A program made the position numbers and the translations under genes. Of a DNA stretch of 45,345 bases, positions 1 to 45,345 are shown piece after piece. Origin of the DNA: a virus; the IMG/VR virus record IMGVR_UViG_3300009506_000060, positions 1-45,345 of that record; one strand, given 5' to 3'. A model generated the notes under the pieces. The model ran no database searches. It was given only the letters and a program-made list of their open reading frames with translations, and had not been told where the DNA came from. Every line of letters starts with the position of its first letter. Within the stretch, counting starts at the first letter, position 1.

Positions 1-144
1 TACACCGGATGCGCACCCCCCGGTTGGCACGGAACCGCCGATATTTGCGCCTCGGCGGAGGGCGCAACCGGTTAGCCCAGGACCAACGTGCCGTCCGCGT
101 ACTCCCACGGCCCGTTGCTCAGGAACTTGTCATCAAACACCAGC
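1..144. repeat. Terminal direct repeat, left copy (144 bp)
   Basis: These bases are identical to the last 144 bases of the window (45202-45345). The repeat covers the 3' end of the SSB-like gene (from base 72) and the non-coding stretch beyond its stop. Either the contig is a circular or circularly permuted genome with assembly overlap, or the linear molecule has short direct terminal repeats. The inclusion of arbitrary coding sequence favours assembly overlap, but this cannot be settled from sequence alone. Confidence 0.95.
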
Positions 145-863
145 TTCACCACGGCATTGCGGTCCGGATCGGCCTTCATGGTCTGGAAGATCTTCGCAGG
201 CAGGTCCTTTTTGGCAATGGACCCAGCCTCGGCCAGTATAGCCATCACGGCCTCCAGGGCCTTTCCCTCGACTTCTCCTCCTCCATCCTCCTCCGTTGCC
301 GCTGCCTTCGCTGCCGCAGCAGGTTTCCCCTTGGGCGTCGCCTTGGGCTTACCAGCCGGATTCTTCTTTTCACCAGGGAGAGCAAGGATCTCACTGACCG
401 TAAGGATGGTATCATCGTACTCCCTCCCGTCTGCCCTTGGGGTCTTCTTGAGTCCCGCACGCTTGGGGGCGGGCACCCGAATAAGGTGGGCCTGCATCCC
501 ATTGATGGCAGAGATGTCCGATCCGATCTTGTCCACGGGAAAACCGGCATCGATGAGGGATTTGAGGAAAATACCCCCATTGCTGGAGGCCCGGATTCCC
601 GTGACCTTACCCACGGCGATCAGTTGCATCCCATCGTCGCTAGGCATCCAATCCTGGGCTGATCCCATGGACCAGTACTGCGTCACCTCTTCTCCATCTA
701 CCTCCAGGTCCGCACGGAGGCTGGGTACAGGAGGAATTACCTTGCCGTTGTAGTCAAACATCTCGAACGAACAAGACTTGAAAATGGCGTCCACGTCGTC
801 GATGAGTCCCCCACCCTCGGTAAAGGACTCGGGGTTTAAACTAACACCTTCATTCTTGGCCAT
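72..863 (-). CDS. Putative single-stranded DNA-binding-like protein
   Basis: The product is 263 aa. The start at 863 follows an AAGGAG site, and an upstream in-frame start at 881 lacks one. The first 135 or so residues look like a compact beta-rich domain. Residues about 160-190 are a Lys/Ala/Pro-rich linker, and the last 65 or so residues resemble a helical, winged-helix-like tail. I do not recognise a catalytic motif. It sits just downstream of the helicase and, across the contig junction, just upstream of a PD-(D/E)XK nuclease and a Sak4-like ATPase. Phage Sak4 ATPases are known to be encoded with SSB proteins, so an SSB role is inferred from position and architecture, not from a clear OB-fold signature. 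Bases 72-144 are duplicated at the far end of the window. Confidence 0.55.
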   Translation of the reverse strand: MAKNEGVSLNPESFTEGGGLIDDVDAIFKSCSFEMFDYNGKVIPPVPSLRADLEVDGEEVTQYWSMGSAQDWMPSDDGMQLIAVGKVTGIRASSNGGIFLKSLIDAGFPVDKIGSDISAINGMQAHLIRVPAPKRAGLKKTPRADGREYDDTILTVSEILALPGEKKNPAGKPKATPKGKPAAAAKAAATEEDGGGEVEGKALEAVMAILAEAGSIAKKDLPAKIFQTMKADPDRNAVVKLVFDDKFLSNGPWEYADGTLVLG

Positions 864-867
864 TGCA

Positions 868-2412
868 CTACTCCTTTCCAAATGGTTTTGGTACGGTCCG
901 CTGCACCCGAAAGGCTCCGGCGAACCAGTCTACCATTAAGTGTCGGTTCCGATCCAGGAACCAGACGATGTTATTGTCGATAATAAAAGTCTCACACCAA
1001 TCGTCCTCCGCTCTCACCCCCCTTCCCGTTGCTTGGATTAGTTGTTGCATAGTAATATACGCTGTGTAGTCTCCATCCCGCTTAGACCGCGCCTTGATTA
1101 TTCCCCCACGAGTGTCTGGGTAGGGTAGCTTGCCGATGATCTGCCACCTGCACTCGTCGTAGGGGAAGTCCCATCCCGTGGCCATGGACGGGGAAACCAG
1201 GATGGCCGGAGGGTCCATCCGCTTGAAAGACCCTACCACCTGGACCGTATTGGTACTGTCGTGGGTGACCATGTGGGTTGCATATTTGCTCTGCTCCAGC
1301 ACCATGTCCCGGCGCTCGTAGCTCACGGTATGGATGATACCCTTGGTATCCTCCCGATCCCGTATAATCTGGTCTATCTTGGTTATCCATTGGCGGTATT
1401 CCATCGGTCCCATGCGGTAATTCATCCGTACCGTGGGTATGTGAATAAGGGGGCGATTGGCCAGGGGGAAGGAGTGGGGAAACTCCACCACCTCCAGTAG
1501 TGCCCGGTCCACCCCCAACAGGTCCGCCGTCTTGGGCACGCAGGTTGCGGAGGTTAGTACCACGTGGGGCACACCCAGGAACAGGATGTCCTCGGAGAAC
1601 GGGGCACCCCAGATGGGGGTGAGGGTCACATTGGTCCCATCGTCCTCCCACACCCAGTTGGAGTCCAGACGCGTGGCCAGCCGGGTCAACTTCTCCACCA
1701 GGCGCTTGAGGATAACGAATAGCTTTTCCTTGCGGGCGAACTTGGCCGCGTCCCGGTCCATGATGGCCTCCTCCAGCCGGTCCTCGGCCCACAACCTCCA
1801 GCCTATGGGGTCGTTGGGCAAGTCCTGTAGGGCGAGCACTTTGGCCTCCACTCTGGACTTACGGCTGAATTGTACCGCGAGGTGATCGATAAGGTGGTCC
1901 GGGGCCGCATGGGCCTCGTCCAGTACCATCAGGTCAAATTGTCCCAGCCCCGTGGAGTATTCGTTCTGTGCCATCCAATAGGCGTAGTTGGTAACCACAA
2001 CCTTGGCGCTATTGGCCCGGCGCAGAGCATCGTAGTATGGGCATCCCCCACCCTCCATCATGTCGCACTTTACCCCGAACAAGCACAGGCCCTCATCACA
2101 GTTACGGGACGTGTGCATGCGGCAGGTGTAGTTGCCCCGGCCCCGGATGTCTGCAAACCCATCCATGTTCCCAAAGTCCTTGAGTAATTGCTCCTGCAGG
2201 CCCTTGGTGGATGTGAGTATGACAGTACGACCAGGAATGATCTTGCCCGCAGTCATGTAGGTCAGGGACTTGCCGAACCCCGTAGGGCAGATGGCCATCA
2301 GATATCGCTTTGATGACGCTGCCATAAGGGTACAGGCTTCGTCTTGGTTCTCTCTCCATTCGGTGTACTTATCGGGAAGCCCGAATGCAACGGGCGGTGG
2401 CAATGTGGGCAT
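868..2412 (-). CDS. DinG/XPD-like superfamily 2 helicase with Fe-S-type cysteines
   Basis: This is a 514-aa ATP-dependent DNA helicase of the DinG/XPD/Rad3 type. The conserved N-terminal lead (LPDKYTEWRENQ) precedes Walker A (CPTGFGKS, about residues 42-49) and the DEAH box (VLDEAHA, about 163-169). Five cysteines lie between them (about 97, 105, 110, 116 and 124), placed where the XPD/DinG 4Fe-4S cluster domain sits. A motif VI-like QATGRGVRAEDDW is near the C-terminus. The chosen ATG at 2412 has a GGAGG site 10 nt upstream. The longer frame begins with a TTG at 2505 and crosses a small gene in another frame. It is the probable replicative or recombination helicase, in an operon with the SSB-like and nuclease genes. 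Confidence 0.85.
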   Translation of the reverse strand: MPTLPPPVAFGLPDKYTEWRENQDEACTLMAASSKRYLMAICPTGFGKSLTYMTAGKIIPGRTVILTSTKGLQEQLLKDFGNMDGFADIRGRGNYTCRMHTSRNCDEGLCLFGVKCDMMEGGGCPYYDALRRANSAKVVVTNYAYWMAQNEYSTGLGQFDLMVLDEAHAAPDHLIDHLAVQFSRKSRVEAKVLALQDLPNDPIGWRLWAEDRLEEAIMDRDAAKFARKEKLFVILKRLVEKLTRLATRLDSNWVWEDDGTNVTLTPIWGAPFSEDILFLGVPHVVLTSATCVPKTADLLGVDRALLEVVEFPHSFPLANRPLIHIPTVRMNYRMGPMEYRQWITKIDQIIRDREDTKGIIHTVSYERRDMVLEQSKYATHMVTHDSTNTVQVVGSFKRMDPPAILVSPSMATGWDFPYDECRWQIIGKLPYPDTRGGIIKARSKRDGDYTAYITMQQLIQATGRGVRAEDDWCETFIIDNNIVWFLDRNRHLMVDWFAGAFRVQRTVPKPFGKE

Positions 2413-2516
2413 TGGTCCTTGTCCTCCGTGTCCATCGGTATGCGAAATGTAATCTCCCATCCGTCCTCGGTGCGTACCACGTCCTTTATCTGTGTCCTGT
2501 GCCAATCAGTCATCAT
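2298..2516 (-). CDS. Small protein with CxxC motif, overlapping the helicase start
   Basis: The product is 72 aa and of unknown function. The start MMTDWH overlaps the end of the upstream gene and follows GGGGGAG. The central part (IKDVVRTEDGWEITFRIP) looks like genuine protein, followed by CPHCHRPL, a possible half zinc site. The last third runs out of frame through the first 115 bases of the helicase gene. The helicase start at 2412 is itself well supported, so the overlap would be real if both are translated. It could instead be only a leader that couples translation to the helicase. Confidence 0.45.
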   Translation of the reverse strand: MMTDWHRTQIKDVVRTEDGWEITFRIPMDTEDKDQCPHCHRPLHSGFPISTPNGERTKTKPVPLWQRHQSDI

Positions 2517-3030
2517 CCATCTCCCCCAGCTTGGCACTGTACGATCCCTTGAGGAACTCGCCGTACTTGGCCTGTATCTCTCGCTGGTACTTATTGCGCC
2601 AGAACCCGTCCGGCATCTGCTTTATGTGGTTTGTCATCAGTAGTATCAACCGGGTTGCCTCGCTCCGGTCCCCCCTCTCCACATGGCACTTTATCCGCTC
2701 GTCCAGTTTGGAGAATATCCGGCTGAAATCGTCGTTAAACTCCTCGTCCCGCAGTATGTCCACCATGGAGTTGACCTGGCCCAGCATGGGCAAGTCTCCC
2801 ATCTCCCCAAGCCACTGCATGTGCCGGTGCAGGGCGTGGCGTAGCAGGTCCCCCCTCGTCCTGTAGGGATACTGTTTGCTCTGGATCGTCTGTTCCACCA
2901 ACCTCGCCATCATGGGGGTACAGCGGAACCATTGTCGTGTGGTGTGGCCCTTTGCATCCGATGCGGGTACCCGGAATTCACTTGGGTCCGGCATCTCCTC
3001 TGCCTTTCCTCTTACCAGCCTTAGGGACAT
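2506..3030 (-). CDS. Ribbon-helix-helix-like protein
   Basis: The product is 174 aa. The start at 3030 follows GAGAGGAAG, and a longer frame to 3081 lacks a good site. A segment near residues 30-70 reads as one beta strand (RQWFRCTP) followed by two helices with the pattern YRTRGDLLRHALHRHMQWL. That is the usual look of a ribbon-helix-helix DNA-binding domain. The remaining helical part (LDERIKCHVERGDRSEATRL) is unassigned. It overlaps the HTH gene upstream by 53 bases and the small CxxC gene downstream. It may be a regulator or DNA-binding accessory factor. The fold call is by eye. Confidence 0.6.
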   Translation of the reverse strand: MSLRLVRGKAEEMPDPSEFRVPASDAKGHTTRQWFRCTPMMARLVEQTIQSKQYPYRTRGDLLRHALHRHMQWLGEMGDLPMLGQVNSMVDILRDEEFNDDFSRIFSKLDERIKCHVERGDRSEATRLILLMTNHIKQMPDGFWRNKYQREIQAKYGEFLKGSYSAKLGEMDDD

Positions 3031-3253
3031 TGTACTTCCTCTCTCGTAGTAGTTTTTCCATTTCATCCAGCGACAGGCCAAACTCGTCCGCTAGTGCCCT
3101 AAGGCACGGTACCGATGGATTACATTTGTGGGCAAACACCTTGCTTATGTGGCTTATGGAGTATCCGGTCCGCGTGGCAATGCGGCGGATGTGTAGGTTC
3201 CCCAGGGTCAGGCGGGGCACCTCCTCCTTGTCGGTTATCTGCAAGACGAGCAT
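2978..3253 (-). CDS. Xre-family helix-turn-helix regulator
   Basis: The product is a 91-aa protein with one HTH domain. Residues about 24-62 (IRRIATRTGYSISHISKVFA followed by NPSVPCLRALADEFGLSLDEM) match the five-helix Xre/Cro pattern, and the C-terminus is basic. The ATG at 3253 has a GGGAGGAATT site that matches the leader of the divergent gene at 3533 (GGAGGAATTATGCT). It heads the leftward replication operon and faces the PurZ operon across 279 bp, so it is the obvious candidate to control one or both promoters there. The 19-bp direct repeats at 3426 and 3492 are candidate sites for it. Confidence 0.85.
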   Translation of the reverse strand: MLVLQITDKEEVPRLTLGNLHIRRIATRTGYSISHISKVFAHKCNPSVPCLRALADEFGLSLDEMEKLLRERKYNVPKAGKRKGRGDAGPK

Positions 3254-3323
3254 AATTCCTCCCAGCGGGCAGCGTTTCCCGCGAAGAAAAGGGTACCACG
3301 GAGAGCCGCGTCCGTCAAGGGGA

Positions 3324-3352
3324 TTGCACCGCTCCGCCTTTTGTGTTATACT
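3324..3352 (+). promoter_or_regulatory. Sigma70-type promoter of the PurZ operon
   Basis: The -35 element TTGCAC lies at 3324-3329 and the -10 element TATACT at 3347-3352, with an exact 17-bp spacer. Transcription would start near 3359 and run rightward into the gene at 3533, PurZ and MazZ. The leader of about 170 nt contains the 19-bp direct repeats. Confidence 0.75.
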
Positions 3353-3425
3353 TGTTGCGTGGGAGGCAACCACTTCCCGCAGGAGGTAGCGCACGGACGC
3401 AACGGCGCACGAGCGCACAGGGGCA

Positions 3426-3444
3426 TGATGGATCCGGGGACGGA
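3426..3444 (+). repeat. 19-bp direct repeat, copy 1 (possible operator)
   Basis: TGATGGATCCGGGGACGGA is exactly repeated at 3492-3510. The flanks are also similar (GCGCAC...AGG just upstream of each). It lies downstream of the rightward promoter, where a bound repressor could block elongation or shape the leader RNA. The 66-bp spacing is a multiple of three and the frame is open, so a coding explanation is not fully excluded. Confidence 0.75.
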
Positions 3445-3491
3445 TGGTTCCTCGCGTGGCGGACGCACTACCGCACCGGCGCACACAGGAG

Positions 3492-3510
3492 TGATGGATC
3501 CGGGGACGGA
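3492..3510 (+). repeat. 19-bp direct repeat, copy 2 (possible operator)
   Basis: This is identical to 3426-3444 and ends 22 bases before the start codon at 3533. Each copy contains a GGATCC palindrome. Confidence 0.75.
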
Positions 3511-3532
3511 GGTAAGACGAGCAGGAGGAATT

Positions 3533-3871
3533 ATGCTTAGATGGGAGGACATAGAGCATCTATCGGACCAGGCCAAGCTGTACGAGATCGAGCTAGAGCT
3601 GGATCGCGAGGCCCCGTGGGAGCAAGGGCCATATCGGTCGGAAAGGTACAGACTCAACCGCTGGCGCAAGAGGATAATCCGCCGCATGCAGGGGAGAGAT
3701 CCCGGATCCTCCGTGCGGCATAGGTCTAAGCCAGGGGGAGGTATGCGGCGGGACGAATACGACGACTATTTGGTAAAGAAAAGTGCACTGCTGATGCTGG
3801 AGGAGTTGGATCGGGACGAGTGTCCCGACCCCGAATGGCATTGGCGAAACTACAACGGAATGAGGAGGTAA
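3533..3871 (+). CDS. Hypothetical protein, first gene of the PurZ operon
   Basis: The product is 112 aa and of unknown function. The ATG at 3533 follows AGGAGGAATT. The open frame extends upstream to 3341, but that part is low-complexity and lies in the promoter leader. The protein is highly charged and probably helical, with an acidic N-terminal part (DQAKLYEIELELDREAPW) and basic middle (RLNRWRKRIIRRM). It ends 4 bases before PurZ, so the two are co-transcribed. No domain is recognised. Confidence 0.7.
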   Translation: MLRWEDIEHLSDQAKLYEIELELDREAPWEQGPYRSERYRLNRWRKRIIRRMQGRDPGSSVRHRSKPGGGMRRDEYDDYLVKKSALLMLEELDRDECPDPEWHWRNYNGMRR

Positions 3872-3875
3872 ATCT

Positions 3876-4970
3876 ATGCAACGAGGAAAGTTCAATATCA
3901 TCATCGGCGCGCAGGCAGGATCGGAGGCCAAGGGTAAATTTAGCGCCTTCCTGTGCAGCCAGAGTCCACCGGATGCGCTGGTAATGGCGTCCAGCCCCAA
4001 TGCGGGGCACACGGCGTACTTACCCAACGGAGAAAAGAGGGTGTCATACCACCTGCCCATTGGAGCTGTGGCATGCAATGCCCCGATCTACCTGGGACCA
4101 GCCAGCCTAATCAACCCCAAAACCTTCGCCCAGGAGATAGTGGACCTGGGCATAGACCCAAGGCGTATCCACATCGATCCCAGGGCATCCATTATCACGG
4201 AGGGGTACATATGGTGCGAAGCCTCTGGCGGCCTTAGTGACATCGGGTCCACCCTGCAGGGCGTGGGGGAGACTCGGTGCCGCAAAATGAGGAGGGAGGT
4301 GGGACATCCACTGGTTATAGACTGTATAGAGCCTTTCCTGGCGGACGTGGGGAACGTGACGGTACAGCCTACATCCTTTGAGATCAACTCCCTGATGGAC
4401 GAGGGTGCCACGGTACTGTGCGAGATGACGCAGGGATTCGACCTGGACCTGGAGCACGGCATCGACCCGCGCTACTGCACGAGTAAAATGATCAACCCCG
4501 CAATGGCTATGGCTGAGGCCGGTGTCTCCCCCAAACGGGTTGGCACCGTGTACGGTGTGCTCCGGCCTTATCCCATACGGGTTAACAATCGGACCGGTAC
4601 CAGTGGGCCATACGGCCACAGCGCCGAACTGAGATGGAGGGAAGTGGCAGAGAGATGTGGGCACCCCAATCCGGACGAGTTGATGGAGATAACCACCACA
4701 ACCAAATTACCTCGCCGGGTGTTTGAGTTCTGCCATCACCGCTTATCCCACTTCATACAGGTGTGTCAGCCGGACGTGCTATGCCTACAGTTCGCCAACT
4801 ACATCGACTGGGATGTGTACGGGGTGGAGTCCATGTCCGGCCTTACCCCCCGTGTGGTGGACTGGATCCACCGGCTGGTCCATAGGTACAACGTCCCGGT
4901 AAAATACGTGGGGACGGGTCCGGAGTACGACGCAATGGTGATGCATCCGGGGGGAGGTGACCTATGGTAA
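3876..4970 (+). CDS. purZ: PurZ, 2-aminodeoxyadenylosuccinate synthetase (PurA family)
   Basis: This 364-aa PurA-superfamily enzyme is shorter than cellular adenylosuccinate synthetases (about 430 aa). The P-loop reads GAQAGSEAKGK (residues 11-21). Cellular PurA has G-D-E-G-K-G here, and its catalytic Asp is replaced by Ser16. That change is the published hallmark of phage PurZ, which joins dGMP to aspartate on the way to 2-aminoadenine (Z) deoxynucleotide. The NAGHT motif (42-46) is kept. Later segments such as GVGETRCRKMRREVGH and EMTQGFDLD fit the family. It overlaps the MazZ-like gene by 7 bases, placing two steps of Z synthesis in one operon. Host enzymes (PurB and kinases) would finish dZTP. 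The family call is very secure. The PurZ call rests on the Ser and the context. Confidence 0.92.
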   Translation: MQRGKFNIIIGAQAGSEAKGKFSAFLCSQSPPDALVMASSPNAGHTAYLPNGEKRVSYHLPIGAVACNAPIYLGPASLINPKTFAQEIVDLGIDPRRIHIDPRASIITEGYIWCEASGGLSDIGSTLQGVGETRCRKMRREVGHPLVIDCIEPFLADVGNVTVQPTSFEINSLMDEGATVLCEMTQGFDLDLEHGIDPRYCTSKMINPAMAMAEAGVSPKRVGTVYGVLRPYPIRVNNRTGTSGPYGHSAELRWREVAERCGHPNPDELMEITTTTKLPRRVFEFCHHRLSHFIQVCQPDVLCLQFANYIDWDVYGVESMSGLTPRVVDWIHRLVHRYNVPVKYVGTGPEYDAMVMHPGGGDLW

Positions 4971-5377
4971 AGGGGGATGTGTTTGACCTGCTCGGGTCGG
5001 ACGAACCAGAGTTTGCATTTGACCTTATACCCCCACGTGCCTTGGCCCAGGTGGCACATGTGATGTGGAAGGGTAAAGGGCATAAGTACCACTGGAGTGA
5101 GAGGTCCATCCAGGAGCACATCGGTAGGGCCATAGGGCATCTGACTGCGCACTTGGCCGGTCGCCGGGAGGAAAATCACCTGGCCAATGCGGCCTGCCGT
5201 GTGCTGTTTGCACTGGATTTGCTGTCCTCCCCTGCCCCATCCGATAGGGAGGAGGCTGACTATCTGACCTATGTGGAAATGGGGCACACGGACCCATGTG
5301 CGGAGAAAATGGCCAAAGGGGGAGGATGTTCGTGCGGTGTGGGACGTGCTCTGTACGACCCGTGCCCGTCCCCGTGA
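4964..5377 (+). CDS. mazZ: MazZ-like dATP/dGTP diphosphohydrolase
   Basis: The product is 137 aa. Residues about 17-88 carry the pattern of the phage dATP/dGTP diphosphohydrolase N-terminal family. That pattern is FDLIPPRALAQVAHV, then GKGHKY, then a helix with HIGRAIGHLTAHLAG, then EENHLANAACRVLFALDLL. In Z-genome phages MazZ hydrolyses (d)GTP to (d)GMP and so supplies the PurZ substrate. The overlap with PurZ by 7 bases strongly supports that role. The last 30 residues carry four cysteines (CAEKMAKGGGCSCG...C), an unusual tail that might bind metal. The helical domain has fewer acidic residues than typical MazG motifs, so activity is inferred. Confidence 0.78.
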   Translation: MVKGDVFDLLGSDEPEFAFDLIPPRALAQVAHVMWKGKGHKYHWSERSIQEHIGRAIGHLTAHLAGRREENHLANAACRVLFALDLLSSPAPSDREEADYLTYVEMGHTDPCAEKMAKGGGCSCGVGRALYDPCPSP

Positions 5378-5427
5378 GGCGTTCTCCGTACCGCCCCCGC
5401 AGCTCACGCCGGGGTTCGGAAACGGAT

Positions 5428-5460
5428 CGGGGGGCCTCCCGTGCCCCCCGTTTTCCTCGT
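5428..5460 (+). terminator. Rho-independent terminator of the PurZ operon
   Basis: CGGGGGG (5428-5434) pairs with CCCCCCG (5444-5450) around a 9-nt loop, followed by TTTTCCTCGTTT. It lies 50 bases after the MazZ stop and before the end of the convergent leftward operon at 5491, so it ends rightward transcription. Confidence 0.75.
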
Positions 5461-5490
5461 TTACCTTCCATTGCTACGGAGTGTCTTGTC

Positions 5491-5805
5491 CTACTCCAAT
5501 CCGTCAAATATCTCCTTAATCTGTCGCATCAGATCCTCCGATGATTTGGCCTTAATGGCACCTACCAACCGCATATCCCCTGCGATCTGGGCCATGGCGA
5601 GATGCAGTTTTAGTAAGGTTGAAAAGTGGCCTACCAGAGGAATCAGTTTGGATATGGTGTAGATTACGATCTCATCCTCGCACTCTCTGGCCGCGTTGAC
5701 GATCCTAGCCCAGTCCGCAGCCATGCGGGCTACCTCAGGGTCCTTCATTTCCTTGGCCGCATCCAGCAGTTGGACGGCCATTTCGTCTAGACATTCCTTG
5801 CACAT
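5491..5805 (-). CDS. Hypothetical helical protein
   Basis: The product is 104 aa and of unknown function. The ATG at 5805 has an AGGAGG site. It begins with a CxxC pair (MCKECLDEM) and is otherwise almost entirely helical. A hydrophobic central helix (IYTISKLIPLVGHFSTLLKLHLAM) may be membrane-associated or a helix-bundle core. It is the last gene of the leftward small-gene block and converges on the PurZ operon. Confidence 0.7.
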   Translation of the reverse strand: MCKECLDEMAVQLLDAAKEMKDPEVARMAADWARIVNAARECEDEIVIYTISKLIPLVGHFSTLLKLHLAMAQIAGDMRLVGAIKAKSSEDLMRQIKEIFDGLE

Positions 5806-5840
5806 ACCGTGCCTCCTATCCCCGCGTCTATGGTGCGCGG

Positions 5841-6206
5841 CTACCCCTGTGTTTTAAACTCTATATAGGCCGTCTCCCAGCGTTTGGTTGCTTCTTCCAC
5901 AGCCTCTTCCACCACGCCGGGGTCTACTCCCCGCAACACCAGCGCCTCACGTAGTCTGGGTCCGTTGATGGCACTACCCTTGTTCGATCTGACGTTGACC
6001 CGGCCTACCCCGTCCAACATGTACGTGTCCGATTCGAATGCCATCAGGGTTGGCAGGATCAGTCCCTTAGCCTGTGCGACCATGCGCTCACCCTCCTCAA
6101 CCATCGCCTTGCCCGCCGCCTGCCGCCGAATCGCTGCCTCCAACTCCTTGCGCACATCGCGGGGCAAATCGGGGTTGGGTGCGTACTCTTTTTTTCCTTT
6201 ACTCAT
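5841..6206 (-). CDS. Hypothetical phage protein
   Basis: The product is 121 aa. The ATG at 6206 follows GGAGGAATAGGACC. The charged helical N-terminus (about residues 17-50) is followed by a small beta-containing part (YMLDGVGRVNVRSNKGSAIN) and a C-terminal helix (VDPGVVEEAVEEATKRWETA). The layout resembles small conserved phage early proteins, but I cannot name a function. It lies 5 bases downstream of the preceding gene. Confidence 0.7.
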   Translation of the reverse strand: MSKGKKEYAPNPDLPRDVRKELEAAIRRQAAGKAMVEEGERMVAQAKGLILPTLMAFESDTYMLDGVGRVNVRSNKGSAINGPRLREALVLRGVDPGVVEEAVEEATKRWETAYIEFKTQG

Positions 6207-6211
6207 TGGTC

Positions 6212-6601
6212 CTATTCCTCCTCATTGGGGTCCATCCCCAGTCGTTTGCGGAGGGCAGCTATCCGTCGGTCCAACCTGCTGGCCCTCCCCTTGGTTATTA
6301 TCCTGTCTCTGTACTTTTCCCTGTACTTCGCCTTAGTCCGTCTGGACCGGGCCTGTTGTAGCTCTGGGTCCGGCCCCCATTCGTCATACCTTGCTACCTT
6401 ATCTGCCAGTTTGTCGAAGGATTGGCGGAAAGCGAGTTTGGCCCGGCGCTTGTCCACCCGGCCCGCATTGCACCTACCACAGACCAGTACCCGGCTTACC
6501 CTCCAATCCTCCAACTGCCAGAGGGTATCCTCTCCGGCCATTATGCTGTCGATGGCCTCGGTGGCTACCCTCTGGTTGATATTGCACCCTAGCTGGGTCA
6601 T
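6212..6601 (-). CDS. Hypothetical basic protein with CxxC
   Basis: The product is 129 aa. The start at 6601 has no clear Shine-Dalgarno and lies 26 bases after the upstream stop, so translation may be coupled. It has a VCGRCNAGR motif near residue 41, which with Cys6 might form a metal site. A very basic helical C-terminal half follows (SRRTKAKYREKYRDRIITKG). A nucleic-acid-binding role is possible from charge alone. Confidence 0.65.
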   Translation of the reverse strand: MTQLGCNINQRVATEAIDSIMAGEDTLWQLEDWRVSRVLVCGRCNAGRVDKRRAKLAFRQSFDKLADKVARYDEWGPDPELQQARSRRTKAKYREKYRDRIITKGRASRLDRRIAALRKRLGMDPNEEE

Positions 6602-6627
6602 TCGGCAGTTGAATGGCTCACACCGAA

Positions 6628-7365
6628 TCAGGTCAGGTTCGCAAGGTTGGCTGCGTTTCCCTCCTTGGCCTTGGCCGGTGCCTTGGCCTTGGGAAGCGCA
6701 TTGTGCTTGGCCTTGGCCGCTTGCGTGGCTTTTTTGCCGACCTCCCGGCCTCTGCCGTCCACCGTGTCCTCCGTCTTGGCCGCTTTGGCCGCTTTGGCCT
6801 TGGCCGCTTTGGTTTCCTCCGCGATGGATAGCTCATGCAGGTCGAACCATCCAGCCAGGTTCGCCGCACCCTCCAGCTTCTGCTTCACGTCGTGGACGAG
6901 GCCGATGGTCTGTTTGAGGTCGAACAGGGTCAGGGGGTGCTGAGTGTATCCCATGACGCGCTTGGCCCGGCAGGCCATGCGGTATAGGACCTCGACCACG
7001 AACGGGAGGTCTAACCCGGTGCCATCTTTGACCTCGAGTCCCGACTGCCCGGCCTCGGCCTCCCAGGCCAGGGGTACCGGCTCGTCCAGTAGGATGCCGA
7101 TTTTTCCTAATGCCAGTGTGGCCCGGTTCAGCAGTCTTCCCCAGGCCGGTGCCCCCTCGACCATCACGGTGACCGGGCCGAACGGACTTCCCTCCAATCC
7201 CAGCAACTCGACGTCCTTAGTCAGGGCCGATACCACATCGGCAGTGGATTTGTCATCCAGCTTCACCTCGATGACCGTCTTGGTCTTGAGGTGCCGGGTT
7301 GTGGCCAGTTCCAGTCCCTTTACTTCGTCACTGGGTCTCATGTCTGCGGTGATCAAAATGTTCAT
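6628..7365 (-). CDS. Hypothetical protein with Lys/Ala-rich tail
   Basis: The product is 245 aa. The ATG at 7365 follows GGAGGTAACACT. The N-terminal 185 or so residues look folded (alternating beta segments such as TVIEVKLDD and VTVMVEG, then helices). The last 60 or so residues are a repetitive Lys/Ala tail (AKAKAAKAAK, KAKAPAKAK) like those of histone H1-type or DNA-coating proteins. The tail sequence is GC-rich and locally repetitive at DNA level. Function is unknown. A DNA-binding tail is an inference from composition. Confidence 0.65.
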   Translation of the reverse strand: MNILITADMRPSDEVKGLELATTRHLKTKTVIEVKLDDKSTADVVSALTKDVELLGLEGSPFGPVTVMVEGAPAWGRLLNRATLALGKIGILLDEPVPLAWEAEAGQSGLEVKDGTGLDLPFVVEVLYRMACRAKRVMGYTQHPLTLFDLKQTIGLVHDVKQKLEGAANLAGWFDLHELSIAEETKAAKAKAAKAAKTEDTVDGRGREVGKKATQAAKAKHNALPKAKAPAKAKEGNAANLANLT

Positions 7366-7427
7366 AGTGTTACCTCCATGTGTAGTGTGTTGTGGTTTGC
7401 CATGTGGCCCCCAATAGGCACATGCGG

Positions 7428-7461
7428 AGGGGGTTCCCCTTCCTCCCAAGGGGATACCCCT
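7428..7461 (-). other. Stable hairpin in mRNA leader
   Basis: On the plus strand AGGGGGTTCCCCTT (7428-7441) can pair with AAGGGGATACCCCT (7448-7461) around a 6-nt loop. It lies between the stop at 7473 and the start at 7365. No U-run follows on the minus strand, so it is more likely an mRNA stability or processing element than a terminator. Confidence 0.55.
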
Positions 7462-7472
7462 ACCACCTATGT

Positions 7473-7667
7473 CTACTCTGTCGGGTACTTGTATACGTTA
7501 AGGCCGATATAGGCCGACGTACCCTCGATGGGTTTGTTGCCCTTGGTGCTGGCAATGGTGATGGTCTTGCCGCTGGCGCTGTTCCCAAACTCTTTGGACA
7601 AGTCCACCTCGATGGTGAGCTTGCTGCCCTTGACGGTGATATTTACGTTATTACCTACCTGTGTCAT
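7473..7667 (-). CDS. Small beta-rich phage protein
   Basis: The product is 64 aa. The ATG at 7667 follows AAGGAGGTATCAC. It is predicted to be nearly all beta (NITVKGSKLTIEVDL, GKTITIASTKGN, AYIGLNVYKY). This general pattern is common among small conserved phage proteins of unknown function. A dedicated intergenic region with an inverted repeat lies upstream. Confidence 0.75.
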   Translation of the reverse strand: MTQVGNNVNITVKGSKLTIEVDLSKEFGNSASGKTITIASTKGNKPIEGTSAYIGLNVYKYPTE

Positions 7668-7709
7668 GTGATACCTCCTTGTGGTTTGTTGGTGTGTGGT
7701 CCGTGTTGC

Positions 7710-7757
7710 GGGATTTCCCAGGCTCCAGTTTAGCAGCCGGGAAATCCCTTGTCAAGT
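7710..7757 (-). promoter_or_regulatory. Inverted repeat and possible leftward promoter
   Basis: GGGATTTCCC (7710-7719) is the exact reverse complement of GGGAAATCCC (7741-7750), 21 bases apart. Reading leftward, TTGACA (7757-7752) is followed after 19 bases by TAAACT (7732-7727), a plausible but long-spaced promoter lying inside the repeat. The inverted repeat could therefore be an operator or a hairpin separating the genes at 7763 and 7667. Confidence 0.45.
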
Positions 7758-7762
7758 ACTCG

Positions 7763-7975
7763 CTAGATCAGGATCAGGTCCGGGTCTATCCTCGGTGTCC
7801 GGAGGAACTCCCATGCGGGCTGTTTGCCCCGCTCCAAGATGACTTTTGCTGCACATCTGCCGGGATGAACCAGCATCCGTTCGGTCAACCTCTTGCTGTG
7901 CCATGTTAGTCGCGCTGCCGGGTCCGGCTGTCCGCATGCGGCGCAGCGGCCCGGTATTGGTTTGTGCTCTGCCAT
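7763..7975 (-). CDS. Small zinc-ribbon-like protein
   Basis: The product is 70 aa. The ATG at 7975 follows AGGGAGGCAAT. A CxxC pair (RCAACGQ, about residues 10-15) and a later HPGRCAAK could form a zinc site (C-C-H-C). It overlaps the upstream gene by 70 bases. Function is unknown. Confidence 0.6.
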   Translation of the reverse strand: MAEHKPIPGRCAACGQPDPAARLTWHSKRLTERMLVHPGRCAAKVILERGKQPAWEFLRTPRIDPDLILI

Positions 7976-8109
7976 ATTGCCTCCCTATTGTCCTGCCGGA
8001 TAAAACCCTGCCCCCGGCACCCGGTGTTGTATTTGCCCGTCCATGGTGATTGCTGGCAGTAAGCGCACCACTCAGGCACCATTCCGTGCTTACATCGTCT
8101 ATCCATCAT
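7906..8109 (-). CDS. Small zinc-binding-type protein
   Basis: The product is 67 aa. The ATG at 8109 or the one 3 bases later follows GGAGGATA. The motif CKHGMVPEWCAYC (residues 6-18) is of the C-x-H...C-x-x-C kind seen in many small phage proteins. The C-terminal 23 residues overlap the next gene out of frame. Function is unknown. Confidence 0.6.
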   Translation of the reverse strand: MMDRRCKHGMVPEWCAYCQQSPWTGKYNTGCRGQGFIRQDNREAIWQSTNQYRAAAPHADSRTRQRD

Positions 8110-8365
8110 TATCCTCCCTACAATCCAATATGAAGTCGAACGCGCATAGAGTGCAGTACGCAGATCCTAATTCCTCTCGGATTTCCTCCCTACGATAGCT
8201 GTGAATTCCATCCACAAACGTATTGGAGACAGTGTTCACCTCTTCATCGGGAAGGGAATAGTTGATAGCCGACCCGGCCATAACATCTGCGAGTCTACCC
8301 TTGACTTCCGCCAATTCGTTCTCCAATTCGACGACATACTCTCTTAGAGCTGTAGATAGCAACAT
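8099..8365 (-). CDS. Hypothetical small protein
   Basis: The product is 88 aa. The ATG at 8365 follows GAGGAGGTGAACACAC. It has an N-terminal coiled-coil-like helix (REYVVELENELAEVKGRLADVM) and a CTLC pair near the C-terminus. It overlaps the downstream start by 11 bases. No function is recognised. Confidence 0.65.
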   Translation of the reverse strand: MLLSTALREYVVELENELAEVKGRLADVMAGSAINYSLPDEEVNTVSNTFVDGIHSYRREEIREELGSAYCTLCAFDFILDCREDNDG

Positions 8366-8404
8366 GTGTGTTCACCTCCTCTCCGGTCCAGTAGGACTCA
8401 CGGA

Positions 8405-8432
8405 GGGCACCCGGCCCTCACACCCGGTGCCC
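8405..8432 (-). other. Hairpin between small genes
   Basis: GGGCACC (8405-8411) pairs with GGTGCCC (8426-8432), loop 14 nt, in the 77-base gap between the genes ending at 8443 and starting at 8365. No U-run follows. Confidence 0.45.
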
Positions 8433-8442
8433 CCGATGCGCG

Positions 8443-8643
8443 CTACTGTGCCCGCTCTCTGCCCCAGTACTTGTCCATCTTGCGCCTGCACATTTGGCAC
8501 GTCACCCGGTCCACGTCCTCCGTCCCCTTTGCCTTGCTCCGAATCGGCTGTCCGCAGATGCCGAAGCTATAGGTGACGGATTTCCCCAGCCTGTGGGAGT
8601 ACCCATCGTACTCCCTACCTACCATGTGTACTCGCTTTGCCAT
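8443..8643 (-). CDS. Small zinc-ribbon-like protein
   Basis: The product is 66 aa. The ATG at 8643 follows GGAGGTGGACC. The cysteines ICGQP and VTCQMCRRK are spaced as in small phage zinc-ribbon proteins. The same CG...(T)CxxC layout recurs in the gene at 9320-9628. Function is unknown. Confidence 0.65.
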   Translation of the reverse strand: MAKRVHMVGREYDGYSHRLGKSVTYSFGICGQPIRSKAKGTEDVDRVTCQMCRRKMDKYWGRERAQ

Positions 8644-8654
8644 TGGTCCACCTC

Positions 8655-8849
8655 CTATTCGTTGAGTGTGTATCCTCTGCCAGTGTACCATCCGATGATG
8701 TCGTCGATCTCCTCCATACAATCGGACGCGTTCTCCATTCCGGAGGAGAACATCTGCAATACGTCGCGGATTTCATTCTCCATACCTAGCCAGTCGATCT
8801 TAGTGGGGGTATTGCCCCTCGATGTTTCCCTCACTTCCTCGCTTATCAT
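8655..8849 (-). CDS. Hypothetical small acidic protein
   Basis: The product is 64 aa. The ATG at 8849 follows GGGGAGGACAAGACC. A longer frame to 8903 is GC-rich junk without a site. The protein is acidic and helical (MENEIRDVLQMFSSGMENA). No domain is recognised. Confidence 0.65.
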   Translation of the reverse strand: MISEEVRETSRGNTPTKIDWLGMENEIRDVLQMFSSGMENASDCMEEIDDIIGWYTGRGYTLNE

Positions 8850-8884
8850 TGGTCTTGTCCTCCCCGCGCGTGCGCGAAGTAAAA

Positions 8885-8913
8885 AGGAAAGGGCAGGGGG
8901 CATCGCTGCCCCC
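8885..8913 (-). terminator. Possible leftward terminator or attenuator
   Basis: Reading leftward, GGGGGCA (8913-8907) pairs with TGCCCCC (8902-8896) around a 4-nt loop. A pyrimidine-rich stretch with TTTTT at 8885-8881 follows. It lies just after the stop at 8926. The U-run is about 10 bases from the stem, so termination may be partial. Confidence 0.45.
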
Positions 8914-8925
8914 GTCCCCTCGGCA

Positions 8926-9213
8926 TCACCCCCCCAGCTTGGCGGTCAGGTCTTGCCAACTCATCCCGTCCATGATTCCTGCGACTTCATCCTCAAAGCC
9001 CATCTCGGCCAGAATCTGCAGGGCCGAACGTGCCTGGTCCAGAAGGACACCGACTCTGAGTTGATCCACCGAGGTGGCATCGAATGACAGGCTCGCTTCA
9101 ACCCACTCTGCCGGGTTGTTTGGGGGGGGCTCCCCTTCCTCGAACAGACGTCTGTTCTCGCGCACCATGGCGTCGAACTGCCTCTCGGTCATCGTGATTG
9201 TGAAGTGCTTCAC
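8926..9213 (-). CDS. Hypothetical protein
   Basis: The product is 95 aa. A GTG start at 9213 follows GGAGGTGAACGAGC. The N-terminus looks like beta-helix-helix (MKHFTITMTERQFDAMVREN), loosely like small DNA-binding proteins. The rest is acidic and helical. No function is recognised. Confidence 0.65.
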   Translation of the reverse strand: MKHFTITMTERQFDAMVRENRRLFEEGEPPPNNPAEWVEASLSFDATSVDQLRVGVLLDQARSALQILAEMGFEDEVAGIMDGMSWQDLTAKLGG

Positions 9214-9244
9214 GCTCGTTCACCTCCTCTCTGGGCTGGTTGCC

Positions 9245-9300
9245 CCTGTCCTGCCCTCCCACATGGGAAGGGCACGACAGGAGGCCGGGGCTGCCCCCGG
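9245..9300 (-). other. Two stacked hairpins in mRNA leader
   Basis: CCTGTC-TGCCCT-CCC (9245-9260) pairs imperfectly with the arm ending at 9281 (AGGGCA, GACAGG). Next to it CCGGGG (9285-9290) pairs with the complementary run ending at 9300. Both lie between the genes ending at 9320 and starting at 9213. No U-run follows. Confidence 0.5.
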
Positions 9301-9319
9301 CTCCTGATGCCCGATCCGA

Positions 9320-9628
9320 TCAGACCAGCTTGTCCAGTTCGGCCATGGCCTTGTCCAGCGCCTTGATCAGGCTCGCGCTGCCTTCGATGTCCTTGGCGAT
9401 CCGTGCGGCCTTGGCGATGGCCTTTCCGGTCCACGCCTTCCGATCCTCCGCCAGCTTGGCGTTGACCTCGGTCTTGCGTGTGGCTGCCCTGGCTTCGCCG
9501 TCCAGCACCCTCAAGCAGTTGATGCAGGTGATGGCTTCCTTTTCCCCTGTGATCTTCGTCTTTTTCCCACCGATTTTGGCTCCGCACAAAGCGGTTCCTT
9601 CGTCCGTCAGTCCGTGTGTTGGTCTCAT
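9320..9628 (-). CDS. Small zinc-ribbon protein, first gene of the leftward block
   Basis: The product is 102 aa. The ATG at 9628 follows AGGAGGCAAGACC. N-terminal residues RPTHGLTDEGTALCG then TCINCLRVL give the H...C...CxxC layout of small phage zinc-binding proteins. The C-terminal 60 residues are charged and helical (coiled-coil-like, ending KALDKAMAELDKLV). It is the first gene left of the large palindrome-rich region. Its promoter must lie in that region but was not identified. Confidence 0.65.
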   Translation of the reverse strand: MRPTHGLTDEGTALCGAKIGGKKTKITGEKEAITCINCLRVLDGEARAATRKTEVNAKLAEDRKAWTGKAIAKAARIAKDIEGSASLIKALDKAMAELDKLV

Positions 9629-9688
9629 GGTCTTGCCTCCTGTGTGGCCGGTCCGCCCGGCCTTGCGTGGGAGCGGGATGCCCCCACC

Positions 9689-10094
9689 CTTGGAATTGCA
9701 AGCCCCATGCCACACCGAACGCCCCCCGAACCCCAACGGGTTGTGTACCACAGTGTGGACACCACAACCGGTTGTGTATCACCCCGTGGCACCGGAACTC
9801 GGAGTTCTGCCCACCGGAACTCCCAGTTCCGATACCACAGCGTGGCATCTCCCCGCAAGCCCGCGTCCGTCGCGGCCTCGCGAGCACCCCCGGCCCGATC
9901 CCACAGCGTGGCACTCCGGACCGGAACTCCCAGTTCCGATGCTACCCCGTGGCATGCGGCCCGGCCCGGACACCCACGGCGTGGTAGCTCGCCGCCTGGC
10001 ACGCCCCTTGCTATTGCAAATCCCATGCCATAGGCGTCCACCGGGAGGAAACGCAACTGGCACATCTCTTGCAAATTGCAAGGCCCGTGCCACA
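9689..10094. repeat. Second repeat family: CTTGnnATTGCAAG followed by CCCATGCCACA
   Basis: Three copies lie at 9689-9714, 10007-10032 and 10068-10094. Each has a palindromic half (perfect in the third, CTTGCAAATTGCAAG) followed by a CCC(A/G)TGCCA(C/T)A box in the same orientation. They are interleaved with the TACCAC array. Confidence 0.75.
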
Positions 10095-10335
10095 TTTGGC
10101 CCCCGGCCCGCGTCCGTCCCGATCCCACGACGTGGCGTGCTACTGAGTGGTGTTACCACAGCGTGGCCCTGCTACCGCGTGGGATGCATGGGAGGACGGA
10201 GGGGAAAACCACGTCGTGGTACCCTAGCCCGATCCCCAACCCACCCCCGGAGTGGTATACCCACAGGGTAGCAGTCCTACACCGTAGTATACCACTGGGT
10301 GGATACCACAGGGTGGGTCCCACTGGGTGGTAGGG
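9745..10335. repeat. Array of about 15 palindromes, TACCAC-nnn-GTGGTA type
   Basis: Clear copies centre at 9748-9758 (CCACAGTGTGG), 9831-9849 (GATACCACAGCGTGGCATC), 9897-9913, 9941-9955, 9973-9988, 10121-10135, 10152-10168, 10171-10187, 10209-10219 (CCACGTCGTGG), 10258-10270 (TACCCACAGGGTA), 10277-10287, 10288-10306, 10302-10320 and 10318-10335. Weaker copies are near 9777 and 10245. Arms are conserved and the three central bases vary, as expected for a dimeric protein's binding site. Spacing is irregular on the left, and the last four copies are nearly end to end. Confidence 0.85.
9795..9937. repeat. Third repeat family: GGAACTnnnAGTTCC
   Basis: Three palindromes are seen: GAACTCGGAGTTC (9795-9807) and two identical copies of GGAACTCCCAGTTCC (9816-9830, 9923-9937). 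The latter two are each next to a TACCAC-type palindrome. CACAACCGGTTGTG (9763-9776) is a further perfect palindrome nearby. Confidence 0.75.
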
Positions 10336-10437
10336 AAGGGATTGTGGCGCGTCTGGGTCCCATACCATAGTACTAGTATATGTGATTCTTGCGTCAGGGG
10401 ACCCACATAGGGTTATGCCTTCTCGGCGCGGGAGGAA

Positions 10438-10465
10438 CCCCCCTCCCCCCACACCCCCCACCCCC
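10438..10465 (-). other. G-quadruplex motif (minus strand)
   Basis: The plus strand reads C6-T-C6-ACA-C6-A-C5, so the minus strand has four runs of five or six G separated by one to three bases. This is a very strong quadruplex-forming pattern. It abuts the AT-rich tract to its right. Confidence 0.75.
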
Positions 10466-10547
10466 TTTTAACATATATCATGTACCTTTTACTTTTTACT
10501 TTTTAAAATGTACAATGTACTATGTAGGGGGACGAGCGGGAGGGGTC

Positions 10548-10577
10548 TTGACACGCCGCTATGGCCGGGTGTATACT
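10548..10577 (+). promoter_or_regulatory. Strong sigma70-type promoter of the late operon
   Basis: A consensus TTGACA (10548-10553) and TATACT (10572-10577) are separated by 18 bases, with a TG-type extension just before the -10 (GTGTATACT). The start would be near 10584, about 100 bases before the first late gene at 10687. Confidence 0.8.
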
Positions 10578-10686
10578 GTCGCAAAAGGGGGAGATAGGGG
10601 GAACCTCCACTCTTACGGGTATCCGGCCCGGTCCGGCCAAATTACCCTCTCCCCCTAATTTTAACCAAGCATAGGAGATAGAAACC

Positions 10687-10851
10687 ATGAAGTACTTTTT
10701 ACGAGCATTACAGATAATGGGTACGGTAAGTGAGTGGTCCGTACAGGCCCTTGAGGACCGCAAAGTTACATTGGCCGAGGCTGTCGATCTGGCCCAGAGG
10801 ATCTGCAAAATCCTTGGGGTAGAGGCAGAATTAGACGTACCGATGGAGTAG
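10687..10851 (+). CDS. Small conserved-type protein, first late gene
   Basis: The product is 54 aa. The ATG follows AGGAGATAGAAACC. It reads MKYFLRALQIMGTVSEW, then a helical part with TLAEAVDLAQRICKILGVEA, and is acidic at the end. It looks like a short two-helix protein. The function is unknown. It lies 4 bases before the next gene and opens the late operon. Confidence 0.7.
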   Translation: MKYFLRALQIMGTVSEWSVQALEDRKVTLAEAVDLAQRICKILGVEAELDVPME

Positions 10852-10855
10852 TAAT

Positions 10856-12841
10856 ATGCGCAAATTGCTTGGGGTAATAATTGTACTATTAGTAATACTG
10901 GGAGCAGAACACTCCTGGGCTACCCGATATGTGTACCGAGATATACTGCAGGATACCAAGGGAAATGCAGTAGCAGGAGCTACGGTCACGGTATACCTGG
11001 CCGGGACCACCACGAGGGCAACCATCTATTCTGCTGTCAGCGGGGGGTCCTCCGTCTCTGGATCTGTACTTACCACTGGATCCGACGGCCTAATCGAGTT
11101 CTTTGTGGACGACGGGGACTATGGGTATGACCAGCGTTTTAAGTACTCCGCGTACAAAGTGGGGTATGGGTCCAAATCTGCCGATTACCTATCCATTCTC
11201 CCGGCCTGGGATCCCCTCCGACTCACCTCGGACGAATGGGACCAGTTGGAGAATATCAACTCCAATGCCATATCCGAGACTCAATGGGGGTACTTGGGTT
11301 CCCTAGACCAAGCCCTAAGCCAGTCCTCATCCCCGACATTTGACCAGGTACAAACCAGCAACATCCACATCGTAGACTCCAACACGTACAACCAAGGGGA
11401 CTCCAGCAAGTACGGGACTATTGCGTACTGGTTGGCCGAGGGGTCCTCCGGGGACACCGTGGTGGTAATGCCTGGGACGTACTATGGGGACAATATACAG
11501 TTGCCCTCAAACTCCCGCGTGGTCGGGGTGGGACTCCCGCACATAATACTCACCGCATCCTCCGAACATCATCTATTCTCCAACTCCGATTCGGTATCCG
11601 GCAACACCAATATACAACTGGCGGGCCTGGAGTTGGATGGTAATGATGCCAATCAGTCTGGTGCCAACTACACTTCGGCCATCTATTTTTTCAATGTCGA
11701 TGGGTTTTCCATAAAGGACTGTGTTGTCCATGACGTGTACCAGTACTCCACCGAGGTGGGTGCGATACACCTGGAGGATGCCACTAATGGGGAAGTACAG
11801 AGGAATAAGATATATAACTTTAACCATGAGGGTCTGTACGTCCGAGGGGGATCCGGAAACTTAATAGAGCGCAACTACTATCCGGCTGCCACCAGCTCTG
11901 CCAACTCCCCTATCGCTTTTGGAAACAACCAGGCCGATACGGCCTCCGCATCCTCTATGACGGTGCGTGGGAACATCATCGACCAAAGCCTTTTCTGGGC
12001 CTCGGGTATAAGTTTCAACGCTGTGGATAGCATAGCGGAGGGCAATTTTATATTTGGGGTGAGTGTGGCCAATTTGCGCCCGGGCATACAGGTTGGTCAT
12101 GCCTCCGTTGCTGCGGCGAATAATAAGGTTATCAACAATACCTTTTATAATTGCCCAATATGCGTGCAAGTGAGTTACGGTCTTAACACCCTGCTGGACG
12201 GCAACCACTGCTTCGATACTGGTATGGGGTTTAGGGTAAAGGGTACGGCTAGTAATCGTACAGTACTTACCCGAAACATAGTTATAAACTCGGATGCTAT
12301 GGATCCCCCGGTCAACGGATACGGGTTCAGAGTGGACGGTGATGACACGGACAATCTGATTAAGGGTGTCATCATGACCGACAACCTAGTATCGGATACG
12401 GAGGGTCCCGGTGTCTACCTGTTATACGTTAGCAACATGACTGCCAACGAGAACACCCTACGCAATACAGGGGCACCCACAAGTGGGGTAGCCGCAGTCT
12501 TGGCTGAGTTTAGTAATAGTAATTTTAGCCATAATAACATCTTCGACTCGCGCGGGGCAAGTGTAACTGGGGCCGGTATCCAGGTGGACTCCGATGGTGT
12601 GAGCTCCCAATTATTGGATAATGTGATCAGTGGGCCGACCGTAAAGTATACCGGCACCATCGGGAGTGGAACGAAGATATATGAGAGTGGGGTCAAGGAG
12701 AATGCTGGGAGTCCGGTCGGGGCGGTTACCCCAGAGTTCCTATACCAGATACTTAGTAACACATCGGCCACCCCATACGATGTGTACATAGCGTTGGGCA
12801 TGGCCAATACCGATTGGGTTTTAATTACCTACAACCCGTAG
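10856..12841 (+). CDS. Tail-spike-like right-handed beta-helix protein with signal peptide
   Basis: The product is 661 aa. Residues 1-22 form a Sec signal peptide: charged start, hydrophobic core (LLGVIIVLLVILGA), and a SWA/T cleavage site. Next comes a domain seen at the front of phage tail fibres (RYVYRDILQDTKGNAVAGA...VYLAGTTT). From about residue 170 there is a long right-handed parallel beta-helix with repeated N-x-I/V turns (FSIKDCVVHDV, GLYVRGGSGNLIERN). Such helices bind or cleave polysaccharide in tail spikes. The four cysteines fit export. It lies upstream of the terminase genes, an unusual place for a spike. Catalytic residues cannot be named. Confidence 0.8.
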   Translation: MRKLLGVIIVLLVILGAEHSWATRYVYRDILQDTKGNAVAGATVTVYLAGTTTRATIYSAVSGGSSVSGSVLTTGSDGLIEFFVDDGDYGYDQRFKYSAYKVGYGSKSADYLSILPAWDPLRLTSDEWDQLENINSNAISETQWGYLGSLDQALSQSSSPTFDQVQTSNIHIVDSNTYNQGDSSKYGTIAYWLAEGSSGDTVVVMPGTYYGDNIQLPSNSRVVGVGLPHIILTASSEHHLFSNSDSVSGNTNIQLAGLELDGNDANQSGANYTSAIYFFNVDGFSIKDCVVHDVYQYSTEVGAIHLEDATNGEVQRNKIYNFNHEGLYVRGGSGNLIERNYYPAATSSANSPIAFGNNQADTASASSMTVRGNIIDQSLFWASGISFNAVDSIAEGNFIFGVSVANLRPGIQVGHASVAAANNKVINNTFYNCPICVQVSYGLNTLLDGNHCFDTGMGFRVKGTASNRTVLTRNIVINSDAMDPPVNGYGFRVDGDDTDNLIKGVIMTDNLVSDTEGPGVYLLYVSNMTANENTLRNTGAPTSGVAAVLAEFSNSNFSHNNIFDSRGASVTGAGIQVDSDGVSSQLLDNVISGPTVKYTGTIGSGTKIYESGVKENAGSPVGAVTPEFLYQILSNTSATPYDVYIALGMANTDWVLITYNP

Positions 12842-12849
12842 GAAGTAAA

Positions 12850-13254
12850 ATGTCTGAACTGAAGATGACAAAGGATATGAAGGAGGCTGTAATCTCCACC
12901 CTTACGGAGATACCCAACATTACTGCAGTGTGTAAACTCCTCGGTGTGTCCAAGTCCACTGTGGATGAACATCGGGGCAAGGATAAGGCCTTTGACGCCC
13001 TGGTACGCGATGCAATTGAGGAAGGGTACGACATGCTGGAGTACGAGGCGTGGCGTAGGGCAAAGGAGGGGGTATCGGAGCCTCTACTGTACCAGGGTGA
13101 GGTGGTAGGTCACGTTCAGAAGTACTCCGACACCTTGCTCAAATTCCTCCTTAAGGGACGACGCCGCAAAGTCTTTGGGGATAGCCAGTTCATTGGGGCA
13201 GATGATACTGGCAAGGTAACCCTTACATTTAATATCGGGGGTAAGGATGATTAG
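12850..13254 (+). CDS. terS: Terminase small subunit
   Basis: The product is 134 aa. The ATG at 12850 follows AGGAAGTAAA. The N-terminal HTH (ITAVCKLLGVSKSTVDEHRG, about residues 25-45) recognises DNA. The segment YSDTLLKFLLKGRRRKVFGD near residue 100 is the common C-terminal signature of phage small terminases. TerS binds the packaging site and delivers DNA to TerL. It overlaps the next gene by 8 bases. Confidence 0.88.
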   Translation: MSELKMTKDMKEAVISTLTEIPNITAVCKLLGVSKSTVDEHRGKDKAFDALVRDAIEEGYDMLEYEAWRRAKEGVSEPLLYQGEVVGHVQKYSDTLLKFLLKGRRRKVFGDSQFIGADDTGKVTLTFNIGGKDD

Positions 13255-13819
13255 GACGATTACTATAGTCAGTGGGGTACCCCGGTCCGGCACCAGCCTG
13301 ATGATGCGGATACTATTTGAGGCTGGGTTGCGGGTTGAGTCCGATGAGGGCTGGTCCTTTGAATTAGCCACAGCGGGTACCCTGACCGATGACCCCCGCA
13401 GTAAGGACTGGGTGTACGCCCTACCCGACCGGACCATCATCAAAGTCCTCTACCCTCCCATACTCCATATGCCTTCCGAGCTGGCCTATAATATAATCTG
13501 GATGAGTCGGGACCCCCGCGAGTGTGCCAAATCCCTGCGCAAGCTTGGGGGTAGGCCTCGCAGCTACATTCATAAGGCGACAAAGAATATAGAGGTCATC
13601 AACCGTACCGTCCCCAACCAACTCCGCAAGGGGGTTAAGTCTCTGGTGGAGGTGGATTTCGGAGAGCTACTGTCCGATCCCATGGCTGCTGTGGCTCCGA
13701 TTGGGGCCATGCTGGGTGTATGGATACGCCCCCGCTGTGTGGCCCGCCGCTCCGCCAAATCCTCCGACCTACCCTTAGGCACTCTGGAGACGACCTCAAC
13801 CAGGGAGTTGGCCCGATGA
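13247..13819 (+). CDS. Sulfotransferase-like P-loop protein
   Basis: The product is 190 aa. SGVPRSGTSLMMRIL (residues 9-23) matches the PAPS-binding loop of sulfotransferases. IIWMSRDPRECAKSL (about 83-97) matches the second phosphate-binding element with Arg and Ser. It is shorter than usual family members (250 aa or more), and the C-terminal 35 residues look poorly conserved. It sits between the terminase subunits with 4- to 8-base overlaps, so it is made with the packaging genes. It may sulfate a host or phage molecule, or be a degenerate kinase-like P-loop enzyme. Confidence 0.65.
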   Translation: MIRTITIVSGVPRSGTSLMMRILFEAGLRVESDEGWSFELATAGTLTDDPRSKDWVYALPDRTIIKVLYPPILHMPSELAYNIIWMSRDPRECAKSLRKLGGRPRSYIHKATKNIEVINRTVPNQLRKGVKSLVEVDFGELLSDPMAAVAPIGAMLGVWIRPRCVARRSAKSSDLPLGTLETTSTRELAR

Positions 13820-13995
13820 GATTTATAGCAATAGACATACGGCCGGATACTACGGAGGGGGAGGTCAATTCCCGTCTAGATGGAGTGGAACTACTGTTCT
13901 GGTTTGTATTGGAGATAACCCCCCAGCACAAAAGGATATGGGCTGTTGTAAGGGACTACCAAACCCCAAAGATGGGTGGGTGTACAGTACAATGA
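13816..13995 (+). CDS. Small hypothetical protein between terminase genes
   Basis: The product is 59 aa. Its ATG overlaps the stop of the sulfotransferase-like gene (ATGA), and its stop overlaps the TerL start the same way, so it is embedded in a translationally coupled chain. The sequence looks like a small alpha/beta protein (MRFIAIDIRPDT, ELLFWFVLEI, RIWAVVRDYQ). Function is unknown. Confidence 0.6.
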   Translation: MRFIAIDIRPDTTEGEVNSRLDGVELLFWFVLEITPQHKRIWAVVRDYQTPKMGGCTVQ

Positions 13996-15422
13996 ATATA
14001 ACCTACACTAGCGAACCAACCCCAACCCTTTTCCACCAGTGTGATTCCTTTTACCGTGGTCTGCGTGGCCCAGTCCGATCCGGAAAATCCACTGCGATGT
14101 GCATCGAGGTCATGAATCGGGCCTGCAAGCAACGCCCCAATAGCCAGGGTATCCGCCGCACTCGTTGGGCCGTGGTTCGTAACACTTATCGAGAGCTTGA
14201 GGACACAACGATAAAGACATGGAAGATGTGGTTTCCAGAGAATGTGTTTGGCAAACTTAACCAGCGATCCATGACCCACTTCCTCAAGTTTAATGATATC
14301 GAGTGCGAAGTCATGTTCCGCGCTCTGGACCGGCCCGACGATATAGCCAAGTTGCTGTCCATGGAGGTGACCGGGGCCTGGGTCAATGAGGCCCGCGAGG
14401 TGCCCAAGGCCGTCATCGATATGCTGGGCGACCGTGTGGAGCAGTACCCCCCGCGTATGGACGAGGGTTGTACCTGGGGTGGTGTCTTTATGGATACCAA
14501 TGCTCCCGACGAGGACCACTGGTGGCACGAATTGGAATCCGATCCCCCAGAGGGTTGGACCTTTTTCATCCAGCCCGGCGCTCTCCGCGAGGTCAATGGG
14601 GCATTCGTCCCCAATCCCAAAGCGGAGAACATATCCAACCTCAATGGAGGGCACAACTATTACCTCAAACGCGTCGCGGGCAAAAAGGACAGCTATGTCC
14701 GGGTATACTATTGCAATCAGTATGGCTACGTCGAGGAGGGCAAGCGCGTCCACCCGGAGTACGTCGACGCTACCCACTGCCCTGGTCGCAAGATCGACCC
14801 CGACCCCCGCGATCTCGTCGTCGTCGGTCTCGACTTCGGTCTTACCCCTTCTGCCACTTTCTGGTCCCATCGCCCCAATGGCCAATGGTTAGGCTTCCAC
14901 GAGATACCCTCCGAACGTATTGGCCTAAAGCGATTTGGGGAGGAGGAATTACTTCCCTATATACTCTCAAATTTGATGGACTACGAGATCGAGATGTATG
15001 GGGATCCCTCAGGTGCGGCGGGCAACCAAAAGGACGCGGATACGGCCTTCCAAATTTTGGAAGCCATAGGGTTTGCGGTTAGGGAGGCCCCTACCAATGA
15101 TCCGACGATGCGCCGGGAGGCTTTGGCTGCTCCTCTCAGTCGTATGATCGATGGCGAACCCGGCCTTTTACTGGACCCATCCATGCGGGTTCTCCGGAAG
15201 GGCCTTAGCAGCAAATACATATACAAGCGGGTACAGGTTGTTGGGGATGAACGTTTCCACGACAAGCCCGATAAGAATTGGTGGTCCCATACTTGCGAGT
15301 CGGCGGAATACGCCATGCTGGGTGCAGGTGAGGGACGAATAATAACAATGAGACCCCGGACCTCTCGGAGGGCATCGGCCATAGCCGTCCCCGCTAGTAG
15401 GCACGGGTGGATGGGAGGATGA
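13992..15422 (+). CDS. terL: Terminase large subunit
   Basis: The product is a 476-aa DNA-packaging motor. The ATPase Walker A is GPVRSGKS (residues 26-33). The Walker B-type region is VTGAWVNEAREV (126-137). The RNase H-like nuclease has Asp281 in VGLDFGLTP and Asp338 in MYGDPSGAA. The start at 13992 has no Shine-Dalgarno site but overlaps the preceding stop (ATGA), so it is coupled. The upstream in-frame start at 13938 would add 18 residues that overlap the small gene. Translation of the next gene begins 1 base after its stop. Confidence 0.93.
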   Translation: MNITYTSEPTPTLFHQCDSFYRGLRGPVRSGKSTAMCIEVMNRACKQRPNSQGIRRTRWAVVRNTYRELEDTTIKTWKMWFPENVFGKLNQRSMTHFLKFNDIECEVMFRALDRPDDIAKLLSMEVTGAWVNEAREVPKAVIDMLGDRVEQYPPRMDEGCTWGGVFMDTNAPDEDHWWHELESDPPEGWTFFIQPGALREVNGAFVPNPKAENISNLNGGHNYYLKRVAGKKDSYVRVYYCNQYGYVEEGKRVHPEYVDATHCPGRKIDPDPRDLVVVGLDFGLTPSATFWSHRPNGQWLGFHEIPSERIGLKRFGEEELLPYILSNLMDYEIEMYGDPSGAAGNQKDADTAFQILEAIGFAVREAPTNDPTMRREALAAPLSRMIDGEPGLLLDPSMRVLRKGLSSKYIYKRVQVVGDERFHDKPDKNWWSHTCESAEYAMLGAGEGRIITMRPRTSRRASAIAVPASRHGWMGG

Positions 15423-15423
15423 T

Positions 15424-15813
15424 ATGCGCCGTCTATTACTTGTTATTCTTACTTTATTGGCGATGGTGTCTGTGGTATCTGCGGCTAATACCGTTGTTTA
15501 CTCGGCTGGTACATACACCGTTACCATATCCGCTATAGACTCTGACTGGGCCTGGACGGATCTATTCCCTACCCATCAGAGTGGTATAAAGATATGGTCC
15601 ATACGGTTTAATCCTGGTGCGGCCAATGACCGTTGTGTAATAAATGCAGGCGGTGCGTCCGGTGGAGATCTGTTTGACTCTTCCGTGGCCACTGGTACTG
15701 GGGATGGGGTTATAGAGTACTATCCTCCCAATTTGCGTCTAAAACCCTACCTGGATTTTACCGATGGGACGTACAATGCGGCTGCCAAGGTAACCATCAT
15801 AATACTGGAGTAA
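15424..15813 (+). CDS. Small exported beta protein (signal peptide)
   Basis: The product is 129 aa. A textbook signal peptide (MRRLLLVILTLLAMVSVVSA, cleavage after VSA) is followed by about 109 residues of mostly beta structure (TVVYSAGTYTVTISAIDSDW, IKIWSIRFNPGAANDRCVI). The domain layout recalls small phage surface or decoration proteins, but the export signal is unusual for a virion protein. It is the first gene after TerL. Confidence 0.7.
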   Translation: MRRLLLVILTLLAMVSVVSAANTVVYSAGTYTVTISAIDSDWAWTDLFPTHQSGIKIWSIRFNPGAANDRCVINAGGASGGDLFDSSVATGTGDGVIEYYPPNLRLKPYLDFTDGTYNAAAKVTIIILE

Positions 15814-15817
15814 TAAC

Positions 15818-15994
15818 GTGCGAATACTACTACTACTGATCGCTATTGCGTGTTTGGCTTTTACGTATAGCGGTCATACAACCAAAATGACAATGGATAT
15901 GGGATCTAAGTCTTCCACGTCTGTACCCAATGGGGCTGTTACGTTCGGTACGACCTATGTTGTGTTTGGTACGACCTACGTTACGTTTCAATAG
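15818..15994 (+). CDS. Very small exported or lipoprotein-like peptide
   Basis: The product is 58 aa. A GTG start at 15818 lies 4 bases after the preceding stop, with GGAG just upstream. The N-terminus RILLLLIAIACLAF is a signal or membrane segment, and AIAC could act as a weak lipobox. The C-terminus repeats FGTTYV(V/T)F twice. The start codon is inferred from context. Function is unknown. Confidence 0.5.
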   Translation: MRILLLLIAIACLAFTYSGHTTKMTMDMGSKSSTSVPNGAVTFGTTYVVFGTTYVTFQ

Positions 15995-16006
15995 AGGGAG
16001 TTATCT

Positions 16007-17284
16007 ATGAAAAGGTTACTATTAATACTAATACTACTGCTAGCGATTGGCGCCAATACTGCGTATTCCGTCGATACTATTAATTGTGATGATGATTCCA
16101 ATAGTATAATGGATGTTGATTGTGGGGGTACCAATGTGGCCACCTCTACTGCCAACACTGTTTTTGCTGGTCCCGCGTCTGGTGCGGCAGCGGCTCCAGC
16201 CTTTAGAGCCCTAGTTGACGACGACATACCGAATGATATAACTATTACCGAGGCCGATATGGTGGTGAAGAATCTATACGATGCCTACACCATACTTGCG
16301 GCTACGGCGGACAATACCCCAGCGGCTTTAACCGTAACCGAGCAAACCGTTGTCGGAAGGGCTACGGGTGGGGCAATAGCGGCCCTTGCCATAGATTCTG
16401 ACCTGTCGGCTGTCTCTGCCAATGACGATACGGTACCGAGCGCAAAAGCCACAAAAGCGTATGCTGAGACAAGGATGGCAGCCACAAGTGCGGCAGTTGT
16501 AGCCACATTTGCCAGTGGTTCGTGCTCTGGATACCTGAAATCCGACGGCGGTTGCGACACACCAGCCGGTGGCGCGACAATCAGTGAAGGCAACTCATCG
16601 GTAGATGTCGATGATGGTGCCGGAGGGGCCGGGTCGGTCGATGTGACAGTAGATGGATCTGTAGTTACAGCTACGACAGCAAGCGGTGTTGCCGTTACGG
16701 GAGGATTGAGCGTAACAGGTGCGATAACCCAAGATCCTTCCTCAGATCCAATTGACCAGGGTAATGATTCTGATGCCGATGCGACAGGCACTTTCAAGAT
16801 ATATGCTAATGCTCTAACTGCCGGGCAGGATTCGCAAGTCATTGTTCAGGTTGACGATTCGGCGGGTGAACAGCAGACGCAAGCGGTGTTTGATGGTTTG
16901 AAAGAAACTTCAACATTTCACAGGGTACTTGCCAATATTCCGCAAGCAAAAACTTATGACGATAATGATGACGATGATGAAACGGTAGGTGTGGATTTAC
17001 TTAGTTCAATAATTTTTATTACCGGTGATAATGATTCTGACAATGACTCCATCGATTTACAAGATGGTACAGTTGACGGACAGATGATAACTTTTATCGC
17101 GGCAGCGAACGTAGATGCAGATGACACCTTTACAATAGATGCCGAAACGGATTCGACCTGTACCGGTTGTCCTAATAGCGGGATATTAGTTCTTGATACT
17201 GTTGGTGATTCAGTTAGTATTGTGTGGTCTGGGTCAAAAACAACTACACCTGCCTGGTTTTACTTGGGAGCCTATGCACAATGA
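16007..17284 (+). CDS. Tail-fibre-like protein with signal peptide, mosaic composition
   Basis: The product is 425 aa. It has a signal peptide (MKRLLLILILLLAIGANTAYS, cleavage near AYS/V) and an N-terminal fibre segment of a kind common in phage tail fibres (FAGPASGAAAAPAFRALVDD, about residues 53-72). After this come Asp/Ala/Thr-rich repeats and an AT-richer C-terminal half (about 235-425) with a beta-rich, Asp-rich domain (YDDNDDDDETVGVDL). The six mature cysteines fit an oxidising compartment. Base composition shifts within the gene, from the phage average to AT-rich, so the 3' half was probably acquired by recombination. Its stop overlaps the next start (ATGA). Confidence 0.7.
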   Translation: MKRLLLILILLLAIGANTAYSVDTINCDDDSNSIMDVDCGGTNVATSTANTVFAGPASGAAAAPAFRALVDDDIPNDITITEADMVVKNLYDAYTILAATADNTPAALTVTEQTVVGRATGGAIAALAIDSDLSAVSANDDTVPSAKATKAYAETRMAATSAAVVATFASGSCSGYLKSDGGCDTPAGGATISEGNSSVDVDDGAGGAGSVDVTVDGSVVTATTASGVAVTGGLSVTGAITQDPSSDPIDQGNDSDADATGTFKIYANALTAGQDSQVIVQVDDSAGEQQTQAVFDGLKETSTFHRVLANIPQAKTYDDNDDDDETVGVDLLSSIIFITGDNDSDNDSIDLQDGTVDGQMITFIAAANVDADDTFTIDAETDSTCTGCPNSGILVLDTVGDSVSIVWSGSKTTTPAWFYLGAYAQ

Positions 17285-18105
17285 TAAAAAGATTTTCCAT
17301 AGCTTTAATTTTTATACTATTATTAGTAAGTTATTCTTATGCTTTTCTTCCACTCATTACATCAAGAGCTAATTATCGTCCACCTTGGTACGCTGACTCA
17401 AATGTTGTTTTTTCATGGGATGCGCGTTCCGGGTCAACTGCTTACAACAGTTCAGGAACGGCACTAACAGGGACCTTAACCAACGGTGACATAGTAACAT
17501 ATCAGGGATCGCTGGCCCTTCGGATCAATGCCGCAGATGAATATATAGCTTTTGCCCAGACTGGCAACCAATACGCTGACGGAACAGCGGCACAAACTAT
17601 ATGTGTCAGCGCCTATATTACTGCCGATCCCGATTTTAATGTAGGTTTATGGTCAGCTTCGGCAGCAGCCAACAATGAAGTTATGACCATTCAATGGCAA
17701 TCCAACGCGCAGGGAGTTTTTGGATACTGGGACACTCTTTCCGATACTGCAACTAACAACTATGATACCTGCACCGGATCGAACTGCACCGGAGCCTGGC
17801 ATACGGTAGGATACAGCCATGATACCCCTGCAGAAACTCCAAGCGGACAAACTGTTAATCCTGATAGTGACGCCACATGGACAGATGGATGGGATACTGA
17901 GGATGCTTCAGAAGTTGGAGATATGACAAACCCTTTGACTCAAATTTGGATAGGTAATAATTCTACAGGCACAAATATTTCAGCGGACGGAACCCCAGGC
18001 GCGACAGCGATTGTCTATGTCAGGGCAGTTGCATTGATTAATGGTTATACCACTGTGGGTTCACCAATTAACTGTGAAGCTTTAACCGGATGGCCTGTAC
18101 CATGA
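17281..18105 (+). CDS. Exported lectin-like (LamG/ConA-type) protein
   Basis: The product is 274 aa. The ATG overlaps the preceding stop. The signal peptide runs MIKRFSIALIFILLLVSYSYA (cleavage SYA/F). The mature protein resembles a concanavalin A/LamG jelly-roll domain (VVFSWDARSGSTAYNSSG near the start, then ALRINAADEYIAFA). Such folds bind glycans. Four mature cysteines are present. The gene is AT-rich, unlike the late genes to its right. The fold is judged by eye. Confidence 0.6.
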   Translation: MIKRFSIALIFILLLVSYSYAFLPLITSRANYRPPWYADSNVVFSWDARSGSTAYNSSGTALTGTLTNGDIVTYQGSLALRINAADEYIAFAQTGNQYADGTAAQTICVSAYITADPDFNVGLWSASAAANNEVMTIQWQSNAQGVFGYWDTLSDTATNNYDTCTGSNCTGAWHTVGYSHDTPAETPSGQTVNPDSDATWTDGWDTEDASEVGDMTNPLTQIWIGNNSTGTNISADGTPGATAIVYVRAVALINGYTTVGSPINCEALTGWPVP

Positions 18106-19700
18106 AAAAGATAGTCCTTGCATTAGTTATATTATTTTTATTCGTTTCCTATGCTCATGCCACTTTCAAAACTTTCTGGGTACGGCATGGAGCCACTTCT
18201 ATAACTGATAGAACTGGTGCAGGAAAAGGAAACGAGGTTGACCATCTTGGTAAGTTTGATTCTGTGTTCATGCAAAAACGACATTACGATGATCAGACCT
18301 CTGGTGGCGATAACTGTTATCAGATGATTAAAGATAGTAATGCGAATACCGGTCCGTCTATCTACATCTATGAAGTTGCCCACCAAGTTGACTTTGATGA
18401 AACAGTCGCAAACGGATGGGATGACTATGAAACTCCTTCTCTCGGAAGATGGACAGATGACCGATGTGGAATGACTGAAAATGTTGAGGATGATGGTCAT
18501 GCTCTTGGTGGTGGTGATCCTTGGATTTGTACTTATGATGGAGATTATATTTATCATGGCCTATCTTCAGGCGGAAGAATACAGCTTGACTTTTCAAACT
18601 CAGATGTAAGGGCTTACATTGCTGAAGCATATCTGCATGATATAGAATCAAGTGCACCTTGCAGTCGTGGATGGGGTACAAGTTCAGATGGACTTTACTC
18701 AGATCATTTTTACGCGATCCCAAGAGCTTATTATGATTCAACAGATACGGCCCTTTATACCCAAACTCCTGATTATCCAGCAGAGTTCACAGACGGAATA
18801 AATTATAATAACGGAACCGACAGTTTCCAATATACCTATGTTCAATTAGTAAATGACATAGTTGTTTCGCTTGCCAGTAAAAGTTATGGCTTTGGTATCC
18901 ATTTTGGTTGGTTTGAGCGTGATGATACGGCAGATGTTGCAGATGTAATAAACGTAATGACCAACAAACCAGCCTTTATGTGGGATGAAGTCGGACTCGG
19001 AACACCACAAATAAGTGGAAACTGCACAAGCGGCCATGATGACAGATGGACAGCGGCAAAGGTAGATTACGCTCTTGAGAATTATACGAGCTTTACAAAT
19101 ATACCTGTAATGATGCAGGTTAAAACTTCGCATTCTTCTTATACAGATGACTTTACGGATACTGGCGGTTATTCTTGGAATGGATATGATGCCTTGTGGT
19201 ATACCCTTATGTTTTTTCACCTATTCAAAAAGAGTACTGATTATGTGAGTTGGGTGCCATATTGCCAGACATATTTTAATGATGCGGGGGTTACCGGATA
19301 TGTAGAACCGGGACCGTGGAATGGTGTAGATGATGATAATTATTACCCGGCTGAATATACATACCTTCAACAAATAGGGGAACCACTCGGAGCATATTAT
19401 ACCAAAACGGCAGGTGGAGTAAAATTCTATATCCGTAAATTCACTAATGGATATGCCATAGTAAATCCATCAGCCTCAGCAAACTCAGGGGCGGTATCAA
19501 TAGCAAACGATTTAGATATTACTGAAACCGTGAAAGAAATAACAAAAGATAATATGAGTTCGAGCTGGGAATCCGCCAGTACTATAACTGAATTTTCCGA
19601 TGGGTCATTTGTAGGGTACCGCGGAAAGTTTCTGTATTATACGCCATCGGTATCTGCAAAAAGTGCAGGCGTAGTTTCCCGTGGAAGAGTTAGCCAATGA
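18102..19700 (+). CDS. Putative exported glycoside-hydrolase-like protein
   Basis: The product is 532 aa, starting at the ATG that overlaps the previous stop. The signal peptide MKKIVLALVILFLFVSYAHA is cleaved after AHA. The middle of the protein reads like a TIM-barrel glycosidase of the hypothetical GHL type (GLYSDHFYAIPRAYY, GFGIHFGWFERDDTADVAD, KPAFMWDEVGLG). A C-terminal beta domain follows (FTNGYAIVNPSASANSG, FVGYRGKFLYY), like the one that ends many amylase-type enzymes. Six cysteines are present. It ends in a basic tail, VVSRGRVSQ, whose codons also supply the Shine-Dalgarno-like GGAAGAG for the next gene. A role against host capsule or exopolysaccharide is inferred. Confidence 0.6.
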   Translation: MKKIVLALVILFLFVSYAHATFKTFWVRHGATSITDRTGAGKGNEVDHLGKFDSVFMQKRHYDDQTSGGDNCYQMIKDSNANTGPSIYIYEVAHQVDFDETVANGWDDYETPSLGRWTDDRCGMTENVEDDGHALGGGDPWICTYDGDYIYHGLSSGGRIQLDFSNSDVRAYIAEAYLHDIESSAPCSRGWGTSSDGLYSDHFYAIPRAYYDSTDTALYTQTPDYPAEFTDGINYNNGTDSFQYTYVQLVNDIVVSLASKSYGFGIHFGWFERDDTADVADVINVMTNKPAFMWDEVGLGTPQISGNCTSGHDDRWTAAKVDYALENYTSFTNIPVMMQVKTSHSSYTDDFTDTGGYSWNGYDALWYTLMFFHLFKKSTDYVSWVPYCQTYFNDAGVTGYVEPGPWNGVDDDNYYPAEYTYLQQIGEPLGAYYTKTAGGVKFYIRKFTNGYAIVNPSASANSGAVSIANDLDITETVKEITKDNMSSSWESASTITEFSDGSFVGYRGKFLYYTPSVSAKSAGVVSRGRVSQ

Positions 19701-21058
19701 GAAAGTACCTGCTTATATTATTTTTTATACCATTTATCTTTGGTTTCACTATACCGCCAGAAATTTCTGTTACCCTGCCAACTGGAACGATCAAATATGT
19801 CGATGCTGATGGAACAGATTGCAGCAACGGTGACACTGATTATGAACCAACAACAGCCTCATGCGGGGCCGGATCTGCTACAGTTTATACAACATTAGAA
19901 AACGCAGATGGAAATGTTGGTTCTGGCAATATCCTGAAACTGCGTGAGGGAACCTATAATTATTCTGATTATCTTGATTGGGACGAAGATGGAGCTTCGG
20001 GTTCTGGAAATCAGATACTTATAACGGTCTATACTGGAGAGACAGCTACATTTAACTTTTCCGGTGCAGCAGTTTTTCGCCTTAATGCAGATTATATAAT
20101 ACTTGATGGCGGAACATGGGACGGAACAAACTTTGGTATCATCCTCGATGGATCAGGTATGACAGTAACTAACGATCTTCTACGAGTAAATGGATCTAAT
20201 AATATAATCAGGCGAATAAAAGTTCAAAAATCAAAACTTAACGCAGGAGATGGCAACGGAACAAATATAGGACTGCGTGGTAACAATGACTATGCATACA
20301 ATAATCTGACATTCGATGCAGGTGATGAGGGATTTTATTCTAATTGTGGAGACAATCAGCGGATATCTGGCAATATAGTATATGATAATAACGGGTCTGG
20401 AATACAAGTTAATCCCCATCCTTGCTCATCGACAAACATACACATCGATGGTAATGCAATTTATTCAAACGGTCAAAGGGAAGCCGGTTTGGGGGCTGGA
20501 TATCGTGGAGGAATAGCCCTCCTGTCAAATGATAACACTCTTTATAATGTCTATGTTATTAATAATATTCTTTGGGATAATGGCAAAGCGGGAGAAAGTA
20601 CAGCAAATATAAAAACCGATTCCGGTGCCAGCAATATGACACTCTATTTATATAACAACACGACCTATGCTGGTCAGGATATGGGTGTTTATCTCAAAAC
20701 TAACCCCACTTATGATACTCGTAACAATATATCGTGTAATAATCCAACTGAAAACTGGTCCGGAGAAAATGACTCAAATAATATAACCAATGTTGCCAGT
20801 GGTGCTTTATCCTGTGCTGACATAAGTTGGGCTTCAACTACCGTTGGAGATTCAGATTATCTAAAACTCGCTTCAGACGATACCGAAGCGATAGATTCAG
20901 GGTATAACACCTACTCGATTGTTTCCATTGATTATTTCGGCAATGCAAGGCCAAACTCAACAGATATAGACATCGGCGCACACGAATATGGGGCATCCCC
21001 TCCGGTTGCGCCAACCCTAATCAGAAGGGGAATAGTCAGCATAGGAACGGTTCATTGA
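19697..21058 (+). CDS. Exported right-handed beta-helix protein 1
   Basis: The product is 453 aa. The ATG overlaps the previous stop. The N-terminus MRKYLLILFFIPFIFGF is a signal sequence, though the cleavage site is less clear. The body is a pectate-lyase-like beta-helix (YIILDGGTWDGTNFG, NNIIRRIKVQKSK, GNIVYDNNGSGIQVN). It ends with the segment usual in bacterial secreted beta-helix proteins (AIDSGYNTYSIVSIDYFGNA...DIGAHEYG). Six cysteines are present. The C-terminal tail IRRGIVSIGTVH resembles those of its neighbours. It looks like a bacterial extracellular protein carried by phage. Confidence 0.7.
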   Translation: MRKYLLILFFIPFIFGFTIPPEISVTLPTGTIKYVDADGTDCSNGDTDYEPTTASCGAGSATVYTTLENADGNVGSGNILKLREGTYNYSDYLDWDEDGASGSGNQILITVYTGETATFNFSGAAVFRLNADYIILDGGTWDGTNFGIILDGSGMTVTNDLLRVNGSNNIIRRIKVQKSKLNAGDGNGTNIGLRGNNDYAYNNLTFDAGDEGFYSNCGDNQRISGNIVYDNNGSGIQVNPHPCSSTNIHIDGNAIYSNGQREAGLGAGYRGGIALLSNDNTLYNVYVINNILWDNGKAGESTANIKTDSGASNMTLYLYNNTTYAGQDMGVYLKTNPTYDTRNNISCNNPTENWSGENDSNNITNVASGALSCADISWASTTVGDSDYLKLASDDTEAIDSGYNTYSIVSIDYFGNARPNSTDIDIGAHEYGASPPVAPTLIRRGIVSIGTVH

Positions 21059-22653
21059 GAAAATTACCTGTCATATTTTTAATCTTGTTATGGGCAGCGA
21101 TTGCTTACTCTGTAAACTGCGGCGACACTGACTTAAACGGAGTGCAGGATACACCATGTGCTTGCGGAGATACCCTGCGAGGACAATCCGGTTTTACATT
21201 TAATTTTTCGGCAGATAACCTCACTGGCGAAACGGGAACGACTTTATCCTGTAGCAATTCTGGTATTGCTCTGACAATAGGATCAGCGGCCTCTGGGATA
21301 ATAATTGAAGGAAATGACTATATTCTTGCAGGTGACAACTCGAATGTCACCACAGGAATTTTTGTCAATGCTGCAAATGCCACAATCCAGAATTTAAAAG
21401 TAACTGCGATGCTCAATAGCGGCATCAATATTGCTGGAGGGATCTCTGGCACAACAATAGACGACTGTGAAATCTACGCAAACGGAGAATCGGGCATAAA
21501 CATATTTACTAGCAATGACATCGATGTCTCTGGATTTTCTTTTACTGACAATATAATTCATAATAATGGAGAATGGGGAATACAGTTAGCTTGGGGTACG
21601 GACGATAGCGCCGATGACGGTTACATTGCAGATGTGGAGATTTTACGAAACACTATTTACTCAAACGGAACTACCACGCAAGGCGGAATAAGATTCCAGC
21701 GTGACGATGGGAATACCTCAAATGCTCCGATGAGTCCTGGCCCTTTAACGATTAGCTATAATACGATCTATTCAAACTCCGGTCCCGGCAGCAGGATTGG
21801 TGATATAGATGCTTCTACAAATCCATTTCAATATGATCATAATACCGTCTATGAAAACTCCGAGAATTCCACAGTTGGCGGTGCGTGGTTTTCAAATATA
21901 GTAGCTGATTCTGATTGGCTTTTTAAAGTATTTAAAAATACGGTTTACTCTAATCACACAAACAGCACAGATGGGCGTGGTATATATTTCGATGAGGGGT
22001 GTTCTTATTTTGAGGGGTACAATAATCTTTCTTATGATCACAATGACAATGTAGTTCATGCTGATTCATTTTCCGCAGGTATAGCGGTAACCGAAGGTTT
22101 GCATGGAAGGCTTTGGGGGAATATAAGCCACGATAACTTCGTCGGAATTTTGGTTGATCAGGCAAATACGGTAGATATTCTGATAGCCAACAATACGATA
22201 GTAAATAACACCCACAGCCAAATTAGAACAGGCCATAGTGCCTCTTCCGTAGATTCGAGTCAGTTAACGATTAGGAACAATTTGATGGAAGACTCACTCT
22301 CGACTGCCGATGACTATGGAATTTATGATTATGATAACACGCACGATCCGACCGAAGATCACAATTCTTATTATGGGTTTACTGATGACGACTACCAAAT
22401 GACAAAGGATGCAAGTTCTATAACTGATGATCCTTTGTTAATGGCTAATTATGGCATACAGGCAAACAGTCCAGTGCGAAATGCCGGGACCGATATTTGC
22501 TCAGGACTTGGTGACGTGACAAGCTACAACGGCGTACTGGTTTGCAATGATGGCATGCTGGTGGCACCTGGCGGAGCACTCGATATCGGAGCTTGGGAGT
22601 TTATATTTTTGAAATCACGAGGAGTGACGGGTAGAGGAATGGTTAGCCAATGA
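21055..22653 (+). CDS. Exported right-handed beta-helix protein 2
   Basis: The product is 532 aa. A TTG start overlaps the previous stop (TTGA) and follows AGGAACGG. The signal peptide is MRKLPVIFLILLWAAIAYS, followed by a cysteine-rich start (VNCGDTDLNGVQDTPCACGD). A long run of beta-helix coils follows (TIQNLKVTAMLNSGINIAGG, FTDNIIHNNGEWGIQLAW). The near-terminal DIGAWEF matches the secreted beta-helix ending of its neighbour. Eight cysteines are present in all. The tail SRGVTGRGMVSQ parallels the VVSRGRVSQ tail of the glycosidase-like gene. It may be a paralogue of the preceding gene. Confidence 0.7.
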   Translation: MRKLPVIFLILLWAAIAYSVNCGDTDLNGVQDTPCACGDTLRGQSGFTFNFSADNLTGETGTTLSCSNSGIALTIGSAASGIIIEGNDYILAGDNSNVTTGIFVNAANATIQNLKVTAMLNSGINIAGGISGTTIDDCEIYANGESGINIFTSNDIDVSGFSFTDNIIHNNGEWGIQLAWGTDDSADDGYIADVEILRNTIYSNGTTTQGGIRFQRDDGNTSNAPMSPGPLTISYNTIYSNSGPGSRIGDIDASTNPFQYDHNTVYENSENSTVGGAWFSNIVADSDWLFKVFKNTVYSNHTNSTDGRGIYFDEGCSYFEGYNNLSYDHNDNVVHADSFSAGIAVTEGLHGRLWGNISHDNFVGILVDQANTVDILIANNTIVNNTHSQIRTGHSASSVDSSQLTIRNNLMEDSLSTADDYGIYDYDNTHDPTEDHNSYYGFTDDDYQMTKDASSITDDPLLMANYGIQANSPVRNAGTDICSGLGDVTSYNGVLVCNDGMLVAPGGALDIGAWEFIFLKSRGVTGRGMVSQ

Positions 22654-22934
22654 TACAAGATCCGTGTAAAGATTGCCCTGGTTATGCTGTGATTGCAGAG
22701 CGGCATCTAAGCATAGTACAGGCTATGAGCCGTATTTGCAAATGGAAGGATGATCACGAATCCGACCAAAAAAACTACAGGGAGAAACGAGAAGTGGAAG
22801 AACAAAATTATAGGGAGAAAATGTATGATAATTTCAATGGTCTAAAATCTTCAATCGGCAAGTGGGCGATTGGATTGTTGACAGGAACCGTAACTATCCT
22901 AATCGTCCAGCTAATAATCATGTGGCGGGAATGA
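22650..22934 (+). CDS. Membrane protein, holin or XhlA-like candidate
   Basis: The product is 94 aa. The ATG overlaps the previous stop and follows AGAGGAATGG. It has an N-terminal CKDCPGY, a charged coiled-coil region (about residues 30-65), then one C-terminal membrane segment (IGKWAIGLLTGTVTILIVQL). This order, soluble coiled coil then a KW-start membrane helix, is that of XhlA-type holin-associated proteins. If so it takes part in lysis. No endolysin is adjacent, which weakens the call. Confidence 0.5.
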   Translation: MIQDPCKDCPGYAVIAERHLSIVQAMSRICKWKDDHESDQKNYREKREVEEQNYREKMYDNFNGLKSSIGKWAIGLLTGTVTILIVQLIIMWRE

Positions 22935-23161
22935 TCGAAGAGTTAAACGAATTTCCGACGACACCAAGTGCGGATTGCAGAGATGAAAAATCGCAGGGCA
23001 TGGCTGTATGCCGGTGCGAGACTGACGAATGTGTAAAAAAGTGTCCGCGTCGTGATCCTGGCAGAAAAAAGTTATGCCGCCACAGGCATGGAAATGAGGT
23101 TGGCGAAGGAAACTTCCACCATTGCAATTGGGTTGAAGAGGATGGATACCCCGGAGGATAA
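22931..23161 (+). CDS. Small Cys/His-rich protein
   Basis: The product is 76 aa. The start overlaps the preceding stop (ATGA). It has six cysteines and several histidines (CRCETDECVKKC, LCRHRHGNE, FHHCNW), a pattern that could bind zinc or form disulfides. It has no signal peptide. The ribosome site is weak, so expression would depend on coupling. It fills the gap before the portal gene and closes the AT-rich cassette. Confidence 0.45.
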   Translation: MIEELNEFPTTPSADCRDEKSQGMAVCRCETDECVKKCPRRDPGRKKLCRHRHGNEVGEGNFHHCNWVEEDGYPGG

Positions 23162-23168
23162 GCAGTAA

Positions 23169-25133
23169 ATGGAAAATGAAATAGTAGATACCAGGGATGA
23201 AAGTGTTAGCGCTGGGGATGCGGTTGTCCAGGAAGCACTCGCCCGGTGGCAGGATGCAGACACGTATGAGGCTACCAATCGAGAGGAAGCCGAGGACGAC
23301 CTTAATATGCTGGCGGGGCGTAACCATTGGCCTGCTGATGTGGTTACAGATCGGGAGCGTAAGAAACGCCCGGTCCTTACCATAAACAAATTACCCTCGT
23401 TTACTGATCAGGTTACCAACGATAGCAGAATGAACAAGCGGTCCATCAAGGTCCTTCCATACTCAGGGGGAGCTACAAAGGAGGTAGCGGACCTTATCGC
23501 CGGGCACATCCGTCAGATCGAGGATGTATCCCACGCGGATATAGCGTACCAGACGGCGCACGACGGTGCAGTTAATAATGGGTTTGGGTTCTTCCGTATC
23601 GTAACTGAGTACGAATCCGATACCAGCTTTGACCAGGTTATACGGATAAAGAGGATACGCAATCCATTCGTGGTGAGGTTGGATCCGGCCCATCAGGAGT
23701 TTGAGGCAGAGGATGGGCGCTACGCCTTCGTGGAGGAGGATATAAGCGTAGACGAGTATGAGGCCCGCTACCCAGGACGGACTCGACCTACTCCATTCCC
23801 CAATGCGGGGGATATATACAACATATGGGTGTCGGAGGACAGGATAAAAGTAGCGGAGTACTGGGTTAAGCGCCCAGAGGTAAAACGCCTATACTTGCTG
23901 AGTGATAACCGAGTAGTGGATGGAGATGAGTGGGACAAAGTATCCGACGACCTGCAGGCCGAGGTTGTCGCGTATCAGGAACAGATACGATCCATACCCC
24001 AGGGTGAGCCGATACCTCCTCCCCCTCCCCCGGTCCCCACAGTGGTGAAGGAGAGGAAGGTCAACACCCACTACATTGAGCAGTATCTGCTAGACGGGAA
24101 GCAAATCCTAGACGGGCCTAATCGTTGGGCGGGTAAATATATCCCTATAGTGCCCGTATGGGGCAAGGAAATTATAATTAACGACGAGCGTATCCTCCGG
24201 TCCCTTATCCGATTCGCAAAGGATCCTCAGCGTATGTACAACTACTTCCGCACTGCTGCAGTAGAGACGGTAGCCCTTGCCCCTAAGGCCCCGTATATTG
24301 CAGATGAAAGACAACTGGAGGGACACGAAGAGGAATGGGAGTCAGCTAATCAGGAGAATCCGTCGGTGTTACTGTACCGTGGCGTACCAGGGCTTGAGGC
24401 CCCCAAACGCCAGGTGGTTACCCAGACTGCTTTGGGAGAGATTACCGAGGCTAATATCAGCAACGACGAGATGAAGGCAACTACCTCCTTGTTTGACGCC
24501 TCCCTGGGGGCGCAGGGTAATGAAGTGTCTGGCCGTGCCATATTTGCCCGGCAGCGTGAGGGGGATGTGGCCCATTTTATATTCCACGACAATCTCAACA
24601 TCGCCATACGATATGCAGGGGAAATATTGGTGGATCTCACCCCCCGAATATATGACACCCAACGGCAAATAATGGTCAAACAGGAGGATGGGGAAGAATA
24701 CCCTGTACTTATAAACCAGACGGTAGTGGACCAGTCCACCGGGGAGGAGGTGATCCTAAACGATCTGAGCCTGGGAGAGTATAAGGTTACGGTGACAACT
24801 GGTCCCAGCTATACTACTGCCCGCGTCGAGGCAGCGCAGAATATGATGGACTTCGCCAGGGTATCTCCGGAGGTGGGGTCCATGATCCTCGACCTGATCG
24901 CGGAAAACCTGGATTGGCCGGGGGCGGCGAAGATAATGAAGCGCATCGACTGGATCATGAAGTCCAAGGGGATCAATTTTGACCAACCCCCGCAGCCCCC
25001 ACCGCCCAGCACCGATGATACCATCAAAGATCGTAAGGCAGAGTCTATTTTCCTGGGTAATGAGAAAAAGAAATTGGATATAGTAGAACAAAGGAGGAGT
25101 TTGATAAATGAGCAAACGAGAGGAACTGCGTGA
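23169..25133 (+). CDS. Portal protein (P22 type)
   Basis: The product is 654 aa. The ATG follows GGAGGATAAGCAGTAA. The protein matches the P22-like portal family by length, order and segments. The N-terminus has EAEDDLNMLAGRNHWPADV and RPVLTINKLPSFTDQVTNDS, the usual start of this family. QTAHDGAVNNGFGFFRI and the Pro-rich loop (PPPPPPVPT, about residue 284) follow. The portal is the dodecameric vertex ring through which DNA is packaged and ejected, and it binds terminase and tail factors. It is the first gene with normal phage composition after the AT-rich cassette. Confidence 0.9.
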   Translation: MENEIVDTRDESVSAGDAVVQEALARWQDADTYEATNREEAEDDLNMLAGRNHWPADVVTDRERKKRPVLTINKLPSFTDQVTNDSRMNKRSIKVLPYSGGATKEVADLIAGHIRQIEDVSHADIAYQTAHDGAVNNGFGFFRIVTEYESDTSFDQVIRIKRIRNPFVVRLDPAHQEFEAEDGRYAFVEEDISVDEYEARYPGRTRPTPFPNAGDIYNIWVSEDRIKVAEYWVKRPEVKRLYLLSDNRVVDGDEWDKVSDDLQAEVVAYQEQIRSIPQGEPIPPPPPPVPTVVKERKVNTHYIEQYLLDGKQILDGPNRWAGKYIPIVPVWGKEIIINDERILRSLIRFAKDPQRMYNYFRTAAVETVALAPKAPYIADERQLEGHEEEWESANQENPSVLLYRGVPGLEAPKRQVVTQTALGEITEANISNDEMKATTSLFDASLGAQGNEVSGRAIFARQREGDVAHFIFHDNLNIAIRYAGEILVDLTPRIYDTQRQIMVKQEDGEEYPVLINQTVVDQSTGEEVILNDLSLGEYKVTVTTGPSYTTARVEAAQNMMDFARVSPEVGSMILDLIAENLDWPGAAKIMKRIDWIMKSKGINFDQPPQPPPPSTDDTIKDRKAESIFLGNEKKKLDIVEQRRSLINEQTRGTA

Positions 25134-25305
25134 GGGAGATATTGAGGCGATAAACCGGGTCCGAGACCTGAGAGGGGCGGAACGCAGGGAGAGTGGCATG
25201 CCATTTCCGCGACAGGACCGGATCATTATTGACAAAGGTGGTCGCAGGGTGGTATACGACGTAGACAGAAGAGGTCGTGCAACCATCAAGGGATACGACG
25301 ACTGA
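25108..25305 (+). CDS. Small charged protein after portal
   Basis: The product is 65 aa, overlapping the portal end by 26 bases. The ATG follows GGAGGAGTTTGATAA. It is highly charged, with a beta pattern near the end (DRIIIDKGGRRVVYDVDRRG). No function is recognised. Its position between portal and scaffold suggests a head-assembly accessory. Confidence 0.65.
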   Translation: MSKREELREGDIEAINRVRDLRGAERRESGMPFPRQDRIIIDKGGRRVVYDVDRRGRATIKGYDD

Positions 25306-25314
25306 GGAGGTAAT

Positions 25315-25509
25315 ATGCCAGTAGGTAAAGGGAGATATAGGATAAAGACAACCAAGACAGGCAAGAAGGTAAGGTTACATTTTACCCCATCGGGTAAAGT
25401 GAACGAGGCCAAGAACATAAAGACCGGAGCGACGCATACCCCGGCGGAGTTTCGGAGGGACAGGGCGAAACGCAAGTCCAAGCGCAAGTCCAAACGTAGG
25501 GGGCACTAA
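25315..25509 (+). CDS. Small very basic protein
   Basis: The product is 64 aa. The ATG follows GAGGAGGTAAT. It is Lys/Arg-rich throughout and ends in an arginine/lysine repeat (KRKSKRKSKRRG). This composition suggests nucleic-acid binding or packaging with DNA in the head. It lies between portal and scaffold. Confidence 0.65.
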   Translation: MPVGKGRYRIKTTKTGKKVRLHFTPSGKVNEAKNIKTGATHTPAEFRRDRAKRKSKRKSKRRGH

Positions 25510-25536
25510 TTCGGTCATAGACCGCAGGAGGTAATT

Positions 25537-26301
25537 ATGGGTGATGAAGACACGGGGATTACCCCGCAAGAGGGCGAAACACCAGCGGAATCGCCACCCG
25601 CGACTGATGCCGGGGTAGTCGAGACCCCCGATACTGATGCCACCACGCCAAAGGGTGGGGTACAGGAAAGGATCGACAAACTTACTGCAGAGAAATATGA
25701 GGCAAGACGCGAGGCGGCATACTGGAGGGGTAAAGCGGAGTCCGCTCCTGCTGCCCCTGCACCAGCCACCCCGGCTGTGGAGGAACCACTCGACCCGAAC
25801 GACTTCGACACCGATGCCGAATATCGGCAGGCATTGGAGGAGCGTATTACCCGCAAAGTAATAGCCAAAGCCGAAGCGGGCCGGGCCAAATCCGCCGAGG
25901 ATGAACGTAGGGCGACCATGGTAAAGGCAGCGACGGAGGGACGCAAGGCGCACAAGGACTTCGACTCCGTGGCCCTCGATCCTACCGTCCCCGTAACTCC
26001 GACGATGTTTGAGGCAGCGGTGGGCGACTCCTTGGGTGAGGTCCTTTACTGGTTAGGTTCCAACCGGGGCGAAGCGTCCCGCATTGCCGGACTGTCAACC
26101 ACTCTGCAGATCAAGGAAATAGGCAAAATTGAAGCCAGGCTATCTGCTGGTATTACGCCAAAAACAACCAATGCTCCTACTCCCCCAACTACGGTGAAGG
26201 GTGGAGCAACCACCACCAAGCCCAAGGACCAGAGCAAGATGAACAGGGCAGAACTTAGGGCGGAATGGGATAAGGAGCGTAGACAACGATTAGGAGTATA
26301 A
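25537..26301 (+). CDS. Scaffolding protein
   Basis: The product is 254 aa. The ATG follows GCAGGAGGTAATT. It has an acidic, Pro/Thr-rich N-terminus, a coiled-coil region (RIDKLTAEKYEARREAAYWRGKAE, about 47-70), an Ala/Pro linker, then more helices and a basic C-terminus (LRAEWDKERRQRLGV). This composition and its position directly before the coat gene are typical of capsid scaffolds, whose basic C-terminal helix binds coat protein. The call rests on context and composition. Confidence 0.8.
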   Translation: MGDEDTGITPQEGETPAESPPATDAGVVETPDTDATTPKGGVQERIDKLTAEKYEARREAAYWRGKAESAPAAPAPATPAVEEPLDPNDFDTDAEYRQALEERITRKVIAKAEAGRAKSAEDERRATMVKAATEGRKAHKDFDSVALDPTVPVTPTMFEAAVGDSLGEVLYWLGSNRGEASRIAGLSTTLQIKEIGKIEARLSAGITPKTTNAPTPPTTVKGGATTTKPKDQSKMNRAELRAEWDKERRQRLGV

Positions 26302-26302
26302 T

Positions 26303-27550
26303 ATGTCTGATTCTTTTTTAACCCATAGTATGATCGCAGAGCGGGCTTTGTATGACCTGCAAAATGAGTTGACCTTCTCCCGTAACGTGTACCGGGGGTA
26401 CAACTCCGAGTTCAAGGCCGTTGGGCGTTTTAAGAAGGGCGCATCCGTGCCAATCATGCTGCCCAACAAATTCCGGGCCAAGGATGGTGCTACCCTGGAC
26501 GTCGTGGATGTATACGAGCGCAGTACCACCGTGTCCGTCGACAGCCAGAAGCACGTTGCATGGGACTTCCTGGAATCCGATTTGACTTTTAAGATCGAAG
26601 ATTTCAGTGCCAAGTACATCCGTCCGGCGTGCATTACCCTTGGCAACGTAGTGGATTACGATGGTATGGGTGAGTACGTCAACGTGCCCAACCTCGTTGG
26701 CACCCCTGGCACCCCCCCATCCACTTTCCAAGTCCTGGCCGATGTGGCCGAGAGGATGGACAATGAGGCCATCGTGCGCGAGGGCCGCGTTTGCACCCTA
26801 TCCCCTAAGGCCCATTGGGCTATGGCTGCGGGCGAACTCAAGGGCGTTTTTCAGCAGCAGATGGTCGACACCCTGCTGCGCAAGGGGTTTATTGGCCGGT
26901 TCGCCGTTATGGATTTCTTCATGGACCAGAACGTCCGGTCCCACACTGTCGGGACGTGGGATGCCGGGTCCACGGGGGTAATGAACGGTGCCACCGCCGA
27001 GGGTGCTACCAGCCTGGTTACCAATGGCTGGGCCGCATCCACCGTCATCCTGCAGAAGGGTGACGTCATCACCATTGCGGCAGTGTATGCGGTCAACCCC
27101 ATATCCGGTGTGGCCTGGGAGGGCCAGCAACTCCGCCAGTTTGTGGTCACCAGCCAGGTCACCAGTGGAGCGGGCGGGGCAGCTACCATCCCCATTTGGC
27201 CTACCATCTACAGTTCGGCAGCCACCGAGACGTATCTGCCGTACCAATCCATCGTCACCCTACCGCAGAATGGGGCGGCTATCACTGTCGTTGGGTCTGA
27301 TGCCACCGCCTATCCGCAGAACATTGCGCATCACCCCAACGCCTTCGCGTTAACCATGGTCCCGTTCGCCAAACCCAAGTCCGCTGGCCAGTCGGTCATG
27401 TGGGCTGGGGCCAATGATCCCCAATTGGGACTCTCGATCACCGTGGCGACGGCATTTGATATCGTCTATTACAAAGAGGTTACCCGTCTGGACATCCTAT
27501 ATGGTTGGGACACCATCGAGCCCAACTATGCTGTCCGAATTACCGGGTAG
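26303..27550 (+). CDS. Major capsid protein (P22 gp5-like)
   Basis: The product is 415 aa, the usual length for P22-type coat proteins. The N-terminus (HSMIAERALYDLQNELTFSR then VYRGYNSEF) and the segment KKGASVPIMLPNKF fit the family. The C-terminal PFAKPKSAGQS and VATAFDIVYYKEVTRLDI match its end. It forms the HK97-fold shell. It lies directly after the scaffold gene (1 base gap), and a strong stem-loop follows the stop. Confidence 0.9.
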   Translation: MSDSFLTHSMIAERALYDLQNELTFSRNVYRGYNSEFKAVGRFKKGASVPIMLPNKFRAKDGATLDVVDVYERSTTVSVDSQKHVAWDFLESDLTFKIEDFSAKYIRPACITLGNVVDYDGMGEYVNVPNLVGTPGTPPSTFQVLADVAERMDNEAIVREGRVCTLSPKAHWAMAAGELKGVFQQQMVDTLLRKGFIGRFAVMDFFMDQNVRSHTVGTWDAGSTGVMNGATAEGATSLVTNGWAASTVILQKGDVITIAAVYAVNPISGVAWEGQQLRQFVVTSQVTSGAGGAATIPIWPTIYSSAATETYLPYQSIVTLPQNGAAITVVGSDATAYPQNIAHHPNAFALTMVPFAKPKSAGQSVMWAGANDPQLGLSITVATAFDIVYYKEVTRLDILYGWDTIEPNYAVRITG

Positions 27551-27571
27551 AACCGCGCCGGGGAGGGCGCA

Positions 27572-27613
27572 AAGTTCCTCCCCTCTCCAGAAGCCACAAG
27601 GGGGGAGGAACTT
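27572..27613 (+). terminator. Strong stem-loop after the coat gene
   Basis: AAGTTCCTCCCC (27572-27583) and GGGGAGGAACTT (27602-27613) are perfect 12-bp inverted repeats with an 18-nt loop. There is no clean T-run after the stem, so it probably acts as a partial terminator or protects the 3' end of the abundant coat mRNA. Confidence 0.6.
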
Positions 27614-27648
27614 CTACTAAACGCAGGGCTTAACTAAGGAGAAGTAAA

Positions 27649-28575
27649 ATGGGATTAGGATTAAGATTCAGCCCACTGGAGTGGGATCCGGTTAGTCAGA
27701 TGTTTGATTTTGGTGGGGGAGGGGTAGCTGGTATGTCCCTGGAGGACACCCCTGGACCCAAATGGTACGTCGACCCCAACAAAGGATCGTCCGGATCTGG
27801 AAAATCGTGGTCCAGGGCCTTCCGCACCATCACCGAGGCATTGGCCGTCATAGCCAGGGCTGGCACCAAGTACCCCAGCGTATTCCTCGCTCCTGGTGAT
27901 TATGACGAGGGCACCACCATCAATTTGTCGATCCAGGGGACCCGTCTTATCGCACCCCTTAACAACCGGTACCAGAACAAGGCAATGTTGATGGACGGTG
28001 CCCAGTCGGGGTACGACCTTCTGACCATAAATAACCACGAGTGTGTGGTTGATGGTCTTGCCCTGTCTGCCGCTGTGGATACCTACGATGGCGTTGTGAT
28101 CGGGGGTACCGCTCCGGCGTACAAAGTGCTTATCCAGAATTGCCGCCTGGATGGGTGGTCCGGTGAGTATGGTGTACAGGCCGGTGCGGTCAATGATTGT
28201 CCCGACCTCGCAATACTTAACTGTCTGTTCCGGAGCTGGAATACGGCGGCATGCCAGTTAAACGTAACCCGTGGACACTTCATTGGCAATTTGGTCCATG
28301 TGGTTACCGATAAAATTGGACTGGAGCATATACCCGCCGGTGGTGATAGGCCGGACAACGTGTATATAAACAACCGTTTCAGCGCGGTTGCTAATGCCAG
28401 TACGACCGGAATCAAGTTTACCGGAGCGCCGAACAATGGAACCATCATGGTTGGTGACAACAGGTTCTACGGAACCTTCGACACCACCATCACCAAGATC
28501 GCAGCCTATGCTGGGGTGCTCAACTACGTGTCCGACAATGCTGGGGGTAACACTCTGGTGGATACGGTTACTTAG
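27649..28575 (+). CDS. Beta-helix protein next to the coat gene, no signal peptide
   Basis: The product is 308 aa. The ATG follows AAGGAGAAGTAAA. The opening 35 or so residues (GLRFSPLEWDPVSQMFDFGG) could be an attachment segment. Then KWYVDPNKGSSGSGKSWSRA starts a pectate-lyase-like right-handed beta-helix (APGDYDEGTTINLSIQGTR, VVDGLALSAAVDTYDGVVIG). Unlike the beta-helix proteins of the upstream cassette it has no export signal, as expected for a virion part. Its place suggests a capsid-surface or tail decoration. Function is unproven. Confidence 0.65.
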   Translation: MGLGLRFSPLEWDPVSQMFDFGGGGVAGMSLEDTPGPKWYVDPNKGSSGSGKSWSRAFRTITEALAVIARAGTKYPSVFLAPGDYDEGTTINLSIQGTRLIAPLNNRYQNKAMLMDGAQSGYDLLTINNHECVVDGLALSAAVDTYDGVVIGGTAPAYKVLIQNCRLDGWSGEYGVQAGAVNDCPDLAILNCLFRSWNTAACQLNVTRGHFIGNLVHVVTDKIGLEHIPAGGDRPDNVYINNRFSAVANASTTGIKFTGAPNNGTIMVGDNRFYGTFDTTITKIAAYAGVLNYVSDNAGGNTLVDTVT

Positions 28576-28583
28576 GGGAAACA

Positions 28584-28847
28584 ATGCCTACTTGCATTTC
28601 ACGCATATGTCCCCTGTGTGGGGGGGACGGATTGTGGCCGAACACCGTCGAGGATGAGTTCGGAAACTCCACCCCCCACCCTAACCCTGGGCCATGCCCT
28701 GGGTGCGGGGGCAATGGAAAGATATCGTGCTACGAACTGGATCCATCCATAGCCAACTCACTGGACGCAATAACATCCTCTATCTCCAGGGGATTTCAGG
28801 CGGTATTGGCCAAACTGGATGATATAACCAATTTGCTGGCACCATAG
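28584..28847 (+). CDS. Small protein with DnaJ-like zinc-finger motifs
   Basis: The product is 87 aa. The ATG follows AGGGGAAACA. CPLCGGDG (about residues 9-16) and CPGCGGNGK (about 38-46) are CxxCxGxG pairs as in the zinc domain of DnaJ. A 40-residue C-terminal helical tail (SIANSLDAITSSISRGFQAV) may be a coiled coil. It could be a small chaperone or an assembly factor for the neighbouring virion proteins. Confidence 0.65.
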   Translation: MPTCISRICPLCGGDGLWPNTVEDEFGNSTPHPNPGPCPGCGGNGKISCYELDPSIANSLDAITSSISRGFQAVLAKLDDITNLLAP

Positions 28848-28855
28848 GAGGTAAC

Positions 28856-29176
28856 ATGCCTAACCAAGATCCGTATAAGGTGGCCCCAACCTGGCTTTTC
28901 AACGAACAGGGGGACACCAAGCTGTTCAACACGCAGGAGGAGGTGGACTCCGCCTGGGAGTCCGGCTGGTTCGGACCCCCATGGCTTATGCGCTCCGCCC
29001 CACTCCTGTCCGGTCTGGAGTGGACCAAAAACCAGTTGGCCTCCATGGTAGCCACCGACGCCCGGTACGCCGGGTTCAAGGTCAACACCCGCAGAAACGT
29101 GGAGGAGTTGAGGTCCGAACTGGTAGAGTACGAGGTGGCACGCGGCCTTAAGGATGTGATCGTCGGGGAGGAATAA
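28856..29176 (+). CDS. Hypothetical protein in the head-tail joining region
   Basis: The product is 106 aa. The ATG follows AGGAGGTAAC. Mixed alpha/beta with a short Trp-rich segment (DSAWESGWFGPPW). Its C-terminal part (FKVNTRRNVEELRSELVEYE) is helical. It overlaps the next start by one base. Between coat and tail accessory genes, a structural or joining role is plausible but unproven. Confidence 0.6.
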   Translation: MPNQDPYKVAPTWLFNEQGDTKLFNTQEEVDSAWESGWFGPPWLMRSAPLLSGLEWTKNQLASMVATDARYAGFKVNTRRNVEELRSELVEYEVARGLKDVIVGEE

Positions 29177-29907
29177 TGATACTGGTTGGAAGTGGCGGGG
29201 TTACCGCCAATGACCTTATCAAGAGGGCACTCCGCAAGGCCAGGATAATATCATCATACCAGGAACCTACGGAGATCCAGGCCAAGGACGCTTTTGACGA
29301 CCTCAACGACCTAATAGAGGCCTGGTCTATAGAGAAGTTGATGGTACTTGCCACAGTGGAGGAGGAGTTTACCCTCGTCGTGGGTACCGCAGAGTACGAA
29401 TGGGGTGACGGAGCCACCTTTGATTCCGATCGTCCCATCCACGTATATGATGATTGCTACCTGCGCCTGGATGGGACTGACTACCCCGTACCGGTTCGCC
29501 CAATAGAGGAGTATAGGGCCAGGACGGACAAATCTACCCCAGGGTACCCCAACATTGTGTCTTACCTGAATACATATCCCAATGGGGTAATCCACTTCAA
29601 TCCCCCTCCCTCCTCCGCCTTCACATTCCACGTCCGGTCCCGCAAGGCCCTGGTGGAATTCCCCGCCAGGACCAGTCGCGTATCCATGGAGCCGGGTATG
29701 CGCCGGGCACTGTGGACCAACCTGGCAGTGGACCTATGTATAGGGTATGGCAAGACTGCATCCAAGGAGTTGCTGGCTGCTGCATATGAGTCCAAGGATG
29801 CAATTAAGAGGGGCAACTCCAGGATGCTACGTCGGATGAGTACCCCGGAACTGCACGCAATGACCAGATTTAGAACCGGATCCATAACCAGGGGGCCATG
29901 GGGATAA
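29176..29907 (+). CDS. P22 gp4-like tail accessory factor (head completion)
   Basis: The product is 243 aa. The ATG follows GGGGAGGAATA. The N-terminus TANDLIKRALRKARII and FDDLNDLIEAWSIEKLMV are the typical start of the gp4 family, which binds the portal and seals packaged DNA. The segments EYRARTDKSTPGYPNIVSYL and AVDLCIGYGKTASKEL also fit. It precedes the gp10-like gene as in P22-type phages. Confidence 0.82.
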   Translation: MILVGSGGVTANDLIKRALRKARIISSYQEPTEIQAKDAFDDLNDLIEAWSIEKLMVLATVEEEFTLVVGTAEYEWGDGATFDSDRPIHVYDDCYLRLDGTDYPVPVRPIEEYRARTDKSTPGYPNIVSYLNTYPNGVIHFNPPPSSAFTFHVRSRKALVEFPARTSRVSMEPGMRRALWTNLAVDLCIGYGKTASKELLAAAYESKDAIKRGNSRMLRRMSTPELHAMTRFRTGSITRGPWG

Positions 29908-31349
29908 TGGGACGAAAGATCGAAATACCATTCACCGGTCCGGCCTATGAGTCGGAGTCTCCATTTGCATCCAGCCAGAGGTGTATCAACTTCTACCTCC
30001 GTCCCTACCCTGAGATGGGAGAGAACAAGATGGCCCTGTTCGGTACCCCTGGCCTAGAGGAGTGGGTGGACCTAGGGGAGGAAGTGGCCGTAAAGGATAT
30101 GGTAGTCTATGGCTCCTTCCTATATGTAGTGGCTGGCAACAAACTGTACGCCATAGACCAGACCGGCAATGTGACGAATAGTGTATCGCTGGGTGCCCTG
30201 CGCCGGATGATACAAGCCTCTACCAATGGAGTCGATGTAACCGTGGTCAATGGTACGAATGGCTACGTGTATGACATAACCACTGGGGTGGCCTCGGAAA
30301 TATCCGATGCTGATTTTCCAGGAGGAGACAACATCATCCAGGTGGATGGGTACTATCTGGTCAATAAGCCGGGTACTGGTCAGATATACCGGTCCGACAT
30401 CAATGACGGAAGTAGCTGGGATGGACTGAGCTTCTCCAGTGCCGGGGGCAATCCTGACCCATTGGTCGCCCTGGTAGCCGACCATCGCGATGCATATCTA
30501 ATAAACCAATTGTCAACCGAGGTGTGGTACAATACCGGCCTCCCCACGTTTAACTTCGCCAGGGCTGAGGGGGCGTATATAGAGATGGGCGGTGTGTCCA
30601 GTTTTGCCCGAACCCGCATAAACAACGGAGTGTACTGGATAGGCCAGGACGAAAATGGGCAGGGTCAGGTGTTTCAATCCGTAGGGAGGGTTCCGAGAGC
30701 TATAAGTCCTCCGCATATCACCAGGATAATAAGCTCCTATGGGGACTTATCCAGTTCCTTTATGTTCTCCTACCAACAGGACGGACACGCCTTCGTGGTA
30801 TGTCAGTTCCCGGACCACAACGCCACCTGGGTATATGACTCGGTGGTAGGCCAATGGCACTCCAGATCCTCCAAGCTGGGGGTGACTCAGACCGACGGAA
30901 GGTGGAGGGCCAACTGCCATGCATCCTTCGGAGGGTACAACCTGGTGGGGGACTACAGCAACGGAAAAATATACCGTCTCCGGACCGACGTGTATGACGA
31001 GGATGGGGTTCCCATAGTATCCCGAAGGACCGCCCCCGTTATCAGGAAGAATCAGTCCCCCATCACCGTGGACAAACTGCACGTGATAACGGAGCCGGGC
31101 GTAGGGCTGGCCTCTGGTTCGGATGAGGACGTGGATCCCCAAGCCATGATACGCTGGAGTATTGATGCGGGGCGGAATTGGTCCCCCGAAGTGCAGGCCC
31201 CGTTGGGCAAAATTGGGGAGACGAACAATGAGTGCAGCCTGACGCAACTGGGCCAGGGGCGTAACTGGGTATTCGACTTCTCCATAAGTGCAGCAGTAAA
31301 GAGAGTAGTGCTTGGGGCCGTAGCGGAGGTAGAACTGGATGAAGACTAA
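29898..31349 (+). CDS. P22 gp10-like packaged-DNA stabilisation protein
   Basis: The product is 483 aa. Starts exist at 29898 and 29907. The opening KIEIPFTGPAYESESPFASSQ then CINFYLRPYPE and LFGTPGLEEW is the strong signature of the gp10 tail-hub family. The body is beta-propeller-like (VVYGSFLYVVAGNKLYAID, VNGTNGYVYDI). In P22 gp10 forms a hexamer between gp4 and the needle and spikes. It overlaps both neighbours by about 10 bases. Confidence 0.87.
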   Translation: MGIMGRKIEIPFTGPAYESESPFASSQRCINFYLRPYPEMGENKMALFGTPGLEEWVDLGEEVAVKDMVVYGSFLYVVAGNKLYAIDQTGNVTNSVSLGALRRMIQASTNGVDVTVVNGTNGYVYDITTGVASEISDADFPGGDNIIQVDGYYLVNKPGTGQIYRSDINDGSSWDGLSFSSAGGNPDPLVALVADHRDAYLINQLSTEVWYNTGLPTFNFARAEGAYIEMGGVSSFARTRINNGVYWIGQDENGQGQVFQSVGRVPRAISPPHITRIISSYGDLSSSFMFSYQQDGHAFVVCQFPDHNATWVYDSVVGQWHSRSSKLGVTQTDGRWRANCHASFGGYNLVGDYSNGKIYRLRTDVYDEDGVPIVSRRTAPVIRKNQSPITVDKLHVITEPGVGLASGSDEDVDPQAMIRWSIDAGRNWSPEVQAPLGKIGETNNECSLTQLGQGRNWVFDFSISAAVKRVVLGAVAEVELDED

Positions 31350-31566
31350 AGTGGATCTACCGTCGGTGGCCAGGTCATCCCTATTGGTGGGGGAGAGATT
31401 ATCCCCGGAGTGGCAAAGATTCTTCACATCTCTGTACGACAGAGTTGGGGGCAATTCCCCGCAAGAAGATGATATAGATGAGGCTGATGGTAGCCTGGCA
31501 GACGCCACCCGCGCAATAAACGAAATAATTGCCGCTCTAAAGACATACAGAGTGACATCGGACTAG
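31339..31566 (+). CDS. Small tail-region protein
   Basis: The product is 75 aa. The ATG overlaps the gp10 stop region and follows GAGGTAGAACTGG. The motif SPEWQRFFTSLYDRVGGNSP is frequent in small phage tail or head-tail proteins, and the C-terminus is helical and acidic. No function is known. Confidence 0.65.
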   Translation: MKTKVDLPSVARSSLLVGERLSPEWQRFFTSLYDRVGGNSPQEDDIDEADGSLADATRAINEIIAALKTYRVTSD

Positions 31567-31574
31567 GGGAGTAT

Positions 31575-32033
31575 ATGGCATCTATACGGAAGGCACAGGT
31601 TAGGGACATCCCGCGCATACTTGAGATGGCCCACGGATTTTACGAGTATGGTATCAAGGACAAGGGGCTGAGGTACGAGGAAGAGTCCTTCGCCCAGTAC
31701 ATTCTATTCATGATAACCAACCCACATACCACGGTACTGGTTGCCGCTGTCGGGGAAGACATAGTGGGCACCATCTCCGGAATCCTCAGTCCCTGGTTTA
31801 TGGACTTTGGTCAGGGAGTACTTACGGAGCAATGGTGGTGGGTAGAACCAGGCAATAGGGGCAGTGGTATTGCCAACGATTTGCTGCAGCACCTTATCAA
31901 CTGGGGTAAAGCACATGGGGCAGTCCGGCTGGTCATGGTGTCCCTGGGATCGGGCATCGAGCGGGAGGTAATGGACCTGTACGAACGGAGGGGATTCACC
32001 TATGTGGAGTCCCACTTCATCAAGGAGATATGA
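31575..32033 (+). CDS. GNAT-family acetyltransferase
   Basis: The product is 152 aa. The ATG follows AGGGGAGTAT. The N-terminus IRKAQVRDIPRILEMAHGFY, the beta strands around TVLVAAVGEDIVGTISG, and the acetyl-CoA loop region WWVEPGNRGSGIANDLLQHL (about residues 90-109) are standard GNAT features. LYERRGFTYVESHFIKEI closes the fold. Such enzymes are frequent in the virion region of P22-like and T7-like phages. The substrate is unknown. Confidence 0.88.
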   Translation: MASIRKAQVRDIPRILEMAHGFYEYGIKDKGLRYEEESFAQYILFMITNPHTTVLVAAVGEDIVGTISGILSPWFMDFGQGVLTEQWWWVEPGNRGSGIANDLLQHLINWGKAHGAVRLVMVSLGSGIEREVMDLYERRGFTYVESHFIKEI

Positions 32034-32034
32034 C

Positions 32035-32814
32035 ATGGCTATTGGTACTGGAGCAGCAATACTTGGGGCAGGGGCGCTGGCCGTGGGTGGTTCCATATTT
32101 GGGGCATCCCAGGCGTCTAAGGCGTCCGAAAAGGCGGCTAGGACGCAGGGTAATACGGCGGTGGCCACTACCCAGATGCAATTGGATTTTCTCAGGGAAA
32201 CGCGGGCCGACATAGCCGATGCGGTGGACGCGGGGCTGATCGATCTGGATACCGGCCTCAACATGGCGGTCATGTCCCTAACGGGTGGAGTGGACCTTGG
32301 GGGTGGATTCTCCCCCATACAGGAGTACATCCGCACTCTGCAATCCCCTGAGGGGGCCATGGCCCGTCCCGCTGGCCAGTACTTTTATAACCGGGGATTG
32401 GAGGCCCTGCGTGCGGCCTATTCCCGGTCTGCCGGGGGTGGGGTCAGCGGTCCGGCTATGATCGCTGCTATGGAGTATGGGCAGAACTACGCCGCGAACC
32501 AATTGGATCAGGAGCTTGCCCGCATTGGCAACCTAATACCCGTACAGTCCAACATAGCGGCGATGAGATACGGCACCGGGGGAACCAAGGCCAATTTGCG
32601 GGTCGGAGGTGCCACCGGGTCCGCCAACATTACGGGACAGGCCATACCCGGTCTGACGGCCACTAGTCTGATGCAGGGTAACGCGGCTGCCACCAACTAT
32701 ATAAATCAGGCCAATATCGCCAGCACACTGGCCAGCAGCGTGGGCAACCAGGCGTCGGACTTGGCCCTGCTGTACGCCCTACGGCCTAGCTTGTTTTCCG
32801 ATCTGACCAAGTAG
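32035..32814 (+). CDS. DNA ejection protein (P22 gp7-like)
   Basis: The product is 259 aa. The ATG at 32035 follows AGGAGATATGAC. The N-terminal Gly/Ala-rich hydrophobic helix (IGTGAAILGAGALAVGGSIF) and the following GASQASKASEKAA are the usual start of P22-like ejection proteins. The rest is Ala/Gly/Gln-rich and helical. Ejection proteins leave the head first and form a channel through the host envelope. Position after gp10 and before two large internal virion proteins supports it. Confidence 0.8.
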   Translation: MAIGTGAAILGAGALAVGGSIFGASQASKASEKAARTQGNTAVATTQMQLDFLRETRADIADAVDAGLIDLDTGLNMAVMSLTGGVDLGGGFSPIQEYIRTLQSPEGAMARPAGQYFYNRGLEALRAAYSRSAGGGVSGPAMIAAMEYGQNYAANQLDQELARIGNLIPVQSNIAAMRYGTGGTKANLRVGGATGSANITGQAIPGLTATSLMQGNAAATNYINQANIASTLASSVGNQASDLALLYALRPSLFSDLTK

Positions 32815-32823
32815 GAGGTCACT

Positions 32824-34086
32824 ATGGCAAATGGATTACCCGATCTGGTACTGCCGGGACAGGGTACCGGCAATTTCGCTAGCAAGGCGATGCAACTGCT
32901 ATACCTCAACTCGATGATGGGGTCCCAGACCACACCGGAGGAGCGTTCCCTCGCTGGGCAGACCGCCGCCACCAATGCCGCCGCCGCCTTCATGCAGGCC
33001 CAGACCCAGCAGGGCCGGTTGGGACTCGATACGGAGAAACTTATCGAGGAACAGCGCAAGACGGCAGTGGATGAATCGATCAAGGCGAACGAATTCGCTT
33101 TATCCCTTCTGTCCGGTGTGACCAGCGCCGAGGACCTGGACATAGTGAAGAGGCAGTTCACCTCGCGCTATCCGGAGGCTGCGGACATGGTGGAGCGCCT
33201 GCTGCCCTCGTACAGTGAGAGGGGAGTGGCCCTGGTACAGAACGCATTGCGGGATGAGACTGCCAAACTCAACATGGCCAAGCAAAAGTGGGATGAAACC
33301 AAACCCACTGCCATCCCTGCCGGGTCCGCCGTGTTCGAGGGGGGTAAGATGACAGGTCAAGTACCGTTCAAACCGGACAAACCCAGTTATGAGGTGTTTG
33401 AGGGTCCGGATGGCAACCAGGTGTACGTGCGAGAGGGGGACGTCATACCCACCGGGTTCAAACGCGTGGCCAAGTCCCCAGGAGTGGTGGTGAACACGGG
33501 GGACAATCTTACCAAACCGGTTACCAGTCAACTCCAGAAGGATGTGATCGAGGGGGTACAGAACATCGCATCCTTCCGGGGTACGGCCAAGCTATTTAAG
33601 AGGGACTACTTAACCGTTCTGGGCAAAGGGGAGAACTGGCTGGCCACCCTTATGGACAAGGGGGGCGTAGCCACCAAGGGACAGCGCAAACTCATAGCGG
33701 AACGGGCTGCATGGTATCGCCAGTCCAAGGCTGATTTTCTTGCCTTCCGCAAATGGGCTACCGGTGTGGCCGGTGGGGAGAAGGAGTTGGGTGAGATAGC
33801 CACAGCCTTCCCCAACCCCGATACCAATAGCCCGACGCAATATATGTCCAATATGAAGAGTCTGGAGGAGACTACCAAACGCGTCCTCATGCTTAACGCC
33901 GATTTCCTGGCCAGTGGTATTGATCTTAATCAACCCCTGACCGCAATACTACGCCAGGCACAGGAGTTGGGGATTGAACCTCCCCCGGAATCGGTACCCG
34001 TGGGGGGTGGTACCAGCGGGTCTTGGGGAGAAGAGGGGGAAGGAAAGGTAATAGAGTACGATGCCACAGGGAAGCGAATCAAATAA
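32824..34086 (+). CDS. Internal virion or ejection protein
   Basis: The product is 420 aa. The ATG follows GTAGGAGGTCACT. It is predominantly helical and Ala/Gln-rich at the start (TAATNAAAAFMQAQTQQGRL). A mid-section (SYEVFEGPDGNQVYVREGDV) is beta-like and often found in phage internal proteins. The helical part around FRGTAKLFKRDYLTVLGKGE has the look of gp20/gp16-type ejection proteins. It overlaps the next gene by 26 bases. Confidence 0.7.
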   Translation: MANGLPDLVLPGQGTGNFASKAMQLLYLNSMMGSQTTPEERSLAGQTAATNAAAAFMQAQTQQGRLGLDTEKLIEEQRKTAVDESIKANEFALSLLSGVTSAEDLDIVKRQFTSRYPEAADMVERLLPSYSERGVALVQNALRDETAKLNMAKQKWDETKPTAIPAGSAVFEGGKMTGQVPFKPDKPSYEVFEGPDGNQVYVREGDVIPTGFKRVAKSPGVVVNTGDNLTKPVTSQLQKDVIEGVQNIASFRGTAKLFKRDYLTVLGKGENWLATLMDKGGVATKGQRKLIAERAAWYRQSKADFLAFRKWATGVAGGEKELGEIATAFPNPDTNSPTQYMSNMKSLEETTKRVLMLNADFLASGIDLNQPLTAILRQAQELGIEPPPESVPVGGGTSGSWGEEGEGKVIEYDATGKRIK

Positions 34087-36988
34087 GGGGCAAGGGCAGA
34101 TCAAGGCCAAATTGGCTGACGGTACCATCCTTTTGTTTCCGGAGGGCACAGAGGACAGTGTAATTGATGCAGCGGTACTGGAGCATGTGATGGGGCGTCC
34201 GGAAACCATCAGCCATGAGCCATCCACCATGGAGAACATCGGTACGGCCATAAAGGAGCAGGGTCCCGCCTTTGCCGGTGGGGTAGCGGCTGGGATAGCT
34301 ACCGGGGGTACGTCCATACCCATGACTGCCCTGGCCGTTACCCTTGGGGCCGTGGCGGGGGAGTCCTATCGCCAATTGGGCTTACACCTGGTAGGTAGCC
34401 CCAGTGCCCCCAAGACCTCCACCGAGGCCGCAAAGCTGATGGCCGAGGCCGGTATGCGCGAGGGTGGGGGGGAGCTGGTTGGGGGCTATATGTTCCGTGG
34501 CGGGGCCAAACTCCTCGGAAAACTAAAGCCGGAGGTTACTGCCGAGATCCGCACTGCCATGGAGCACTTCCGCGATCGGATCAAACCCGCCATCCTATTA
34601 CCCGCTGAGGCCAGTGAGTCCCGCATCATCGACATATTACAAAACATTGCGGAATCGTCCCTCATTGGCGGTGGATCCATTGCCAAGTACAAGCGTAACC
34701 GGCTAGCCCTGTACGACAAACTGGCAGACGAGATGGTGCTCCAATTTGGAGAGCGCATGTCTCCCGATGAACTGGGGGAGCTGCTAGTGGACGTCCTGGG
34801 CAGTAAGACCAAGGCGCACAAGGCAGCGGCGGACGTGATGTACAACGCCGTGGCGGATATCATCGAGCGTACCTCCAAGGGGGCAGCCAGGAAGAACACA
34901 CCAAAGGTGTCGACTGCGGCCATGAAGGAGTGGGCGGCGGCGGAGGCCAAACGGTCCAAGCGGTTGGGAGGGATCGAGGCGAAGAACGCGGGGGATGACC
35001 TGCTGGATGCCGTGCTGGGACTACCGGACCAACTAGAGTTCGTAGAGGCCCAGGAGTTTAGGTCCAGGATGATATCGCGGGCGGACGAATTCAGCGTGAT
35101 AAACAAGAAGGCACCGGCCATAGGGAAGGCAAAGCGACTGGCCAATATGACCGACCAGGCCATAGAGCAGGGGCTGATGGACTGGAAGCCCCCGGGCCCC
35201 CCGCGTGGGTTTGGTGCCGCCGCCCCCGCTGGCCCCAAGACGGTCAGCGTGTACCATGGGCGAACCACACCCTTGAGGGCCGACTCGCGCCACACCGGAC
35301 TGGGCATCCACTTAACGGAGGACTTGGGGGAGGCCAAGGCCCTGTCCACTGGGGAGCACCTGGTGGACGAGGCCACCGGCACTGCCCGCCCTGCTAAGGA
35401 GGGGTTTGTCGGTCGTCTGGATATCAACCCCGATCGGTTCATCGAACTGGAGGATATGACGGACTGGGAGTTGCCTGAGGTATCCCAGGCCCTGGCGGAC
35501 AAAGGGCTAAAGGGGATGGACAAGGTGCAAACCCAGGACGACCTATGGAAAGCACTCAGGGCCAACGGGTACGATGGGATCAAGTATACCAATGCATACG
35601 AGGCCGAGGGTACCCCATCATACATAGTGAACCCCAAGCGGTACAAGGAGATTAAGTATAAACCAGCCAAGGACGTGGAGGCACCCACCACACCCCCGGA
35701 GCCTAAGTCGAACGTAGTCAGTCTTGTCGATGAGCGCAAGGTAAAGGAAGTACAGGACTCCTGGGACGCCGCCGCCGACGAGTTCGCCACGTATGAGAAC
35801 GCACGGACCTCCGACCAGCGGGACAAGCTGCTGCCCGGAGAGTTGCGCCAGTATAAGGCCGATGCGGACGATGCCATACGCCATGCCAAGGAGATGAGCG
35901 CCAAGTACCCCGAACTGTTTGGTCCTCCCATCCCGGCCAAGAAGGCTAAGGATCTGAGGGCGGCGCTGCGGGAGTCTGCGGACGCATGGGAGAAATTCGC
36001 GGAGAAGTATCGGGGGGTTACGGCGGAGACGGCGGAAATGGCAGCGGACAGGGACGCCGCCCGCGCCCTGTCGGCCAAGGCGAAGGACCTGTCCGACCAG
36101 TACGGGTACGAGTTTGGGTCGGGTACCTCCGCCCTCGACATCAACGATATGAGCGGATGGGAGCTGGCCATGCAGCAGCGCATGTCTGCCCGCATGGTCG
36201 GGGCATGGCGTCCCCGTGGTACCACCCCCATCCCCGCTGCCACCGTAGATCCGATGAGCAAGCAAGCCCTAGACACCTGGCGCATGGCGAACGATTTTTA
36301 CAAGACCGGACGCAAGCAATACAACAACGCCTTCCTCCGACGCCTGATCAAAATGGCAGATGAGACCGGCACTGGGGCACAGAACATAGCCCCGGCCATT
36401 TTCCGTCCCGGTGCAGTGGCCAAGGTGCGTATGGTAAAGGCAGCAGTAGGAGATCAGTCCATGGAGTGGTCCAAACTCCAAGGGTTTTTCATGGAGTACC
36501 TGCAGCAGAAGGCCACTGATAGCCATGGGGTAATTAGCGGAGAGAAATTGATAAATCTCATGTATGGCAAGCCAAACTCATTCGGCCTCCCCGTACTGAA
36601 CGAAGTATTGCCCCAAGGTACCATACGAGAGCTGGAGCACTTTGCCCGTGTGTTGCGGGCATCCCAGACCCGGCAAGCCGAGGGTGCAGGGCGCATGCTT
36701 ATCCAGTTGACTCAGGCTGGGGCCGTGGGCACTATTTTCAGTCGCGCTGCCGGTAATGCCAAGCGCGTTGCCGCTACCATCATCCTCGCTCCCCCCCTAC
36801 TGGCCAAGATGATGCTTAATCCCCGTACTGCACGGATGATAACCAACGGTATACAGATTCCGGAGAGTGCATCCCAGGCCGGGGGTATCCTGAGCCGCAT
36901 CGTTGCCGCTGCCTACCGTATGCAACGCCGTACTTCCGAATTGGATATCGAATGGGAAGGTAAACACTCAAAGGAGGTAATAAAATGA
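34061..36988 (+). CDS. Large ejection protein with ADP-ribosyltransferase-like domain
   Basis: The product is 975 aa. The N-terminus (KLADGTILLFPEGTEDSVID) is the common start of large internal virion proteins. A hydrophobic Ala/Gly helix follows (AGGVAAGIATGGTS, near 72-85). Residues about 393-530 look like an ART-type fold: TVSVYHGRTTPL, GLGIHLTEDLGEA, FIELEDMTDWELP, ANGYDGIKYTNAYEAEGTPS and YIVNPKRYKEI. This resembles ADP-ribosyltransferase domains of phage polyvalent proteins that enter the host with the DNA. The C-terminal third is helical with another Ala-rich hydrophobic stretch. If active, it would modify a host target at infection onset. Catalytic residues (H-Y-E type) can only be guessed. 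Confidence 0.75.
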   Translation: MPQGSESNKGQGQIKAKLADGTILLFPEGTEDSVIDAAVLEHVMGRPETISHEPSTMENIGTAIKEQGPAFAGGVAAGIATGGTSIPMTALAVTLGAVAGESYRQLGLHLVGSPSAPKTSTEAAKLMAEAGMREGGGELVGGYMFRGGAKLLGKLKPEVTAEIRTAMEHFRDRIKPAILLPAEASESRIIDILQNIAESSLIGGGSIAKYKRNRLALYDKLADEMVLQFGERMSPDELGELLVDVLGSKTKAHKAAADVMYNAVADIIERTSKGAARKNTPKVSTAAMKEWAAAEAKRSKRLGGIEAKNAGDDLLDAVLGLPDQLEFVEAQEFRSRMISRADEFSVINKKAPAIGKAKRLANMTDQAIEQGLMDWKPPGPPRGFGAAAPAGPKTVSVYHGRTTPLRADSRHTGLGIHLTEDLGEAKALSTGEHLVDEATGTARPAKEGFVGRLDINPDRFIELEDMTDWELPEVSQALADKGLKGMDKVQTQDDLWKALRANGYDGIKYTNAYEAEGTPSYIVNPKRYKEIKYKPAKDVEAPTTPPEPKSNVVSLVDERKVKEVQDSWDAAADEFATYENARTSDQRDKLLPGELRQYKADADDAIRHAKEMSAKYPELFGPPIPAKKAKDLRAALRESADAWEKFAEKYRGVTAETAEMAADRDAARALSAKAKDLSDQYGYEFGSGTSALDINDMSGWELAMQQRMSARMVGAWRPRGTTPIPAATVDPMSKQALDTWRMANDFYKTGRKQYNNAFLRRLIKMADETGTGAQNIAPAIFRPGAVAKVRMVKAAVGDQSMEWSKLQGFFMEYLQQKATDSHGVISGEKLINLMYGKPNSFGLPVLNEVLPQGTIRELEHFARVLRASQTRQAEGAGRMLIQLTQAGAVGTIFSRAAGNAKRVAATIILAPPLLAKMMLNPRTARMITNGIQIPESASQAGGILSRIVAAAYRMQRRTSELDIEWEGKHSKEVIK

Positions 36989-38346
36989 TACGCAAGTTTA
37001 CACTAATAGCACTACTCATATTATTGGCGGGAATTGCCTGTGCCCTCACCACCCCATCTTACAATCCCATGTTTACTGCCTTCGACTCCAACGGGGATCC
37101 CCTGGCCGGGGGTAAGCTGTATACATACTATGCGGGAACAACTACGGCCAAGACCACGTGGACGGATTATACTAAGGCTACCCCAAACTCTAACCCGGTG
37201 GTATTAGACTCTGCGGGTCGGGCATCCGTATGGATCGACACTACCGATGGTGCATACAAATTCGTACTAAAGGACAGCGATGGAGTGTCCCTGTGGACCA
37301 TGGATAACATAACCAACTTCCAGGCCACGTCCATCTCCCTCAAATCTTCCGGGTACACCGCTACCCCATCGGATGACATCATCCTGGTGGACACCGGGGT
37401 AACGGACATCACCATCCAGATTGAAGACGTAAATACCTTCGTAAACCCTCTTACCATCATAAACATAGGATCCAATAGCGTAATAATTGACCCCTACTCA
37501 ACCCAGACCGTTAATGGGAGCACCACAGAGGAAGTGGGGGTGCAATACCGGGCTGCCATCCTCCATCCCGATACTGCGAACAATGCGTGGGTGGATACGG
37601 AGCAGTACTCCCGCGAGTATCTAGCCTATCACAACGTGGTAATGACGGGATACCTGGGTAGGTCCAATTTTACCTACAAGGATGCGGATGAGATATACAT
37701 CGGGGCCGGGGCATACGAGGTAAGCGGGGTGATGGCGTACTGGGCGTCCACCCTGACTTCCCCCGCCACCGGGGCCGGGGTTGGGGTTACGGACTGGTAT
37801 TACCTATACATCGATTACTCCGCCATCCCCGCCAGCGGACTAATAGACAACGGGGACATCTACTGGAGTACCGGGGAGCCGTCTTATAGCAATTCCAAGA
37901 GGGCATGGTATCATCAGACCAACACGGACGACCGATGTGTGTTTGCTGTATACATCGTAACTGGTAACATCTACGAGTTCTTCCATACCGGGGATCGCCG
38001 GGTGCTGTACGCAAACGGGTCCTACGACATATCGGTACAGGACTTGGGTGGGGATTGGACCGACGCGGAAGCCGCACTACTTATGCCATCATTCGCAACT
38101 GCAGCCCAGGTGGCATTCCTTCTTGCTTACGTGGACACGGGCACTACGTTTTACTGGAGGACCAATGGGCAGACCGGATCCGATGGACATGTAATCGGAG
38201 TGGAGTTGGCCGATGTTACCCCGGTATACGTTACCCTAGACGTAATAACTGATACTGCCCATCTATTGGAGCTGTATGACGGTGGGTCGGGTACTGATAC
38301 TATCAGCGCCTTTACGGAGGGATTTTTCCTACCCAATGGGTTTTAA
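36985..38346 (+). CDS. Tail fibre/spike with signal peptide
   Basis: The product is 453 aa. The ATG follows AAAGGAGGTAATAAA and overlaps the preceding stop. The signal-like N-terminus is MIRKFTLIALLILLAGIACA. It precedes the classical phage fibre domain YNPMFTAFDSNGDPLAGGKL...YYAGTTTAKTTWTDY...NPVVLDSAGRASVWI, here placed at residues 26-105. The rest is a beta-rich fibre (ADEIYIGAGAYEVSGVMAYW). The last 18 bases overlap the convergent DNA polymerase gene, leaving no room for a terminator. A receptor-binding role is likely. The export signal is unexpected. Confidence 0.8.
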   Translation: MIRKFTLIALLILLAGIACALTTPSYNPMFTAFDSNGDPLAGGKLYTYYAGTTTAKTTWTDYTKATPNSNPVVLDSAGRASVWIDTTDGAYKFVLKDSDGVSLWTMDNITNFQATSISLKSSGYTATPSDDIILVDTGVTDITIQIEDVNTFVNPLTIINIGSNSVIIDPYSTQTVNGSTTEEVGVQYRAAILHPDTANNAWVDTEQYSREYLAYHNVVMTGYLGRSNFTYKDADEIYIGAGAYEVSGVMAYWASTLTSPATGAGVGVTDWYYLYIDYSAIPASGLIDNGDIYWSTGEPSYSNSKRAWYHQTNTDDRCVFAVYIVTGNIYEFFHTGDRRVLYANGSYDISVQDLGGDWTDAEAALLMPSFATAAQVAFLLAYVDTGTTFYWRTNGQTGSDGHVIGVELADVTPVYVTLDVITDTAHLLELYDGGSGTDTISAFTEGFFLPNGF

Positions 38347-40980
38347 CTTCTCCATCGACCCCCAGCGCTTTCCGTGTTTGAAGTCTACCTCCAGGGGGAT
38401 GATGAAGTCGGGAGGGGATACAGTAGTCATGATGCGTCCAATCTGAGGAGCGACCACAGGCACCATCCCCTCCCGCACCTCCCACACCAAGTCGTCATGG
38501 ATCTGGATTAGCGTCTTTACACTACCCTTAATCTCACCCGTGCGATACCAAGGTACCAATCGGCCCATAGCCTCCTTGATTATCCCCTGCGCTCCCATCT
38601 GGATCGGCGCATTGCCCGCCTGGCGTTCGGCCTCCAACCTGGCCCAGCGATTGACGCTGCGGATGCCAGGGATGTACCGTATGCGGCCCCACATGTCCCG
38701 CACATACCCGTTGCGCTTGGCCTGTTCCCCGTTGGCCTTCATGTAAGCCGCCACCCCGGAGTAGATATTAAACCAGGACTTGATCATCTCCTCACAGTCG
38801 GACTCGCTTATGCCCCGCGCTCCTCCGACCTGCAACTCCCGGTGCAATCCCTGTGCGGTGATCAGGTTCAGTATGCCGAATCCCACGCGCTTGGCCGGGT
38901 ATCGATGCTTCATTTCGTCCAGTTGCTCCAGAGGCACCCCGAACATCCAACTTGCCGTCTGGGAGTGGATGTCCTCCCTCGACCAGAAGATAGACATCAT
39001 CCGCTCATCCTTGCTACCGTTGGCCGCGACCCGCATCTCCACCTGGCTATAGTCCCCGCTGAGAAACTCCCATTCGTCCCCGGCCACGTAGCAGTCCCGC
39101 ACCTTGCGCCCCTCGTCGGACCGTACCGGTTGGGCCATCAGGTTCGGGCTGGAGGACGACAGACGCCCGGTGGTGGTCCGCGTCATCCGGATGGTACTCC
39201 GCACCCTCCCATCTGGGCTTACCAGCTTGGGCACCGCGTCGGCAAATTTGGTTTTTAGGCTCTGGTACTCTCTCCAGTCGATTATCTCCTGCACTACTGG
39301 GTGCAGACCAATATACCGTTTGAGGATATCGTCAGCCGTGCTGCGCGTCTTCGCCCCCTTTTTGCTCTTGTACTTCCCCCCTCGGTCCTGTAGTCGCAGA
39401 TGATCGTAGATGACCTCTGCCATCTGGACTGCTGATCCTGGATTAGCAGCCTTTCCTGCCAGGTACCGTCCCACCATTCCCTGTATTGTAGACTGGATTG
39501 CATCCTTCCTCTCCTCAAAGTACTGACTAAGTTGCTCGAAGGCCCGGACGTCCACGGGCATCCCATTTCCCATCATATCCACCACCATGGGCATGGCCCT
39601 CATGTCTCTCCAGAAGGTATCATCCAACCCAAGCCCACGGATCCTCTCCCAGAGGACAGGGTATACCCGTATAGTAGCATCCGCGTCTCTTGCGGAGTAC
39701 CGCACTGCGTCCTCCACCGGTATGTCAGCAAGGGTAGCCTCTCGCAGGGGACCGAACGCGGCAGTAACTTCGTCTGTTCCGTCCATTTTGGTCCATCGAG
39801 AGTAAGGATCAACGTCCCCTCCGCTGTTGACTTCATCCAGCACTCGCTTGACTTTTCGCAGTATGTTAACTGGTTGCCGCACATAAGGTTCTCCTTTCTT
39901 CCATTCCAGCACCGGTGCGGGGTCGGGCCACTCCCGTTCCATCACCCTATGCAGATAGGCCACAGCCCGCTCCCGCGTCGCCCCGGCCACCATCTCCTCA
40001 TACGCTGACATGACCATACCACAGTGGCGGAAGGCCAGGGGTTTGAGGCCCTGGGGTTCGGACTGCAGCAGGTAGGCCATCACCATGGTGTCTGCAAACT
40101 TGGCCGGACGCACTCCCATGGAGGCCAGCACGGGGAGGTCGTACGCCGCGTTGTGGATGATGGTCGTAGTGTCGGGGGAGCGTACGGACCTACGGACCAC
40201 GGCGAGGGCATGCTCGTTGTCCGCCATGACGACCCAAGACCGTCCCGGAGCTACGGAGAGGCTAAGGCACCACGCCTTCGGGCCGTCCGATTCGGTGTCG
40301 ATGGCGATCTCATGCGCCCCGGTCAGGTCCAGGGCCAATCCGGACAGATCTTCCCCCACCAGGGTGTACGTCTCGCGGCCCTCCCATTCGTCCCTGACCG
40401 GATGGGATTTGACTTCCCCCCGCACTATGGCCCCAGCCGCTGCCATGTCCGCGTGGAATAGGATCATGGTTTCGGGGGAATGTAGGCCCGCTGCGGGGTG
40501 GTAGGTGGGGATGACGATACACTCGTGGCCCAGGATGGACACGGGGTGTGGGATGCCATGGACCATCTCCAGGCTGACGTCGCCCAGCACGTGCCGGGTA
40601 GAGTACGCACCCATGGTGATGATCCAGCGGGGTTGCTGCTCAAGGATCTGGGTTATAAGCCAGGCCTCGCTGCAATTGGCCAGCTCGGAGGCTGTGGGGT
40701 TGCGATCCCCGACCGGGTGGCACTTGATCACGTTGTCCAGCCAGATCCCATACCGGGCGATCCCGTTGATGGTGAGGTGGTGTCGTGCCTCCTGCCCACT
40801 GACGCCGATTAGGGGGCGACCGGTACGGTCCTCCTCATGGCCGGGGGATTCGGCAAGGCACAGCACTTGGGGATTGTCCGCGTAGGCTAGTTCTGTGGTG
40901 TAGCACTCCCCCCAGCAGATGCGCTGGCGTGAGGCAACCAGGTCCGGACACAGGCTACATTGGGTTCCAACCTTCGCCAT
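38329..40980 (-). CDS. dpoZ: Family A DNA polymerase with N-terminal UDG-like domain (DpoZ candidate)
   Basis: The product is about 883 aa. Residues 1-190 match a family-4-type uracil-DNA glycosylase: Cys8/Cys11 (CSLC) and Cys87/Cys103 for Fe-S, AESPGHEED (43-51), GRPLIG, and TYHPA (159-163). A 3'-5' exonuclease follows (Asp228/Glu230 in AIDTES, HNAAYD 276-281, YSARDAD near 427). The polymerase has motif A GDYSQVEMR (641-649), motif B RYPAKRVGFG (692-701) and motif C IHDD (826-829). In the O-helix the residue matching E. coli Tyr766 is Asn704 and the usual YG is NL. Motif C is HDD rather than HDE. With PurZ and MazZ nearby it is a candidate Z-preferring polymerase. It is the last gene of the leftward operon. 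Confidence 0.88.
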   Translation of the reverse strand: MAKVGTQCSLCPDLVASRQRICWGECYTTELAYADNPQVLCLAESPGHEEDRTGRPLIGVSGQEARHHLTINGIARYGIWLDNVIKCHPVGDRNPTASELANCSEAWLITQILEQQPRWIITMGAYSTRHVLGDVSLEMVHGIPHPVSILGHECIVIPTYHPAAGLHSPETMILFHADMAAAGAIVRGEVKSHPVRDEWEGRETYTLVGEDLSGLALDLTGAHEIAIDTESDGPKAWCLSLSVAPGRSWVVMADNEHALAVVRRSVRSPDTTTIIHNAAYDLPVLASMGVRPAKFADTMVMAYLLQSEPQGLKPLAFRHCGMVMSAYEEMVAGATRERAVAYLHRVMEREWPDPAPVLEWKKGEPYVRQPVNILRKVKRVLDEVNSGGDVDPYSRWTKMDGTDEVTAAFGPLREATLADIPVEDAVRYSARDADATIRVYPVLWERIRGLGLDDTFWRDMRAMPMVVDMMGNGMPVDVRAFEQLSQYFEERKDAIQSTIQGMVGRYLAGKAANPGSAVQMAEVIYDHLRLQDRGGKYKSKKGAKTRSTADDILKRYIGLHPVVQEIIDWREYQSLKTKFADAVPKLVSPDGRVRSTIRMTRTTTGRLSSSSPNLMAQPVRSDEGRKVRDCYVAGDEWEFLSGDYSQVEMRVAANGSKDERMMSIFWSREDIHSQTASWMFGVPLEQLDEMKHRYPAKRVGFGILNLITAQGLHRELQVGGARGISESDCEEMIKSWFNIYSGVAAYMKANGEQAKRNGYVRDMWGRIRYIPGIRSVNRWARLEAERQAGNAPIQMGAQGIIKEAMGRLVPWYRTGEIKGSVKTLIQIHDDLVWEVREGMVPVVAPQIGRIMTTVSPPDFIIPLEVDFKHGKRWGSMEKLKPIG

Positions 40981-41308
40981 ATTCCCCCCTTGAGTAGTAT
41001 CTTACCCTCTTTCCTTTAGACTTGGCGTACTCTATTTCCCTACGCGTGGACTCCCCGATGTACCCGTCCTCGTCCAGCACTAGCACTTCATCCGCCATGT
41101 CGATCTTGGCCAAGTGTAACACGTCGAGACGTGCCTTTACCACTGCTCTTGACTCCGCGTCCATCCCGGCAAATGCCTCGTCGTCGGACTTGCAATCGCA
41201 CCCGACCGTAAGGATGATGCGACCGGCGATGGTTTCCTCAAAGTTCATCCGGTCGAACAGTGGCCAGAAGCGGGTTGACCCGCACAGGCACACGATGGTT
41301 GGTCTCAT
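40955..41308 (-). CDS. Nucleoside 2-deoxyribosyltransferase-like protein
   Basis: The product is 117 aa. The ATG at 41308 follows AGGAGGGACA, and the longer frame to 41416 is another gene's space. VCLCGSTRFWPLFDRM (residues 5-20), LDVLHLAKIDMADEVLVLDE and GYIGESTRREIEYAKSKGKR match the nucleoside deoxyribosyltransferase/DUF4406-like fold. The Glu of GEST is the expected nucleophile. It overlaps the polymerase start by 26 bases. It might exchange or hydrolyse deoxynucleotides and so shape the dNTP pool. The precise reaction is unknown. Confidence 0.72.
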   Translation of the reverse strand: MRPTIVCLCGSTRFWPLFDRMNFEETIAGRIILTVGCDCKSDDEAFAGMDAESRAVVKARLDVLHLAKIDMADEVLVLDEDGYIGESTRREIEYAKSKGKRVRYYSRGEYGEGWNPM

Positions 41309-41316
41309 TGTCCCTC

Positions 41317-41427
41317 CTATAGTAGTCCGCTGACCGCACCCCACAGGGCACAGCATACGGCCAGGGCCGTACCCCACCAGGCGCACCACGCGGCTACGTC
41401 CTTTATTGTCTCCCAAAGTCTATTCAT
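41317..41427 (-). CDS. Very small membrane protein
   Basis: The product is 36 aa. The ATG at 41427 overlaps the end of the ERCC4 gene and follows GTGAGGCAACGCA. After a charged start (MNRLWETIKDVAAW) it has one hydrophobic segment rich in Trp and Cys (CAWWGTALAVCCALWGAVSG). It exactly fills the gap between two genes of the operon, with a strong Shine-Dalgarno for the next gene overlapping its stop. Function is unknown. Confidence 0.5.
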   Translation of the reverse strand: MNRLWETIKDVAAWCAWWGTALAVCCALWGAVSGLL

Positions 41428-42136
41428 TGCGTTGCCTCACTATTGATTCTGCCAGTTTGGGTCCGATGCCATCCACCTCCTGCAGGTCCTCCGCGCTGGC
41501 CCCAAGGAAGTCCTCAAGCAGGGGGTACCTTGCCCCCAGCGCCCTCGCCCTGTCCCACCCGATACCGTCGAATTGGCTGGCACACCGGGCCACCAGGTTT
41601 GGTTTGGCCAGATGTGCATGCTCCGTGTGCCTCTGCCATTGCAGGTGCGATTTGTGCTTGCCCCAAGGTTTGGACCACCAGCGGAACGTAGAGTCCACCC
41701 ACCAACCCGTTTCCCAGGTGGAGGATGTGGACACGACGTACACCCCGCATGCCACCTGCAATGTGGTCAAGTAGTTCCACACGTCGCGGGCCATGAACCG
41801 GCGAGACCCCTGGGCTGCGGGTACCCAGCGCCCCTTGCGGTCGATCCGGTGGAGGACGCCGGTGTGCCGGTCCGCACGCCACACCCCCTCTACCAGCAGG
41901 TACACGTGATCGTACCGCTGGGTCAGGCCGATTAGCTGGTGCCCGCTGAGACGACCAGAGGTCATGGACTGGAGCAGGTCCAGCAGGGACTTGCGCTCCA
42001 CGGCCACGTCCACCGGTCCCCCAGGGCCGTTGCCGGACCAGGCGAAATCGCCGTACTCCAGGCGGCAGACCAGATGGGGTGAGGTGAGCAGTGGGGCCAA
42101 TTCGGCGGAACCCTCACGGTCGTCGACGAGTATCAT
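41420..42136 (-). CDS. ERCC4-type nuclease with helix-hairpin-helix
   Basis: The product is 238 aa. The ATG at 42136 follows GGGAGGGACTAAT. It begins MILVDDREGSAEL (the D-D-R-E metal-binding segment), then VAVERKSLLDLLQSM (ERK motif, about residues 47-49), which together define the XPF/ERCC4 nuclease site. The C-terminus has two helix-hairpin-helix-like segments (FDGIGWDRARALGARYP and LQEVDGIGPKLAESIVRQR). Such nucleases cut branched or flap DNA. It is probably used in recombination or end processing with the Sak4-like system. Confidence 0.88.
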   Translation of the reverse strand: MILVDDREGSAELAPLLTSPHLVCRLEYGDFAWSGNGPGGPVDVAVERKSLLDLLQSMTSGRLSGHQLIGLTQRYDHVYLLVEGVWRADRHTGVLHRIDRKGRWVPAAQGSRRFMARDVWNYLTTLQVACGVYVVSTSSTWETGWWVDSTFRWWSKPWGKHKSHLQWQRHTEHAHLAKPNLVARCASQFDGIGWDRARALGARYPLLEDFLGASAEDLQEVDGIGPKLAESIVRQRNE

Positions 42137-42336
42137 ATTAGTCCCTCCCGTTCCGCCCACCACTCTTTGATCAGCACATCCCCAAACTCCCCCTCATCCG
42201 GCCAGTCCTCCATGACCGACTTTGGTACCCATTTGAGATCGTCCAACCCGAAGTCAAACAGCACTGCCAAATCGGTAGAGTGGAGGTGCTTCCCCTCCAG
42301 ATCGATTAAGTCCGGCTCATTGCTTATCCGTCCCAT
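42133..42336 (-). CDS. Small hypothetical protein
   Basis: The product is 67 aa. The ATG at 42336 follows GAGGGACGGAG. It is acidic. The pattern LFDFGLDDLKWVPKSVMEDWP (residues 26-46) recurs in small phage proteins of unknown function, in which a [W][IV]P[KR]S box is typical. It overlaps the ERCC4 start by 4 bases. Confidence 0.68.
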   Translation of the reverse strand: MGRISNEPDLIDLEGKHLHSTDLAVLFDFGLDDLKWVPKSVMEDWPDEGEFGDVLIKEWWAEREGLI

Positions 42337-42583
42337 CTCCGTCCCTCACGGCCCATAGGGCCATTAGATGTTGTACTATGGCGTGCCAGCAATCCCACGT
42401 CCTCCGGCAATCGTATATCAGAGGCCATTGGTCCACGTCCACCTCTACCACCTTACTTCCGTCGGGGTAGTGGGCTGACACCCGTACTATGTCTTTGTCA
42501 ATCCGGCGTATCCGTATTTCGCTCAGACCCGTCTCGTGGTATAGATCCTGGATTGATGTTATCACTTCCCTTGCGCTTCCCAT
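42317..42583 (-). CDS. Hypothetical protein
   Basis: The product is 88 aa from the ATG at 42583 (GGGAG 4 bases upstream). A TTG start at 42610 would add 9 residues. It has a helix followed by beta strands (RIRRIDKDIVRVSAHYPDGS, VVEVDVDQWPLIYDC) and a C-terminal helix. It overlaps the genes on both sides. Function is unknown. Confidence 0.6.
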   Translation of the reverse strand: MGSAREVITSIQDLYHETGLSEIRIRRIDKDIVRVSAHYPDGSKVVEVDVDQWPLIYDCRRTWDCWHAIVQHLMALWAVRDGDGTDKQ

Positions 42584-42740
42584 GTGCTCCCGGTCCTCTC
42601 TCTCCGCCAAACTCCCCTAATTTGGGGTTGGTTAGCGTCCATGACCTCCCACACGTGTCGCATACGAACACGCTCGTCCCCAGCCTACGGCCCGGTCCTA
42701 GTAGGTACCGGCCACCACATTTGCATCGACGTTGGCTCAC
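42498..42740 (-). CDS. Small zinc-ribbon protein
   Basis: The product is 80 aa. A GTG start at 42740 follows GGAGGTGATGCTAA. RCKCGGRYLL and VFVCDTCGRSWTL form a clear four-cysteine zinc ribbon (Cys6, Cys8, and CxxC at about 27-30). The C-terminal half is Gly/Arg-rich and overlaps the next gene out of frame. It may be nucleic-acid binding, by fold only. Confidence 0.62.
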   Translation of the reverse strand: MSQRRCKCGGRYLLGPGRRLGTSVFVCDTCGRSWTLTNPKLGEFGGERGPGAHGKRKGSDNINPGSIPRDGSERNTDTPD

Positions 42741-43032
42741 TTAGCATCACCTCCCTTATCTCTACTATCCACGTCCTTGGTATTTTATGCAGACCTCCGC
42801 ACTGGTCTATGTGGCTACCGGGGTCACTGTCGGTCCACACCAACCTCCGCATCGCCATTCCAATACACTTCTCGTCCTCATATACTAGCCACCCTATATC
42901 CTCACAAATACAGTCGTCTGCATTGGCCCATTCCTCCAGCTCCTTATCATTTTTCCATCCCCCGTCTGCATGGGCGTCCAGCCATTTTATATAGAGCAGT
43001 TTTTGCTCTTCCATCGGTATTATCTTTCCCAT
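42685..43032 (-). CDS. Hypothetical phage protein
   Basis: The product is 115 aa. The ATG at 43032 follows GGGAGGGAGTAGACCG. The pattern YIKWLDAHADGGWKNDKELE then DIGWLVYEDEKCIGMAMRRL is like a common small phage protein (beta-rich, of unknown function). It overlaps the methyltransferase end and the zinc-ribbon start. Confidence 0.68.
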   Translation of the reverse strand: MGKIIPMEEQKLLYIKWLDAHADGGWKNDKELEEWANADDCICEDIGWLVYEDEKCIGMAMRRLVWTDSDPGSHIDQCGGLHKIPRTWIVEIREVMLSEPTSMQMWWPVPTRTGP

Positions 43033-43607
43033 CGGTCTACTCCCTCCCATTCGGTTTGGTCCCATACTATTTCCGTCCCCCAACAGTCCCACCCACTTAC
43101 CAGATCCCTGGAGAATAACTCTATCCGGGGTACATCACCAAACAACTCAACTATTCGGTCTCTGGTCTCGGGAGGTTTTCTCCCCATCTCTCTTACCCTC
43201 CCATCCAATACGCTACGTACTGCGGCAGATTTGCGCACCATTTTCCCCCTAATACCCAAAAGACACACCTCTGGGTTGGCCCTTGTATAATTCCCCGTCC
43301 CCATGAACCACGTATCCTGCACTTTGTTCCTTTTTACCCATGTGAATGCCATGGTAGCATATCTAAATCCCCACGAGTCCATAACGTCCGGGAATAGACG
43401 CAGGTGGGGGAATGTAATCCACAGGAATAGAGCGCAATTCGGATAGCATATATCCCCCACGGGGAGGTCTATTATATCCTGGTTACTCATTAGATCGAAG
43501 TTTTTGCCTATTCCCCTCCCCCCTGTGGGCTTCGCCTCATATCCTAGCCCACTCCAGGGGGGATCAGCATATATTATATTATACTTCCGGTCTGGAAATG
43601 GTATCAT
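43020..43607 (-). CDS. MT-A70 family adenine methyltransferase
   Basis: The product is 195 aa. The ATG at 43607 overlaps the stop of the ATPase gene (TGATG). An alternative start at 43616 lies 1 base from AGGAG. YNIIYADPPWSGLGYE contains the DPPW catalytic motif (15-18). CALFLWITFPHL and FTWVKRNKVQD, and the late DCWGTEIVW, fit the SAM-binding MT-A70 fold. It would methylate N6 of a purine in DNA or RNA. In a Z-containing genome the natural substrate could be 2-aminoadenine. Confidence 0.86.
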   Translation of the reverse strand: MIPFPDRKYNIIYADPPWSGLGYEAKPTGGRGIGKNFDLMSNQDIIDLPVGDICYPNCALFLWITFPHLRLFPDVMDSWGFRYATMAFTWVKRNKVQDTWFMGTGNYTRANPEVCLLGIRGKMVRKSAAVRSVLDGRVREMGRKPPETRDRIVELFGDVPRIELFSRDLVSGWDCWGTEIVWDQTEWEGVDRWER

Positions 43608-44488
43608 CACTCCCATACTCCTGGATCGAACATGGGCAGGGCCATCTGGGCCATGATGGGGAACGTGCACATCTCCCCCTCAAGCTCCATCCCTGCTAAG
43701 TCCGGGTTTTGTCTGCAGTCCAGGATGGATAGGGCAAAGGCCCCACCATCTTCTGGCCGGTATCGGTACATCTGGGTGTTCACTTGCACCAGGAACCCCG
43801 TGTCCTTAAAACCGGCCCTCTCGTACTCCCCATTCCACTTGTCATTCACGTATTGTTGCTTCATTTTGTGGACGAGGATCAGATTCTTGTCGTAGTCGTA
43901 CGCCTTGCGGATCAGCGCCCGGTACTCCGCGTTGACTGGCCCATACATGTACGGCATGACCTGGGTCAGCTTGCCGAACCGGGCCAGACGCAACAGCTCC
44001 CACACTTCCGTGGCGGTATCAACCACCACCGTCCTTACCTCCTTGCTCCGGATCACGTAGTTGTACGCATCCTCGAACCGTTTGTACTCTGCCGGTGCCT
44101 GTCCGGATTGCGTTTCGTCCAATCGGGCCACGGGCATCGAGTGTATCTCTTTTCCAGTAAATTTGTCTATTACGCCCTCCGTGCCAAAGTCCAGGTTAAA
44201 GAAGGCTATAGGGTCCGGGGCGGTGAGGGCGAAATGTGTCTTCCCCTGCTTCTCCAGGGCGCTGACCGCCACGATCAGGCGTGGGATCATAACTGTGTCC
44301 CTCACCCCGGTGAACCCCAGCTTTTTCATCTGTGGGCTTAATGTCATACCTCTCTCCTCTCCACCGAGTTCGTTTATTATGCCACGGTCGTACGCCTCGG
44401 CATCTGCCATCTCCCCTCGGTGGTAATCGGTGATGGCATCCTCGTTATCCATTACCTCCCCAAGAGCGAAGTCTGCGAACTCACCCAT
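43607..44488 (-). CDS. Sak4-like RecA-fold ATPase, with fused N-terminal domain
   Basis: The product is 293 aa. The Walker A is SALEKQGKTH (76-85) and the Walker B VRTVVVDTATEVWELL (about 151-166). Length and layout fit phage Sak4 ATPases, which assist single-strand annealing with SSB. Residues 1-47 (FALGEVMDNEDAITDYHRGE then AYDRGIINELG) look like a stand-alone small phage protein fused in front. The ATG at 44488 has AGGAGGACC. A second in-frame ATG at 44347 has GGAGAGAGGT and would give the 246-aa ATPase alone. It overlaps the nuclease gene upstream. Confidence 0.82.
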   Translation of the reverse strand: MGEFADFALGEVMDNEDAITDYHRGEMADAEAYDRGIINELGGEERGMTLSPQMKKLGFTGVRDTVMIPRLIVAVSALEKQGKTHFALTAPDPIAFFNLDFGTEGVIDKFTGKEIHSMPVARLDETQSGQAPAEYKRFEDAYNYVIRSKEVRTVVVDTATEVWELLRLARFGKLTQVMPYMYGPVNAEYRALIRKAYDYDKNLILVHKMKQQYVNDKWNGEYERAGFKDTGFLVQVNTQMYRYRPEDGGAFALSILDCRQNPDLAGMELEGEMCTFPIMAQMALPMFDPGVWE

Positions 44489-45047
44489 GGTCCTCCTCCA
44501 TTCGTTGTTTTTCCCTTAATACCATGTCCCAGTTCTGCTTAAGCTCCCATTCCGTGTACTCCACCCTTGCCACCCGGTATATAGGGCCAGACCCCTTGTA
44601 GTCCCCCATGAGGTGGAAAATGCGGAAGATGGCGACGGTGGTCCCCAGGGCGCTACAGTAGGACTTGGATTGGGCCATCCACTTGAAATCGTCAGTGGGG
44701 GAGCGCTTGACGCTGCGCCATGTGGCCTTGTATTCCTCCAGCACCATAGGTACCACACCCAACGGGTCCGGCCCGATGCCGTCCGGGGCCATCCAGATGC
44801 CGTCCAATTCCACGTGCGGGGGCCGGGTCGCGTACTTGTCCCGCATCACCTTGCATAGCACCTTCTCCCACAGCAACCCAATCTCCGCTGTAAGCTCCAT
44901 GTCGGTGAATCCGTCCCCCTTGTACTGCAGGCCGGACCGGACCATCAAGCTGTCGATCACGGCGGACAGGTGCAACCGGCCCTCGCGGGACTCCTCGTCG
45001 TCGAACAGCGTCTGCGGCCATTTGGTATCCTCTATAGTACACTCCAT
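44481..45047 (-). CDS. PD-(D/E)XK (RecB/Cas4-like) nuclease
   Basis: The product is 188 aa. The ATG at 45047 follows TGGAGGAGTA. The longer frame to 45179 lies in the structured intergenic region. The active-site pattern is Asp82 (ELDGIW), Glu105-Tyr-Lys107 (VLEEYKATW) and the downstream helix QSKSY (126-130), as in RecB-type exonucleases. Followed by the Sak4-like ATPase (8-base overlap) and preceded, across the contig ends, by the SSB-like gene. It probably resects DNA ends to give single strands for annealing. Confidence 0.82.
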   Translation of the reverse strand: MECTIEDTKWPQTLFDDEESREGRLHLSAVIDSLMVRSGLQYKGDGFTDMELTAEIGLLWEKVLCKVMRDKYATRPPHVELDGIWMAPDGIGPDPLGVVPMVLEEYKATWRSVKRSPTDDFKWMAQSKSYCSALGTTVAIFRIFHLMGDYKGSGPIYRVARVEYTEWELKQNWDMVLREKQRMEEDHG

Positions 45048-45201
45048 TACTCCTCCAGTTGGTCCGATCCCCCAGGTGGGTGGGGTGGGGCATCCTGACA
45101 CCACCGGGATGCCGAATCGAACGGCGTCCCCACTCGCTTGATCCCGCGAAGTGGCTTGCGGCCAGTTCCGCAGCCCCACCCCATAAGTGTGCGTGTTGTT
45201 T
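45048..45201. other. Intergenic region between nuclease and SSB-like gene
   Basis: Together with bases 1-71 (the wrap-around), this forms a roughly 225-bp non-coding gap inside a leftward operon otherwise packed with overlaps. It contains the structured element 45081-45183. In the 1-71 part there is a further stem (on the minus strand CCGCCGA with TCGGCGG, loop about 10) and CCGG-containing repeats. No promoter of good quality was seen. Confidence 0.6.
45081..45183 (-). ncRNA. Candidate structured RNA, multi-branched
   Basis: On the minus strand TGGGGTGGGGC (45183-45173) pairs perfectly with GCCCCACCCCA (45091-45081), enclosing about 81 nt. Inside are GCGG-aactgg-CCGC, then CCACTTCGC pairing with GCGAGTGG (one bulge), and GCCG-ttcgatt-CGGC, whose TTCGATT loop looks like a tRNA T-loop. 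A competing stem GGCATCC/GGATGCC uses the last part. The whole does not fold as a canonical tRNA (no matching acceptor stem of 7 bp in place). It could be a cis-acting leader of the nuclease mRNA or a small RNA. Confidence 0.4.
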
Positions 45202-45345
45202 TACACCGGATGCGCACCCCCCGGTTGGCACGGAACCGCCGATATTTGCGCCTCGGCGGAGGGCGCAACCGGTTAGCCCAGGACCAACGTGCCGTCCGCG
45301 TACTCCCACGGCCCGTTGCTCAGGAACTTGTCATCAAACACCAGC
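45202..45345. repeat. Terminal direct repeat, right copy (144 bp)
   Basis: Identical to bases 1-144. The last 73 bases repeat the C-terminal codons of the SSB-like gene. Any gene count should treat this as the same locus. Confidence 0.95.

Follow-up and report, generated by a model that had tools for sequence, protein, structure and literature searches.

We analyzed 45,345 bp of viral DNA (one strand, 5' to 3'; IMG/VR virus record IMGVR_UViG_3300009506_000060, positions 1 to 45,345), referred to here as the window. An operon at 3533-5377 and its flanks contain the following features:

3533..3871, + strand: small basic helical protein encoded by the operon's first gene, which the core clade of relatives keeps immediately upstream of PurZ
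3876..4970, + strand: PurZ, succino-2-amino-2'-deoxyadenylate synthetase, 364 aa, assigned from PF00709, PHROG 1211, residues and tree
4964..5377, + strand: DUF5664 / dGTP_diPhyd_N variant without the acidic motif, 137 aa, putative dNTP-pool enzyme (PF18909, 40 bits; cut-off 27)
5428..5450, + strand: intrinsic terminator closing the operon, 8 G-C pairs followed by TTTTCCT
2978..3253, - strand: divergent gene with a possible regulatory role, HTH match below cut-off (PF13560, E 6.9e-5); place conserved in the core clade

The original prediction described PurZ in tandem with a second gene that overlaps it by 7 bases, and this arrangement is present (4964-4970), as is the strong terminator that it placed behind the operon. 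It also gave the operon its own promoter, but promoter-like sites are not clearly above chance (3 vs 1.3 ± 1.1 in shuffled sequences). The HTH neighbor stands in part: a divergent gene is there and is kept in the core clade, although its HTH match is weak. A perfect 19-base direct repeat, TGATGGATCCGGGGACGGA, lies just upstream of the operon at 3426-3444 and 3492-3510; it may represent an operator or the duplication of a start region. The first gene of the operon had been missed. Its family, collected with an iterated HMM, includes 22 ORFs from about 17 records, and it lies just upstream of PurZ wherever a locus reaches PurZ. The modeled structure of this protein consists entirely of helices (pLDDT 78.6).

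Matches to the P22 portal (535 bits) and P22 coat (127 bits), together with matches to connector and scaffold families, agree with the earlier assignment of the window, DNA of an uncultured virus of bacteria, to a P22-like podovirus. The remaining genes and sites that bear on this study are as follows:

868..2412, - strand: DinG/Rad3-like helicase of the divergent replication gene cluster (PHROG 2488, 264 bits)
38329..40980, - strand: UDG-exonuclease-PolA fusion DNA polymerase, 883 aa, proposed Z polymerase (UDG 70 bits, exonuclease 53 bits, DNA_pol_A 314 bits)
38866..38868, - strand: Asn705 codon (AAC), helix-O site equivalent to E. coli Tyr766 and phiVC8 DpoZ Phe459
39247..39249, - strand: Lys578 codon, listed second among the PurZ-tracking polymerase sites
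40477..40884, - strand: family-4-like uracil-DNA glycosylase (UDG) domain at the polymerase N-terminus, residues 33-168 (PF03167, 70.4 bits; Arch_udg, 101 bits)
40955-41389, - strand: nucleoside-deoxyribosyltransferase-like small protein (CGSTRF ... GYIGESTRREIEYA), overlapping the polymerase start
41420-42136: ERCC4-type nuclease of the conserved replication cluster (synteny)
43020-43607, - strand: MT-A70 N6-adenine methyltransferase with a DPPW motif
43607..44488, - strand: Sak4-like ATPase of the conserved replication cluster (PHROG 124, E 1.9e-11; synteny)

In core members of the clade, the gene at 3533, PurZ and the pool gene, in this order, stand divergent from the HTH gene, gene 2506, the DinG helicase, gene 72, gene 44481, Sak4, the ERCC4 nuclease and the polymerase. 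Because the first and last genes of the window adjoin in relatives, the record appears to be a nearly complete genome in circularly permuted form. The 33 kb between PurZ and the polymerase is therefore not a real distance; it is caused by the cut point of the record, and the two genes lie about 7-9 kb apart in core relatives. The small gene at 40955-41389 was considered as DmtZ (NDT family) and rejected, with no match to a DmtZ HMM or to Pfam; among relatives it occurs in one PurZ-carrying record (L034/L036) and in L090, which lacks PurZ. Elsewhere in the window, the large genes between terminase and portal (15424-22653) encode products that start with signal-peptide-like hydrophobic stretches, which is unusual for a phage structural block. 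About 2.2 kb at 8650-10850 has a convincing gene on neither strand, and an Rfam search of the window gave zero matches, this interval included. A relative, L114 (JAUXIH010000023.1), is an 11-kb contig in a Dehalococcoidia MAG that carries the whole cassette at 60% identity. It hints at a Dehalococcoidia host for the clade, with the usual doubt that attaches to viral contigs in bins.

The product of 3876-4970 belongs to the adenylosuccinate-synthetase family (PF00709, 102.6 bits; cut-off 27) and matches PHROG 1211, the PurZ family, with 175 bits. It aligns to S-2L PurZ (7odx) over residues 6-309 (phmmer E 1.6e-32) and shares 33% identity with a protein of Bacillus phage vB_BpsS-140 and 31% with S-2L PurZ. 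The NCBIfam PurZ model NF038379 scores 159.1 bits, under its cut-off of 300, and an archaeal PurA model scores 161 bits, likewise under its cut-off. Model scores alone fail to separate PurZ from PurA here; alignment with known proteins separates them. Since the NF038379 cut-off is a naming threshold and not a mechanistic one, we weighed the tree and the residues above it for this divergent clade.

Three residues of S-2L PurZ (S23, T273 and Q308) are PurZ specific and contact the substrate (PMC8342488). We aligned the window protein with known PurZ, PurZ0, archaeal-type PurA and bacterial PurA. Ser16, equivalent to S-2L S23, occupies the position of the PurA Asp (GSEAKGK vs GDEGKGK) and is invariant in the window clade. 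The equivalents of T273 and Q308 are Thr (ITTTTK) and Asn (QFANY, as in phiVC8), where PurA has Gly and Asp, and the PurZ-type insert after RPYPIRV is present. In the tree, 18 rows of the window clade (100/100) group with PurZ from S-2L, phiVC8, SH-Ab and BpsS-140 (100/97), and bacterial PurA, archaeal PurA and PurZ0 all fall outside this branch. Phylogeny, the check proposed for the original PurZ identification, and the three PurZ-type residues thus confirm 3876-4970 as PurZ, with a predicted dSMP-forming activity. Ser16 had been called the mark of PurZ; the residue is there, but Ser alone is undiagnostic. PurA-like proteins encoded on Rhizobium and Methylobacterium plasmids show it too, combined with Gly and Asp at the positions of T273 and Q308, and we rejected the single-residue criterion as sufficient. 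Of these plasmids (L131-L133), L132 and L133 carry short PurA-like genes of this kind, and L131 has an archaeal-type PurA copy with Asp, located between folE and purB.

Relatives of the window PurZ are encoded by 17 viral contigs and the one Dehalococcoidia MAG contig, at 54-66% identity, which places the finding far beyond chance. One relative, on a 64-kb phage contig (L003:10001-11557), contains an in-frame, intein-like insert that separates GIDPRY from CTSK; the insert matches PF14890 with E 3.7e-5, below cut-off.

The second gene of the tandem had been labeled a member of the MazZ family, an assignment that we rejected. HMMs for MazZ, MazZ-2, DatZ, DutZ and DmtZ detected nothing in the window, no ORF matched MazZ or MazZ-2 at E < 1, and there was no DUF550 match. 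The gene instead belongs to PF18909 (dGTP_diPhyd_N, equivalent to DUF5664). The D-x-E-x-G acidic segment is deleted in 13/13 DUF5664 proteins of the window type (that of the window and 12 from relatives, located beside PurZ) and is present in DUF5664 of Wayne-like, SH-Ab 15497 and PMBT28 phages. The fold model is poor (pLDDT 70, no PDB match below E 2). In sister phages L024, L025, L028, L030 and L031, an acid-bearing DUF5664 occupies the same slot, and in L052 (4122-4763) DUF5664 carries a C-terminal DUF7768 domain with a weak nucleoside deoxyribosyltransferase match. By eye, L002:3701-4471 resembles this DUF5664-DUF7768 protein, which recalls the DmtZ-DutZ fusion of phage Wayne. A role in pool control fits, because the slot persists even though different proteins fill it; for the window variant, this role is putative, and the motif loss makes catalysis uncertain.

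The family A polymerase expected by the original prediction is encoded at 38329-40980 on the - strand; its fusion to a UDG domain and its non-Tyr helix-O residue, which tracks PurZ, had not been noticed. The exonuclease domain is of the 3'-5' type. NCBIfam DpoZ models score 83.1 bits (cut-off 500) and 59.2 bits (cut-off 350), and the helix-O residue is Asn705 and not Phe, which by sequence puts the polymerase outside both described DpoZ groups. Phe is found at this site in eight described Z phages and is the one mutation common to both DpoZ clades (PMC8599892). PurZ, DUF5664 and the UDG-Pol fusion are found together in independent contigs. In three relatives (L043:10396-10788, L048:1465-1778 and L049:10454-11363), inserts split the polymerase ORF within or just after the UDG part. 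The L043 insert encodes a protein with an HNH-like pattern, which suggests a homing element.

We fetched 80 UDG-Pol loci, many of them in fragmentary records, and searched the whole records for PurZ. A scan of 819 polymerase columns followed, with groups set by PurZ presence alone and with the PurZ-negative group made up of records of 20 kb or more. Residue 705 is non-Tyr in 17/17 PurZ-positive rows (N 13, T 3, F 1) and Tyr or Met in 26 of the 27 PurZ-negative records (Y 21, M 5, N 1). Sites 705 and 578 tie as the best discriminators of PurZ presence; at site 578, most PurZ carriers have Ser and most relatives that lack PurZ have Thr, and the window has Lys. PurZ is missing from seven Asn-type rows, all of them short fragments that belong to the same clade, and those examined stop before the expected PurZ position.

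In a polymerase tree built without site 705, the Asn clade has 18 rows (100/98), and two Tyr-type sequences, L048 and L049, are nested in it on separate branches. Asn rows alone as a clade were rejected by the AU test (p = 4e-5) for a group that was chosen after the first tree had been seen. In L049, the flanking gene order is kept on both sides, and PurZ, DUF5664 and the gene corresponding to 3533 are missing. The helix-O codon is TAC in L049 vs AAC or AAT in relatives. L048 and L049 have reverted to Tyr, in L049 with PurZ lost from its conserved position; L048 is a fragment of 6.5 kb, too short to show whether PurZ is present.

The Thr-type polymerases (L092, L095 and L109) occur with a PurZ0-related PurZ (95/89) and with a DatZ-like HD gene after the polymerase, so PurZ and the loss of Tyr appear to have arisen separately there. 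This combination of a PurZ0-like enzyme with a DatZ-like gene defines a second group of UDG-Pol phages; the DatZ HMM that detected these three genes, and none in the window, was built from 5 DatZ proteins. The Phe-type L107 has a truncated PurZ at its contig end, and PurZ accompanies the Thr type and the Phe type on different branches. Exceptions to the pattern are L105 (Asn, with PurZ absent within 41 kb), Streptomyces phage Spocter (PurZ0 with Tyr, read by alignment) and L084, L089, L097, L101 and L103, which have Met at helix O and no PurZ in records of 41-59 kb. The Met types lie near the Thr-type clade and perhaps have another DNA modification or have lost PurZ. An independent-pairs test gave 3/3 in the expected direction (p 0.25) but is underpowered, with few independent events and most PurZ-positive rows in one clade. 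Collectively, these comparisons show that the helix-O residue covaries with PurZ, including a reversion that goes with PurZ loss.

We propose that the operon supplies the precursor of 2-aminoadenine (Z) and that Z replaces most or all A in the phage DNA, a reading that we consider probable. The window PurZ would join dGMP to aspartate to give dSMP, the chemistry known for the S-2L and phiVC8 enzymes, and host enzymes would then complete dZTP; both the dSMP route and its completion by the host were demonstrated for phiVC8 (PMC8342488). The DUF5664 variant may tune dGTP and dATP pools. As neither DatZ nor a known dATP-removing enzyme was detected in the window, the load of selectivity should fall on the polymerase. 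The choice of Z over A would be made mainly there, through loss of the bulky helix-O Tyr (replaced by Asn705) close to the nascent base pair, in an enzyme that keeps its exonuclease domain. Klenow mutants of Tyr766 have altered fidelity, which is compatible with this proposal. S-2L has a different arrangement, in which DatZ is paired with a PrimPol that takes A as well as Z (PMC8065100; PMC8342488). In the phiVC8 structure paper, no single element was found to determine the Z-over-A preference of DpoZ (PMC8599892). We regard as evenly balanced the proposition that UDG-exonuclease-PolA fusions are a third, separately evolved class of Z-selecting polymerases, with the Tyr766 equivalent as an evolutionary switch that moves from Tyr to Asn, Thr or Phe on gain of PurZ and back to Tyr on its loss.

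We predict Z in virion DNA and consider it very likely. The original prediction of full replacement of adenine is supported as far as a Z genome is concerned; completeness is not supported, since DatZ was not found in the window and an adenine-methylase-like gene is present. An MT-A70 methylase would be odd and unexpected in an A-free genome. Together with the negative DatZ, DutZ and DmtZ searches of the window and the motif loss in DUF5664, its DPPW-bearing gene is consistent with dZTP being made but only partly incorporated, leaving a mixed A/Z genome with dATP not removed and adenine methylation kept. We think this unlikely: the methylase occurs in none of the PurZ-carrying relatives fetched, the tracking of PurZ by the polymerase implies selection for Z use, and phiVC8 DpoZ by itself prefers dZTP, at concentrations 1-2 orders lower (PMC8599892). 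More radically, the enzyme could be PurA-like and merely boost AMP or dAMP supply in a phage with ordinary A-DNA. Genes for auxiliary metabolism are common in phages, and the PurZ and archaeal PurA models score the protein equally. Its placement inside PurZ with all three PurZ residues, and the coupled polymerase change, with Tyr-type UDG-Pol relatives lacking PurZ, make this reading very improbable.

The covariation itself might reflect shared descent only, with the helix-O change hitch-hiking as a lineage marker that has no part in adaptation to Z. That 13/17 PurZ-positive rows are Asn type and nearly all from one clade is consistent with this, as are the PurZ-free L105 and Met types and the Tyr of Spocter alongside PurZ0. 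Descent alone fits poorly with Asn, Thr and Phe on different branches with different PurZ types, with Phe in both DpoZ groups, and with an Asn-to-Tyr reversion accompanying PurZ deletion at a syntenic site, and we give it only modest credence. As for the second gene, it could be a working dGTP/dATP diphosphohydrolase that does the job of MazZ in feeding dGMP to PurZ. It adjoins PurZ and is conserved with it, its slot is filled by acid-bearing DUF5664 in the five sister phages, and DUF5664 of phage Wayne hydrolyzes dATP and dGTP (PMC12884076). Against these points stand the deletion of the acidic motif in every window-type member and the poor fold model without a PDB match, so that we hold such an activity to be possible but slightly more doubtful than credible.

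Close relatives with and without PurZ that share gene order and differ at few polymerase positions offer a natural experiment on the preference for Z over A. The tendency of a single helix-O residue to change with PurZ gain or loss points to how a polymerase may tell Z from A, and the residue can serve as a sequence mark for finding further Z phages. The window would also extend the Z-genome machinery to a UDG-fused polymerase and to a set of dNTP-pool genes without DatZ.

Like the PurZ-MazZ-DatZ cassettes of cyanophage S-2L, Vibrio phage phiVC8 and Acinetobacter phage SH-Ab 15497, the window has a PurZ from the larger clade that includes theirs, with a nucleotide-pool gene behind it. Unlike them, its PurZ forms a clade of its own (about 30% identity) and is partnered by a DUF5664 variant, neither DatZ nor MazZ was detected in the window, and the polymerase is neither DpoZ nor PrimPol. 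A stand-alone DUF5664 protein is shared with the PurZ0 phages of Actinobacteria (Wayne and Ghobes, with DUF5664-1, DutZ and DmtZ; PMC12884076). In contrast to those phages, the window has PurZ, no detected DutZ or DmtZ, and a polymerase far from DpoZ-1; a PurZ0-like enzyme is instead a feature of the Thr-type UDG-Pol phages. UDG-PolA fusions of similar domain order are found in Almagne, Lebethron and ctfzr933 (22-28% identity), with thymidylate synthase or dCMP deaminase genes among their neighbors, but these keep the helix-O Tyr, and the stretches fetched contain no PurZ. The polymerase resembles phiVC8-like and Wayne-like DpoZ in being of family A, in having an exonuclease domain and in the replacement of the helix-O Tyr, and differs from them in having Asn and not Phe, in the fused UDG domain and in scores far below both DpoZ model cut-offs. 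The system is thus a variant of known Z-DNA machinery, and what it adds is a testable single-site hypothesis for the selection of Z versus A.
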